DNA of 34,554 nt from a virus, in IMG/VR virus record IMGVR_UViG_3300047319_000427, positions 1-34,554 of that record; one strand, given 5' to 3'. Of the stretch, positions 1-34,554 are shown piece after piece. Every line of letters starts with the position of its first letter. Within the stretch, counting starts at the first letter, position 1. The position numbers and the translations under genes are program-made. Under the pieces are notes generated by a model. The model had not been told where the DNA came from. It saw only the letters and a program-made list of their open reading frames with translations, and did not search any database.

Positions 1-90
1 ACGTCGTTCTTCATCCACGCGACCCGGGAGAATCTTGTCGTGAATAAGGAAGTTAAATCTGAAATAGCTGAAGATGATCTAATATTTTAA
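1..90 (+). CDS. C-terminal end of an unknown protein, cut by the window start
   Basis: Frame 1 is open from the first base and ends at TAA (88-90). It encodes 29 residues beginning TSFFIHATRENL and ending in an acidic tail, AEDDLIF. The next gene starts three bases after the stop, so this is the upstream member of the same + strand operon. Too little is left to name a family. Acidic, hydrophobic-tipped tails like this occur on phage replication proteins such as single-strand binding proteins, but that is only a loose resemblance. Confidence 0.6.
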   Translation, partial: TSFFIHATRENLVVNKEVKSEIAEDDLIF

Positions 91-92
91 TT

Positions 93-317
93 ATGATCTG
101 GGTAATTGAAAAGCTTTGGACTGATAGTTTTGAAAACCAATCTAGCGCAGCAAGTGGATATTCTCCGGAGGGATATTGCAGCTCCGAGGAAGAAGCTGAT
201 GCTTTAATAAAAGAAGCTGGTGAGTATAAGGGAGATTGCTGGTCATTAAGGATATTAAAAAAAACTTATATGATAAGGCGCAAGGTTCCTTTAAATCTTT
301 TAACCAAGGATAACTAA
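93..317 (+). CDS. Small hypothetical protein, 74 aa
   Basis: I do not recognise a family. The protein starts MIWVIEKLW, has an acidic middle with a run of Ser/Glu (SSEEEADALIKEAGEYKG, about residues 30-47) that reads as one amphipathic helix, and ends in a basic tail (RRKVPLNLL). The aromatic/charged mixture and the tight fit (two bases after the preceding stop, one base before the next ATG) support a real gene. Its position in a run of small + strand genes suggests an early accessory function. Confidence 0.65.
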   Translation: MIWVIEKLWTDSFENQSSAASGYSPEGYCSSEEEADALIKEAGEYKGDCWSLRILKKTYMIRRKVPLNLLTKDN

Positions 318-318
318 A

Positions 319-525
319 ATGAAACAAGGAACCTTGCCTAAATTTGAGATTGATAAATCTATGGTGTCTAAAGCAAGAGAGCATCTTCTGTCATTAGATC
401 CATACTACCGCACAGAATTTATAGATCAGATTAGAGAAGGGTTTTGCGAAGAATGCGGACGAGAGCTAGAGAGACATAATATCCACTGCTTTTATAAACA
501 ATGCCATTGCATGAATGATGAATAA
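319..525 (+). CDS. Small zinc-ribbon-like protein, 68 aa
   Basis: The C-terminal half contains CEEC (residues 43-46) followed by two more cysteines in CFYKQCHC, spaced like a small zinc-binding ribbon. The N-terminal half is predicted helical (SKAREHLLSLDPYYRTEFIDQ). Such mini zinc proteins are common in phage early regions, where they may bind nucleic acid or a host protein; the exact role is unknown. The start ATG follows the previous stop by one base. The last eleven bases overlap the next gene, so the two are probably translationally coupled. Confidence 0.65.
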   Translation: MKQGTLPKFEIDKSMVSKAREHLLSLDPYYRTEFIDQIREGFCEECGRELERHNIHCFYKQCHCMNDE

Positions 526-724
526 TATGAAACAAGACATCCAAATCAGAGAAGTATCGGATTTAATGAAATGGAAGATTCAAGAATATGACGGGCTTTG
601 TGATTCTGAAGTTCCAGCTAATACACCTCATGCCGTGCAATTTGATGGTAAATGGTATGACCACGATAGTTTTTATGAATTCAAAGAAGAATGCACGAGT
701 GAGTTTTACGAGAAAATGGACTGA
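515..724 (+). CDS. Small acidic hypothetical protein, up to 69 aa
   Basis: No family recognised. The protein is strongly acidic and aromatic (WKIQEYDGLCDSEV, FDGKWYDHDSFYEF) with no membrane segment. Three in-frame ATGs lie at 515, 518 and 527. The last begins one base after the upstream stop (TAA 523-525) and would give MKQDIQIREVSDLM, 65 aa; it is at least as likely as the longest form. The stop lies three bases before the next gene. Confidence 0.6.
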   Translation: MMNNMKQDIQIREVSDLMKWKIQEYDGLCDSEVPANTPHAVQFDGKWYDHDSFYEFKEECTSEFYEKMD

Positions 725-727
725 TTT

Positions 728-970
728 ATGAACATCAATCTCTCAACCAGACAAGCGGTGGGCAAGCTGGCAGAAACTAACTTAATTAAGGTACTTAGAG
801 AAGTGGATGGAGTGCCCGGATTATGTGTGAGGTATTTTCCTCGTGAGGTCATCATTAAAGAGATTGCCTCAAATCAAGTGACGGTGACCGGACCGGAAGC
901 GATTAAGAAGGGTTACTCGATGAGCCTGAAGGATGAGAACGGGGTATGTTTTATTGAGAGTAGATCATGA
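728..970 (+). CDS. Hypothetical protein, 80 aa
   Basis: Unknown family. The sequence is soluble and beta-prone (EVIIKEIASNQVTVTGPEAI) with an N-terminal helix (TRQAVGKLAETNLIKVLREV). It overlaps the following membrane-protein gene by four bases (ATGA at 967-970), the classic coupling arrangement repeated through this operon. It may act together with that membrane protein, but nothing in the sequence states the function. Confidence 0.6.
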   Translation: MNINLSTRQAVGKLAETNLIKVLREVDGVPGLCVRYFPREVIIKEIASNQVTVTGPEAIKKGYSMSLKDENGVCFIESRS

Positions 971-1158
971 AACGATTTCTAGCATACTTGTTGATGAGTC
1001 CGATGGCGGCTTTGTTAATATTTTGTATCTATGCTTGGATTGATATTATTTTCCTTAAAAATCAAGGACGGTATTTTCTTAGTTTTGTTATATCTTTTGT
1101 CCTTATCTTCATCCCCTTCATTTGCGGAATTCACCTGTTATCGAAGGAGAAGAAATGA
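967..1158 (+). CDS. Small two-span membrane protein, 63 aa
   Basis: Two hydrophobic stretches, about residues 5-28 (AYLLMSPMAALLIFCIYAWI) and 37-56 (YFLSFVISFVLIFIPFICG), are joined by a short polar loop, with a basic tail SKEKK. This fits a helical hairpin in the inner membrane. It overlaps its neighbours by ATGA at both ends. Away from the late lysis genes, an early membrane protein like this could serve in superinfection exclusion or host membrane alteration; that is inference. Confidence 0.6.
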   Translation: MKRFLAYLLMSPMAALLIFCIYAWIDIIFLKNQGRYFLSFVISFVLIFIPFICGIHLLSKEKK

Positions 1159-1235
1159 AAACGCCTGAAATCATAGGAAATTGTTTTTCCATAGCTGCAA
1201 TTATCATCAATATTATTATTATTTGCATGTCATAA
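1155..1235 (+). CDS. Micro membrane peptide, 26 aa
   Basis: Translated directly: it starts MKTPEIIGNCFS and ends in one hydrophobic span (AAIIINIIIICMS). The ATG overlaps the previous stop (ATGA at 1155-1158) and is preceded by GAAGGAGAAG, a good ribosome site. The next gene starts two bases after the stop. These features favour a real coupled microprotein over chance. Confidence 0.45.
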   Translation: MKTPEIIGNCFSIAAIIINIIIICMS

Positions 1236-1237
1236 CT

Positions 1238-1927
1238 ATGAAACCACTCGACCTACAGCAGCTTGAGAAGGATATGGAAGGCGTTACTAGGGATGGAAGA
1301 GCTGTTCTTATTATTGCAATTACTTCAGGGAAATACTGCATTAAAGGAACTATTGGATTGATTCCGATGGCGTGGTCTCGGGATGGTAAATACTGCGAAG
1401 GCTATTCTCATGGAGAAGCACTTGACCTCTTCAACAAGCCCTCATGTGCACATGAAGAGAAAGAAGCGAAGGCGGGGAAGATGAAAGATTATCCAAATAT
1501 GGAAGCGAAGATGGAAGATTTGAGTAATACGTGTTTTAAGAATCATTCCGCTAAACCCGCAACCGAACCTTCCTCATCATGTGAGACATTTGGATGGAAA
1601 GAAGCGGCTAAATTATGGGCTGAAGGAGTGGAGATTGAGATGTTTGATGAAGGACAATGGTATCCATTATGTGTTGCTGCTTACTCGTTATCTAGTTCAA
1701 GGATCTATTTCAAAGAAGACGCCAAATACAGACTCAAACCCCTTCCCCCACAAGAGCACTCAATAAAAATGTGGGTGAATGTATATGGAGAGAAAAGCAT
1801 TGGATCATGGCTTTATAATTCTAAAACAGAAGCTGATTCAGCGCAATACCAAGGGAGATTTGCATGCGTGCCGGTTATGATCAAATTTCACAAGGGCCAA
1901 GGGCTTTCCCTCAATCAACCTCAATGA
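1238..1927 (+). CDS. Phage hypothetical protein with TRDGR-type N-terminal motif, 229 aa
   Basis: I place the start at 1238 (MKPLDLQQLEKDMEG) because it follows the micro-ORF stop directly; a longer frame reaches 1181 but overlaps that ORF. Residues about 16-55 (VTRDGRAVLII, then WSRDGKYCEGYSHG) resemble a widespread phage motif of unknown function in which a TRDGR segment is followed by a W-x-x-x-G strand. A linker rich in Glu, Lys and Ser follows, then a second aromatic region (WKEAAKLWAEGVEIEM, WYPLCVAAY) that looks like another small beta domain. The function is unknown. The stop overlaps the next gene by ATGA. Confidence 0.6.
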   Translation: MKPLDLQQLEKDMEGVTRDGRAVLIIAITSGKYCIKGTIGLIPMAWSRDGKYCEGYSHGEALDLFNKPSCAHEEKEAKAGKMKDYPNMEAKMEDLSNTCFKNHSAKPATEPSSSCETFGWKEAAKLWAEGVEIEMFDEGQWYPLCVAAYSLSSSRIYFKEDAKYRLKPLPPQEHSIKMWVNVYGEKSIGSWLYNSKTEADSAQYQGRFACVPVMIKFHKGQGLSLNQPQ

Positions 1928-2295
1928 ATATGAAAGAAGAAACTTGGGATTTAAGGAAGGCGGTTAGGAAAGCATTTAAGGATTTAAATGAACCTTGGAG
2001 CGCATCACCGGAGATGATTGAAAATCGTTTGTGCAAAGAAATCACATCCAAAATTCAATGTCCTTATGTCGTTAATGCCGATGAGGGGACTTCGCATTGT
2101 GAATTAGCAAATTCAAGTGTCACCGCGCTGAAGGCTGAACTCTTCAAATGCAAAGAGAGACTTGAGGCGGCTCAGAAGGTGGTGGAAGCAGCTAGGATGT
2201 GTATTTATCACGGCTCAAATGAGCATGACATAGCTGCACTTGCCACCATCGCCAACTACGACCAGCTCACATCAAAACCACAACCTCCGGTTTAG
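1924..2295 (+). CDS. Hypothetical coiled-coil protein, 123 aa
   Basis: The preferred start is the ATG at 1924 (MNMKEETWDLRKAVRKAF), which overlaps the previous stop by ATGA; a longer frame begins at 1864. The middle (SVTALKAELFKCKERLEAAQKV and onwards) has heptad-like spacing and reads as a coiled coil, and the tail is NYDQLTSKPQPPV. Similar short coiled-coil proteins are frequent in phage early operons but have no set function. No catalytic motif is seen. Confidence 0.6.
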   Translation: MNMKEETWDLRKAVRKAFKDLNEPWSASPEMIENRLCKEITSKIQCPYVVNADEGTSHCELANSSVTALKAELFKCKERLEAAQKVVEAARMCIYHGSNEHDIAALATIANYDQLTSKPQPPV

Positions 2296-2327
2296 CCGCG
2301 ATAGATCCCAAAGAATAATTTATTCCC

Positions 2328-2513
2328 ATGAATGAACAAAAAGCGCGAGAGATCCTTGGAGATGAGATAACAAAAGAAGGAGGATTGTATGATCTTGGAC
2401 ATTACATGTGCTGGCATCCTACTGACACAAGAATCACTTTAGATTGTGCATTTGAAGTTGAAGAACTTGAAGCCATCGTCTGGTGGATGAAAAATCATGG
2501 AAAAGCAAAATGA
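2328..2513 (+). CDS. Small phage protein of the ILGDEI/LYDLGHY type, 61 aa
   Basis: The sequence MNEQKAREILGDEI, LYDLGHYMCWHPTDT and LEAIVWWMKNHG matches a pattern I recognise from many phage and prophage genomes: a short protein with a glycine-rich turn, a W-x-P strand and a C-terminal helix with paired tryptophans. Its role is not established. It overlaps the RusA-like gene by ATGA at 2510-2513, so it is probably co-translated with a DNA-processing protein. Confidence 0.7.
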   Translation: MNEQKAREILGDEITKEGGLYDLGHYMCWHPTDTRITLDCAFEVEELEAIVWWMKNHGKAK

Positions 2514-2869
2514 CTAAAAATGAACTCTCCCGACGATTTCCAAACGCCAGCGAAGCCTTCCTCAGAGCCAATAAAGATCGAGTTGAGAGTGAGGGGGAGA
2601 GTCCCAAGCCTGAATGCAATCTTGGCAATGAATCATTGGGGAAGGACGAAGTTAAAGAAGTCAATTCAGGCCGCGTTAAAATCATCTATCACGTCTTCCG
2701 TAGCCGCCTCTGTGATCCAGACAATGTATTCCTCAAGTACCACACCGACGGACTCCGATACGAAGGACTTATTAGAGATGACAGGAACCAAGATATTGAG
2801 ATTGAAGTTGAACAATTTAAAAGCCGGGAAGAATTTGTAATTATAACTCTAATATACCCAAATGAGTAA
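2510..2869 (+). CDS. RusA-like Holliday-junction resolvase, catalytic C-terminal half in frame
   Basis: Residues 58-119 carry the RusA core: a strand (VKIIYHVFRSRL), then CDPDN (68-72), YHTDGLRYEG (77-86) and RDD (89-91). These acidic positions match the metal-binding aspartates of RusA (the D-x-D-N motif and the later DD). The family cuts four-way DNA junctions, which in phages helps resolve recombination or replication intermediates. The N-terminal part (MTKNELSRRFPNASEAFL) is not the usual RusA N-terminus; that segment (PSLN...) is found in an overlapping +1 frame from 2520. Length is 119 aa, normal for RusA. The start at 2510 overlaps the upstream stop by ATGA. Confidence 0.65.
   Translation: MTKNELSRRFPNASEAFLRANKDRVESEGESPKPECNLGNESLGKDEVKEVNSGRVKIIYHVFRSRLCDPDNVFLKYHTDGLRYEGLIRDDRNQDIEIEVEQFKSREEFVIITLIYPNE
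2520..2840 (+). CDS. Overlapping frame encoding the RusA N-terminal motif, 106 aa
   Basis: This frame lies wholly inside the RusA-like gene, shifted by one base. Residues 18-53 (PIKIELRVRGRVPSLNAILA, then MNHWGRTKLKKSIQAA) look like the RusA N-terminus: a strand, PS-x-N, an aromatic/basic segment and a basic helix. Its remaining C-terminus is Ser/Thr/Lys-rich and has no domain features. Either it is expressed as part of a frameshift product with the catalytic half, or it is a separate overlapping gene, or it is a relic of a broken resolvase. No canonical slippery heptamer is present; GTTAAAG (2651-2657) and GTTAAAA (2675-2681) are the nearest sequences. Confidence 0.45.
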   Translation: MNSPDDFQTPAKPSSEPIKIELRVRGRVPSLNAILAMNHWGRTKLKKSIQAALKSSITSSVAASVIQTMYSSSTTPTDSDTKDLLEMTGTKILRLKLNNLKAGKNL

Positions 2870-3335
2870 AACACATGGAGGAACAATTGGAAGAAAAACC
2901 GGAGGCAAAGAAGCTAGGGAATATATTCGATGGATAGCGATGAAATCTAGATGTCATAATCCAAATAATAATAGATATAATTTATACGGCGGCCGCGGGA
3001 TTAAGGTATGCGAAAGATGGAAAAACAGTTATGAAAATTTCTTAAAAGATATGGGTTTATGTCCGGAAAATCATTTCCTTGATAGAATTGATTCTAATAA
3101 AGAATATAGCCCTTCAAATTGTCGATGGGTTACCCAAAAAGAACAGCAAAACAATAGAAGGAATAATTTCAGGATTGAATTTAAAGGCATAATAAAAACT
3201 TCGGCTCAATGGGCTGAAGAATTAAATTTTAATACAACCACCATTCATGCTCGCCTTTATAAATTGGGATGGACAATAGAAGAAACTTTAATGACGCCGC
3301 TTCGCAAATGCAGGGCAAGAATTGGTACGTCTTAA
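2862..3335 (+). CDS. Free-standing homing-type endonuclease (HNH/AP2-like), 157 aa
   Basis: The order of motifs, RCHNP (30-34), YGGRGIKV (42-49), ERW, LDRID (73-77) and NCRWVTQKEQQNNRR (86-100), is typical of a large phage and bacterial family annotated as HNH or AP2-like endonucleases. A C-terminal helix-turn-helix (about 111-146, AQWAEELNFNTTTIHARL) would bind DNA. Such genes are usually selfish homing genes placed between functional genes. It overlaps the end of the RusA-like gene by eight bases. Lower GC than its neighbours (AATAATAATAG-type stretches) fits separate acquisition. The domain looks complete. Confidence 0.7.
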   Translation: MSKTHGGTIGRKTGGKEAREYIRWIAMKSRCHNPNNNRYNLYGGRGIKVCERWKNSYENFLKDMGLCPENHFLDRIDSNKEYSPSNCRWVTQKEQQNNRRNNFRIEFKGIIKTSAQWAEELNFNTTTIHARLYKLGWTIEETLMTPLRKCRARIGTS

Positions 3336-3365
3336 TTACCTTAACCTATCCATAGAAAGAATACA

Positions 3366-3536
3366 ATGAACGACCGATATAAAGTATTACAAGCAATGAT
3401 TATTGGAGGAATTGTATTCCTATTTATTGGAGTCATTGCTTACCGAGAGACGCATCCTGCAATGGATCATTCCGTGGATAACGGAGTAATAAATAAGTCC
3501 GTATATGGAACTAATATCATCACCATATTAAAATGA
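3366..3536 (+). CDS. Small single-span membrane protein, 56 aa
   Basis: Translated directly: MNDRYKVLQAMIIGGIVFLF leads into a single membrane span (about residues 11-26), followed by a polar tail of about 30 residues ending NIITILK. The ATG lies 30 bases after the homing-endonuclease stop, with AGAAAG upstream as a weak ribosome site, and the stop overlaps the next gene by ATGA. Coupling to another membrane protein suggests that the following three genes form a membrane-associated set. Function unknown. Confidence 0.55.
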   Translation: MNDRYKVLQAMIIGGIVFLFIGVIAYRETHPAMDHSVDNGVINKSVYGTNIITILK

Positions 3537-3853
3537 ACACATCCGATCGCGGAACTAAATGGCTCTTAACCTTAATATGGATCATTTCATTGATGGGGGT
3601 CGTTTCCGTCATGATGCTTATTAAATATGGAAAGAACCCGGTGCAAACCGACATCACACACCCTCCTCAAGCTTTGACGGTTACATCCAAAGTATTCACC
3701 ACATTGAAACAAAAGAAAATCTTAGTCATGGGAAACAACGTAACCTTAATTAAAGTCACAGATAAAGAATGGAAGATGTTAGAGAAAGAGTTTCCGAATA
3801 GACTGACCACTCAGGACATCACCTTTTACAGCGATAACGTTAAATCTAAATGA
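3533..3853 (+). CDS. Membrane-anchored hypothetical protein, 106 aa
   Basis: An N-terminal membrane span (about residues 9-31, WLLTLIWIISLMGVVSVMML) is followed by a soluble domain of about 70 residues with basic and beta-prone segments (QALTVTSKVFTTL, KKILVMGNNVTLIKVTDKEW). It may be anchored with the domain in the periplasm or cytoplasm; topology cannot be settled. It overlaps both neighbours by ATGA. I recognise no family. Confidence 0.6.
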   Translation: MNTSDRGTKWLLTLIWIISLMGVVSVMMLIKYGKNPVQTDITHPPQALTVTSKVFTTLKQKKILVMGNNVTLIKVTDKEWKMLEKEFPNRLTTQDITFYSDNVKSK

Positions 3854-4215
3854 AAACCTTATTATACGACTTATTTTGTTGGATATGCGTTCCCTTCGGT
3901 GTGCTCATGATGGGCTATGAGATTTTAAGTGATAAACCGTTCTTCTTTCTTAGAAGAGAAATTAGGGGAGGCAAAGGGAATGTTAAATGGAAGACGTTAG
4001 GCTCAAAACCTAATTTCACTGGTAAATACTGGGTGAGAACCAAGCCTTTTACTTACAAGGAAGTGTGGTTTGATGAGAATGGATGGAGCAAGAAATCGGG
4101 AGAATTTAAATACTGGCTGGATGATGAGGTTAACTATAGTCCTGACAGAATGACCCTCAAACCTAGCTGGGCTGATGTTTCCTATGATGAATACTGCATT
4201 AGGAAGGCACTTTAA
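3850..4215 (+). CDS. Hypothetical protein with N-terminal hydrophobic segment, 121 aa
   Basis: Residues 4-24 (LLYDLFCWICVPFGVLMMGY) can span or associate with a membrane. The rest is aromatic and charged (GKYWVRTKPFTYKEVWFDEN, WLDDEVNYSPDRM), reading as a compact beta-rich domain. No known motif is seen. It is coupled to the upstream membrane-protein gene by ATGA and followed after one base by another micro membrane protein. Confidence 0.6.
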   Translation: MKTLLYDLFCWICVPFGVLMMGYEILSDKPFFFLRREIRGGKGNVKWKTLGSKPNFTGKYWVRTKPFTYKEVWFDENGWSKKSGEFKYWLDDEVNYSPDRMTLKPSWADVSYDEYCIRKAL

Positions 4216-4216
4216 T

Positions 4217-4312
4217 ATGAATATACCTATATCAACAATAGCATGGCTGGCATTAGGACTTTTAACTCTTCTCTGTATGGCGGGAGCAACTCTACTGAGA
4301 GGGTGGATGTGA
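4217..4312 (+). CDS. Micro membrane peptide, 31 aa
   Basis: Read directly: MNIPISTIAWLALGLLTLLC continues into MAGATLLRGWM and a stop. One hydrophobic helix fills most of the peptide, with a single Arg near the end. The ATG begins one base after the previous stop, and the stop is five bases before the next likely start. The length and placement match the other micro-genes of this operon. It is too short to prove by composition alone. Confidence 0.45.
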   Translation: MNIPISTIAWLALGLLTLLCMAGATLLRGWM

Positions 4313-4317
4313 GCGCG

Positions 4318-4566
4318 ATGAAACCAGTCCAAGCCATCTGCCTACTCTGCAATGAAATGTATCTGAAACGTGCATATAACGGTAAATTTTGTCCTGCCTG
4401 TAAGGATAAAGCTTCAAAGATGAAGAGTCGTCAACACCGAGATGAATTGATTGAACAGATCAAGAAAGCAGTCTCTAGGGGGAAAGCGATACACTTGGCT
4501 AAGATGACAACGAAGGATATTAAGCTGGTGAAAGCGTTTTATGCTAAAGCAGGATTTTTAAGGTAA
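4318..4566 (+). CDS. Small zinc-finger protein, 82 aa
   Basis: I start it at 4318 (MKPVQAICLLCNEMYLKRAY), which avoids overlap with the micro membrane gene; a longer frame begins at 4243. CLLC (residues 8-11) and CPAC (24-27) form a classic four-cysteine ribbon. A strongly basic helical part follows (KDKASKMKSRQHRDELIEQI), then MTTKDIKLVKAFYAKAGFLR. A nucleic-acid-binding role is likely from this layout. The stop is four bases before the ParB-like gene, suggesting a shared DNA-related function. Confidence 0.65.
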   Translation: MKPVQAICLLCNEMYLKRAYNGKFCPACKDKASKMKSRQHRDELIEQIKKAVSRGKAIHLAKMTTKDIKLVKAFYAKAGFLR

Positions 4567-4570
4567 TTCT

Positions 4571-5440
4571 ATGGTTGCTCTACAATCACCCCAACTATCG
4601 TTTGAACCGCATAAGCTGGCACTCTGTATGCCTGCAATGAATCCATTCGCATTTGATGAGTTCTGCGAGAACATAGCTAGGAATGGCCAGAATCAACCAG
4701 GAATGGTCTTTGAGGGGAAACTGCTCGATGGGAACCACCGGTACAAAGCATGCCTTAAAGCGGGTTTAACGTTCAAATATGAGGAGTTTAAGGGGTCCTA
4801 TAGCGACGCCATTGAATACGTGGCAGCTCAGAATCTTGAGAGAAGGCATTTAACGACCTCTCAGAAGGCTTGTGCTGCTGCTTTATTGCATGAATGCATG
4901 AAGCAATCACCATATGATTTTAAACCCCCCGGCGAGAAGAGATATGGCAATGACCCCAAACGTAGAACCTCCTTCAAAATTGCTAACATCTTTGGAATAG
5001 GTAAAACAACTGTAGAAAGAGCTGCTATCGTAAGAAAGAAAGATAGAAGTCTATTTAACAGAATCTTAAACGGAAGTGTAAAACTAGATGCAGCCTATAA
5101 CAGGGTGAGAGAGAAAAAGCCCGTTAACTTCGATAAAAAACCATACCTGCTAAAAGGCTTCAATTCCGAGATAGAGGATGGAATTCGACTACCAGATGAT
5201 CCTTTACCAGTTGAAATCAAAGTTCCCATGGTGTTTGACAGTCTTGACCATATCATGATTTTCCATCACCAGCTTCTTAAACGTGGTTTAGAGGCCCATA
5301 TTCACGCTACAAACGATCAGAAATGGGCTTGTGTCTATACGCTCTATGGTACACCCCCAAGACCTTTTAAACCCCTAGACTACGCTCCCGACATCCGTAC
5401 CGCCATCGTCAGAGCGGGGCGTGAATACCTAAAGATCTGA
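4571..5440 (+). CDS. ParB-like nuclease-domain protein with HTH, 289 aa
   Basis: The N-terminal half holds the ParB/Srx-type fold: GQNQPG (39-44), LLDGNHRYKAC (51-61) and AAQNLERRHLTTSQ (85-98), the box I-III order of ParB proteins. A helix-turn-helix follows (about 134-163, FKIANIFGIGKTTVERAAIV). The last 110 residues are of unknown type. In plasmids ParB binds centromere sites; in phages stand-alone ParB-like proteins are often DNA-binding or CTP-binding regulators of gene expression or DNA modification. No ParA is visible here, so true partition is doubtful. It sits four bases after the zinc-finger gene. Confidence 0.7.
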   Translation: MVALQSPQLSFEPHKLALCMPAMNPFAFDEFCENIARNGQNQPGMVFEGKLLDGNHRYKACLKAGLTFKYEEFKGSYSDAIEYVAAQNLERRHLTTSQKACAAALLHECMKQSPYDFKPPGEKRYGNDPKRRTSFKIANIFGIGKTTVERAAIVRKKDRSLFNRILNGSVKLDAAYNRVREKKPVNFDKKPYLLKGFNSEIEDGIRLPDDPLPVEIKVPMVFDSLDHIMIFHHQLLKRGLEAHIHATNDQKWACVYTLYGTPPRPFKPLDYAPDIRTAIVRAGREYLKI

Positions 5441-5441
5441 T

Positions 5442-5468
5442 TTGACTATCCTGATGAACTTGTATAAG
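5442..5468 (+). promoter_or_regulatory. Weak sigma70-like promoter candidate
   Basis: TTGACT (5442-5447) and TATAAG (5463-5468) match the bacterial consensus at five of six positions each, but the spacer is only 15 bases instead of 17. It lies in the short gap after the ParB-like gene and could drive the micro-gene and the HNH gene. The short spacer keeps confidence low. Confidence 0.25.
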
Positions 5469-5476
5469 TTGAGTAT

Positions 5477-5542
5477 ATGGTAACAATCATCACCGGCATG
5501 TTGGTTATTGTGATTATGTACAAAGTTATCTTTGAAAAATGA
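5477..5542 (+). CDS. Micro membrane peptide, 21 aa
   Basis: MVTIITGMLVIVIMYKVIFE followed by K and stop: almost entirely hydrophobic with a short charged tail. No good ribosome site is visible (AAGTTGAGTAT upstream), but it fills the gap between the ParB-like and HNH genes exactly, ending three bases before the next ATG. It resembles the other micro membrane peptides in this operon. Confidence 0.35.
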   Translation: MVTIITGMLVIVIMYKVIFEK

Positions 5543-5545
5543 TTT

Positions 5546-6061
5546 ATGGATAGAAACAGGCGCGCTGAACTGTTCCATGAAAGATTAAACAATTCTGGAT
5601 TTTCTTCCTATAAAGAATATCTGGGATCAAGCGAGTGGAAAGAGAAAAAGTTAGAAGCTAAGGTCTGTTGGGGTCAAAAGGCAAATAAATGTTCATTTTG
5701 CAGGGATTTTATGGATGTCTGGCATCATAAATCCTATGTTCGAGTAGGCGGGAATGAGGGACCAAAAAAAGATCTAATTCCTCTTTGCAATAATTGCCAT
5801 CAATATCTTCACTGGTTGGCGTCAAATGCTAATATCAGATGGATTACTTGCAAGATGCGAGTACAAGCTGGAAAGCTTAAATCAACCCAAAAAGGAAAAA
5901 CATTTCTTTCCCCCATTCAAATTAGAATTCGACTTAGATCGAAATTCAACGGATGGGGTAGAAAGTGGGGGAGGAACATGGATTTAATTCCTCCTGTATG
6001 TTCCGACATCAGGAGAGAGGCTAATCCGGTAGCACAGATTGATAAAACGGAGGTGGTGTAG
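5546..6061 (+). CDS. HNH endonuclease, 171 aa
   Basis: CSFC (49-52), WHHKSYVR (59-66), DLIPLCNNCH (76-85) and a final His (89) form a zinc-supported HNH nuclease core: the H-H pair of the first strand, an asparagine/cysteine turn and the last catalytic His. HNH enzymes nick or cut DNA; in phages they act in packaging or as homing genes. This one is far from the terminase, so a homing or accessory role is more likely. The C-terminus is basic. Its last 41 bases overlap, tail to tail, the end of the internal virion protein gene on the other strand. Confidence 0.7.
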   Translation: MDRNRRAELFHERLNNSGFSSYKEYLGSSEWKEKKLEAKVCWGQKANKCSFCRDFMDVWHHKSYVRVGGNEGPKKDLIPLCNNCHQYLHWLASNANIRWITCKMRVQAGKLKSTQKGKTFLSPIQIRIRLRSKFNGWGRKWGRNMDLIPPVCSDIRREANPVAQIDKTEVV

Positions 6062-7988
6062 GTGGACCCTGTCTCATGCTCTCAAGTTCAATCTTAGCTT
6101 GGTCTGCCGCTCTCTTAGCTTCCAGATCAGCTAATTGATTCTTTCGTCTCTCAACTTCCATTTGATATTTAGCCTGTTTGGATTGAGATCTTTGTTGCTT
6201 TTGCAGTTCGGCAAGATCAGCAGCTTTATTCTCAGCTAGTCTCTGGGAAAGCTTTGCAGCACCTTCTGGAGTTTGCATCCATTCCTGAATTGTAGGTTGC
6301 TTGATTGGAGCAGCCCTTCCTTTTAAAAGATCGATTCTTTGTTTAACCAAGGAATTTAAAGAGTTAATGTCTTTACCAAAGGATTTTTTGAGATTCTTAA
6401 GAGCTAACAATCCTTCAGCGGTTGCCCACACAGGATTACCATGAATAGCTGCGGCAATGGATCTCAAAGCTCCAAGCTCTGTCTCTCCTTTTATCCCAGC
6501 CTGTTCAAGATAAGCTTTGGCTCTGGTTGCAGTCGGTCCCATCTTCTTTTCGTACATCTTTCGTAGAGTGATAATATCGCTGTGCTTTTTATTCAAAGCA
6601 CCACCTCTGACAGGATCGAAATCATTAAGTTTCTCACTTATCTTTTTGGATACACGATCTCGAATAACTTCATTAACCTTTCCTTCCAGTTCAGTCGGAG
6701 GTTTTCCAGATCGAGGGTCGAGAGGATTAAAGGTTTTACTCGTGGTCCTATTAATGGTTTTACCGGAAGCATGAAGCTCTTTGAACGTTAAAGGCTTTTT
6801 ATAGCTAGTGATGATTTTATCAATCATTGTTTCAACTTCAGCCGGGTCAAATGATACATCCAAATCAGGAATATCCCTCTTAAGATCAGCCCTAACATTC
6901 TTTCTAACCATCTCTGGATTATCTAAATTCTTACCGAAATTAAACACTTCATTTGGAGTTGTCCCACCCACAGCACCAGTATCTGCTAGAGCAGCCTTTT
7001 CAGCCGCAATAGCTTCTTCTGTATTCAATAAAGCTTGGTGATATTCAACGCTCTCGGGCATATCTGTTTTCACACCAATATCAGGATTGGCTCGAAGAAT
7101 TTCAGCATCAGTATTAGCAACCATCTTTTGAAGACGATCAATCCCGCCGGTATCTCCATAGACTCTAGGAGCAAGTTTAGCTGCTTCGGCTTTAGCTTGA
7201 TTAACCTTCTTAACTTCTCGCAGAGCCTGCTGACCCTTCCATTGTTCAAAGGTTGGTTTGACTGAAGTCAGAAGAAGCCCGGCTCCAACTGGATCCTTTT
7301 GTGCCATGTCTGCAAGCTCGCTCCCTACATTTAAAACGGTGTCCAAGGATTGAGAGCCAGTATTAGCATTACCAAACTTGACATTAGCTTCTACTGGACG
7401 TTCTCCGGTCAGAGTTTCTCCAGAAGTATCTAACTTATGAAATTCGTCCATGGTCTTTGCTTGCGCTAAAGCCCCCTGCCTTTCTCCAACAGCTTGAACT
7501 AATTGAGCAATGTCTGGAGTGATTTTACCGATAGGGTTTAGAGTGGTTAAAATCCCTCTAGCGAGAGCAAATGGAAGACCAACGGCTCCACCCAAAGTTT
7601 TGCCGGCAATATTCTTTCCAAGCGTAGCTTCTCCAAGATCCATCCCTGTTTTAAAGCCTTGATCTTGAGCCTCATTATATCCGTGGAGAGGGAGATGACT
7701 TCTCCAAGACTCCTCATTTAGAGGCATTCTAGCCTCATTCTCACCCCTAGCTGCTAATACATCCTCAGGAACTTGAGACTCTCTGTAAATAGCACGGTAC
7801 TTAGCAAGCTTTTCAGCTTCTGCCCTTGTCATCGTCTCTCCTGTCCCAGTTCTCTCTTGATACTTTAGAGGGACGTTCTCAGGAGTGGGAGGGGAGTATT
7901 GAGGAGTTTGATATTCTACTCCACCAAATTCATCAGTGGTTTGCTGAGGATCTTCAGCCTCTATCCCGCCAAATTCATCAGTGGCCAT
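6021..7988 (-). CDS. Large internal virion (ejection-type) protein, 655 aa
   Basis: This is the last gene of the structural arm. It opens with a doubled motif (TDEFGGIEAEDPQQ, then TDEFGGVEYQTPQ), seen at the start of many phage internal proteins, then runs through long Ala/Lys/Glu-rich helical regions with heptad character, especially about residues 565-640 (EWMQTPEGAAKLSQRLAENK onward). A Gly/Ala-rich stretch (about 120-160, LGKNIAGKTLGGAVGLPFAL) could insert in membranes. Size, composition and the position after the other two internal-type proteins fit a protein injected with the DNA. No lytic domain is visible. It overlaps the + strand HNH gene by 41 bases. Confidence 0.55.
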   Translation of the reverse strand: MATDEFGGIEAEDPQQTTDEFGGVEYQTPQYSPPTPENVPLKYQERTGTGETMTRAEAEKLAKYRAIYRESQVPEDVLAARGENEARMPLNEESWRSHLPLHGYNEAQDQGFKTGMDLGEATLGKNIAGKTLGGAVGLPFALARGILTTLNPIGKITPDIAQLVQAVGERQGALAQAKTMDEFHKLDTSGETLTGERPVEANVKFGNANTGSQSLDTVLNVGSELADMAQKDPVGAGLLLTSVKPTFEQWKGQQALREVKKVNQAKAEAAKLAPRVYGDTGGIDRLQKMVANTDAEILRANPDIGVKTDMPESVEYHQALLNTEEAIAAEKAALADTGAVGGTTPNEVFNFGKNLDNPEMVRKNVRADLKRDIPDLDVSFDPAEVETMIDKIITSYKKPLTFKELHASGKTINRTTSKTFNPLDPRSGKPPTELEGKVNEVIRDRVSKKISEKLNDFDPVRGGALNKKHSDIITLRKMYEKKMGPTATRAKAYLEQAGIKGETELGALRSIAAAIHGNPVWATAEGLLALKNLKKSFGKDINSLNSLVKQRIDLLKGRAAPIKQPTIQEWMQTPEGAAKLSQRLAENKAADLAELQKQQRSQSKQAKYQMEVERRKNQLADLEAKRAADQAKIELESMRQGPPTPPPFYQSVLPD

Positions 7989-7990
7989 AT

Positions 7991-9442
7991 TTACGGTTTA
8001 TGGTGTAGCTTCCCATTTTTACCAATGTAAGGAGCATTCACTCCTGAAGGAAGGGCATCAAAATCAGCTTTAGTCGTTACTGTAGGAATAACATTTGAGG
8101 AGCCAGTTTTAGGAGCTGAAGTTTCTTTCTTACTTCCAGGGACATAAGCCATCTGCTCAGCTCTCGCTTTAATAAGATCGCCCCACTGATCTTTTAGCTC
8201 AGGATTACGATCTAAAACATCCTTAATCTCTAATCCCTTAATCTTGTAATGATTCTCAATAATTCGATTACTTAGAGCATTCATTTCAGACAATACTCCT
8301 TTAAGCCTATTCCTTATTCCTTCCGTATTAACAGCTTCAGGCTCTCCTGTTATTTGCTCCTTTAATTTAGCAAAGGATCGATAAATATTTTTATATTCTG
8401 CTGTTTTCTGACCCAAATCCGTAGGCACACCTCCTTTGATAATAGCAGCGATATCTTCTTCAATAAGACCCAATTCTTCGGGAGTATTGGTTTCATTGGA
8501 TAAAAGCTGCAAAGCTCGTTCACCCTTCGTTTTTGCAACAGCCGCAAGACCCAGAGAGCTTCCTTGGGTTGCCATTTCAGCCTCACTATCTTTGGCAACT
8601 TTTCTAAAAGAATTCCTATCGTTAACAGATATGGTATTCTGTGATCTCCTAGCTTTCTCAGCATGAACTCTGTCTTGTTCAATTTGTTTCATAGCCGCTT
8701 TGCCGGCTCGACTGCCAGGGCCTGAAATTTCCAATGTTTGTTCGGCCAAGCTTTTAGGCTTAGTCGGAGCGGGGCTAGGCATTGGAGGAGGAATTTGTCC
8801 AAAATCATTAGAAGATGGATTAGGAGACGCGAATGGAGGATTACCAGTATTCGCTACATCAGGCTGTCCGCTCTGTCCCGATTGTTGGGCTCGCTTTGGA
8901 GAATAAACAACCTTTCCATTTCTAATATCAAAATAATCTCCATTTTGATCCTCCCTTATATAATCTTTTTCAGCCTTTGGATCAGAGACGTATTTCTGAG
9001 CATATTGATACCCGTGTTCCAATTCATTCTGATACCATTTGGCACCTTCAGGGCTTCGAATATCAATTCCGTTCTGATTAGCATAATCACGGGTTACTCT
9101 CACAATAGCGTTTTGAGCTTCTCCTGCGGTATGAAATGAGCCTCCAGCCTTCTGGCTCTCTCGCATGAACATCTCTTGAGGGGTTTCAAGAGGCGCACGA
9201 GCGACTTGACTGTTATATCCATAATCACTCATCGGTCCGATATTCCTTGGCTGTTCCGGTTCGTATCCGGGTTGTACTGTGGAATGGTACATGATTGGAG
9301 TACCGGGAGGATAAGGATTGGATTCCTGTGGCGCGCTCATCGCCATATCCTGTGCTCCCATTTGCGCATCACTAGCCATCTGATTGTTGAACCGATTAGG
9401 ATCGTTAGCCATCTGATCTAATGCCGCAGCGTATATACTCAT
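7991..9442 (-). CDS. Internal virion-type protein, 483 aa
   Basis: The N-terminal 100 residues are Met/Gln/Pro-rich and disordered-looking (QMASDAQMGAQDMAM, QESNPYPPGTPIMYHS). A globular region follows (about 100-190, EAQNAIVRVTRDYANQNG and WYQNELEHGYQYAQKYVSDP), then a Pro/Ser linker and a long helical C-terminal half. The layout resembles the ejection proteins that form a channel during DNA delivery in short-tailed phages. It lies three bases before the 655-aa gene and three bases after the 265-aa gene in reading direction, so the three are one unit. No enzymatic motif is evident. Confidence 0.5.
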   Translation of the reverse strand: MSIYAAALDQMANDPNRFNNQMASDAQMGAQDMAMSAPQESNPYPPGTPIMYHSTVQPGYEPEQPRNIGPMSDYGYNSQVARAPLETPQEMFMRESQKAGGSFHTAGEAQNAIVRVTRDYANQNGIDIRSPEGAKWYQNELEHGYQYAQKYVSDPKAEKDYIREDQNGDYFDIRNGKVVYSPKRAQQSGQSGQPDVANTGNPPFASPNPSSNDFGQIPPPMPSPAPTKPKSLAEQTLEISGPGSRAGKAAMKQIEQDRVHAEKARRSQNTISVNDRNSFRKVAKDSEAEMATQGSSLGLAAVAKTKGERALQLLSNETNTPEELGLIEEDIAAIIKGGVPTDLGQKTAEYKNIYRSFAKLKEQITGEPEAVNTEGIRNRLKGVLSEMNALSNRIIENHYKIKGLEIKDVLDRNPELKDQWGDLIKARAEQMAYVPGSKKETSAPKTGSSNVIPTVTTKADFDALPSGVNAPYIGKNGKLHHKP

Positions 9443-9445
9443 ATT

Positions 9446-10243
9446 TTAATAATAGGTAGAAACTCGTCCACCAGATTCCTGAACTTGATTACCGCCCATG
9501 CCACTATAGAATTGATTAGAAGATCCTCCTCCTCCAGAAGAATAACCATAAACAGGAGGCTGATAAGCGGGCTGAGAACTTCCAAAGTTGTGATACCCGC
9601 TATAATCATTTCCACCCTGATTCATTCCAGCAAAGTCTCTATTCTGTGTATCTAATAAAGATACTCCGGGAGTGAACGTGGTGTGCCCAGAGCTTGTTCC
9701 ACCCATCTTCATCCCTCCACCGCCTCCTCCTCCAGACATCATTCGCATCAAGTTGGACATATAATCCAGATTCTGTCCTCGTTGACTAATATCTAGACCA
9801 TACTTCTTCAACTGCTCATCATTCCTACGCTGCTGTTCCAAAGCTAGAGCTTGTTGAATTCCTAGTTCTTGCTGTCCTGCTTGAGATTGGTATCCAAGGC
9901 GCGCTTGATTCCTTGCATCCTCAGCCCTAGCAAATCCTTGAGCAGAAGAACCCATTCGAATCCCTGCATTCACATTATGTTGAAATGCTTGCTGTGCTTG
10001 GTTCTCTCCCATTGACCGCATATAGGTAGGATAGTTCTGAGACGCAGAATTATAAGAGAAAGATCCCATGTCAGGAGAAGGGATCTGTGACAAATTCCCA
10101 GCTCCACCACTCTGAGCTGAAGACATCATCATGTTAAAAGGGTTATTAGCAGCAGCACTCTCTTGTGCAGCTTTCCATTGAGGAGAGCCGTAGACATAAA
10201 TGCCCTGTGAACTGAGGTCTGGTATTACGTCATAGCCTGCCAT
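9446..10243 (-). CDS. Gln/Gly-rich internal virion-type protein, 265 aa
   Basis: It is low in charge and rich in Gln, Ser, Gly, Met and Asn. A helical core (about 80-165, AQQAFQHNVNAGIRMGSSAQ, and QQELGIQQALALEQQRRND) is followed by a seven-glycine run and a Gly/Ser/Tyr-rich tail. This composition is typical of short-tailed-phage internal or tail-tip assembly proteins and matches the two larger proteins downstream. A good ribosome site (AAAGGA) lies about eight bases before the ATG. The exact role is inferred from position only. Confidence 0.5.
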   Translation of the reverse strand: MAGYDVIPDLSSQGIYVYGSPQWKAAQESAAANNPFNMMMSSAQSGGAGNLSQIPSPDMGSFSYNSASQNYPTYMRSMGENQAQQAFQHNVNAGIRMGSSAQGFARAEDARNQARLGYQSQAGQQELGIQQALALEQQRRNDEQLKKYGLDISQRGQNLDYMSNLMRMMSGGGGGGGMKMGGTSSGHTTFTPGVSLLDTQNRDFAGMNQGGNDYSGYHNFGSSQPAYQPPVYGYSSGGGGSSNQFYSGMGGNQVQESGGRVSTYY

Positions 10244-10276
10244 GGGATTTTCCTTTGTTAAATTTCTTATCTTCTA

Positions 10277-10621
10277 TTAAATTGAATTACGCAATCCAGA
10301 AACAGTTACTTCTAACCCAGCCCCACTTCCTTTAGCTTGTATAATCTCACCTGCTAACATGACTAGTGGGGTTATGCGATTAGTTGCTCCTCCTGAGAAT
10401 GATACAGTTGCTCCCGCCGCTATAGCGAGAGATACCACTTGCACCCATTGCAACCCATCTTGTCTTTTTAAAGTAATCGTTAAATCCAGAGGGCCGGCTG
10501 AGTTATTATAAGCTGTAACGTTGGAGATAAAACCTTCATTAGAAGCAGGCATCGTATAAATATCAGCATCACTAGCATTCCCTGCTGCCATCGATACTCC
10601 TATTTTAGGGGGTAGAGCCAT
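10277..10621 (-). CDS. Small beta-rich virion-associated protein, 114 aa
   Basis: Alternating hydrophobic strands (GFISNVTAYNNSAGPLDLTI, LQWVQVVSLAIAAGATVSF, EIIQAKGSGAGLEVTVSG) and no charged clusters indicate a small beta-sandwich. Phages often carry such proteins near the tail or connector as accessory or decoration proteins. It sits two bases from the 90-aa gene and 33 bases before the internal-protein gene. No named family can be assigned. Confidence 0.55.
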   Translation of the reverse strand: MALPPKIGVSMAAGNASDADIYTMPASNEGFISNVTAYNNSAGPLDLTITLKRQDGLQWVQVVSLAIAAGATVSFSGGATNRITPLVMLAGEIIQAKGSGAGLEVTVSGLRNSI

Positions 10622-10623
10622 AG

Positions 10624-10896
10624 TTATAACCAGAGTATAGATTCGATTTCTGCTGAATTAACATCTTCAGTCGTCGCAACTGAAGTAGTCGAAGCTTGAG
10701 ATGATCCCGATACCATTAAAGGAAGTAAACTTTTATCTACAACAACCTGATTGGTTAGAGCGGTGATAATATCCTGCTGATTTATGGTTAATCTGCGTAC
10801 CGCTTCATCTGTAAACTCTCTCAATTCGTCAGGAGCCAGAGATTGTAATCCCTGGAATCTGGTAGAAGTGTTTACGTTAAAGCGTTCTATGGGCAT
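10624..10896 (-). CDS. Small hypothetical structural-region protein, 90 aa
   Basis: A helical middle (LAPDELREFTDEAVRRLTIN, QQDIITALTNQVVVDKSLLP) is followed by a Ser/Thr-rich tail. There are no motifs. It directly follows the inserted endonuclease VII-like gene and precedes the small beta protein by two bases, so it was probably originally next to the tail gene ending at 11524. A tail or assembly accessory role is inferred from position. Confidence 0.5.
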   Translation of the reverse strand: MPIERFNVNTSTRFQGLQSLAPDELREFTDEAVRRLTINQQDIITALTNQVVVDKSLLPLMVSGSSQASTTSVATTEDVNSAEIESILWL

Positions 10897-10897
10897 G

Positions 10898-11521
10898 TTA
10901 AAGGGTCCCTAAATCGTAAATTGGGTATTTAGGCTCAAATTTATAGATGGGTTTTTTGTGGCGTTCGATGTAGTCGGCAAGTTTTCGAATAATAATTGGA
11001 TCTTCCCTTAATGCTCCAAGAGCCATATTGCATTGCTGGCATAAAAGATCCCTTATTTTACCCGTTGTATGGCAATGATCTACAGAAAGTCTTTTAATTC
11101 CAAGCTTCTGATTTTTCCAGATTTTAGCAACTTCAGGCTTCCCACATGATGCACACAAATCTTTCTGCTCCTCTTTCTTTTTATTGTATTCATCCAAGGT
11201 TATTCCGTGGATACTTTTTAACTGATGATCCAGCCTTTTCAAAGGGTTAGCTCTAATCCATTTCAGGCCCTGTGCATTGAGCCTTTCTCTATTTTTATCT
11301 CTCCAAGCTTTTCCCCTAGCTCTCTCTTTTTCAGGATTTTCAGCCATGCATTTAAGATAATAATCCTTTCTTTTCTGAACATATCTTCCAGCATATTTTC
11401 TTCCAATTATTGTCATGCATTCTGCGCATCTGGAATTCATCCATGTCTTGCCATTCTTTACCTTTATTAATTTAAAATCTGATTCTTGTTTTTCAGACTT
11501 ACAATATGTGCATGTTTTCAT
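10898..11521 (-). CDS. Endonuclease VII-like HNH protein, 207 aa
   Basis: The C-terminal half matches the recombination endonuclease VII family (T4 gp49 type): CASC (123-126), LSVDHCHTTGKIRDLLC (145-161), CQQCNMALGALREDP (161-175) and the closing helix ADYIERHKK. An extra N-terminal zinc pair, CTYC (4-7) and CAEC (32-35), and a basic helical linker precede it. This nuclease class cleaves branched DNA, but free copies embedded among phage structural genes are usually homing genes. It fits between the tail gene (two bases) and the 90-aa gene (one base), a clean insertion that interrupts no reading frame. Confidence 0.75.
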   Translation of the reverse strand: MKTCTYCKSEKQESDFKLIKVKNGKTWMNSRCAECMTIIGRKYAGRYVQKRKDYYLKCMAENPEKERARGKAWRDKNRERLNAQGLKWIRANPLKRLDHQLKSIHGITLDEYNKKKEEQKDLCASCGKPEVAKIWKNQKLGIKRLSVDHCHTTGKIRDLLCQQCNMALGALREDPIIIRKLADYIERHKKPIYKFEPKYPIYDLGTL

Positions 11522-11523
11522 AG

Positions 11524-13752
11524 CTAGCGAATTACGTTATCAGCGATACTTTGATCGTTCAGATCAATCGTGATCGTTTCCACATTCATCGCAAACGTGT
11601 CTGTATTCACATTATTATCCACAAGGATAAATCCTAAAACCGTGCAGACATTTGTTTGAGGTAAAGCTCTAGTCGATCCAGATAAAGTAGGATCTGCCAC
11701 TTGCTCTCCTTGTGGAGTGGCATCAAGGAACTGAACATCGCTAGGAACAGGATCAAACTCTTCAAGCCCAAAGAACATAATCGGATTAGAATCAGCTGCA
11801 ACGTTCTGCTTTCCATGATTCACTGCTAGCTCTCTAAACGTTAGAGGAGTACGAGCATCTCCAGAGGTAAACCATTTAGGTCCAATAATCCCTTGAATCA
11901 CTCCAATGGCAAACTTCCATCCAAGTCCACTAGGAGCTGCTGGTAGAGCTGTATCAACTAAAGAAACATTCCCAACTAAATCCATTGTCTCAACGTAGTT
12001 AACGGTAAACGTGGTAGCAGTGTTATCTGAAATTCTGCATTCGTAGAAAGTAGGATTCTTAATTAAAGTCGCTTCTGTGCCATCCGTGGACTCCTGCCAG
12101 ACTAGGACTTGAATCCCTTTAAGACCGTCTCCAGCTGTGTCAAATGCTGCTCCTGAGGCTGTGAGTACGGTTGTAGTTTGTCCTGCTGCATCTAGATCCC
12201 CCTGCATATCTCCAGAGGCTACCCAGTCATAGTACCGATTATCAACATTATCCAAGCCAAGACGAGCAATACCCCCGCTATAACCAAACTGACCAATGTA
12301 AACTCGTCCTCGAATCTGTCCATAAGTGAAGACGTCCAAATAACGGAGAGGGTAATACTCCGGATCACTCCTTAAATCCCCAGAATTTAAGTCTAATTCT
12401 AGGATATAATTCGGTACTGTATTTCCATCCAAGTAAATTGCCCATCTGATTGTATCTTCATTCCGGTAGTAGGCTCCATGGATAAAACTGATCCTCCAAC
12501 ATTCAGAGTTGGTGTCTAAGGTGACCCGGTTTAGAACGCTTTTAATCTTTTGAGTTGAAATCGGCATCACTGTGCTCCCATCACTCATCACTATCTCTCT
12601 CTTGCCTTTACTGAAATCTAACCAGTAAAGACGTCCATGAGCGGGGACAATGGAAAAATGAGATCCACACCCAAACTCAGTGGAAACGAAGTTCAACCCG
12701 TCATCCAAAGGAAATCGGTCATAATCCTCCGCAATCACCCAATTAGCTCCCATGATAAGAACTCGATTGGTATTAGGCACCTTCCCAGCCGCTAGTACTG
12801 CACTAGGATAATCATTGTTAATGTTGTCAAATGGGAAGCTGTGAGGGTTTAGGAGATTCGATACCTTCCTGTTAGGTTCAGTCCAGATCGATCCGGTCTC
12901 ACTCCCGGTCACTCCATCGTAGGTATCCGCAGTACCGTCAGCATTAACCAAAGTCACTGTATTAGGGTCTACGTATCGACAAAGGTAGGTTCCTCTCCCA
13001 TTAAATCCTCCCGTAGTATCTGAATCCCTTTTAATGTTCCAAAACTCTATTCCATCATAAATGGTTTCAGATGTGGTAACCGTGGATGATCCATTCGTGA
13101 ATGTACCCGTCACTCGTTTGACAATCCCTCCCGCACTTAACAAGCGACCGTTAATCTCCAACAAAATAGGCTGGGCTGTAGGGAAGTCGTTATCAGTATT
13201 TAAGATGAAAGAGTCTGCTTGTGCTGTTCCTTCATTCGTCGTGGTGCAGGTCGGAAACCCGTTAGCCATGATGATGTTGAATTCAACCACACTATTATCA
13301 TTACCGCATCCCAGTACGACCCTATAAAATGTCCCATAGGTAGAATCAATCTTTTGAGCGACATAAATATCAATGTTATCAACTTTCGTGTCTGTTGTGG
13401 AAACCTTGGTTAAAAGAACGTCATCTCCAGATCCCAGAGTAACATCTACAATGTTTGATCTATTTCCCTGGATGTTATCTCCAGAGAGTCCGTCATCAAA
13501 GAATGTTGAACGGTAAACAATGCAAATACCATAAGTCCCTGCGGTGCTTGTCCCAGCTCCGTTAAATGGAGCTGTTAAATTAAAACATGGAATGATTCCT
13601 AGACGGTAAACATCTGCGGATGAAGCGATGTTATTCCCAAAGCAACGCGGGAAACTCTCTCCGTTCCCAAAAACTCCAGCCCCCCACTCCCTATGAGCTG
13701 CATAGGTGGGCTTGTAGTTGGGGCTGAGTGACAGTAAAATTGGGGTAGGTAT
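11524..13752 (-). CDS. Large tail protein with non-standard start, about 742 aa
   Basis: The frame is open from 13791 down to the TAG at 11524. The first ATG, GTG or TTG is the GTG at 13288-13290, yet the residues before it are clearly coding (LSPNYKPTYAAHREWG, GNGESFPRCFGNNIAS, YGICIVYRSTFFDDG). A Shine-Dalgarno AGGAG at 13758-13762 lies five bases before an ATA codon (13750-13752), which I take as the start. The protein is beta-strand rich with repeated G/D turns (FPLDDGLNFVSTEFGCGSHF, SDGSTVMPIS) like large tail or stabilisation proteins with a propeller-type fold. Alternatives are a -1 frameshift from the upstream gene within 13764-13791, or a mutated ATG. Confidence 0.6.
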   Translation of the reverse strand: MPTPILLSLSPNYKPTYAAHREWGAGVFGNGESFPRCFGNNIASSADVYRLGIIPCFNLTAPFNGAGTSTAGTYGICIVYRSTFFDDGLSGDNIQGNRSNIVDVTLGSGDDVLLTKVSTTDTKVDNIDIYVAQKIDSTYGTFYRVVLGCGNDNSVVEFNIIMANGFPTCTTTNEGTAQADSFILNTDNDFPTAQPILLEINGRLLSAGGIVKRVTGTFTNGSSTVTTSETIYDGIEFWNIKRDSDTTGGFNGRGTYLCRYVDPNTVTLVNADGTADTYDGVTGSETGSIWTEPNRKVSNLLNPHSFPFDNINNDYPSAVLAAGKVPNTNRVLIMGANWVIAEDYDRFPLDDGLNFVSTEFGCGSHFSIVPAHGRLYWLDFSKGKREIVMSDGSTVMPISTQKIKSVLNRVTLDTNSECWRISFIHGAYYRNEDTIRWAIYLDGNTVPNYILELDLNSGDLRSDPEYYPLRYLDVFTYGQIRGRVYIGQFGYSGGIARLGLDNVDNRYYDWVASGDMQGDLDAAGQTTTVLTASGAAFDTAGDGLKGIQVLVWQESTDGTEATLIKNPTFYECRISDNTATTFTVNYVETMDLVGNVSLVDTALPAAPSGLGWKFAIGVIQGIIGPKWFTSGDARTPLTFRELAVNHGKQNVAADSNPIMFFGLEEFDPVPSDVQFLDATPQGEQVADPTLSGSTRALPQTNVCTVLGFILVDNNVNTDTFAMNVETITIDLNDQSIADNVIR

Positions 13753-13760
13753 GGTAGCTC

Positions 13761-14327
13761 CTAGGGTATAGTCATGTTTGTTAAGATCCCGTTACTATAA
13801 TAAAGTCGATTACTGAAGATTCCTCCAGTGACGGTTAGAGGCCAGTTGGTCACGATAGCTGTGAATCCAAGAACGCCTTTCACCGAATAAGCATTTGCAT
13901 CATTTGTACCATTTGCCCTGAAGTTCACGCTATTCGTCCATGATCCAACTAAAGCTGTGACATTAGTTCCCAGTCCTCCGCTAATCAGAGGGATTGGAGC
14001 TATAACGACGAGATTTGAAGTAACGAATTGAAGTTTATTAGTATAGCTACCGTTTAAGAATGTGATGTTGGTTCCCGTTCCACCGTTAGCGATTGCAACT
14101 TTACCAGAAGTGATGAATGAGGCTGAGGAATTGGTGAGATCAACGTACCTGACAAGATTCCCAATGTTTGTGGGAGCAACCGTCATATTTACTTGGTTGC
14201 TGAAGGTAAGTGGGGTGGTAACCACGTTTCCGGATATATCTACCATGACCGCTTTAAACACATCACCAATCGCGGCTACGAAAATTACACAACACATTAC
14301 TAATGCTAGGGCTAAGAGTTTTTTCAT
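13761..14327 (-). CDS. Secreted GGTGTN-repeat tail-fibre-like protein, 188 aa
   Basis: A classical signal peptide (MKKLLALALVMCCVIFVAA) starts the protein. The rest has two related segments, VAIANGGTGTNITFLNGSYT and IPLISGGLGTNVTALVGSWT, each ending in a TN-x-x-x-F strand, as in fibre-like repeats. A leader on such a protein is unusual for a virion component. It overlaps the upstream gene by ATGA (14324-14327). Its stop (TAG, 13761-13763) overlaps the ribosome site of the next tail gene, so the two are coupled and could even be joined by a -1 frameshift. The gene appears inserted between two pieces of tail protein. Confidence 0.55.
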   Translation of the reverse strand: MKKLLALALVMCCVIFVAAIGDVFKAVMVDISGNVVTTPLTFSNQVNMTVAPTNIGNLVRYVDLTNSSASFITSGKVAIANGGTGTNITFLNGSYTNKLQFVTSNLVVIAPIPLISGGLGTNVTALVGSWTNSVNFRANGTNDANAYSVKGVLGFTAIVTNWPLTVTGGIFSNRLYYSNGILTNMTIP

Positions 14328-14974
14328 ACTTGGGTACTGTTGAGCGATCCGGTGTTGTCCACTGATAACCGAAAATTATCTAAATTACCATCTTGAAAGA
14401 CAGGACCGAAACCAGTTTCAAAACTCTGAGCTGTTGTGTATGAAGTCACAGGAGTTGACGGTCCAAATATCCCAGTCTTAATCGTTCCTGCTTGAATGTA
14501 GAGCCTTGAGATCGTTGTAGAGAACTTAAACCCAAAGAGAGCGTTCTGAGCTACAAATAGGTCTGAGGAGATCGTAGTCCCTGGCGCCGCTATCCCCGTC
14601 ACTGTGATAGCTCCACTAACGTCTACGGCTACTTTCCACCAGTTTAAGTCAGGACTTTGAAGGTCTAGCTCTGATCCTGTATCAAATAAGAAATCAAAGA
14701 TGCTGATGAGTTCAGACCAGTCATAGAGGATGATGGATCCGTTATTATCATAAACGAGAATCTTATCAGGACTGAGAGGGTCTCCATCTACTTTGATGTC
14801 AAAGATACCCATGACTCCGAATTCCAAGGTTGCTCTCGTTTGCACCCCTTGACGTTTCTTCCCGCGTTGACCCCAACCTCTCACATTCTGCATGAATGCA
14901 TACTCTCCAGCCTGCCTCTTCAGGTTCCCCTGATCGGGCTTCGCGCTAAAGTCATGTAGAATTGTCTTAGACAT
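14324..14974 (-). CDS. Tail protein N-terminal module, 216 aa
   Basis: I start it at 14974 (MSKTILHDFSAKPDQG), where ATG overlaps the end of the upstream gene by eight bases; a longer frame to 15082 runs through that gene. Residues 24-64 (EYAFMQNVRGWGQRGKKRQG, then VMGIFDIKVDG) match the N-terminus of the 452-aa neighbour (EFNQNV...KRKGV...IMGIFDIELDG), so the two are paralogues there. Proteins starting this way (ready list of positions, KR-G, then a GIFD strand) are typical tail or connector proteins with propeller-like bodies. This one is short, and its body may continue in the 742-aa gene. Confidence 0.55.
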   Translation of the reverse strand: MSKTILHDFSAKPDQGNLKRQAGEYAFMQNVRGWGQRGKKRQGVQTRATLEFGVMGIFDIKVDGDPLSPDKILVYDNNGSIILYDWSELISIFDFLFDTGSELDLQSPDLNWWKVAVDVSGAITVTGIAAPGTTISSDLFVAQNALFGFKFSTTISRLYIQAGTIKTGIFGPSTPVTSYTTAQSFETGFGPVFQDGNLDNFRLSVDNTGSLNSTQV

Positions 14975-16325
14975 TGTAGGTAAAAGGTCCGAGTTTAGCT
15001 GCCATGAATTGCGCGTTTGCAAACCATCCCACAGAATTAACTGGCGCACTTGGATCCAGAAGAGCCACAATTCCAGATACATCTGCCTGAACTTGGGCCT
15101 GCGTTAGGGTGTAGAAATTGGTTCCATTTGAAAGTAAAACATAGGTGTTAATTGCAGGACTTCCAAATTGAGATGGAGGAAAATAAATTTCATTCGCAGA
15201 ATTAGCATGAAGGAACTGAGTAAATAATAGCTTAATTTGAACAGCTGGATATTTAACAATGTTAGGAGACGAAAGGGTTGCTCTATTTGTAGTATAAATA
15301 AAATGATCTGCATCTGCATCTCCACCTGCAAATCCAAATCCTGCATCTGCAGCAGGAGTATCAGATTGAAAAGCACATGCAATCTCAAGTGCTTTTCTTG
15401 TATTACCATCAGGAGCTAATGGATAATTGGTTACGATACATGCTCTAGCATTAGCCTCAACGCCCCACGGCTCAATCCAATATCGCCTATGACTATTTGG
15501 TGTGATAATTGTAGCCCAATCCGCATCCACATTAACCCATTCAAATAGTCGTATCGCAGTCCTGCATTGAGCTAAGCGTTGTTTATAAGTAGCTGGAGTT
15601 GCTGCTGGAGGCACTATTGATGGGACGGCTGTATCATAATAAAGAATATCTGTCGCTCCCTGCATGGATGAGATGTTTCGGATATAAGAGAAAGTCGCTA
15701 GATCGACTGCTGTTCTAATATCATTAACAAGCTCTGCTCCTCGAGTCCCAGCCGGAACCGAGAAATGAGCATCCCATTGTCCTAGATCATATCCATAAAA
15801 ACCATTCACAGGCATAGTTATATTTCCTACAGCCCCAACATAATATGTGCCTTTAAGCTGAGTAGCTGGAGCTTCTCCTGATCCTCCAATAAAACCTCCA
15901 GCATTAAACATTCTATTAGGAAAGATAAATGTAGGCAAATTATGCCTAGCCAATCTCTCATTTATAGCCCTCATGGTCTTCTCAAGAGGGAATAAGGTAA
16001 AGACGTTGCCTCCAGCTGAATCTAAAGGATCTGCAAATGGATAAGGATCAGGATCATTCATCGTTGCCGATGCTAGATCGGGGAAGAATGTAAGAGTCCC
16101 TCCTGCCTGAAAGATTGGAATGATGATCCCATCTAGCTCAATATCAAAGATCCCCATGATTGGATCTGGGCTTGAACTCACCGGCTCAACTCCTTTTCTC
16201 TTCGCTAGATTCTTGAATGGACGAGGATGGACGTTCTGATTGAACTCCATCTCTCCCTTATCTGTGATAAGAGAGGAGGTAGTGGTATTAATTCCCTTGA
16301 AGACATTTATGACAATTTTTGCCAT
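14967..16325 (-). CDS. Tail/stabilisation-type protein, 452 aa
   Basis: The N-terminus (MAKIVINVFKGINTTTSSL, EMEFNQNVHPRPFKNLAKRK, IMGIFDIELDG) resembles the opening of short-tailed-phage tail or stabilisation proteins, where a conserved Q-N segment and a KR-G stretch come first. The remainder is a mixed alpha/beta body (about 110-452) with aromatic-rich strands (YYVGAVGNITMPVNGFYGYD) that I cannot assign. It begins one base into the stop of the adaptor gene at 16325 and ends overlapping its shorter paralogue, so the order adaptor, tail protein, tail protein is continuous. Confidence 0.55.
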   Translation of the reverse strand: MAKIVINVFKGINTTTSSLITDKGEMEFNQNVHPRPFKNLAKRKGVEPVSSSPDPIMGIFDIELDGIIIPIFQAGGTLTFFPDLASATMNDPDPYPFADPLDSAGGNVFTLFPLEKTMRAINERLARHNLPTFIFPNRMFNAGGFIGGSGEAPATQLKGTYYVGAVGNITMPVNGFYGYDLGQWDAHFSVPAGTRGAELVNDIRTAVDLATFSYIRNISSMQGATDILYYDTAVPSIVPPAATPATYKQRLAQCRTAIRLFEWVNVDADWATIITPNSHRRYWIEPWGVEANARACIVTNYPLAPDGNTRKALEIACAFQSDTPAADAGFGFAGGDADADHFIYTTNRATLSSPNIVKYPAVQIKLLFTQFLHANSANEIYFPPSQFGSPAINTYVLLSNGTNFYTLTQAQVQADVSGIVALLDPSAPVNSVGWFANAQFMAAKLGPFTYNV

Positions 16326-17485
16326 TACCTAGAGATCCAGCTTGGACCCATTTGAGTTCTGTCTGGGCGTCTGCCGGTATCCTGTTGTTTCATGTTCTCA
16401 GCTACTTGTTCATTCAACCACGCACCACCGATTGCTTCCTGATAAGCTCTGGTTAAATTAGCAACCATATCTCCGCGCAGTGCAGTCCTTCCATCTAGCG
16501 CAATCAAGTATCGACATGTAGCAAGGAAAGCATCCTCATACCCTGCTAGAACAATCGGAGAGACGTCTGAATCCGCAATCATATCTGGGATACCTTTAAT
16601 GTAAGGAATAGCCGCTACATATCGATCATTTGCACATGGAGAGAACCCGACAAGCTTCGTCTCTTTAGGTGTGATGGCGTACACCGCATTCGCCACAGAG
16701 CTACCAGCATCAGCAGGATTCACATAAGGATCATAGGTCGTACAAGATGTTGAAGCTGTCCTCGCATCAATATAATATGAATTAGTCTCTCCTCTGATTC
16801 GGATCTCTCGATCAACAATATCAGTTGGTAAAGTACCAGATGAAATTGTCCACGAAGAGACATTAGCTGTCGTTGATACGTTAACAGTTCCAACATTAAA
16901 ATAATCCTGCCTACGCATGTTTCCGACTATCCCAAACCAGAGAGGGGCACCTTGAGAGATGACATCGTTAAAACTCGCATCCGCATGATAAACGAGTGCG
17001 CTTTCTGATGTAGTTCCGGGATTAAACAGCTTCGCATCCAGAGCAACGGGACGAATGAAGTTTAATGGGAGAGGGTAGAAACGTTTAATGATTACAAAAG
17101 TTTGAGCAGCAGCACTTGTACCCTGATAAGGAACTGCCAACACAATAACAGTAGATGAAGTAAATGTTCTAATCTCATACCACCCTTGATTCGTTAACTG
17201 AATAAACGACCCTTCCATGTCCTTGGTAAAGGTAGTCCCAGATCCAGTAACAGTCTTTGAATCCTGAGTCACTGTAATTGTGCCGGTTGTGTAAGGAGGA
17301 GCTAAAGGAATGTAAACTGTATCGGTCTGTTGTTCTAGAAACGCCCAATTCCCATAGTTTACGAACACCTCCTGTGCGCGACGAATAGCAGATGCCACAG
17401 CAGCAATCAGATCCCCCCGAGTGGTCCCAGTCTTGGTTCCAATCATGCGATATAAATCATTCTTAATCGCCAAATAATCCATCAT
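16325..17485 (-). CDS. Head-tail adaptor/connector protein, 386 aa
   Basis: The N-terminal helices (MDYLAIKNDLYRMIGTKTG, DLIAAVASAIRRAQEVFVNY, then WAFLEQQ) are followed by a beta domain (about 68-130, TITVTQDSKTVTGSGTTFT, DMEGSFIQL, WYEIRTFTSSTVIVL) common in phage neck or adaptor proteins that close the portal. C-terminal helices (EDAFLATCRYLIALDGRTAL, MVANLTRAYQEA) fit the same class. In short-tailed phages such a protein (P22 gp4-like or T7 gp11-like role) links portal and tail. The start is double: ATG at 17485 overlaps the small upstream ORF by ATGA, and a second ATG follows at 17482. Confidence 0.6.
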   Translation of the reverse strand: MMDYLAIKNDLYRMIGTKTGTTRGDLIAAVASAIRRAQEVFVNYGNWAFLEQQTDTVYIPLAPPYTTGTITVTQDSKTVTGSGTTFTKDMEGSFIQLTNQGWYEIRTFTSSTVIVLAVPYQGTSAAAQTFVIIKRFYPLPLNFIRPVALDAKLFNPGTTSESALVYHADASFNDVISQGAPLWFGIVGNMRRQDYFNVGTVNVSTTANVSSWTISSGTLPTDIVDREIRIRGETNSYYIDARTASTSCTTYDPYVNPADAGSSVANAVYAITPKETKLVGFSPCANDRYVAAIPYIKGIPDMIADSDVSPIVLAGYEDAFLATCRYLIALDGRTALRGDMVANLTRAYQEAIGGAWLNEQVAENMKQQDTGRRPDRTQMGPSWISR

Positions 17486-17658
17486 ACAGTTCCTTTATGG
17501 TAATTCTTCGCTTTCATCAGATTCTTGAGTAACTTTCTTGCCACTTGCAGATCTCTGCTGTCGTCCAAAGTGTAGGTCAGCCTGTATGCAGAGGGTGCAG
17601 TCTTCTTCAAAAAATGGTTGATGCCTTCTACATCCAACTCTTTCTGTTTCCTTATCAT
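17482..17658 (-). CDS. Small basic protein, 58 aa
   Basis: Read directly: MIRKQKELDVEGINHFLKKT, then APSAYRLTYTLDDSRDLQVA and a lysine-rich helix (RKLLKNLMKAKNYHKGTV). The start overlaps the upstream stop by ATGA (17655-17658) and the stop overlaps the adaptor start by ATGA. Amphipathic helices and coupling at both ends support a real gene. Its place between micro membrane proteins and the adaptor gives no clear role. Confidence 0.5.
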   Translation of the reverse strand: MIRKQKELDVEGINHFLKKTAPSAYRLTYTLDDSRDLQVARKLLKNLMKAKNYHKGTV

Positions 17659-17843
17659 TCACGTTTTTTCTTAAGTTTAATATCTACACAATGGATGCAA
17701 CAAGGATCGTGGATTGGATGATGCTGTAAACATTTATCTTTATTTAAAGAAGCTAAGAATCGAGAATCGATTAAATTTTGGCTCTCAACAGCAAATAATA
17801 CATACCCTACAGCCACGATTAATGATGTAAAAAATAAGATCAT
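17655..17843 (-). CDS. Single-span membrane protein, 62 aa
   Basis: I start it at 17843 (MILFFTSLIVAVGYVLFAVE), where ATG overlaps the upstream micro-ORF stop; a longer frame reaches 17891. One N-terminal span is followed by a polar tail with several cysteines and histidines (CLQHHPIHDPCCIHC) and a basic end. Downstream of the lytic enzyme gene, a small membrane protein with an outward tail could be a spanin-like or holin partner, but there is no decisive motif. Confidence 0.5.
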   Translation of the reverse strand: MILFFTSLIVAVGYVLFAVESQNLIDSRFLASLNKDKCLQHHPIHDPCCIHCVDIKLKKKRE

Positions 17844-17929
17844 TTCTTTGATTTCAAATATCCAATCATGATGCCAACCCAGAGGGCGCATGTTAATAAT
17901 CCCAACATAAGAGCAATGGCGATAATCAT
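17840..17929 (-). CDS. Micro membrane peptide, 29 aa
   Basis: MIIAIALMLGLLTCALWVGI continues to MIGYLKSKK and a stop. It has a single hydrophobic helix with a basic tail. Both ends overlap neighbours by ATGA (17926-17929 and 17840-17843), and AAGGAG-like bases lie upstream (AGCCTCCTTTTAATAT region on this strand reads GGAGGC/AAAGG poorly), so the main support is the coupling. It could help the lysis genes just upstream. Confidence 0.4.
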   Translation of the reverse strand: MIIAIALMLGLLTCALWVGIMIGYLKSKK

Positions 17930-18366
17930 ATATTAAAAGGAGGCTCGATAAACTTCCATTCTACCATGACATTCTCTCCTTCAGGTATCCCTAAAGCTTT
18001 CGCAGTAGCTGGAAACAAATCAATGCCTGCACCATTGCAGACAGTCACTCCCAATATCCCTCCATTGCCATCAGGAACGCTTGCTAGAGCTAAAGATCCT
18101 TCTCTAAGAGGACAATACCGTCCTTTATGCGTCTCAGCTCTGGATTTCTCTTCTCCAAAGACGTAGGCATCATCATCGCAACACCACGGGCCAACATCTG
18201 CCACCATGGCGCACGTAAAAAGATCTCCATAACGCACAATAACCCACTTTCTTAAAGCTTTAGTTGAAGGAAGAGCTACACCAGGAAAGAAAGACCCCAT
18301 CCACGGACCGATTGCCAAGGGCTGAGGTTCCATGTGAGTTGCAAGAACTTTTTTCATTTCCTTCAT
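17926..18366 (-). CDS. Double-psi beta-barrel (RlpA-like) protein, probable endolysin, 146 aa
   Basis: ADVGPW (56-61) followed by DDDAYVFG, and later NGAGIDLFPATAKALG (111-126) with the closing strand VMVEWKF, form the signature of the RlpA-type double-psi beta-barrel, whose bacterial members include lytic transglycosylases acting on peptidoglycan. The first part (RKWVIVRYGDLFTCAMVAD) gives the early barrel strands. No other cell-wall hydrolase is found in the window, and the gene lies among holin-like and small membrane genes, so it is the best candidate for the lysis enzyme. There is no signal peptide. ATGA overlaps occur at both ends. Catalysis is inferred. Confidence 0.6.
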   Translation of the reverse strand: MKEMKKVLATHMEPQPLAIGPWMGSFFPGVALPSTKALRKWVIVRYGDLFTCAMVADVGPWCCDDDAYVFGEEKSRAETHKGRYCPLREGSLALASVPDGNGGILGVTVCNGAGIDLFPATAKALGIPEGENVMVEWKFIEPPFNI

Positions 18367-18521
18367 TTTCTCTTAAGTAAATAACCCCCAATATCCTTAA
18401 TAAACCCCAGTACCTCTAAAGGAAATCTAATAATCCCCCAAACTAGTATTAGAAAAACTAATGGGATTGAGAAGAGAACCTCAATCCACTTTGGTTTATC
18501 AATAAAGGGGTCATGTTCCAT
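18363..18521 (-). CDS. Small membrane protein, holin-like candidate, 52 aa
   Basis: Read directly: MEHDPFIDKPKWIEVLFSIP leads into a membrane span (about 16-33, LVFLILVWGIIRF), then an amphipathic tail (PLEVLGFIKDIGGYLLKRK). The start directly follows the upstream TAA (18522-18524), and the stop overlaps the lytic enzyme gene by ATGA. A one-span protein co-translated with a wall enzyme may act as a pore former or regulator; the two-span protein at 19287-19526 is the competing holin. Confidence 0.5.
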   Translation of the reverse strand: MEHDPFIDKPKWIEVLFSIPLVFLILVWGIIRFPLEVLGFIKDIGGYLLKRK

Positions 18522-18848
18522 TTAAATACCTATTTTACTTACAGCCCCAATTGCAATGGAAGTGACTGTTTTAAGGATAAAGTTACGAGTCTTATCAATC
18601 TCGATCTCTCCCAGTCCTGCAACCGTTAAAGCTTTCATCTCAGCTAGGGCCAAAAGACCCTTTAAAAGGCTCTCAAACTCATCCTCAGTGATCTTCCCAG
18701 ACAATCTGAGGACGATGTACCTTTGAATCGATGGGAAGGCCATCTCAACGAATTGAATGGCATCCTTGGATGCTTCCTCAATCAAGGTGTCTCGAACATT
18801 CTTAGCTGCCTCTAAGGCTCCATTTTTAAGATCGTCTAGTAATGACAT
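18522..18848 (-). CDS. Helical protein of the lysis region, 108 aa
   Basis: Nearly all helical: MSLLDDLKNGALEAAKNVRD, then EFESLLKGLLALAEMKALTV and a hydrophobic C-terminal end (FILKTVTSIAIGAVSKIGI) that could lie in a membrane. No known motif is seen. It is placed between the lipoprotein and the small one-span protein, so a lysis or cell-envelope function is likely by association. The start is eleven bases after the lipoprotein stop. Confidence 0.5.
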   Translation of the reverse strand: MSLLDDLKNGALEAAKNVRDTLIEEASKDAIQFVEMAFPSIQRYIVLRLSGKITEDEFESLLKGLLALAEMKALTVAGLGEIEIDKTRNFILKTVTSIAIGAVSKIGI

Positions 18849-18859
18849 AAATTTAAGTT

Positions 18860-19282
18860 CTAATGACGGTCCGCTTTGGCGCCTTCCAACCGAATTATCT
18901 CATCGAAACCATCGCTAATCTGAATCCGTTTCTCTTGGATATAGTCTGGAGAGTATTCTGCTCCATTCTTCCATGATTCCAGATAAGATCCTAGAAGGCT
19001 TCCTTTTGGGTTTATTAAAATATCCCATTGCTTACATGATACAGCGTTACTTTTACCCTTTCCCTGCTCATAGGCATAAGCAAAAGACAGTTTATCCTGT
19101 AAAACAGTGATTTGTTCCGCATGGAACGTTGCTGGCGTATTAGAAGCATCTACAAGAGCCAAGGACTCAATCTTCAGATTTTGAGCGTTATAATAGCTGT
19201 TTTGATCGTAGGAACTGATGAGGTTCGCACAGCCTGCAAGAAAAATCAGACCAATTAACGGGAGTTTTAGTATTGTCTTCAT
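18860..19282 (-). CDS. Lipoprotein of the lysis region, 140 aa
   Basis: I start it at 19282 (MKTILKLPLIGLIFLAGCAN); a longer frame to 19348 runs into the holin-like gene and lacks sense. The leader ends in a clear lipobox, LAGC, so the mature protein would begin at Cys18 and be lipid-anchored. The body (about 30-140, ESLALVDASNTPATFHAEQI, then YEQGKGKSNAVSCKQWDILI) resembles a phage protein family usually found beside holins; its function is not defined. An outer-membrane-linked lipoprotein here could be a spanin partner, although it is larger than Rz1-like proteins. Confidence 0.6.
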   Translation of the reverse strand: MKTILKLPLIGLIFLAGCANLISSYDQNSYYNAQNLKIESLALVDASNTPATFHAEQITVLQDKLSFAYAYEQGKGKSNAVSCKQWDILINPKGSLLGSYLESWKNGAEYSPDYIQEKRIQISDGFDEIIRLEGAKADRH

Positions 19283-19286
19283 AAGA

Positions 19287-19526
19287 CTATTTAGGTGGGA
19301 TTCCGGATGATTGGTCTGAAAGTTGTTTATGGATGGTGTTCTTCTCAATCATGGACCACGCCAGATTTGAAGCTACTAGAAGGATGCCTGTGATAGTTTC
19401 GGTTAACCCTTGAATCTGGGCGGCTCCAGCTTGATCTGTTAATCCTCGTCCAATGAGCCATACACACACAGCATTTAAACTGTGACGAACAATAGGTAAC
19501 AATATTACTTTTAAGAATTTATCCAT
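19287..19526 (-). CDS. Holin-like two-span membrane protein, 79 aa
   Basis: The start is placed at 19526 (MDKFLKVILLPIVRHSLNAV), just after the upstream stop; a longer frame to 19565 overlaps that gene. Hydrophobic spans lie at about 16-31 (LNAVCVWLIGRGL) and 41-60 (LTETITGILLVASNLAWSMI), with the polar end KNTIHKQLSDQ. An arginine/histidine N-terminus, a Gly-Arg-Gly turn and a W-S-M-I-E-K end are typical of small phage holins of the Pam3 gp28-like kind. It would form the inner-membrane lesion for lysis. It lies four bases before the lipoprotein start. Confidence 0.6.
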   Translation of the reverse strand: MDKFLKVILLPIVRHSLNAVCVWLIGRGLTDQAGAAQIQGLTETITGILLVASNLAWSMIEKNTIHKQLSDQSSGIPPK

Positions 19527-19530
19527 AATT

Positions 19531-19809
19531 TTATTTAGCAAAAAGGTGATAAACACGTTCTCCAACCAATCCTATAATAGTGCTGGCAAATACGGTCCTT
19601 AATACTTTCTTTTCTTTTTCAGAGTCTGTTAATTCCTTAACTTTAACCTTTATGCCAGGATTAGAGTCTCCTGTCCCCCATATCTCTTCAGAGTGTGATT
19701 TTATTAGTTTACCTTGTTCTTCTATCTGGATTTTGGTGACTTGGATATGGTTCTCCAACATCCCCTTCATCTCCGTCACTTGCATCAAAATCTGATGGGT
19801 ATCATTCAT
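19531..19809 (-). CDS. Coiled-coil protein with C-terminal span (XhlA-like), 92 aa
   Basis: A long helix (MNDTHQILMQVTEMKGMLEN, then HIQVTKIQIEEQGKLIKSHS) is followed by a GTGDSNPGIKVKVKELTDSE segment and a C-terminal membrane-prone end (VFASTIIGLVGERVYHLFAK). This order, coiled coil then a single span, matches the haemolysin XhlA-like proteins of phage lysis modules, which assist the holin. Its ATG overlaps the previous stop as TAATG, and the holin-like gene follows after four bases. Confidence 0.55.
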   Translation of the reverse strand: MNDTHQILMQVTEMKGMLENHIQVTKIQIEEQGKLIKSHSEEIWGTGDSNPGIKVKVKELTDSEKEKKVLRTVFASTIIGLVGERVYHLFAK

Positions 19810-19982
19810 TAAGGAAGGACTGTGATACTCATGCTAAAGCTTGTGGAGATATATTGCTGAGGTTCATTGGTTTTCTTGGCCAATTCCACCAGTTTCACAA
19901 ACATATCTGCAATATCTTGAGGTCCATTGACTGCCCCTTGGCTCATTTGTCCGTTCCCGACGATGTTAAATGTAAATGTCAT
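19809..19982 (-). CDS. Small hypothetical protein, 57 aa
   Basis: Read directly: MTFTFNIVGNGQMSQGAVNG, then PQDIADMFVKLVELAKKTNE and PQQYISTSFSMSITVLP. A strand, a helix and a final strand suggest a tiny alpha/beta protein. The stop overlaps the next ATG as TAATG (19807-19811), and the ATG lies just after the LamG-like gene stop. The even codon pattern and coupling make it credible. Function unknown. Confidence 0.5.
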   Translation of the reverse strand: MTFTFNIVGNGQMSQGAVNGPQDIADMFVKLVELAKKTNEPQQYISTSFSMSITVLP

Positions 19983-19983
19983 A

Positions 19984-20826
19984 TTAGTAGTGTTGGTATC
20001 TGTTTTTTAGGTAGGTTTCGACTTCTTGTCTGTTAGCATCTGAAAGGGCTGTCCGATAAATTATGACTTCAAATACGTCTCCAATGAGAGAGCGACTAGC
20101 CACTATCCCATCATATTCTGCTCCAATTCCGAATTCTGATACCGAAGTAACCGGACCAGATGTATCAGCTATATTCGTAACAATCTGTGAACCGTTCTGA
20201 TAAACATTCCATGCGGTTGAAGACTTTACGTAAGACCGGGTATAGGCTTGATTGGTCAATAAAGCCTTGGGTCCAAGATCGGTTCCAGCTCCAGCTCCCA
20301 CCCATCCAAGTCCATCAAGAGGATCGTTCCCCATTTGCAATGCCCATCTTGCATTACCTGGATCACGAATTGCAAAAGCCACTTCATATTGAGTTTGAGC
20401 AGATCCACAGGTTGCAACGTAAATAATTGTCCAAGATGTTCCCGCTACAACTCCATTTGTATTAACCAAGCCAGAATCTGTAGCCACCCCCCTTATTGCA
20501 GGATAACCATTCAGGACGTTAGATATTTGCTGCATCTTGGTTCCTGAAAAATATAAAACATCATTAGTATGTCCAGATTGGTCAGCCCACCCTTCAACCA
20601 GGTTTGTTGATGTTCCAAGCGTTAAACCGGTATCCGATTTAAACCATGCAAAAGTGTTGGTTGGACCTTGAACTGCCGGGCCGCTCCCACCGCCACTTCC
20701 TCCTCCACCACTACCTGCTATGCTTGGACTATATCCTGTAGAACCACCAGCACCAGCCTGAGAATAGACATGATAGCTTAGAGCCACCATCAGACCGATT
20801 ATTCCAAGAGTAACTTTCCATTTCAT
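19984..20826 (-). CDS. LamG/concanavalin-like adhesin with signal peptide, 280 aa
   Basis: A hydrophobic leader (MKWKVTLGIIGLMVALSYHV) with SYHVYSQAGAGGST following is then linked by a Gly/Ser-rich spacer (about 37-48). The domain from about 57 to 275 is LamG-like: AWFKSDTGLTLG, WADQSGHTND, GYPAIRGVATDSG, WTIIYVATC and the ending IGDVFEVIIYRTALSDANRQ with VETYLKNRY. Such jelly-roll domains bind sugars or surfaces. The leader suggests secretion or membrane insertion, odd for a virion adhesin. The leader matches that of the 424-aa protein. Stop and start overlap its neighbours closely. Confidence 0.65.
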   Translation of the reverse strand: MKWKVTLGIIGLMVALSYHVYSQAGAGGSTGYSPSIAGSGGGGSGGGSGPAVQGPTNTFAWFKSDTGLTLGTSTNLVEGWADQSGHTNDVLYFSGTKMQQISNVLNGYPAIRGVATDSGLVNTNGVVAGTSWTIIYVATCGSAQTQYEVAFAIRDPGNARWALQMGNDPLDGLGWVGAGAGTDLGPKALLTNQAYTRSYVKSSTAWNVYQNGSQIVTNIADTSGPVTSVSEFGIGAEYDGIVASRSLIGDVFEVIIYRTALSDANRQEVETYLKNRYQHY

Positions 20827-21236
20827 TTGGTAGCGATTAAATCTTTAATATCCTTCACAGCATCCGTTGAAGCTTTAAGAGTCGGAGACTGAAAGCTTTT
20901 GGGTGTAAACACGTCAGATGTCACAAGATCGAAGTCCACTTGTGAGATCGATCCTTCGACCTTGTCTGGGTTAGAAGCATCAGCAAACCAGATTTTAAAA
21001 CGAATCGGAGCCTTTCCTAAACTAAACTCTGGAGAGGAAGCAATACCTGTGATTTTATCCAACTCAGCCTGAGTCTTAATGTCAATCTTCTCACATTGAG
21101 AAACATCTTTGAGACGGCCATAAACCTCAAGATGATAGCCTCCAGGGAAGCTTTCAACAAAGATTCTGGTAATAGTGGCAGCCTCTAAATTTAGATTTAA
21201 GGATAAAACTAAAATAAGAGCAGATAGTATTTTCAT
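20823..21236 (-). CDS. Secreted hypothetical protein, 137 aa
   Basis: MKILSALILVLSLNLNLEAA is a classical signal peptide with likely cleavage near LEA/A. The mature part is beta-rich (TITRIFVESFPGGYHLEVYG, PIRFKIWFADASNPDKVEGS) with a helical tail. No family recognised. It overlaps the LamG-like gene start by ATGA (20823-20826) and begins two bases after the 424-aa protein stop, so it is part of the signal-peptide cluster. Confidence 0.55.
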   Translation of the reverse strand: MKILSALILVLSLNLNLEAATITRIFVESFPGGYHLEVYGRLKDVSQCEKIDIKTQAELDKITGIASSPEFSLGKAPIRFKIWFADASNPDKVEGSISQVDFDLVTSDVFTPKSFQSPTLKASTDAVKDIKDLIATK

Positions 21237-21237
21237 A

Positions 21238-22512
21238 TTATAAAGAAGGCATTACACCAAATACTCCATAAGTTCCATTGCTTGGGGTATGAGCAATGTT
21301 TGGATCTCTGTTATTGATATAAAGAGTGATTGTTCCGTTAGTTTTACAACTCACATCCACTAGCAAGTATTGATCGAGAGCACCTCCTCCAGGAACAATC
21401 TTCATATAGGCTCCGTTTGTAATAGATCCAGTTACAGGAAAGTTTGTGCTATAAAAAGAATTTGTTCCAATCGATCCAGGGATCAGATTAACGGTTGCCA
21501 TCAAATTAGGACCAACTGTTGAACTATTCGTTGTAGCTTGGAAATTGACTGCGTTTAATTGAATTACATTTGTACTAAAACTTCCAAGTTTAGCTCCACT
21601 TGCTGAAATTGTTGTCTTGGCACTAGTTCCAGTCCCACCTCCTACATCGGTGGATGAACCAGTCGAAGCCGTATTGTTAATGAAGGAAACGGTTCCACCT
21701 GAATTCAATCCATTATATCCTGTGGCAGATAATGCTCCATTTCCTACCAATAAATTCCCATTCGAAGAAACCTGCATTACAGTGGTTCCATTTGCAGTTT
21801 TCCACACTTGCATTCCAACCGCTCCGCCTCCCGGACTTTGCACCACAGTTAAAGCAACACCGCTTACACCCGCTCCTTGAATCCTAACAGCTTCAGTTGT
21901 GGCAATTAGATTAGTACCAAAAGAAACACCACCATTCGTGATAAACATGGTGCTAGTATTGTAATTAAGACCCCCAACCGTGGTAGCTGTTCCAGCATTA
22001 AATGTAACTGAATCAGAAGCTGCATCTCCAAAAGTTGAATTCCCATCAATAGCAGCATTCCCATTGACTTGGAAATTTGCATTGGAAAGCATAATCAGGC
22101 CGGTACTACTTCTAAATGAAAGCATTGGCCCATTATTAGTAGAACCCAATCTGAATCCTTGAAAAGAGTTGGTCTGAATGATTCCTATGGGATTTCCTAA
22201 TGGATCCGTGAAATAAACATAATCACCACTTGGACCTCCCGGAAAGAATTTGGTGGTTCCAAATTGATTGGTTCCAGCTGAATTCGTTGAAATAATCTGA
22301 CCGTTACCAGTACCAATAAAAAGATTGGATACCGTGACAGACCCAGAAAAGCTCTGATTCGTGGAGTTATTAGATCCCGCTGGAGGGTTAACGAAAGCAG
22401 TCGAACCTCCTCCTCCAGACTCTGATAACCCTTGATAGCTTATGGCAATCATCAAGGCTAATGCCCCTAATACAATACCTATCCGATTAAACCGAATGCC
22501 TTGATTATCCAT
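21238..22512 (-). CDS. Fibre-like protein with leader sequence, 424 aa
   Basis: After a short polar start (MDNQGIRFNRIG), a hydrophobic leader follows (IVLGALALMIAISYQGLSES), then GGGGST and a long Gly/Ser/Thr/Asn-rich body with repeats of short strands (FQVNGNAAIDGNSTFGDAAS, GGGTGTSAKTTISASGAKLG). The C-terminal 60 residues (YMKIVPGGGALDQYLLVDVS) form a different, probably globular, end. The body resembles phage or bacterial tail-fibre shafts. The leader resembles that of the LamG-like protein, hinting at a shared targeting or docking module. It lies four bases after the 155-aa gene. Confidence 0.6.
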   Translation of the reverse strand: MDNQGIRFNRIGIVLGALALMIAISYQGLSESGGGGSTAFVNPPAGSNNSTNQSFSGSVTVSNLFIGTGNGQIISTNSAGTNQFGTTKFFPGGPSGDYVYFTDPLGNPIGIIQTNSFQGFRLGSTNNGPMLSFRSSTGLIMLSNANFQVNGNAAIDGNSTFGDAASDSVTFNAGTATTVGGLNYNTSTMFITNGGVSFGTNLIATTEAVRIQGAGVSGVALTVVQSPGGGAVGMQVWKTANGTTVMQVSSNGNLLVGNGALSATGYNGLNSGGTVSFINNTASTGSSTDVGGGTGTSAKTTISASGAKLGSFSTNVIQLNAVNFQATTNSSTVGPNLMATVNLIPGSIGTNSFYSTNFPVTGSITNGAYMKIVPGGGALDQYLLVDVSCKTNGTITLYINNRDPNIAHTPSNGTYGVFGVMPSL

Positions 22513-22516
22513 TTGG

Positions 22517-22984
22517 TTAATTCTGGTTATTTTCAGGTTTTACATCAATTTGAAGTGTTCCTGTCGTTACGTTCGTGCTTGAAATAGAGCAACGGAAATA
22601 ACGAGATAATCTACGAGTCCTATCCACAAATGTATTTGTAGGATTAGACATATCAATCGCATACACCCTGGAGCTGATCGTAAACGGAGTCTCCCCACCA
22701 GAAGTAGTCCCGGCTGATAGAACCGGCTCATCATAGAAGGTTGTTCCATCTGAAGACCATTGCGGTTTTACCTTGCCATTAGCCGCTGCCTGAGAAGTTG
22801 GAACTGTAATGATTAAGGTACAGGAATCGTAACTCTGAAGATCAATGTTCGTGGTCGCAACATAGCTAGACGTTAAGGTCGTAGGACCCAACAGCCTAAT
22901 CAATCCGCCGCTCTGCACCTGCTGTGCCGCAGCCCATACTGTAGCTATCATTAAAGAAGCTACAAAAGCATATCGGATCTTCAT
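22517..22984 (-). CDS. Secreted beta-sandwich-like protein, 155 aa
   Basis: The signal peptide MKIRYAFVASLMIATVWAAA is followed by a beta-rich domain: LIRLLGPTTLTSSYVATTNI, SYDSCTLIITVPTSQAAAN, KPQWSSDGTTFYDEP and RYFRCSISSTNVTTGTLQID. The W-S-S-D-G turn and strand order resemble small virion decoration or tail proteins. A strong ribosome site (AAGGAGG) precedes the ATG. It lies between the 141-aa and 424-aa secreted proteins. The exact function is unknown. Confidence 0.6.
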   Translation of the reverse strand: MKIRYAFVASLMIATVWAAAQQVQSGGLIRLLGPTTLTSSYVATTNIDLQSYDSCTLIITVPTSQAAANGKVKPQWSSDGTTFYDEPVLSAGTTSGGETPFTISSRVYAIDMSNPTNTFVDRTRRLSRYFRCSISSTNVTTGTLQIDVKPENNQN

Positions 22985-23005
22985 TCGATCCTCCTTTTTT
23001 AAATG

Positions 23006-23431
23006 TTAAGGAAACGTACCTGTATTCTTGTATCCGTAGATAAGAATGGGAATGTTATTCGTTCCAACTCCACCAGAGGCGAGACCTGAAGCAATAAGAT
23101 TCGAAGTCGTTACGGTAATCGTTACAACTCCGTTTCCTGATGGCAATACTCCACTGGTTCTTCCAACAAATACTAGAGGAGTTGCAACATAAGATACTCC
23201 AAATGTATTCGTATATGCTGTATCAGTACCAGACACTGTTGCTGTCAATGATACGAGACTATACTCATTCGTATTGCTATCTCCCGAAACAACCACTGGC
23301 AATGCACTGGTGGTATTTGTACCGCCTTGCGCAATCATGGTGCTGTTTCCTGCGCGTGAAATCTTCTTCACATCCGCAAAAGACAGAGAAACAAATGCTA
23401 AAACTAAAGCAGAAATTAAGATCTTTTTCAT
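23006..23431 (-). CDS. Secreted GGT-containing beta protein, 141 aa
   Basis: The leader MKKILISALVLAFVSLSFAD has a likely cleavage site after SFA. The mature protein has short fibre-like motifs (MIAQGGTNTTSALPVVVSGD, SGGVGTNNIPILIYGY) and strands ending in TVTTSNLI. Similar GGTNT/GGVGTN motifs occur in the 188-aa secreted protein, so the two may be related by function. It is the first gene after the major capsid, with a strong GGAGG site six bases before ATG and a large hairpin upstream. Confidence 0.6.
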   Translation of the reverse strand: MKKILISALVLAFVSLSFADVKKISRAGNSTMIAQGGTNTTSALPVVVSGDSNTNEYSLVSLTATVSGTDTAYTNTFGVSYVATPLVFVGRTSGVLPSGNGVVTITVTTSNLIASGLASGGVGTNNIPILIYGYKNTGTFP

Positions 23432-23448
23432 AGTTATCCTCCAAATAA

Positions 23449-23479
23449 GGGGAGCGACAGCGTTTACCTGCCGCCCCCC
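23449..23479 (-). terminator. Stable GC hairpin after the capsid gene
   Basis: On the - strand GGGGGGCGGCAG pairs with CTGTCGCTCCCC around a seven-base loop: 12 pairs with two G-U. It is followed by TTATTT, a weak U tract, so it would terminate partly or protect the capsid mRNA 3' end. It lies between the major capsid stop and the first signal-peptide gene, a common place for expression step-down. On the + strand AATTTTTAATT follows. Confidence 0.5.
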
Positions 23480-23488
23480 AATTTTTAA

Positions 23489-24436
23489 TTAGGCTCCAGC
23501 GTTTCCATACACCCCGAACCATGTCGGAGTTGCAACTTCGAAACGTTCACTGGTTTTCCAGCTAAACACATCTTTATCAACAGCGTTACCCAGTTCAACA
23601 GAACCAGTAACATTGAAGAGCGAAGTAATGTTCATCATTTTGCGTTGGTAATTTACCAATGCGAAGGACAGAACTTCGGAAGGGTTAGCAACCAAGAACC
23701 ATGCTGTGTCAGAGGTCAATAGAGGGCTCGTGAGAACCGTCATATTTGTTAGTGAACCAATAACGTTAGCTTGGTTTTCCATGGATTGAGGAACCCATTC
23801 GCTCTTAATCAATTCGTTTGCACGACGCTCAAGAGCTTGAGGAACCACAATGAATTTTGCATCATAGATGTTATCGAACAAACCAGAATTACCCTTGGTA
23901 GTCTTCATGGTGTTTCGACCAGTCCATAGTGAATCAATATCAAGTGCCGTAGCTACTGAAGCACGGTTTGATTGAGTTCCACCATTAACCAGAACATGAA
24001 CAGTGTTGAAAAGGCTCAAGCCATCTTCAGCCAACTGAGTTGTGAACCCGTTGTTGAGAAGGTTAAGTCCTCGTCGTTCATGAGTTTGATCCATCGAGTT
24101 GCGCATTCCTTTAGCAACGCTATCCTGAATCGAGGTGAAGAGGTTATCTTCAATCAACTCACGGGATACGTCAGTAATGAATCCGAACTTCTTGGGTTGG
24201 ATTGTGATTGCAATGTCTTGCTTGATTTCCTTCTGAGGATAAGCACCGTTTTCAGCAACTTCCGTCGCTTCACCTTGTCCCACGACACGGTTAACAATTT
24301 CGTAAGCACGATCCGTGGTCTTTTGGAGCAGGATCTGCTTTGCGATCATCGGGATCGTTGCATTGGTTTCGAAGAACATTGAGCGCAACCGAGCATCAAC
24401 CGCACTCAACATGCTACTTGTAATTACTGTAGACAT
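23489..24436 (-). CDS. Major capsid protein, HK97-fold type, 315 aa
   Basis: Expected length for a capsid subunit. Helical start (MLSAVDARLRSMFFETNATI), a middle with E-loop-like strands (EIKQDIAITIQPKKFGFITD), the long helix (ELIEDNLFTSIQDSVAKGMR, then RRGLNLLNNGF) and a C-terminal P-domain-like beta region (NANVIGSL-type turn, LTSPLLTSDTAWFLVANPSE, then VFSWKTSERFEV). The order portal, scaffold, two head proteins, this gene is the standard head module. It should be the most strongly expressed gene. No SD is obvious before its ATG (AAAAATAT), which is notable for a capsid gene. Confidence 0.8.
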   Translation of the reverse strand: MSTVITSSMLSAVDARLRSMFFETNATIPMIAKQILLQKTTDRAYEIVNRVVGQGEATEVAENGAYPQKEIKQDIAITIQPKKFGFITDVSRELIEDNLFTSIQDSVAKGMRNSMDQTHERRGLNLLNNGFTTQLAEDGLSLFNTVHVLVNGGTQSNRASVATALDIDSLWTGRNTMKTTKGNSGLFDNIYDAKFIVVPQALERRANELIKSEWVPQSMENQANVIGSLTNMTVLTSPLLTSDTAWFLVANPSEVLSFALVNYQRKMMNITSLFNVTGSVELGNAVDKDVFSWKTSERFEVATPTWFGVYGNAGA

Positions 24437-24456
24437 ATATTTTTAGTATTTAATTG

Positions 24457-24948
24457 TTAAGCGAAGGTTAATGCAGTTGGTAGAAACTCAACTACACATT
24501 GAGGATAAGTATCGGTTGCTGCATCAATACGACTCAGCAAACGCACTTTAATGTTTGTGGTGTCATCAATGTCCAGCACCCAAGCGGTTGATCCGCTTAC
24601 GGTTACCAGAGCAACTCCGTAATCAGATTTTGCATCCAATGCAGAATCCGCGATCACAGCGAGTGATGCTGTTCCGCTATAAGCATTCATCACATAGCTT
24701 TCGCCAGTTTGAATCCTCTGAACAACAACCCGAGTATCTCCTGGGACGGCTTGGGTTTCTGTGCAGCTCGCAATGTACGAGATTGCGACTGGATCTGCTC
24801 CACATCGCGTTAGCTTGTTATTTACTTTTACAAGTAAATCGCCGGGAATGAACACCTCTGCTGTGTTAATATCCAGCTTGTCTGATTCTCCAGCTCCACC
24901 ATTCTTAGTTACAATGAGGCGGGCAGGTTTTAGGGCTTGTATTGCCAT
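24457..24948 (-). CDS. Head decoration/cement-like protein, 163 aa
   Basis: A beta-rich protein (LIVTKNGGAGESDKLDINTA, VFIPGDLLVKVNNKLTRCG, VSGSTAWVLDIDDTTNIKV) with low charge and repeated turns, as in capsid decoration proteins. Position directly before the major capsid gene fits this role: binding the outside of the head and stabilising it. An unusual nested hairpin lies in its leader (24971-25010). A weak AAGAAGGAA site precedes the ATG. Confidence 0.5.
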   Translation of the reverse strand: MAIQALKPARLIVTKNGGAGESDKLDINTAEVFIPGDLLVKVNNKLTRCGADPVAISYIASCTETQAVPGDTRVVVQRIQTGESYVMNAYSGTASLAVIADSALDAKSDYGVALVTVSGSTAWVLDIDDTTNIKVRLLSRIDAATDTYPQCVVEFLPTALTFA

Positions 24949-24970
24949 TTGTATTCCTTCTTTTGTTGTA

Positions 24971-25010
24971 CCCTAAAACCAATCCCGCATCTGCGGAACC
25001 ATACTTAGGG
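24971..25010 (-). promoter_or_regulatory. Nested hairpin in the decoration-gene leader
   Basis: On the - strand an outer stem CCCTAA/TTAGGG (bases 25005-25010 with 24971-24976) encloses an inner stem TTCCGC-AGAT-GCGGGA (24983-24998). No U tract follows, so it is not a plain terminator. It could stabilise the mRNA, be a processing site or tune translation of the decoration and capsid genes downstream. Confidence 0.4.
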
Positions 25011-25015
25011 CGTTG

Positions 25016-25501
25016 TTAATCTTCTGATAAATCGGCTCCACTCAATGGTTTGGCTTTAATCATCCCCATTCCAATCGAGGAAAGTTGATTGTTAAAGTCA
25101 TCCGCTTGAGTCTTCGTTCCTTCCATGCTCTGAAATCGATTTGCACGCTCCTGCTTTTTCTGCCAGTTAGCTTGCTGAGCGCGATGGAGTCCTATGGGTT
25201 GCCATGCCAAGACTTTGCTGCCTTTCTTGGTTGCCTCTTCAATGGTTGTCTCTTTCAGCTCATTCGTCTTTCGATTCCAGAATAAAGGTGTCCATCCACG
25301 ATGATCTTCCCGAACAGTTTCCCGATCAGGCATTGCGACATATTGTTCTTTGTATTTGGGAATAACGTTCTTGGCTAGATACTCTTCCATCGTTAGTTCC
25401 GCATCCAAGTATTTGTTCTGAGGGGGAACCTCAAAGCTTTGAACTTCCAATACTGGACTGTCGATCTGCGCTTCTACTTTAGTCTTCTTAAAATTAGCCA
25501 T
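25016..25501 (-). CDS. Head-module hypothetical protein, 161 aa
   Basis: Charged and helical at both ends (MEEYLAKNVIPKYKEQYVAM, HRAQQANWQKKQERANRFQS), with an aromatic middle (GWTPLFWNRKTNELKETTI). No family recognised. It lies between scaffold and decoration genes, four bases from the scaffold stop, so it is likely a head-assembly protein. The ATG has no visible ribosome site (TAATTAT upstream), which may mean coupling to the scaffold gene. Confidence 0.5.
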   Translation of the reverse strand: MANFKKTKVEAQIDSPVLEVQSFEVPPQNKYLDAELTMEEYLAKNVIPKYKEQYVAMPDRETVREDHRGWTPLFWNRKTNELKETTIEEATKKGSKVLAWQPIGLHRAQQANWQKKQERANRFQSMEGTKTQADDFNNQLSSIGMGMIKAKPLSGADLSED

Positions 25502-25505
25502 ATAA

Positions 25506-26255
25506 TTAAAACTTTAAATTGTACTTCTTTTTTACTGCTGCGAATTCTTCTGCTGTTTTTGCTCTAGATGTTGCCATCATTGCTTCGTGACTGGGGAACC
25601 CAGCCGCTCGTGCGTCTGCATCGTTTTGGGAGTTATCGACACCTTCACCTCTCCCTGATCCACTACCCACTCCTGCACTTGCACCTGCTTTGACGGAACT
25701 AAGATCCCTGCCGTTCCCTTTAGGGACCAGCAAAGGTTTGAGCGTATTATAGCGTTGAATTTTCTCAGATAAAGGGAGCGCATCAAACTCAGGGAATTGC
25801 TTGCAGAATTCCATGGCTTCCTTTGCAGAAGGATTGAGTTCGACCAGTCCTCGCTCATTCTGTTGATCTTTGAATCGTATCGCATTTGATAAAGCTTGAT
25901 TTTGGGCAATCAAGTTTCTCGTAGTATTGAAGTTATAAAGATCCTTGTCGTACTCCCACGCTGCTTCTTTCTCTGTCTTATCATGGTTTTCAACGAGGTT
26001 TCTTACGTACTCTGATTTGGAAGGGAATTGGAACTCTTGGGCTTTAGGTTCACTCTTTGTAGCTAACTGTTTTTCCAATGCTTCCGCTTTTGCTTTAACA
26101 GCGATATTCTCTTCATGAAGTCTCTTGGCTTCTGCTGAGCTATCACTGTATCTCTTTTGATAATCTATTTTTTCTACGGGTTGTTCAGCCGGGCTTGTTA
26201 TCACCTCTGCTGATTCAGTGCCGGTCGCTTGTTCAGCGAGTTGGGCTTCAGACAT
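25506..26255 (-). CDS. Scaffolding protein, 249 aa
   Basis: Highly charged, Ala/Glu/Lys-rich and coiled coil (about 42-70, AEAKRLHEENIAVKAKAEAL), then a helical core (EYVRNLVENHDKTEKEAAWE) and a flexible Gly/Ser stretch. The basic end EEFAAVKKKYNLKF is typical of the capsid-binding tip of scaffolds. It is placed between portal and capsid genes, as usual. An AAAGGA ribosome site lies six bases before the ATG. It would guide capsid assembly and leave before DNA packaging. Confidence 0.65.
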   Translation of the reverse strand: MSEAQLAEQATGTESAEVITSPAEQPVEKIDYQKRYSDSSAEAKRLHEENIAVKAKAEALEKQLATKSEPKAQEFQFPSKSEYVRNLVENHDKTEKEAAWEYDKDLYNFNTTRNLIAQNQALSNAIRFKDQQNERGLVELNPSAKEAMEFCKQFPEFDALPLSEKIQRYNTLKPLLVPKGNGRDLSSVKAGASAGVGSGSGRGEGVDNSQNDADARAAGFPSHEAMMATSRAKTAEEFAAVKKKYNLKF

Positions 26256-26343
26256 ATAATCCTTTTGTTAGTGCGTGTTGGATCTTGTTATCGATCGGAC
26301 GCAATTTGTTGACGTTCACTTTTCTCACTTGCGCGACAAATAC

Positions 26344-26397
26344 TTAACTTATTTGCAACATGCAACAAAAGATTGTGATTATTCACAATCAAGTTAA
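26344..26397. promoter_or_regulatory. Nested palindromes, probable operator or RNA structure
   Basis: The 154-base gap upstream of the scaffold gene holds an 8-bp perfect inverted repeat GATTGTGA-TTAT-TCACAATC (26371-26390), a 5-bp repeat TTGCA-ACA-TGCAA (26353-26365) and an outer TTAACTT (26344-26350) with AAGTTAA (26391-26397). This layered symmetry fits a DNA-binding protein site controlling the head genes, with a promoter on the - strand below it, although no convincing -35/-10 pair is seen. It could also fold as RNA. Confidence 0.45.
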
Positions 26398-26409
26398 ATA
26401 ACTACTAAC

Positions 26410-26682
26410 TTAGACTTCGCCAGACTTAAGGGCTGTATGTATCCCGATTTCCAACATAACAGATAACTGTTCGAAAGTTTTTGCAGTAGCTTGTTCTGCG
26501 ATAGCGGAATTTAAATCTCCATCTTCAATGTGTTCTCGTAGACGTAAAACTGACTTATCAGCCTGTTCTTTTAATAGGACAATTAGGAATCTAGCTTCCT
26601 GAGATCCCGCGAGAGCTTCTAATTCAAACTTAGTTATCGATTCGGTTTCGATGAACTCGTTACCTAAAGGAATCTGGATCAT
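26410..26682 (-). CDS. Small helical protein after portal, 90 aa
   Basis: After MIQIPLGNEFIETESITKFE it is a string of helices (LEALAGSQEARFLIVLLKEQ, SVLRLREHIEDGDLNSAIAE). The stretch FLIVLLKEQADK is hydrophobic on one face only. ATGA overlap (26679-26682) couples it to the portal gene. It could be a small head or packaging accessory protein. No motif. Confidence 0.5.
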   Translation of the reverse strand: MIQIPLGNEFIETESITKFELEALAGSQEARFLIVLLKEQADKSVLRLREHIEDGDLNSAIAEQATAKTFEQLSVMLEIGIHTALKSGEV

Positions 26683-28832
26683 ATCCCACGTCCTTGACCA
26701 CCTACTCCAGCAGTAGGACGAGCTTCAAGAGGGCCGGCTAACATGGAAGCTCCTATCGGATTAGGACGCGCACCTTCACCCAGACCGCCGGGTTGAATCC
26801 CCTGCAACTGTCCTTGTCCAGCCTGAGGAGCATCCGCAGCAGCTTGAGCGAGATAATCTTGCATCAATTTCTGAACATTCTGATCTTTATTCAGGATCTC
26901 TTCAGGATTAGGAAACACAGAGGAGAATGCTTTATACACTCGAGTTAAGAAAGCGACTGGATTTGTAAATGGTGCAAGTGCTGGAGAGAAAACGACTTGC
27001 GTAAGATTGAGCAATATCTGTCTGACAGTTGCTTTATTCTCAAACTCTTGCACGCTAACCTCTTCGAGCATCATAGGTGCGTTGAACTCATCTGCGGTTA
27101 CCATGAATGTAGCTTTCTCTCCTTCTGGTCCTGCAACCTCTACCGCAATATCTTTATCCAAGAATTGAGGGGCGTACTCTTGAACTTTCTTCATATACGC
27201 TCCGTAAAGCTGCATATTGATCTGCTTAATATCGTTTAAAGCTGGAGCACTTGATTGATCCCGGATGGTAGAGAACTCAGTAGCTGAAGTACGTCCTCCC
27301 AAAGCTTCTCCCATAGCAAACGGTGGAGTTTGACTTACTTTCTCTGAATCATCAGAGATGTACTGTAAACTTGGCATTATACTATGGGTAATATCAGGGA
27401 CATCAAGCTGACGAATGGCATCCTGGCTAGTTACATCAAAAACCTTGTCATAGCCCATCTTCATGTCTTTGTTTTTGACTCTTCCGATCATGCGGGAGAT
27501 GGGACGCATGTTCTGCAAGGTCCGGTTGTCCATTAACTGACCTTTAGCCACTGTTTCTTGGATATAATTATCGTACAAGAGGTTGGCTAGCCCTCTGTGA
27601 TAAAACCCTGAATCATCTTCGTGCGAATGAGCGGCAATAAACGGAATTCCATTAGACCAATAAGGAGATTCCTGGAATCTTACGACAACCGCGCTGTTAC
27701 TTTGAATATCTCCGATACATTCCATGAGATAACGACGAGAAGGAGCGTTTTGATCCCATTTTAAGCTGATTACCTTCCCATTCTTGCCAATTTTGGTCTT
27801 AATCTTTGGTAAAAGGATCCAAGCTTGCCAATGTTCATACATTTCTGACATATAAGAGTCTGTTAGACCTTTACCGGCATTCTCCACCCTCTGCAGCTCT
27901 TCCTGATTCGCTGTGGAATACGGATTGAACTTCTGAATCTCGGTAATCTTCTCAAAATTGGTGAACTGCCCCGTTAAACACTTGTTAACAATCTCTCCTC
28001 GGGTCATGTCGGAGCGGTAAAGGAAGCAGGTTTGACGATCTAGATCTGGAATTCTGTTATCCATCCAGCATTGGTCGATCTTAATTGGATGAAATCCTAC
28101 TTCATCATGACAAACATAATCGTACTCTTCTTCTTCAGCCTCCATAGGGTGAGGCGTATTTGAAATCTCGCCCGTATCGATGTGCTTATATCCAATTTCA
28201 CCCGTTAAGCCCGTAATCTGCTCATTAGGATTCTTGTTAATCCATCTCTTTTTCTTCTCAACTTCATAATCATAAGGCACATAAGCGATATGATCGGCAT
28301 ATTTGAAAAGAGAGTGGTAGGAATATCTTGCCTTGCGCTCAAACTCAGTCTTCCTTGCGCAATATTTACCCCATCGATTCAACGCCTCAGCCACGGTAGC
28401 TTTACGTTTCTTATTCTCTGAGGTTTCGAAAATTCCTATATCAGGCTGGAACTTGACTGGTTGTTCTTCAGTGAAAGATGCTAGGAATGCTCCGTCTGCG
28501 AGGCGACGGCACACACGATGGAATACAGACGCAGATACCTTAGCTCGTGTTAATTCAGATAATCGGTGATCCCGAAGGCTCATCCAATACATCTCATCCG
28601 CTGGATCCCATACGTTTTGCTTTTGATTTAACCAGTTAACTTGAAAAGCTCTATAAAACTCTCCCGCCATTCTTAACGTACCCGCTACAACTTCATTAGG
28701 TCCATTATCATCATAGATAGCTAAGTTAGGTTGCCCCTTAGCTTTAACTTTCTCTGCAACTGGTGAGGGTTCTATTGGCTTCCGATCCTCATCATTTAGA
28801 AAGAGAGTGTTGATCGGAGCATCTGGGACCAT
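26679..28832 (-). CDS. Portal protein, 717 aa
   Basis: The size and layout fit the large portals of short-tailed phages. N-terminal helices (VAGTLRMAGEFYRAFQVNWL, VWDPADEMYWMSLRDHRLSE) precede a long mixed domain with a central stretch (RRYLMECIGDIQSNSAVVVR, PFIAAHSHEDDSGFYHRGLA) typical of the portal stem/clip region. Then LLYDNYIQETVAKGQLMDNR and a helical barrel-like end, with a Gln/Gly/Pro-rich tail (residues about 660-717) that may reach into the head. The portal forms the DNA entry ring. It directly follows the terminase gene in reading order and overlaps the 90-aa gene by ATGA. Confidence 0.75.
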   Translation of the reverse strand: MVPDAPINTLFLNDEDRKPIEPSPVAEKVKAKGQPNLAIYDDNGPNEVVAGTLRMAGEFYRAFQVNWLNQKQNVWDPADEMYWMSLRDHRLSELTRAKVSASVFHRVCRRLADGAFLASFTEEQPVKFQPDIGIFETSENKKRKATVAEALNRWGKYCARKTEFERKARYSYHSLFKYADHIAYVPYDYEVEKKKRWINKNPNEQITGLTGEIGYKHIDTGEISNTPHPMEAEEEEYDYVCHDEVGFHPIKIDQCWMDNRIPDLDRQTCFLYRSDMTRGEIVNKCLTGQFTNFEKITEIQKFNPYSTANQEELQRVENAGKGLTDSYMSEMYEHWQAWILLPKIKTKIGKNGKVISLKWDQNAPSRRYLMECIGDIQSNSAVVVRFQESPYWSNGIPFIAAHSHEDDSGFYHRGLANLLYDNYIQETVAKGQLMDNRTLQNMRPISRMIGRVKNKDMKMGYDKVFDVTSQDAIRQLDVPDITHSIMPSLQYISDDSEKVSQTPPFAMGEALGGRTSATEFSTIRDQSSAPALNDIKQINMQLYGAYMKKVQEYAPQFLDKDIAVEVAGPEGEKATFMVTADEFNAPMMLEEVSVQEFENKATVRQILLNLTQVVFSPALAPFTNPVAFLTRVYKAFSSVFPNPEEILNKDQNVQKLMQDYLAQAAADAPQAGQGQLQGIQPGGLGEGARPNPIGASMLAGPLEARPTAGVGGQGRGI

Positions 28833-28869
28833 GGGAGGCTATTACTAAAGATTGTGAATATGTGCAATG

Positions 28870-30375
28870 TTAAACTATAACTCGATCATCAATTGCCCAC
28901 ATCATTTCACAACAAGCTGCTTCCAAGCAATCCATCGCATGATCGTCTTTATTTTGGATTTTGATCTCCAAAGTTGAACTTCTTTCATTAAAAGTCTTCT
29001 TAAATGTCTTTTTCTGTGCCTCCCAGATCAAATTTGCACAAGAATCCATAATATAAAGCCTTGGAGCACCTGATTCATGAGTAATAAAGTGTTTTTCTGT
29101 TTTATTTACATGTAGCCATTTTCTAGTTTTATCCCTTCGAGCCTCCTGTCCAAGGGTTGACCATGGCATCACAGATAATCCTTCTTTAACGTATTCAAAA
29201 TCTACTCCTCCTTCTCTTTGTGGATTCTGACTGAACTCAGCGTGATCCAGCTGGGTCATCTCGTACTTCTCGTTAATCTCCTGCTCGATATAGATGTATC
29301 CATCCTTCTGACGCTGGTTCCCACTCATCTCGATTATGTCCTTGCAACGCTCCGAGATCAGAGTTCCTTTTTTGTAATACTCCCGATAAACAAACATCAC
29401 ATTATTAGGGCTTAGAGCTATCCACAAACAAGCGCAAGGAGCCGCCATCCCCGCATCAATGAATCTGAATCTTTTCCAATTCTTAGGAATGGGGAACTCT
29501 TTAATGACGTGGACGTTGATATCAAAGTCAGGCCACCATCTCCCCGAAACATAGGCAAACTCTCCATATCGTACAGCCGGTTCGAAAGGGGTGCCTGAAT
29601 ACATCCTTAACGTTTGCTCCTTCTCTTCTAAAGGATAGATTTCAGTTGGTACATCCTCGATTCCTAATTTTAGGTGCATGAATGAGTCTGTTCCGATAAC
29701 CTTCATTGGGTTACTACATAATTCAGGCAAATAACTAAGATCAGCATCATCCAAAGCAACGGTAATAATAATTCTTCCATTGGTAGTCCTTGTTCTGTCT
29801 AAACATTCTTTTAATATTTCAAACGGTGGTTCCTCATCCAAATGAATCATGTCGTATGCACCCGACTTCCAAACCTCCAAACTCTGCTCGTAAGTTCTCA
29901 CAACACATTTAGAGCAGAACTTTCCAATCGTTGAGATGGAAGGACGTGTGTGCGTGAACCAGTGTTTAATCTTACTGGGAGGAAGCATATCTCTATAGAT
30001 TTTTAATAGAACATCCTCTACATGGTTTAAGGATCTTCCTCCAATAAGACCTATGCGATCAGCCATGGTTTTTGTATGCCAAGTACGATTAAAATCAATC
30101 CCCATGGCTCGCGCCCCGGGCCACATCTTATTAATCTCTCCCTCCATCCAGCAACACATGATGTAACTTCCTAGGCTGGTTTTTCCAGTACGTTTCCATC
30201 CGGATAGGACGGTAACCTTAGGCATCTCTGTCATCCACCGCTTAATATGAGCGGCTAGCTTCGGATACTTAACAGTGGTCCCGAAAAATGCTAACGGATA
30301 GATCTCAAACGCAGACTGAACTTTCTTCCTGTCATCGGGAGAGAGACTCTTAATGTATGAAAGAGGGACGTGCAC
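28870..30375 (-). CDS. Large terminase subunit, 501 aa
   Basis: The ATPase half shows Walker A GWKRTGKT (59-66) and Walker B DMIHLDEE (175-182). The nuclease half has the first RNase H-like acidic strand FRFIDAGM (303-310) and a closing DDHAMDCLEAA near the C-terminus. This motor pumps DNA through the portal and cuts the concatemer. The start is GTG at 30373-30375; no ATG lies in this frame before the upstream TGA. It follows the GroES-like gene by one base and precedes the portal by 37 bases. No small terminase is identified unless it is the partial gene at the right edge. Confidence 0.8.
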   Translation of the reverse strand: MHVPLSYIKSLSPDDRKKVQSAFEIYPLAFFGTTVKYPKLAAHIKRWMTEMPKVTVLSGWKRTGKTSLGSYIMCCWMEGEINKMWPGARAMGIDFNRTWHTKTMADRIGLIGGRSLNHVEDVLLKIYRDMLPPSKIKHWFTHTRPSISTIGKFCSKCVVRTYEQSLEVWKSGAYDMIHLDEEPPFEILKECLDRTRTTNGRIIITVALDDADLSYLPELCSNPMKVIGTDSFMHLKLGIEDVPTEIYPLEEKEQTLRMYSGTPFEPAVRYGEFAYVSGRWWPDFDINVHVIKEFPIPKNWKRFRFIDAGMAAPCACLWIALSPNNVMFVYREYYKKGTLISERCKDIIEMSGNQRQKDGYIYIEQEINEKYEMTQLDHAEFSQNPQREGGVDFEYVKEGLSVMPWSTLGQEARRDKTRKWLHVNKTEKHFITHESGAPRLYIMDSCANLIWEAQKKTFKKTFNERSSTLEIKIQNKDDHAMDCLEAACCEMMWAIDDRVIV

Positions 30376-30376
30376 A

Positions 30377-30676
30377 TTAAGTGTAGATCATTAACTCCAC
30401 ATCATCTTCAAGTACCATGGCATGCCAATGTTTCTTTAATCCTACTAACTCTGACGCAAGGGGAGAGAGGCGGTCATCATAACAAATTACAGGGACTAGA
30501 CACTCACGACCAAGATCCTCTCTCTTAATCTGACGACATTTTGGACCAATAGATATAATAGTTCCGGTGTTTGGAACTCTTTTATATTTGTCTGCCGTCT
30601 CGATTAAAGTCGATCCTAGATGATTGATCTGATTGCCCAGATCAACGAGAACCATTCTGCGCATCATTTTGAGCAT
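30377..30676 (-). CDS. GroES-like co-chaperonin candidate, 99 aa
   Basis: GSTLIETADKYKRVPNTGTI, with GTIISIGP (38-45), then a region rich in beta strands, and the end MVLEDDVELMI match the GroES order: a mobile loop region, a G-x-x-x-x-x-G strand and the closing ED-x-x strand. Phage co-chaperonins (as in T4 gp31) help host GroEL fold capsid proteins. ATGs at 30676 and 30667 are both possible; the second overlaps the glycosyltransferase stop by ATGA. It is placed just before the terminase. A distant assignment, to be read as probable only. Confidence 0.45.
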   Translation of the reverse strand: MLKMMRRMVLVDLGNQINHLGSTLIETADKYKRVPNTGTIISIGPKCRQIKREDLGRECLVPVICYDDRLSPLASELVGLKKHWHAMVLEDDVELMIYT

Positions 30677-31968
30677 AAGTTTTTATTATAGAAAGTAAGG
30701 GCGGAAATATCAGCCAACTGAGTTGGTTTTAACCCTCTAAATGATGGAGATTCTCTGAAAATAATAGATGCAAGCCTGTGATCCCATGTATGATGAAGCT
30801 CAAAAGTCATCCTTGAAGAATGCCCCATATCCTTCATTCCCTTCTTATCTCTAAGAATCTCTGAGACTTTCTCTTCAATCTCATCCGGTAATCCATAAGC
30901 ATAATAAGGAGTTGCCTTCAAAGCTTCTGACCAACCAGGTTTAATATCTGTGAGTAGAGGACGACCTGATGCCATGGTTTGAAAGTTTCTGTATGGTATC
31001 CCTTCTTTCACAGATTGAGGATCTGTAGCTCCGATGTGTAAAGCTCCGTAATGATAGAGGTGAGCCATGGTTTTAGCTCCCGAGGTATCGACTACTTTCA
31101 ATCGTTTCGAAAAGTCTCCAATGAAGTAACGAAGCTCTCCTTCGTTTGCATGTCCTTTCTGTCTCATATCAGTGAAGATCATTAACGGACTAGCTTTTAA
31201 CACTTCTCTTAATGCTCTGATTCTTACTTCATTTTTACTATGCGCCCAGATGCACCATCTCATTTGTAATACTTCTCCAGGATCTAGTTTCTCAATATCT
31301 TGAAAGAGTCTGAGATCTCCCGCACTCAATCCACTCTTAGCTTCAGATTCAACAACATCCCATGAAGGGATCTCTCCTTTGAAATTCGAAACATAGTTCA
31401 TGGAGGAATCTATGATCTTCTGAGCAACTTTATTGACCCATTGTCTGCGTTTCTGAATCTCTCCCATTGAGTGAAGACCTCCAATGAAGACACATTCATC
31501 ACTTAACTGAGTATCACATTCGAAGTACTCATCTCCGTCCTCAGCTAGGTGCATGATCTTGGCGTTCATTCCAAACTTGATCATACACTCATCAGCCCAA
31601 TAATTGTCCCATACATAAAACTCAAAGTCTGAGAGACGGGAGCAGGACTTGACTGCTTCAGTGAATCCCATTCCTTCTATCCTCATCACTGGATCATCAA
31701 ACCATAGATTTACTTTAATTCCGTCACAGGCTTTTAATGTGTCTGCGTACTTCCATGCGAGAACTCCGATGAAGATAATCAAATCAGGTTTGATATTCTT
31801 TAAAGCTTCATAGAACTCAGTCTCAGGCATCATCTTTGCTTGATGGAAGATGGAGATCAGATGAGGTTGGATGTGCTTCTTATTTAGATAATTGATTACG
31901 TGGCGAGTGGTACCCTCTAAACCTTGAGTCGCTCCGTCAATGACCACGATTTGATTTGGCAATATCAT
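30664..31968 (-). CDS. CgeB-like glycosyltransferase, 434 aa
   Basis: I start it at 31968 (MILPNQIVVIDGATQGLEGT), which overlaps the upstream stop by ATGA; a longer frame runs to 31989. A Rossmann-like N-terminal half (PDLIIFIGVLAWKYADTLKA, KVNLWFDDP) is followed by the acceptor-to-donor linker and a C-terminal signature, GIPYRNFQTMASGRPLLTD, then SRMTFELHHTWDHRL, as in the CgeB/GT-B family (glycosyl transferase 1_2). It would add sugars to a phage or host molecule, for example virion proteins, DNA or the cell surface. Its place before terminase and capsid genes favours a virion or host-surface target; the substrate is unknown. Confidence 0.65.
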   Translation of the reverse strand: MILPNQIVVIDGATQGLEGTTRHVINYLNKKHIQPHLISIFHQAKMMPETEFYEALKNIKPDLIIFIGVLAWKYADTLKACDGIKVNLWFDDPVMRIEGMGFTEAVKSCSRLSDFEFYVWDNYWADECMIKFGMNAKIMHLAEDGDEYFECDTQLSDECVFIGGLHSMGEIQKRRQWVNKVAQKIIDSSMNYVSNFKGEIPSWDVVESEAKSGLSAGDLRLFQDIEKLDPGEVLQMRWCIWAHSKNEVRIRALREVLKASPLMIFTDMRQKGHANEGELRYFIGDFSKRLKVVDTSGAKTMAHLYHYGALHIGATDPQSVKEGIPYRNFQTMASGRPLLTDIKPGWSEALKATPYYAYGLPDEIEEKVSEILRDKKGMKDMGHSSRMTFELHHTWDHRLASIIFRESPSFRGLKPTQLADISALTFYNKNLCSK

Positions 31969-32177
31969 TTTAATTTCTTTGGAACCCATCCCAAACGATT
32001 GACATAAAAAACTCCGTCACTGACGTCCACATTCTCATTGAGCTTAAACTTACCATTAAGTCCTCGGTAGAGAGTTTGGCCGTCTAATGTAATGCTATCA
32101 CTCTTCTTATAAGGACCACGCTTATCCGTTCTTCGTCTCGCCTTCTTACCATGCTCACTTTGCTTCTTCTTCTTCAT
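31965..32177 (-). CDS. Small basic protein, 70 aa
   Basis: A very basic N-terminus (MKKKKQSEHGKKARRRTDKR) is followed by a beta-prone part (DSITLDGQTLYRGLNGKFKL, VFYVNRLGWVPKKLK). A nucleic-acid-binding or assembly role is likely from charge. The stop overlaps the glycosyltransferase start by ATGA. Its ATG lies only three bases after a terminator-like U tract (32181-32212), with no clear ribosome site, so expression may depend on read-through. Confidence 0.5.
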   Translation of the reverse strand: MKKKKQSEHGKKARRRTDKRGPYKKSDSITLDGQTLYRGLNGKFKLNENVDVSDGVFYVNRLGWVPKKLK

Positions 32178-32180
32178 AAG

Positions 32181-32212
32181 AAAAAGAGAGCGGCTCTTCG
32201 GGAACCGCCCTC
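32181..32212 (-). terminator. Rho-independent terminator-like hairpin
   Basis: On the - strand GAGGGCGGTTC pairs with GAGCCGCTCTC (11 pairs, two G-U, loop CCGAA), followed by TTTTT. It would end transcripts that come from the small genes at 32221-33909, right before the ATG of the basic 70-aa gene. A phage antiterminator or a promoter further down would be needed for strong late expression. Confidence 0.6.
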
Positions 32213-32220
32213 TTCTTTAA

Positions 32221-32280
32221 TTACTTCTTACCTTTAATGAAAGGACCACGAGGTTTTGCTTTTTGTTTTTTCCGGGGCAT
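32221..32280 (-). CDS. Micro basic peptide, 19 aa
   Basis: MPRKKQKAKPRGPFIKGKK and a stop. Half the residues are Lys or Arg, so it could bind nucleic acid or be a chance reading. A strong ribosome site (AGGAG, five bases before ATG) supports translation. It ends eight bases before the terminator hairpin and starts just after the 91-aa gene. Confidence 0.4.
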   Translation of the reverse strand: MPRKKQKAKPRGPFIKGKK

Positions 32281-32288
32281 AGTTTCTC

Positions 32289-32564
32289 CTATTTGTTGTT
32301 CTCTAAATTCTTTACTTTAATGACCTGCCTTTTAGTTTTTTGTCGATAGAAGTCATCAAACTTTTCAGCTCTCTCTTTAGTTTCTTTAGTCTCTGGTTCG
32401 GTGTTGGATTTTTCATTATAAAGTTCTACAGATTTTCTTAAATATTCTCCCCAAGGTATTCCTGCTACATAGGAATGGAAAAGTGACTCCTTAAACATCT
32501 CATCTGTGAGCCATATATTACGCACTACAGTGAAGATCTTGGGTCTATTGATCGAACGTGGCAC
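32289..32564 (-). CDS. Hypothetical protein, about 91 aa, GTG start
   Basis: The frame's first start is GTG at 32564 (PRSINRPKIFTVVRNIWLTD). The first half is probably helix-strand, and the second half is a charged helix (EPETKETKERAEKFDDFYRQ). I see no ribosome site of quality before the GTG, so a start further in (for example at the internal Met in LTDEMF) is possible. The function is unknown. Confidence 0.45.
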   Translation of the reverse strand: MPRSINRPKIFTVVRNIWLTDEMFKESLFHSYVAGIPWGEYLRKSVELYNEKSNTEPETKETKERAEKFDDFYRQKTKRQVIKVKNLENNK

Positions 32565-32616
32565 GGCACGCTCTATATCATTAGATCCGCTAATGTGTCA
32601 ATGAGATTGTATAAGG

Positions 32617-32790
32617 TCATGGCACAGGATAGGCGTTCCAGCATTTAGTGCAGACGAGGGTCTTCTGGCCTGGAGGGTAGCTATTGAGTTGGAACTTGTG
32701 ACAGGTGGGACACTCTGACTTAACGACGATGAATCCTTCCTCAATTTGGTAGAGAACCTTCTTAGCCAGCTTAGAATCTCGCTCGGTCAT
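32617..32790 (-). CDS. Small zinc-ribbon protein, 57 aa
   Basis: Read directly: MTERDSKLAKKVLYQIEEGF, then CPTC (27-30) and CTKC (47-50), with PPGQKTLVCTKCWNAYPVP at the end. The four cysteines and spacing make a zinc ribbon. Good codon bias and the intact motif make it a real gene. It may act as a transcription or replication accessory. The gene begins inside the end of the 22-aa frame. Confidence 0.6.
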   Translation of the reverse strand: MTERDSKLAKKVLYQIEEGFIVVKSECPTCHKFQLNSYPPGQKTLVCTKCWNAYPVP

Positions 32791-32839
32791 TACTAATGAC
32801 GATTAGCATGACAAGGGCGAGTAACGCAATCAAACTCAC
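32771..32839 (-). CDS. Micro membrane peptide, 22 aa, GTG start
   Basis: MSLIALLALVMLIVISNDRA, then RF and stop, counting GTG as Met. It has one hydrophobic helix. The GTG overlaps the stop of the 44-aa gene (GTGA at 32836-32839), the same coupling used throughout. It is weakly supported by length, so could be chance. Confidence 0.35.
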   Translation of the reverse strand: MSLIALLALVMLIVISNDRARF

Positions 32840-32970
32840 TTCTTCTTCAAAGCCTTCTTATGTTTCTTACTAGGAACTATTTTCCCACCATACTTATGGA
32901 TCCATCTCTCAAATATCTTAGGCTCGTGAATGGCCAAATAACCTTTCTGAGCCTTGGAACGAAACGGCAT
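32836..32970 (-). CDS. Small basic protein (MPFRSKAQKGYL type), 44 aa
   Basis: MPFRSKAQKGYLAIHEPKIF followed by ERWIHKYGGKIVPSKKHKKA and lysines. I recognise this pattern (MPFRSKAQ, a buried aromatic helix, then a W-x-x-x-x-G-x-K-P turn and lysine tail) from many phages, where it is of unknown role. A frame running upstream to 33228 is a shadow of the two neighbouring genes. It begins one base after the stop of the acidic gene. Confidence 0.65.
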   Translation of the reverse strand: MPFRSKAQKGYLAIHEPKIFERWIHKYGGKIVPSKKHKKALKKK

Positions 32971-32971
32971 A

Positions 32972-33109
32972 TTATTCCTCTTTAATTTCCTTAGCTCTCT
33001 CCGTATCAGACTCCTTCTCTTCATCCTGATCACTCTTATCAGAATCTTGAATCGCCCAGCTCGCAGGCTTCTTCGGAGCCTCGTTCTTCCCAGTAAATAG
33101 TTTTCCCAT
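32972..33109 (-). CDS. Small acidic hypothetical protein, 45 aa
   Basis: Read directly: MGKLFTGKNEAPKKPASWAI, then a strongly acidic tail (QDSDKSDQDEEKESDTERAK, then EIKEE). It is likely disordered. It sits between the 62-aa and 44-aa genes with a one-base gap to the next ATG and a three-base gap from the previous stop, so it looks like a true operon member. No known function. Confidence 0.5.
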   Translation of the reverse strand: MGKLFTGKNEAPKKPASWAIQDSDKSDQDEEKESDTERAKEIKEE

Positions 33110-33112
33110 AAA

Positions 33113-33298
33113 TTACTTTCTATCCTTAATAAAATCCAACCACTCCTTAGATTTCTTATACTCTTTAATTCTATCCTTATCTTTTTCAAGATGAGGCTCC
33201 CAACCATAAGACTCCACCATCGCCGCAAACTTCAAAGGCTCATCTTTCAAAATACGATCTCTCTCTTCCCTGTCCTTAAACGGTGTCCACTCTTCCAT
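33113..33298 (-). CDS. Small charged hypothetical protein, 61 aa
   Basis: The preferred start is 33298 (MEEWTPFKDREERDRILKDE), preceded by GAGGGG three bases before it; a longer frame begins with GTG at 33322. The protein is a highly charged helix with aromatic positions (WEPHLEKDKDRIKEYKKSKE). It probably binds another protein. It lies 92 bases after the homing endonuclease gene. Confidence 0.55.
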   Translation of the reverse strand: MEEWTPFKDREERDRILKDEPLKFAAMVESYGWEPHLEKDKDRIKEYKKSKEWLDFIKDRK

Positions 33299-33390
33299 AA
33301 ACCCCTCTACCACATCTCCCAATCACCACGCAATCACCAAATACTCCTAAGGCGCACAAGTGATCTCAGGCAGGAACCAGGGATAATATT

Positions 33391-33909
33391 CTAATTTATC
33401 CTATTCCAAATCTTCCCATTAAGGATTAGAGACACATGGTAGTAAGGAAGGCGAAATAGTTTAGAAATCAAAACAATTCTCATGCCCATTGCTCTAAATT
33501 TCTTCATCCTCCGAACCTTATCATTCGTAAGCTTAGCTCCGTAAGCATCCTCTCCGTATAGAGGCTTAAACAATCCAGTCCTAAGCGCGTGATCCCTATT
33601 CTCAGCCTGAGTTACATACTCCAGATTACTCAATGCGGCATTAAGCTTATTCCCGTCCTTATGGTTAACTTCCATACCTAATGGACGCTCTCCAAGAAAG
33701 GCTTGGGTAACCAACTTATGCACATAGATCCTTTTCTGCTTTTTCCCTTTAGATAGCTCAGTAATCAGATAACCGTTCTTCTTCTGGTTCATACTCAACA
33801 TCCTAATCCTACTTATCCCTTGAAAGTGAATCGACCTAACCCTCCCCAAATCGCTAACCTCATAAAGACCTTCGTATCCAACAACAGGTTTCCATTGTTC
33901 AATTATCAT
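33391..33909 (-). CDS. NUMOD4-HNH homing endonuclease, 172 aa
   Basis: NUMOD4 at the start (EQWKPVVGYEGLYEVSDLGR, with VRS following), then the HNH core: VHKLVTQAF (63-71), EVNHKDGNKLNAALSNLEYV (80-99) and QAENRD. A C-terminal helix-turn-helix (about 126-165, LTNDKVRRMKKFRAMGMRIV) binds the target. These nucleases spread by cutting intron- or gene-less alleles. The gene is near the control region and starts within six bases of a strong promoter, so it may be translated from a leaderless message. The domain set is complete. Confidence 0.8.
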   Translation of the reverse strand: MIIEQWKPVVGYEGLYEVSDLGRVRSIHFQGISRIRMLSMNQKKNGYLITELSKGKKQKRIYVHKLVTQAFLGERPLGMEVNHKDGNKLNAALSNLEYVTQAENRDHALRTGLFKPLYGEDAYGAKLTNDKVRRMKKFRAMGMRIVLISKLFRLPYYHVSLILNGKIWNRIN

Positions 33910-33915
33910 GATCAG

Positions 33916-33944
33916 ATTGTATAGGCTCTTATATGGATTCTCAA
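33916..33944 (-). promoter_or_regulatory. Strong sigma70-like promoter
   Basis: On the - strand TTGAGA (33939-33944) and TACAAT (33916-33921) each match five of six consensus bases with the ideal 17-base spacer. The expected transcription start falls on, or within one or two bases of, the ATG at 33909. It is well placed to fire into the micro-gene group and, past the terminator at 32181-32212, into the late arm. Confidence 0.55.
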
Positions 33945-34158
33945 GAATATGTTACTTAATATTACTATTAGTCGACCGTATCGGGGGGATAGGCACGGGT
34001 CCCCACCCCTCCTCCCATCTTGAACTCATAAGTAATCCTTAACAGTTCACCCCTCTATTCCCCTTGCCTTCCTACTCTATGCCTCCATGAGTGGGTGTGG
34101 GTAAAGGTAAAATGGGTAATGGGGAAACAGGAAATGGTAAGGGGGAATTGAAATACGA

Positions 34159-34174
34159 TCCTTATTGAGACTGA
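34159..34174 (+). repeat. 16-bp direct repeat, copy 1
   Basis: TCCTTATTGAGACTGA, identical to copy 2 exactly 100 bases to the right. Five bases on each side (CGATC before at 34156-34160, GATCG after at 34179-34183) form an inverted pair around it. It may be a promoter element, activator site or iteron. Confidence 0.6.
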
Positions 34175-34258
34175 CAATGATCGTTTGCACAGTTTATGCG
34201 CTTTCTACGGTGAGCAAACCTAGGATTTTTGGGAGGATTAGTTAGTCAATAGGATTAT

Positions 34259-34274
34259 TCCTTATTGAGACTGA
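34259..34274 (+). repeat. 16-bp direct repeat, copy 2
   Basis: TCCTTATTGAGACTGA, identical to copy 1. The flanks differ (ATTAT before, ACCAA after), so only the 16 bases are conserved, which argues for a protein- or polymerase-binding site rather than a recent duplication. It ends 48 bases before the stop of the partial gene at the right edge. Confidence 0.6.
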
Positions 34275-34322
34275 ACCAAAAAGGTTTAATGACAGCTAGC
34301 TATCGATTGCGCAACTAGGCTA

Positions 34323-34554
34323 TTAAGCCCCCAACAGATCAGACCAATCCACCGTCTTAACAGGCTCCTCAGCATCTAAGGATATTGTCTTATCAGTCAT
34401 GATGCCAGCTATGACTGCCAGGCTGCCAATGTTAGCTCTGTCTGCCTCAGGTGAATCAAGCTTCTGTATGAGCTTTCTAGTGGCTAAAACACCTGCTGTA
34501 GAGAGCATTTTTGCATATCCTTTTTTAAAGGAAACAATATCGTAATCACTAGCC
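34323..34554 (-). CDS. C-terminal part of a phage DNA-binding-type protein, cut by the window end
   Basis: The frame is open to the last base, so the 61-residue reading from the internal Met at 34508 is only part of it; 76 residues can be read, starting ASDYDIVSFKKGYAKMLSTA. The stretch IGSLAVIAGIMTDKTISLDA resembles the C-terminal end of small phage HTH proteins (a helix followed by G-I-x-T-D-K-x-x-x-L). Those are often small-terminase-like or transcription-control proteins. The assignment is tentative; the N-terminal HTH would be outside the window. Confidence 0.5.
   Translation of the reverse strand, partial: ASDYDIVSFKKGYAKMLSTAGVLATRKLIQKLDSPEADRANIGSLAVIAGIMTDKTISLDAEEPVKTVDWSDLLGA

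Follow-up and report, generated by a model that had tools for sequence, protein, structure and literature searches.

The locus at positions 2510-2869 of the window, by which we mean the whole 34,554-nucleotide stretch of a viral record that was analysed, raised the question of how a RusA-like resolvase could be spread over two overlapping reading frames. The original prediction placed the catalytic motifs in one frame and a RusA-type N-terminus in the other, and offered three explanations: a programmed -1 frameshift, true overprinting with two products, or a broken gene. Both placements were seen as claimed. Frame A (2510-2869, plus strand) encodes 119 amino acids from an ATG at 2510 to a stop at 2867-2869, and contains CDPDN, TDGL, and RDD; it appears to be the C-terminal, catalytic half of RusA behind a leader of the FPNASEAF type. 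Its start overlaps the stop of an upstream ORF (2328-2513) in an ATGA at 2510-2513 of the same strand. Frame B (2520-2840, plus strand), in the +1 frame of A, encodes 106 amino acids from an ATG at 2520, 10 nt downstream of the frame A start, to a stop at 2838-2840. It contains RVPSLN and HWGRTKLKK, and would represent the N-terminal half of RusA followed by a tail not conserved in sequence. The third frame at this locus is full of stops. The opposite strand of the window carries terminase, portal, and head genes. Two HNH endonuclease genes are also present in the window (2862-3335 and 33391-33909), and the first of these has a few bases in common with the end of frame A. Positions with a sign are counted below from the first base of the P codon of the frame B motif PSLN (window 2604), taken as 0.

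Each frame was compared with known families. Frame A of the window matched the RusA family phrog_34 weakly and over residues 55-96 only (E 9e-4), and neither frame of the window, nor anything else in its record, matched Pfam RusA. Among 30 representatives of the arrangement, frame A matched PHROG 34 (RusA) at E 0.1 or better in 29 and PHROG 1682 (RusA) in 22, and a single one matched Pfam RusA, at E 0.019, short of the curated Pfam cut-off. Frame A used as a profile against PDB sequences gave chance matches only. No frame B protein matched Pfam RusA, and frame B proteins or their profile pointed to no consistent family in Pfam, PHROGs, or PDB sequences. The best PHROG score changed little when B was joined to A, so that test did not establish B. 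A profile from an alignment of 15 ordinary RusA proteins was more informative. The C-terminal part of frame A corresponded to columns 54-122 (score 58.9), and the N-terminal half of frame B to columns 6-51 (score 23.0, against 16.4 for the best of 300 column shuffles), whereas the N-terminal part of A and the C-terminal half of B scored 6.0 and 6.3. A 54-sequence profile gave columns 56-123 for A (score 56.8, E 2e-10) and columns 6-49 for B (score 24.1, E 2.3e-4, with at most 18.8 in 200 shuffles). The match of B to the RusA profile was modest, with a probability of 11-44% and E values of 0.003 to 2e-4. These alignments suggest, modestly for B, that B and A are complementary, non-overlapping parts of RusA.

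In the window, frame B residues 18-62 (2571-2705, plus strand) aligned with columns 6-51, which cover strand 1, the PSxN loop, and helix 1, and frame A residues 51-118 (2660-2863, plus strand) aligned with columns 54-122, which cover strand 2, the DxDN loop, and the rest of the fold. Since these matched parts overlap by 46 nt, the same DNA (2660-2705, plus strand) codes twice, for the last part of helix 1 in B and for the first part of strand 2 in A. The 30 representatives of frame A share invariant D69, D80, L82, D91, and Q102, with N72 and K76 in at least 90%; which of the conserved positions are the catalytic residues is our assumption. Frame A of the window carries CDPDN, K76, D80, and D91, that is, the acidic DxDN motif with the lysine, the second aspartate, and the later DD. 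In one subgroup (L024, L038, L042, L058, and L061), frame A reads D-E-R-N instead of D-x-D-N, and its active site, lacking the second aspartate of the motif, may be different. At least two types of frame A leader were found, FPNASxSF-like and W[ST]xxxYxxY-like (window 2510-2600; L018, L020, L027, and L051), in a stretch where A is otherwise little constrained.

Structure predictions gave a similar division. In AlphaFold2 models of one locus (L027), frame A was predicted as strand-helix-strand-strand with block pLDDT of 87-97 from residue 51, and frame B as strands and a long helix with block pLDDT of 94-95 at residues 21-40; for the tail of B, after about residue 58, confidence was low. In the A model, residues 48-117 aligned to E. 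coli RusA over residues 52-118 only (Z 6.2, rmsd 2.2, 65 residues). The small B model found no structural match in the PDB.

We then considered relatives. Searches with the frame A protein alone returned five IMG/VR relatives and the methanogen virus vir555, besides a contig identical to the window at this locus. In all six relatives, at about 35% protein identity, frame B was open in the same place and carried the N-terminal RusA-like motif, although vir555 does not keep the PS of PSxN. Counting the window, six of these seven loci had the A motif 110 nt after the B motif, and one had it 107 nt after. The vir555 locus (L018) lies at positions 1351-1698 of a segment taken from BK063671.1 (11143-14325). 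GenBank annotates only frame B there, as a 'hypothetical protein' (vir555_00024, DBA35050.1), and leaves the frame A with the catalytic motifs unannotated. Searches of phage records by tblastn returned vir555 or nothing, and a plasmid search found no relatives. Two pattern scans of genome contigs also returned no relative; these patterns were narrow, and their result does not imply absence from cellular genomes.

A DNA pattern for both frames, built on the motif geometry, gave 48 matches, with both frames open through in 47. Patterns for a single frame gave the same picture. The pattern for A alone returned 45 matches, consisting of 38 known and 6 new dual-frame loci (44 of 45 in total) and one ordinary single-frame RusA (L071). 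The pattern for B alone returned 83 matches; among the 80 listed, 77 were dual-frame (28 known and 49 new), one was a chance match, and two were truncated by the end of the locus. The arrangement was counted in 105 viral loci. The set of 104 loci examined further leaves out L070, whose translation is close to that of L068, and the ordinary RusA L071. In all 104 the two halves lie in two frames with identical phase, and frame A is open through P. The motif spacing was 110 nt in 98 loci, 107 nt in four, and 116 nt in two. In ordinary RusA L071 both motifs are in one frame, 174 nt apart, in line with the earlier remark that the gap from PSLN (2604-2615, plus strand) to DPDN (2714-2725, plus strand; 110 nt after PSLN) is shorter than in RusA. 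The gap is short because the junction is dual-coded. Frame B stops at +207 or later in 101 of the 104 loci, and at +108, +108, and +123 in L094, L132, and L097. Judged from these early stops, the B half can end just after the helix, and its tail would be dispensable in those three lineages.

We further investigated selection on each frame. Among 28 gap-free representatives, variability was highest at the third codon base of B as far as about +40, and at the third codon base of A from about +80. Ten independent close pairs agreed with this: in -24 to +35, changes silent in B only numbered 51 against an expectation of 25, and those silent in A only 13 against 24; in +102 to +200, the changes silent in A only numbered 63 against an expectation of 29, and those silent in B only 22 against 32. 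Recoding tests were carried out on 48 sequences, which remained at 80% identity from 97 gap-free ones, and each was scored against profiles of relatives below 62% identity. At the junction (+66 to +100), z for B given A averaged 3.1 and exceeded 2 in 46 of 48 sequences, and z for A given B averaged 3.9 and exceeded 2 in all 48. Outside the junction, scores of 0.9-1.7 were obtained for whichever frame should not matter. When the test was slid along the locus, B was constrained up to about +110 and A from about +51. By these tests, selection falls on B in the upstream part and on A in the downstream part, with both readings under selection at +66 to +100. Since the third-frame control was also raised at the junction (2.4-2.6), there may be a nucleotide-level element there as well.

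Openness of the frames was assessed with the codon usage of the contig. Frame A was open at -24 to +62 in 48 of 48 loci where 14.5 were expected, and frame B at +102 to +200 in 46 of 48 where 12.9 were expected, versus 3 and 1 of 48 for the third frame over the corresponding stretches. The sequences share ancestry, so these openness counts, like those of the constraint tests, are not independent. An initial, more conservative test, which shuffled only the synonymous codons of the region itself, was weak per locus (mean p 0.69 for B beyond +110 in 30 representatives), as codons that could make stops are already avoided in this region. We rely on the test based on contig codon usage.

A possible start for each frame was present in all 48 non-redundant loci, being ATG in 42 for A and 45 for B, with the limits that some start codons were picked by us and that a few loci had no good candidate. 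By the chosen starts, A begins first in most lineages and B in some. Sequences resembling ribosome-binding sites precede each frame in vir555. Across the set they were weak, with at least 5 nt in 10 of 48 loci for A and 5 of 48 for B, versus 4 of 48 for the third frame.

A single broken gene or an assembly error would look the same as the window if it were the only locus known. The same phase in the 104 loci examined, and purifying selection in both parts, make this explanation vanishingly improbable, and with more than 100 loci, 48 of them non-redundant at 80% nucleotide identity, sharing the arrangement, the idea of a broken gene was refuted. Pseudogene formation and sequencing error were also rejected. 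A programmed -1 frameshift from B to A would make one fused RusA and leave the separate starts and extra open frames incidental. The frames do follow each other in the order of N-half and C-half, always in -1 phase, across an unusually conserved junction, and A-rich heptamers occur in a few loci. In the part of the PRFect report considered here, RusA/RuvC is listed among genes said to contain a frameshift, and the A/B arrangement is not described. The heptamer X XXY YYZ, however, was found in only 7 of the 104 loci, at four different positions or spellings. The sequence GTTAAAA, near which a shift was proposed originally, is not of this form, and the window locus has no such heptamer from +20 to +110 of frame B. 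In a comparison of structures without pseudoknots, RNA structure over +101 to +178 did not exceed that of codon-order shuffles (mean z -0.02, below -2 in 2 of 48). Frame A is open upstream and B downstream, both beyond expectation, and whichever single shift point is chosen, B is constrained after it and A before it. A fused chain would also have about 20 residues fewer between its motifs than ordinary RusA has, and by this spacing it would lose part of the helix or the strand, whereas two chains keep both elements. We regard the frameshift as quite unlikely; two half-proteins are favoured because slippery heptamers are so few, no excess of RNA structure was seen in that comparison, and the fusion is too short. 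Slippage on homopolymers was likewise rejected, with runs of 7 or more in 2 of the 104 loci only.

It could also be that A alone is the enzyme, a shortened RusA-like nuclease, with B a relict or a regulator that is RusA-like for another reason. The catalytic residues are in A, and its core is predicted on its own with high confidence. Yet the RusA-like half of B is under strong purifying selection, A is without strand 1 and helix 1 of the fold, and A was met without B only in ordinary RusA L071, which has both halves in a single frame. This too is unlikely. Overprinting with two products is the best supported of the three options offered originally, with one correction: the second product would be the complementary half of RusA and not an unrelated protein.

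The reading we prefer, with a probability of about 70%, is that this RusA-like resolvase is encoded by two overlapping half-genes that are translated separately, their products coming together in one fold. An ancestral RusA-like Holliday-junction nuclease would have been split into two overlapping genes. B would supply the N-terminal strand, the PSxN loop, and helix 1, and A, one frame away, would supply strand 2, the DxDN active-site loop, and the remaining fold. Start codons and long open frames were observed for both, from which we infer that A and B are each started separately. Homology and constraint together indicate that helix 1 ends, and strand 2 starts, on the same 46 or so nucleotides. 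Once made, the two chains would join in a single RusA-like fold that cuts branched DNA, in which case the enzyme would need both chains.

Much of this has precedents, as RusA, overlapping genes, and partner proteins from overlapping frames are already known. The dual-frame loci resemble RusA (PF05866, PHROG 34; E. coli PDB 1q8r, 2h8c, and 2h8e) in the N-terminal PSxN strand-helix, the DxDN loop, the lysine, D[AG]L, and DD, and in the predicted fold of the C-terminal part of A. RusA enzymes act on Holliday junctions as metal-dependent dimers. Ordinary RusA differs in being a single frame of about 120 amino acids with 174 nt between the motifs (L071), whereas the dual-frame loci have two frames, separate N- and C-halves, and 107-116 nt, and the N-terminal strand, PSxN loop, and helix 1 (B) are not in the active-site chain (A). 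In lambda-like phages the Rz1 gene is embedded in Rz. The literature on these spanins describes two proteins forming one complex. The likeness lies in two partner proteins from overlapping frames acting together, as proposed for A and B; Rz and Rz1 are membrane lysis proteins and not halves of one ancestral domain, and no sequence relation is claimed. Insertion-sequence orfA/orfB pairs use -1 frameshifting at slippery motifs to give a fused product. They too divide one enzyme into an N- and a C-part whose frames overlap with an offset of one, whereas A/B is without a conserved slippery motif and its overlap is constrained in both frames. In searches of the open-licence PMC literature we found no description of RusA split into complementary halves by overlapping frames.

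As judged from the loci compared, the arrangement looks long-lived and under selection, and not a mistake. We consider it somewhat better than an even chance that this is a widespread viral resolvase that is an obligate two-chain enzyme, with its halves derived from one domain by overlapping frames and the fold junction written twice. The often basic tail of B may then be an extra DNA-binding arm, and neither chain would be free to mutate at the junction of this long-lived split. Gene callers can miss the catalytic half, as the non-catalytic frame alone is carried for vir555 in GenBank. If true, the reading would offer a clear example from nature in which overlapping frames divide one domain between two chains and the joint of the fold is encoded twice, and the assembly of a split fold could be tested in a defined system. 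The split would persist in many viral lineages, including a methanogen virus, and overprinting would be able to split an enzyme, beyond adding a new protein.

Follow-up and report, generated by a model that had tools for sequence, protein, structure and literature searches.

Tailed phages, in the textbook view, assemble wholly in the cytoplasm. What, then, is to be made of a tailed phage in which five consecutive genes after the major capsid gene, and a sixth in the tail module, all begin with a hydrophobic leader of the Sec type? The locus comes from the virus record of an uncultivated tailed phage, of which the 34.5 kb analysed here are called the window. The explanation we favour, which in our judgement is evenly balanced between right and wrong, is that these are genuine Sec/signal-peptidase-I leaders on external virion parts, which would be exported, cleaved, folded outside the cytoplasm and joined to the heads late.

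The window and its leader genes

A near-identical contig, 3300046517_000786, is the same phage and measures 43,642 bp, with 127-bp identical ends. Over a 20-kb stretch the two differ at 13 bases, all inside 6021-7988, and over another 1.1-kb stretch at a single base; all these strain differences fall outside the leader genes and carry no signal of selection on them. On the minus strand of the window the order is terminase (28870-30375), portal protein (26679..28832; phrog_1216), major capsid protein (23489..24436; PF25209 Phage_capsid_4, E 1.7e-16; phrog_4523/371), the cluster of five leader genes, a set of lysis-like genes, and tail and internal proteins. The Pfam assignment of the capsid gene upholds the placement of the cluster by the first-pass annotation, and both capsid and portal are leaderless. 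So too, unlike its counterparts in the clade described below, is a head-closure/nozzle-like protein (11524..13290, minus strand; phrog_578 head closure Hc3, E 5e-4; leader score -1.4). The minus strand also encodes a small holin-like membrane protein (19287..19565), called from sequence only and with an uncertain start, and a glycosyltransferase (30664..31989; PF13524 Glyco_trans_1_2, E 1.9e-9). A spanin-like lipoprotein at 18860..19282, minus strand, adjoins the leader cluster and scores 4.7 from an internal ATG of 18860-19348; its lipoprotein start is a separate, ordinary case, and its lipobox (LIFLAGC) points to a diderm as the probable host. Two scans of genome contigs found neither a provirus nor a host.

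The six leader genes, all on the minus strand, were recovered where the first-pass annotation had put them. The first, directly after the capsid gene (23006..23431, 141 aa; MKKILISALVLAFVSLSFA↓DVKK, the arrow marking cleavage; score 4.93), occupies the cement/decoration position of related podophages, as judged against the 'cement protein' of DSL-LC04. The second (22517..22984, 155 aa; MKIRYAFVASLMIATVWAAA↓QQVQ; score 4.31) has two cysteines in its mature part and found no match in the databases searched. The third (21238..22512, 424 aa; score 3.52) is fibre-like, its leader running into a GGGGST linker; this is the weakest leader of the six, with an acidic N-terminus and a less clear cleavage site. 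A homologue search with the fourth (20823..21236, 137 aa; MKILSALILVLSLNLNLEA↓ATIT; score 3.46) came back empty. For the fifth (19984..20826, 280 aa; MKWKVTLGIIGLMVALSYHVYS↓QAGA; score 4.13), read at first pass as a LamG protein, the LamG/ConA-like adhesin domain is a weak call (Laminin_G_3, E 0.005, below Pfam's cut-off), and the match to the virion structural protein family phrog_10356 is stronger (E 2.4e-8); the other window leader proteins gave no match to known virion parts. The sixth (13761..14327, 188 aa; MKKLLALALVMCCVIFVAA↓IGDV; score 5.42) is a fibre-like protein of the tail module with GGTGTN repeats.

Leader scores and background

Leaders were scored with a home-made heuristic that considers the n-, h- and c-regions and positions -3/-1 and was calibrated on 12 exported proteins of E. 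coli. The six window leaders scored 3.46-5.42, essentially the span of the E. coli controls (3.17-5.40, n = 12), while the best other called window gene, a membrane protein at 3533-3853, reached 3.07 and the remainder did not exceed 1.6; shuffling of the six N-termini gave p = 0.000-0.030. By this scorer the Sec/signal-peptidase-I pattern of a positive n-region, a hydrophobic h-region and small residues at -3/-1 is present in the leaders of the window and of the clade alike. The 409 downstream genes of 78 distant capsid-relative loci outside that clade include only 9 that score above 3.2 (about 2%, several of the nine being spurious), and because the background is this low, five window leaders in a row are far beyond chance. 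In the 4.5 kb that follow the capsid gene, the clade itself has leaders on 87 of 165 genes, Wzy_C N-termini included, against the same 9 of 409 in the other relatives.

It might nevertheless be argued that these N-termini are hydrophobic by chance, or that the starts were called wrongly, since the scorer is a heuristic only and four of the six window starts lack a Shine-Dalgarno site. The starts at 23431 and 22984 do have perfect GGAGG sites (AAGGAGG at the second), and three others abut or overlap the preceding stop, as in the ATGA at 20823-20826 where 19984..20826 overlaps the gene before it; the one internal downstream start in the window that would skip a leader is at codon 32 of 23006-23431. 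Against a background of 2%, the coupled starts, the conservation of the leaders across about 30 loci and the absence of internal starts from the clade's post-capsid and nozzle genes make chance or mis-calling highly improbable. The scores confirm, as far as sequence can, that the six window genes bear Sec/signal-peptidase-I-like leaders.

A distant clade with the same leaders

When the window capsid, terminase, portal and one leader protein were used as queries against viral contigs, only the near-identical contig matched, and tblastn against phages with three window leader proteins and a clade fibre returned nothing. A profile built from three capsid proteins reached 80 distant loci, the genes of which were scored for leaders, and two of these loci (L006 and L009) have leader genes after the capsid gene. 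Two further searches with their capsids and one more with their nozzle assembled a clade of some 30 contigs from uncultivated phages, whose capsids share 59-100% identity with the query. This distant clade shares the arrangement of leader genes after the capsid gene; in the window's own lineage the near-identical contig was the only relative found.

In the clade the capsid gene is followed by a leader protein of about 115 aa (protein A), a Wzy_C membrane protein, a second leader protein of about 120 aa (protein B), small leaderless genes, a leaderless protein of about 318 aa in adaptor position, a leader-bearing nozzle of about 540 aa and a leader-bearing fibre. Protein A has its leader in 30 of 30 loci, and the capsid, portal, scaffold and adaptor genes are leaderless. 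Clade genomes of 42-46 kb encode additional leader proteins, which weakly match receptor-binding or galactose-binding domains. A Shine-Dalgarno site stands at the leader start of 28 of 29 post-capsid genes and at an internal start in none of the 29; no internal leader-skipping starts were found in the post-capsid or nozzle genes, and three weak ones were found among the second proteins. The predicted structure of protein A (pLDDT 79) matched nothing at E<=1e-3, and that of protein B (pLDDT 91) is a small jelly-roll, for which 50 viral proteins matched at E<=1e-3, most of them small proteins of phages. It is this conservation of the same leader pattern at such a distance that lends support to the proposed export through the envelope and to the choice of this locus as the best candidate for an undescribed system.

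Cleavage sites and cysteines

The leaders could instead be uncleaved or slowly cleaved membrane anchors, on which nozzle, fibres and decoration assemble at the inner membrane while heads dock from the cytoplasmic side. Such an arrangement would keep assembly linked to the cytoplasm, and it would suit the poor cleavage sites of some window leaders (21238-22512). The clade speaks against it: its nozzle leaders have diverged to 34% identity compared with 58% in the mature part, and the diverged clade leaders still keep their charge, their hydrophobic core and strong A-x-A↓Q sites, with an A↓Q site in 19 of 24 post-capsid proteins. Cysteines also come in pairs. At the two cysteine positions of protein A, seven sequences have both, 16 neither and two a single one (Fisher p = 1.3e-4, shared ancestry ignored), and the pairing in protein B is similar (p = 0.009, shared ancestry likewise ignored); a general cysteine enrichment of leader proteins was looked for and none was found. 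Paired gain and loss of cysteines in the mature regions is as expected of proteins that would be oxidised outside the cytoplasm. With conserved signal-peptidase sites and paired cysteines disfavouring it, the proposal of uncleaved virion anchors seems to us quite unlikely, and the predicted export of the leader proteins is well supported by sequence.

Nozzle and fibres as probable virion parts

If the proteins are exported, they need not be virion parts: they could be adhesins or lectins displayed on the cell surface, where they would mask receptors, exclude superinfecting phages or capture virions. The window lends itself to this reading, since its cluster holds a LamG-like adhesin and fibre-like proteins and lies next to lysis-like genes, and its nozzle-like proteins have no leader; the Wzy_C protein of the clade could, for its part, remodel host surface glycans. 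The nozzle of the clade is where the reading falters. It matches head-closure Hc3 and virion structural PHROGs (phrog_578/3287) with a profile that begins after the leader, and a leader with a clear start is present in 17 of 18 sequences, the 18th having the hydrophobic segment and no obvious start codon. Twelve of 12 clade contigs carry one leader-bearing nozzle copy each (11 full-length, one cut by the contig end), and none of the 12 has a separate leaderless virion copy for which the exported one might be a decoy. Its homologue in MW202524 is annotated as a 'phage stabilization protein' and is leaderless, as are the nozzle homologues at 28-32% identity in more distant viral contigs. Most clade fibres bear leaders as well.

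By sequence, then, the leader-bearing nozzle and some other leader proteins are homologous to virion parts. With the leader on the sole nozzle copy and on the fibre after it, in standard morphogenesis gene order, we consider exported surface proteins unlikely as a general explanation. Receptor masking or surface adhesion as the purpose, as first suggested, gives no account of the leader on the only nozzle/head-closure copy of the clade; receptor masking fits the window alone. Because the window's nozzle-like proteins are leaderless, a surface role is possible there for the LamG and fibre proteins. For the same reason, and because its leader genes have no independent relatives, the logic of the clade carries over to the window only by analogy, and the first-pass interpretation as a whole is partly supported.

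Glycan genes

The Wzy_C gene (PF04932, a multi-pass membrane protein; over the cut-off in 11 of 13 records, 12 of 13 at E<=1e-3) sits between the two small leader genes and is present in all 12 clade contigs searched. It is tempting to speculate that export serves glycosylation, the phage Wzy_C acting as an O-oligosaccharyltransferase that adds host glycans to the exported proteins and yields glycan-coated virions. Glycosyltransferase genes of MW202524 and MW202497, in the module corresponding to the leader module of the clade, would fit such a purpose, as would the one at 30664..31989 in the window, which may correspond to the glycan genes of these related phages. The Wzy_C family includes LPS ligases and polymerases, however, sequence is silent on the substrate, and the window phage has no Wzy_C; we give glycosylation as the purpose a slim chance.

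A proposed two-compartment route

From the leaders, their conservation, the cleavage-site pattern, the cysteine pairing, the single leader-bearing nozzle and the virion-part homology, all of which can be read from sequence, we infer actual export, glycosylation and late assembly. Host SecYEG would carry the external parts out of the cytoplasm (decoration or cement proteins of the capsid, adhesins, fibres and, in the clade, the tail nozzle as well), after which the leader would be removed. The proteins would fold outside, where disulfides would form in some phages, and in the clade the O-antigen-ligase-like Wzy_C of the phage may glycosylate them. Capsid, portal, scaffold and adaptor would remain in the cytoplasm, where heads would fill with DNA, until holin and endolysin break the inner membrane, the two pools mix and the appendages join the DNA-filled heads late. 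Oxidative folding or glycosylation could be the reason for such a detour. This fuller form of the favoured explanation, a two-compartment morphogenesis in which heads are cytoplasmic, nozzle, fibres and decoration leave through host Sec and acquire disulfides and, from a phage glycan ligase, glycans outside the cytoplasm, and the particle is completed only around lysis, is tentative and somewhat doubtful as a whole. We know of no precedent for a tailed phage that holds its nozzle outside the cytoplasm until lysis. DNA-filled heads would need the adaptor alone as their closure.

If true, a clade with cleavable Sec leaders on its sole nozzle and on its fibres would break the rule of assembly in the cytoplasm only, and would make disulfide bonds and O-glycosylation available to virion parts; the sequence in which heads fill, tails are completed and cells lyse would become directly testable. 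The annotation rule 'signal peptide, therefore not virion' would appear unsafe.

Relation to known phage proteins

To our knowledge, a route for virion parts through the host secretion machinery is known only from filamentous phages. In these (Inoviridae), the coat proteins pIII and pVIII have signal sequences and enter or cross the inner membrane ahead of assembly (PMC4823517). The likeness lies in virion proteins with signal sequences, as predicted for the leader phages, but filamentous phages have ssDNA and are extruded at the membrane without lysis, whereas the leader phages are dsDNA tailed phages with a cytoplasmic capsid, a portal and a terminase, and have leaders on external parts only. 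Membrane extrusion of the Inovirus type does not describe the window, which encodes a tailed-phage portal, terminase and capsid. Exported phage proteins of other kinds exist, one example being an endolysin with a signal peptide (PMC8951688). Sec/SAR endolysins, spanin lipoproteins and superinfection-exclusion lipoproteins share Sec or lipoprotein signals with the leader proteins but serve in lysis or exclusion, have no homology to virion parts and lie outside the morphogenesis gene order. We found no report in the open-access literature of Sec leaders on the nozzles, fibres or decoration proteins that tailed phages make; the sequences suggest a known principle, signal sequences on virion proteins, that is new in tailed phages, where it was not expected.

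Closer in capsid are the Pam1-like short-tailed phages (Pam1, DSL-LC04 and Planktothrix phage Pag-Yong1), the clade being 38-39% identical to DSL-LC04 and Pag-Yong1. Pam1 has annotated portal, scaffold, capsid, cement and adaptor proteins (PMC9382816), and in DSL-LC04 and Pag-Yong1 the gene next to that of the capsid, at the position of the first leader gene in the leader phages, encodes a small cement or minor capsid protein; the corresponding genes, when checked, were leaderless, unlike those of the clade. Two phages from Manatee Spring also have leaderless virion genes: MW202524 (ctKR88), in which a homologue of the nozzle (30%) occurs and the same module contains glycan genes, and MW202601 (ct7ZZ929), which has the capsid closest to that of the window among the matches listed (32%).

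Origin of the leaders

A quick capsid tree places the window beside the leaderless MW202601 on long branches, both within a larger, supported grouping to which the leader clade belongs as well; one origin of the leader trait and several origins fit this tree alike. Mature clade fibres start GT[VI]..., and since this resembles the MGTL... start of the leaderless MW202524 fibres, the leader appears to occupy the place of the start Met. In the window, 21238-22512 and 19984-20826 have paralogous leaders and Gly-rich linkers (alignment score 76, against at most 41 for 62 other leaders) in front of different domains, which suggests the reuse of a leader-linker cassette.

The propeller-like portion of the nozzle is encoded at window positions 11524-13290, and two adjacent genes at 14967-16325 and 14324-14975 have products whose nozzle-type N-termini resemble each other, as though they arose by duplication and splitting of the nozzle gene. 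In the Manatee Spring phage genome MW202524, glycosyltransferase genes (L092:3031-7191) lie between the capsid and nozzle genes, in the position that is occupied in the leader clade by the O-antigen-ligase-like membrane protein Wzy_C.

In clade contigs L006 and L009 (L006:89-673, L009:53-430, minus strand), inspection by eye shows an RlpA-like protein of the double-psi barrel type that begins with a leader and is possibly a Sec-exported lysis enzyme. In the clade phage L160, consecutive minus-strand genes (G004:C1:33275-34716) carry lipobox-type signals, which suggests that its host is diderm.

HNH-endonuclease-like ORFs, identified by eye, are dispersed over the window genome at three positions: 2862-3335, 33391-33909 and, as an insertion within the tail module, 10898-11521. 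Over 20 kb, the window differs from the contig of the same phage at 13 bases, all of them at 7227-7854 within a single gene (6021-7988); the changes are mostly synonymous, and the cluster is a recombined tract or strain mosaic.
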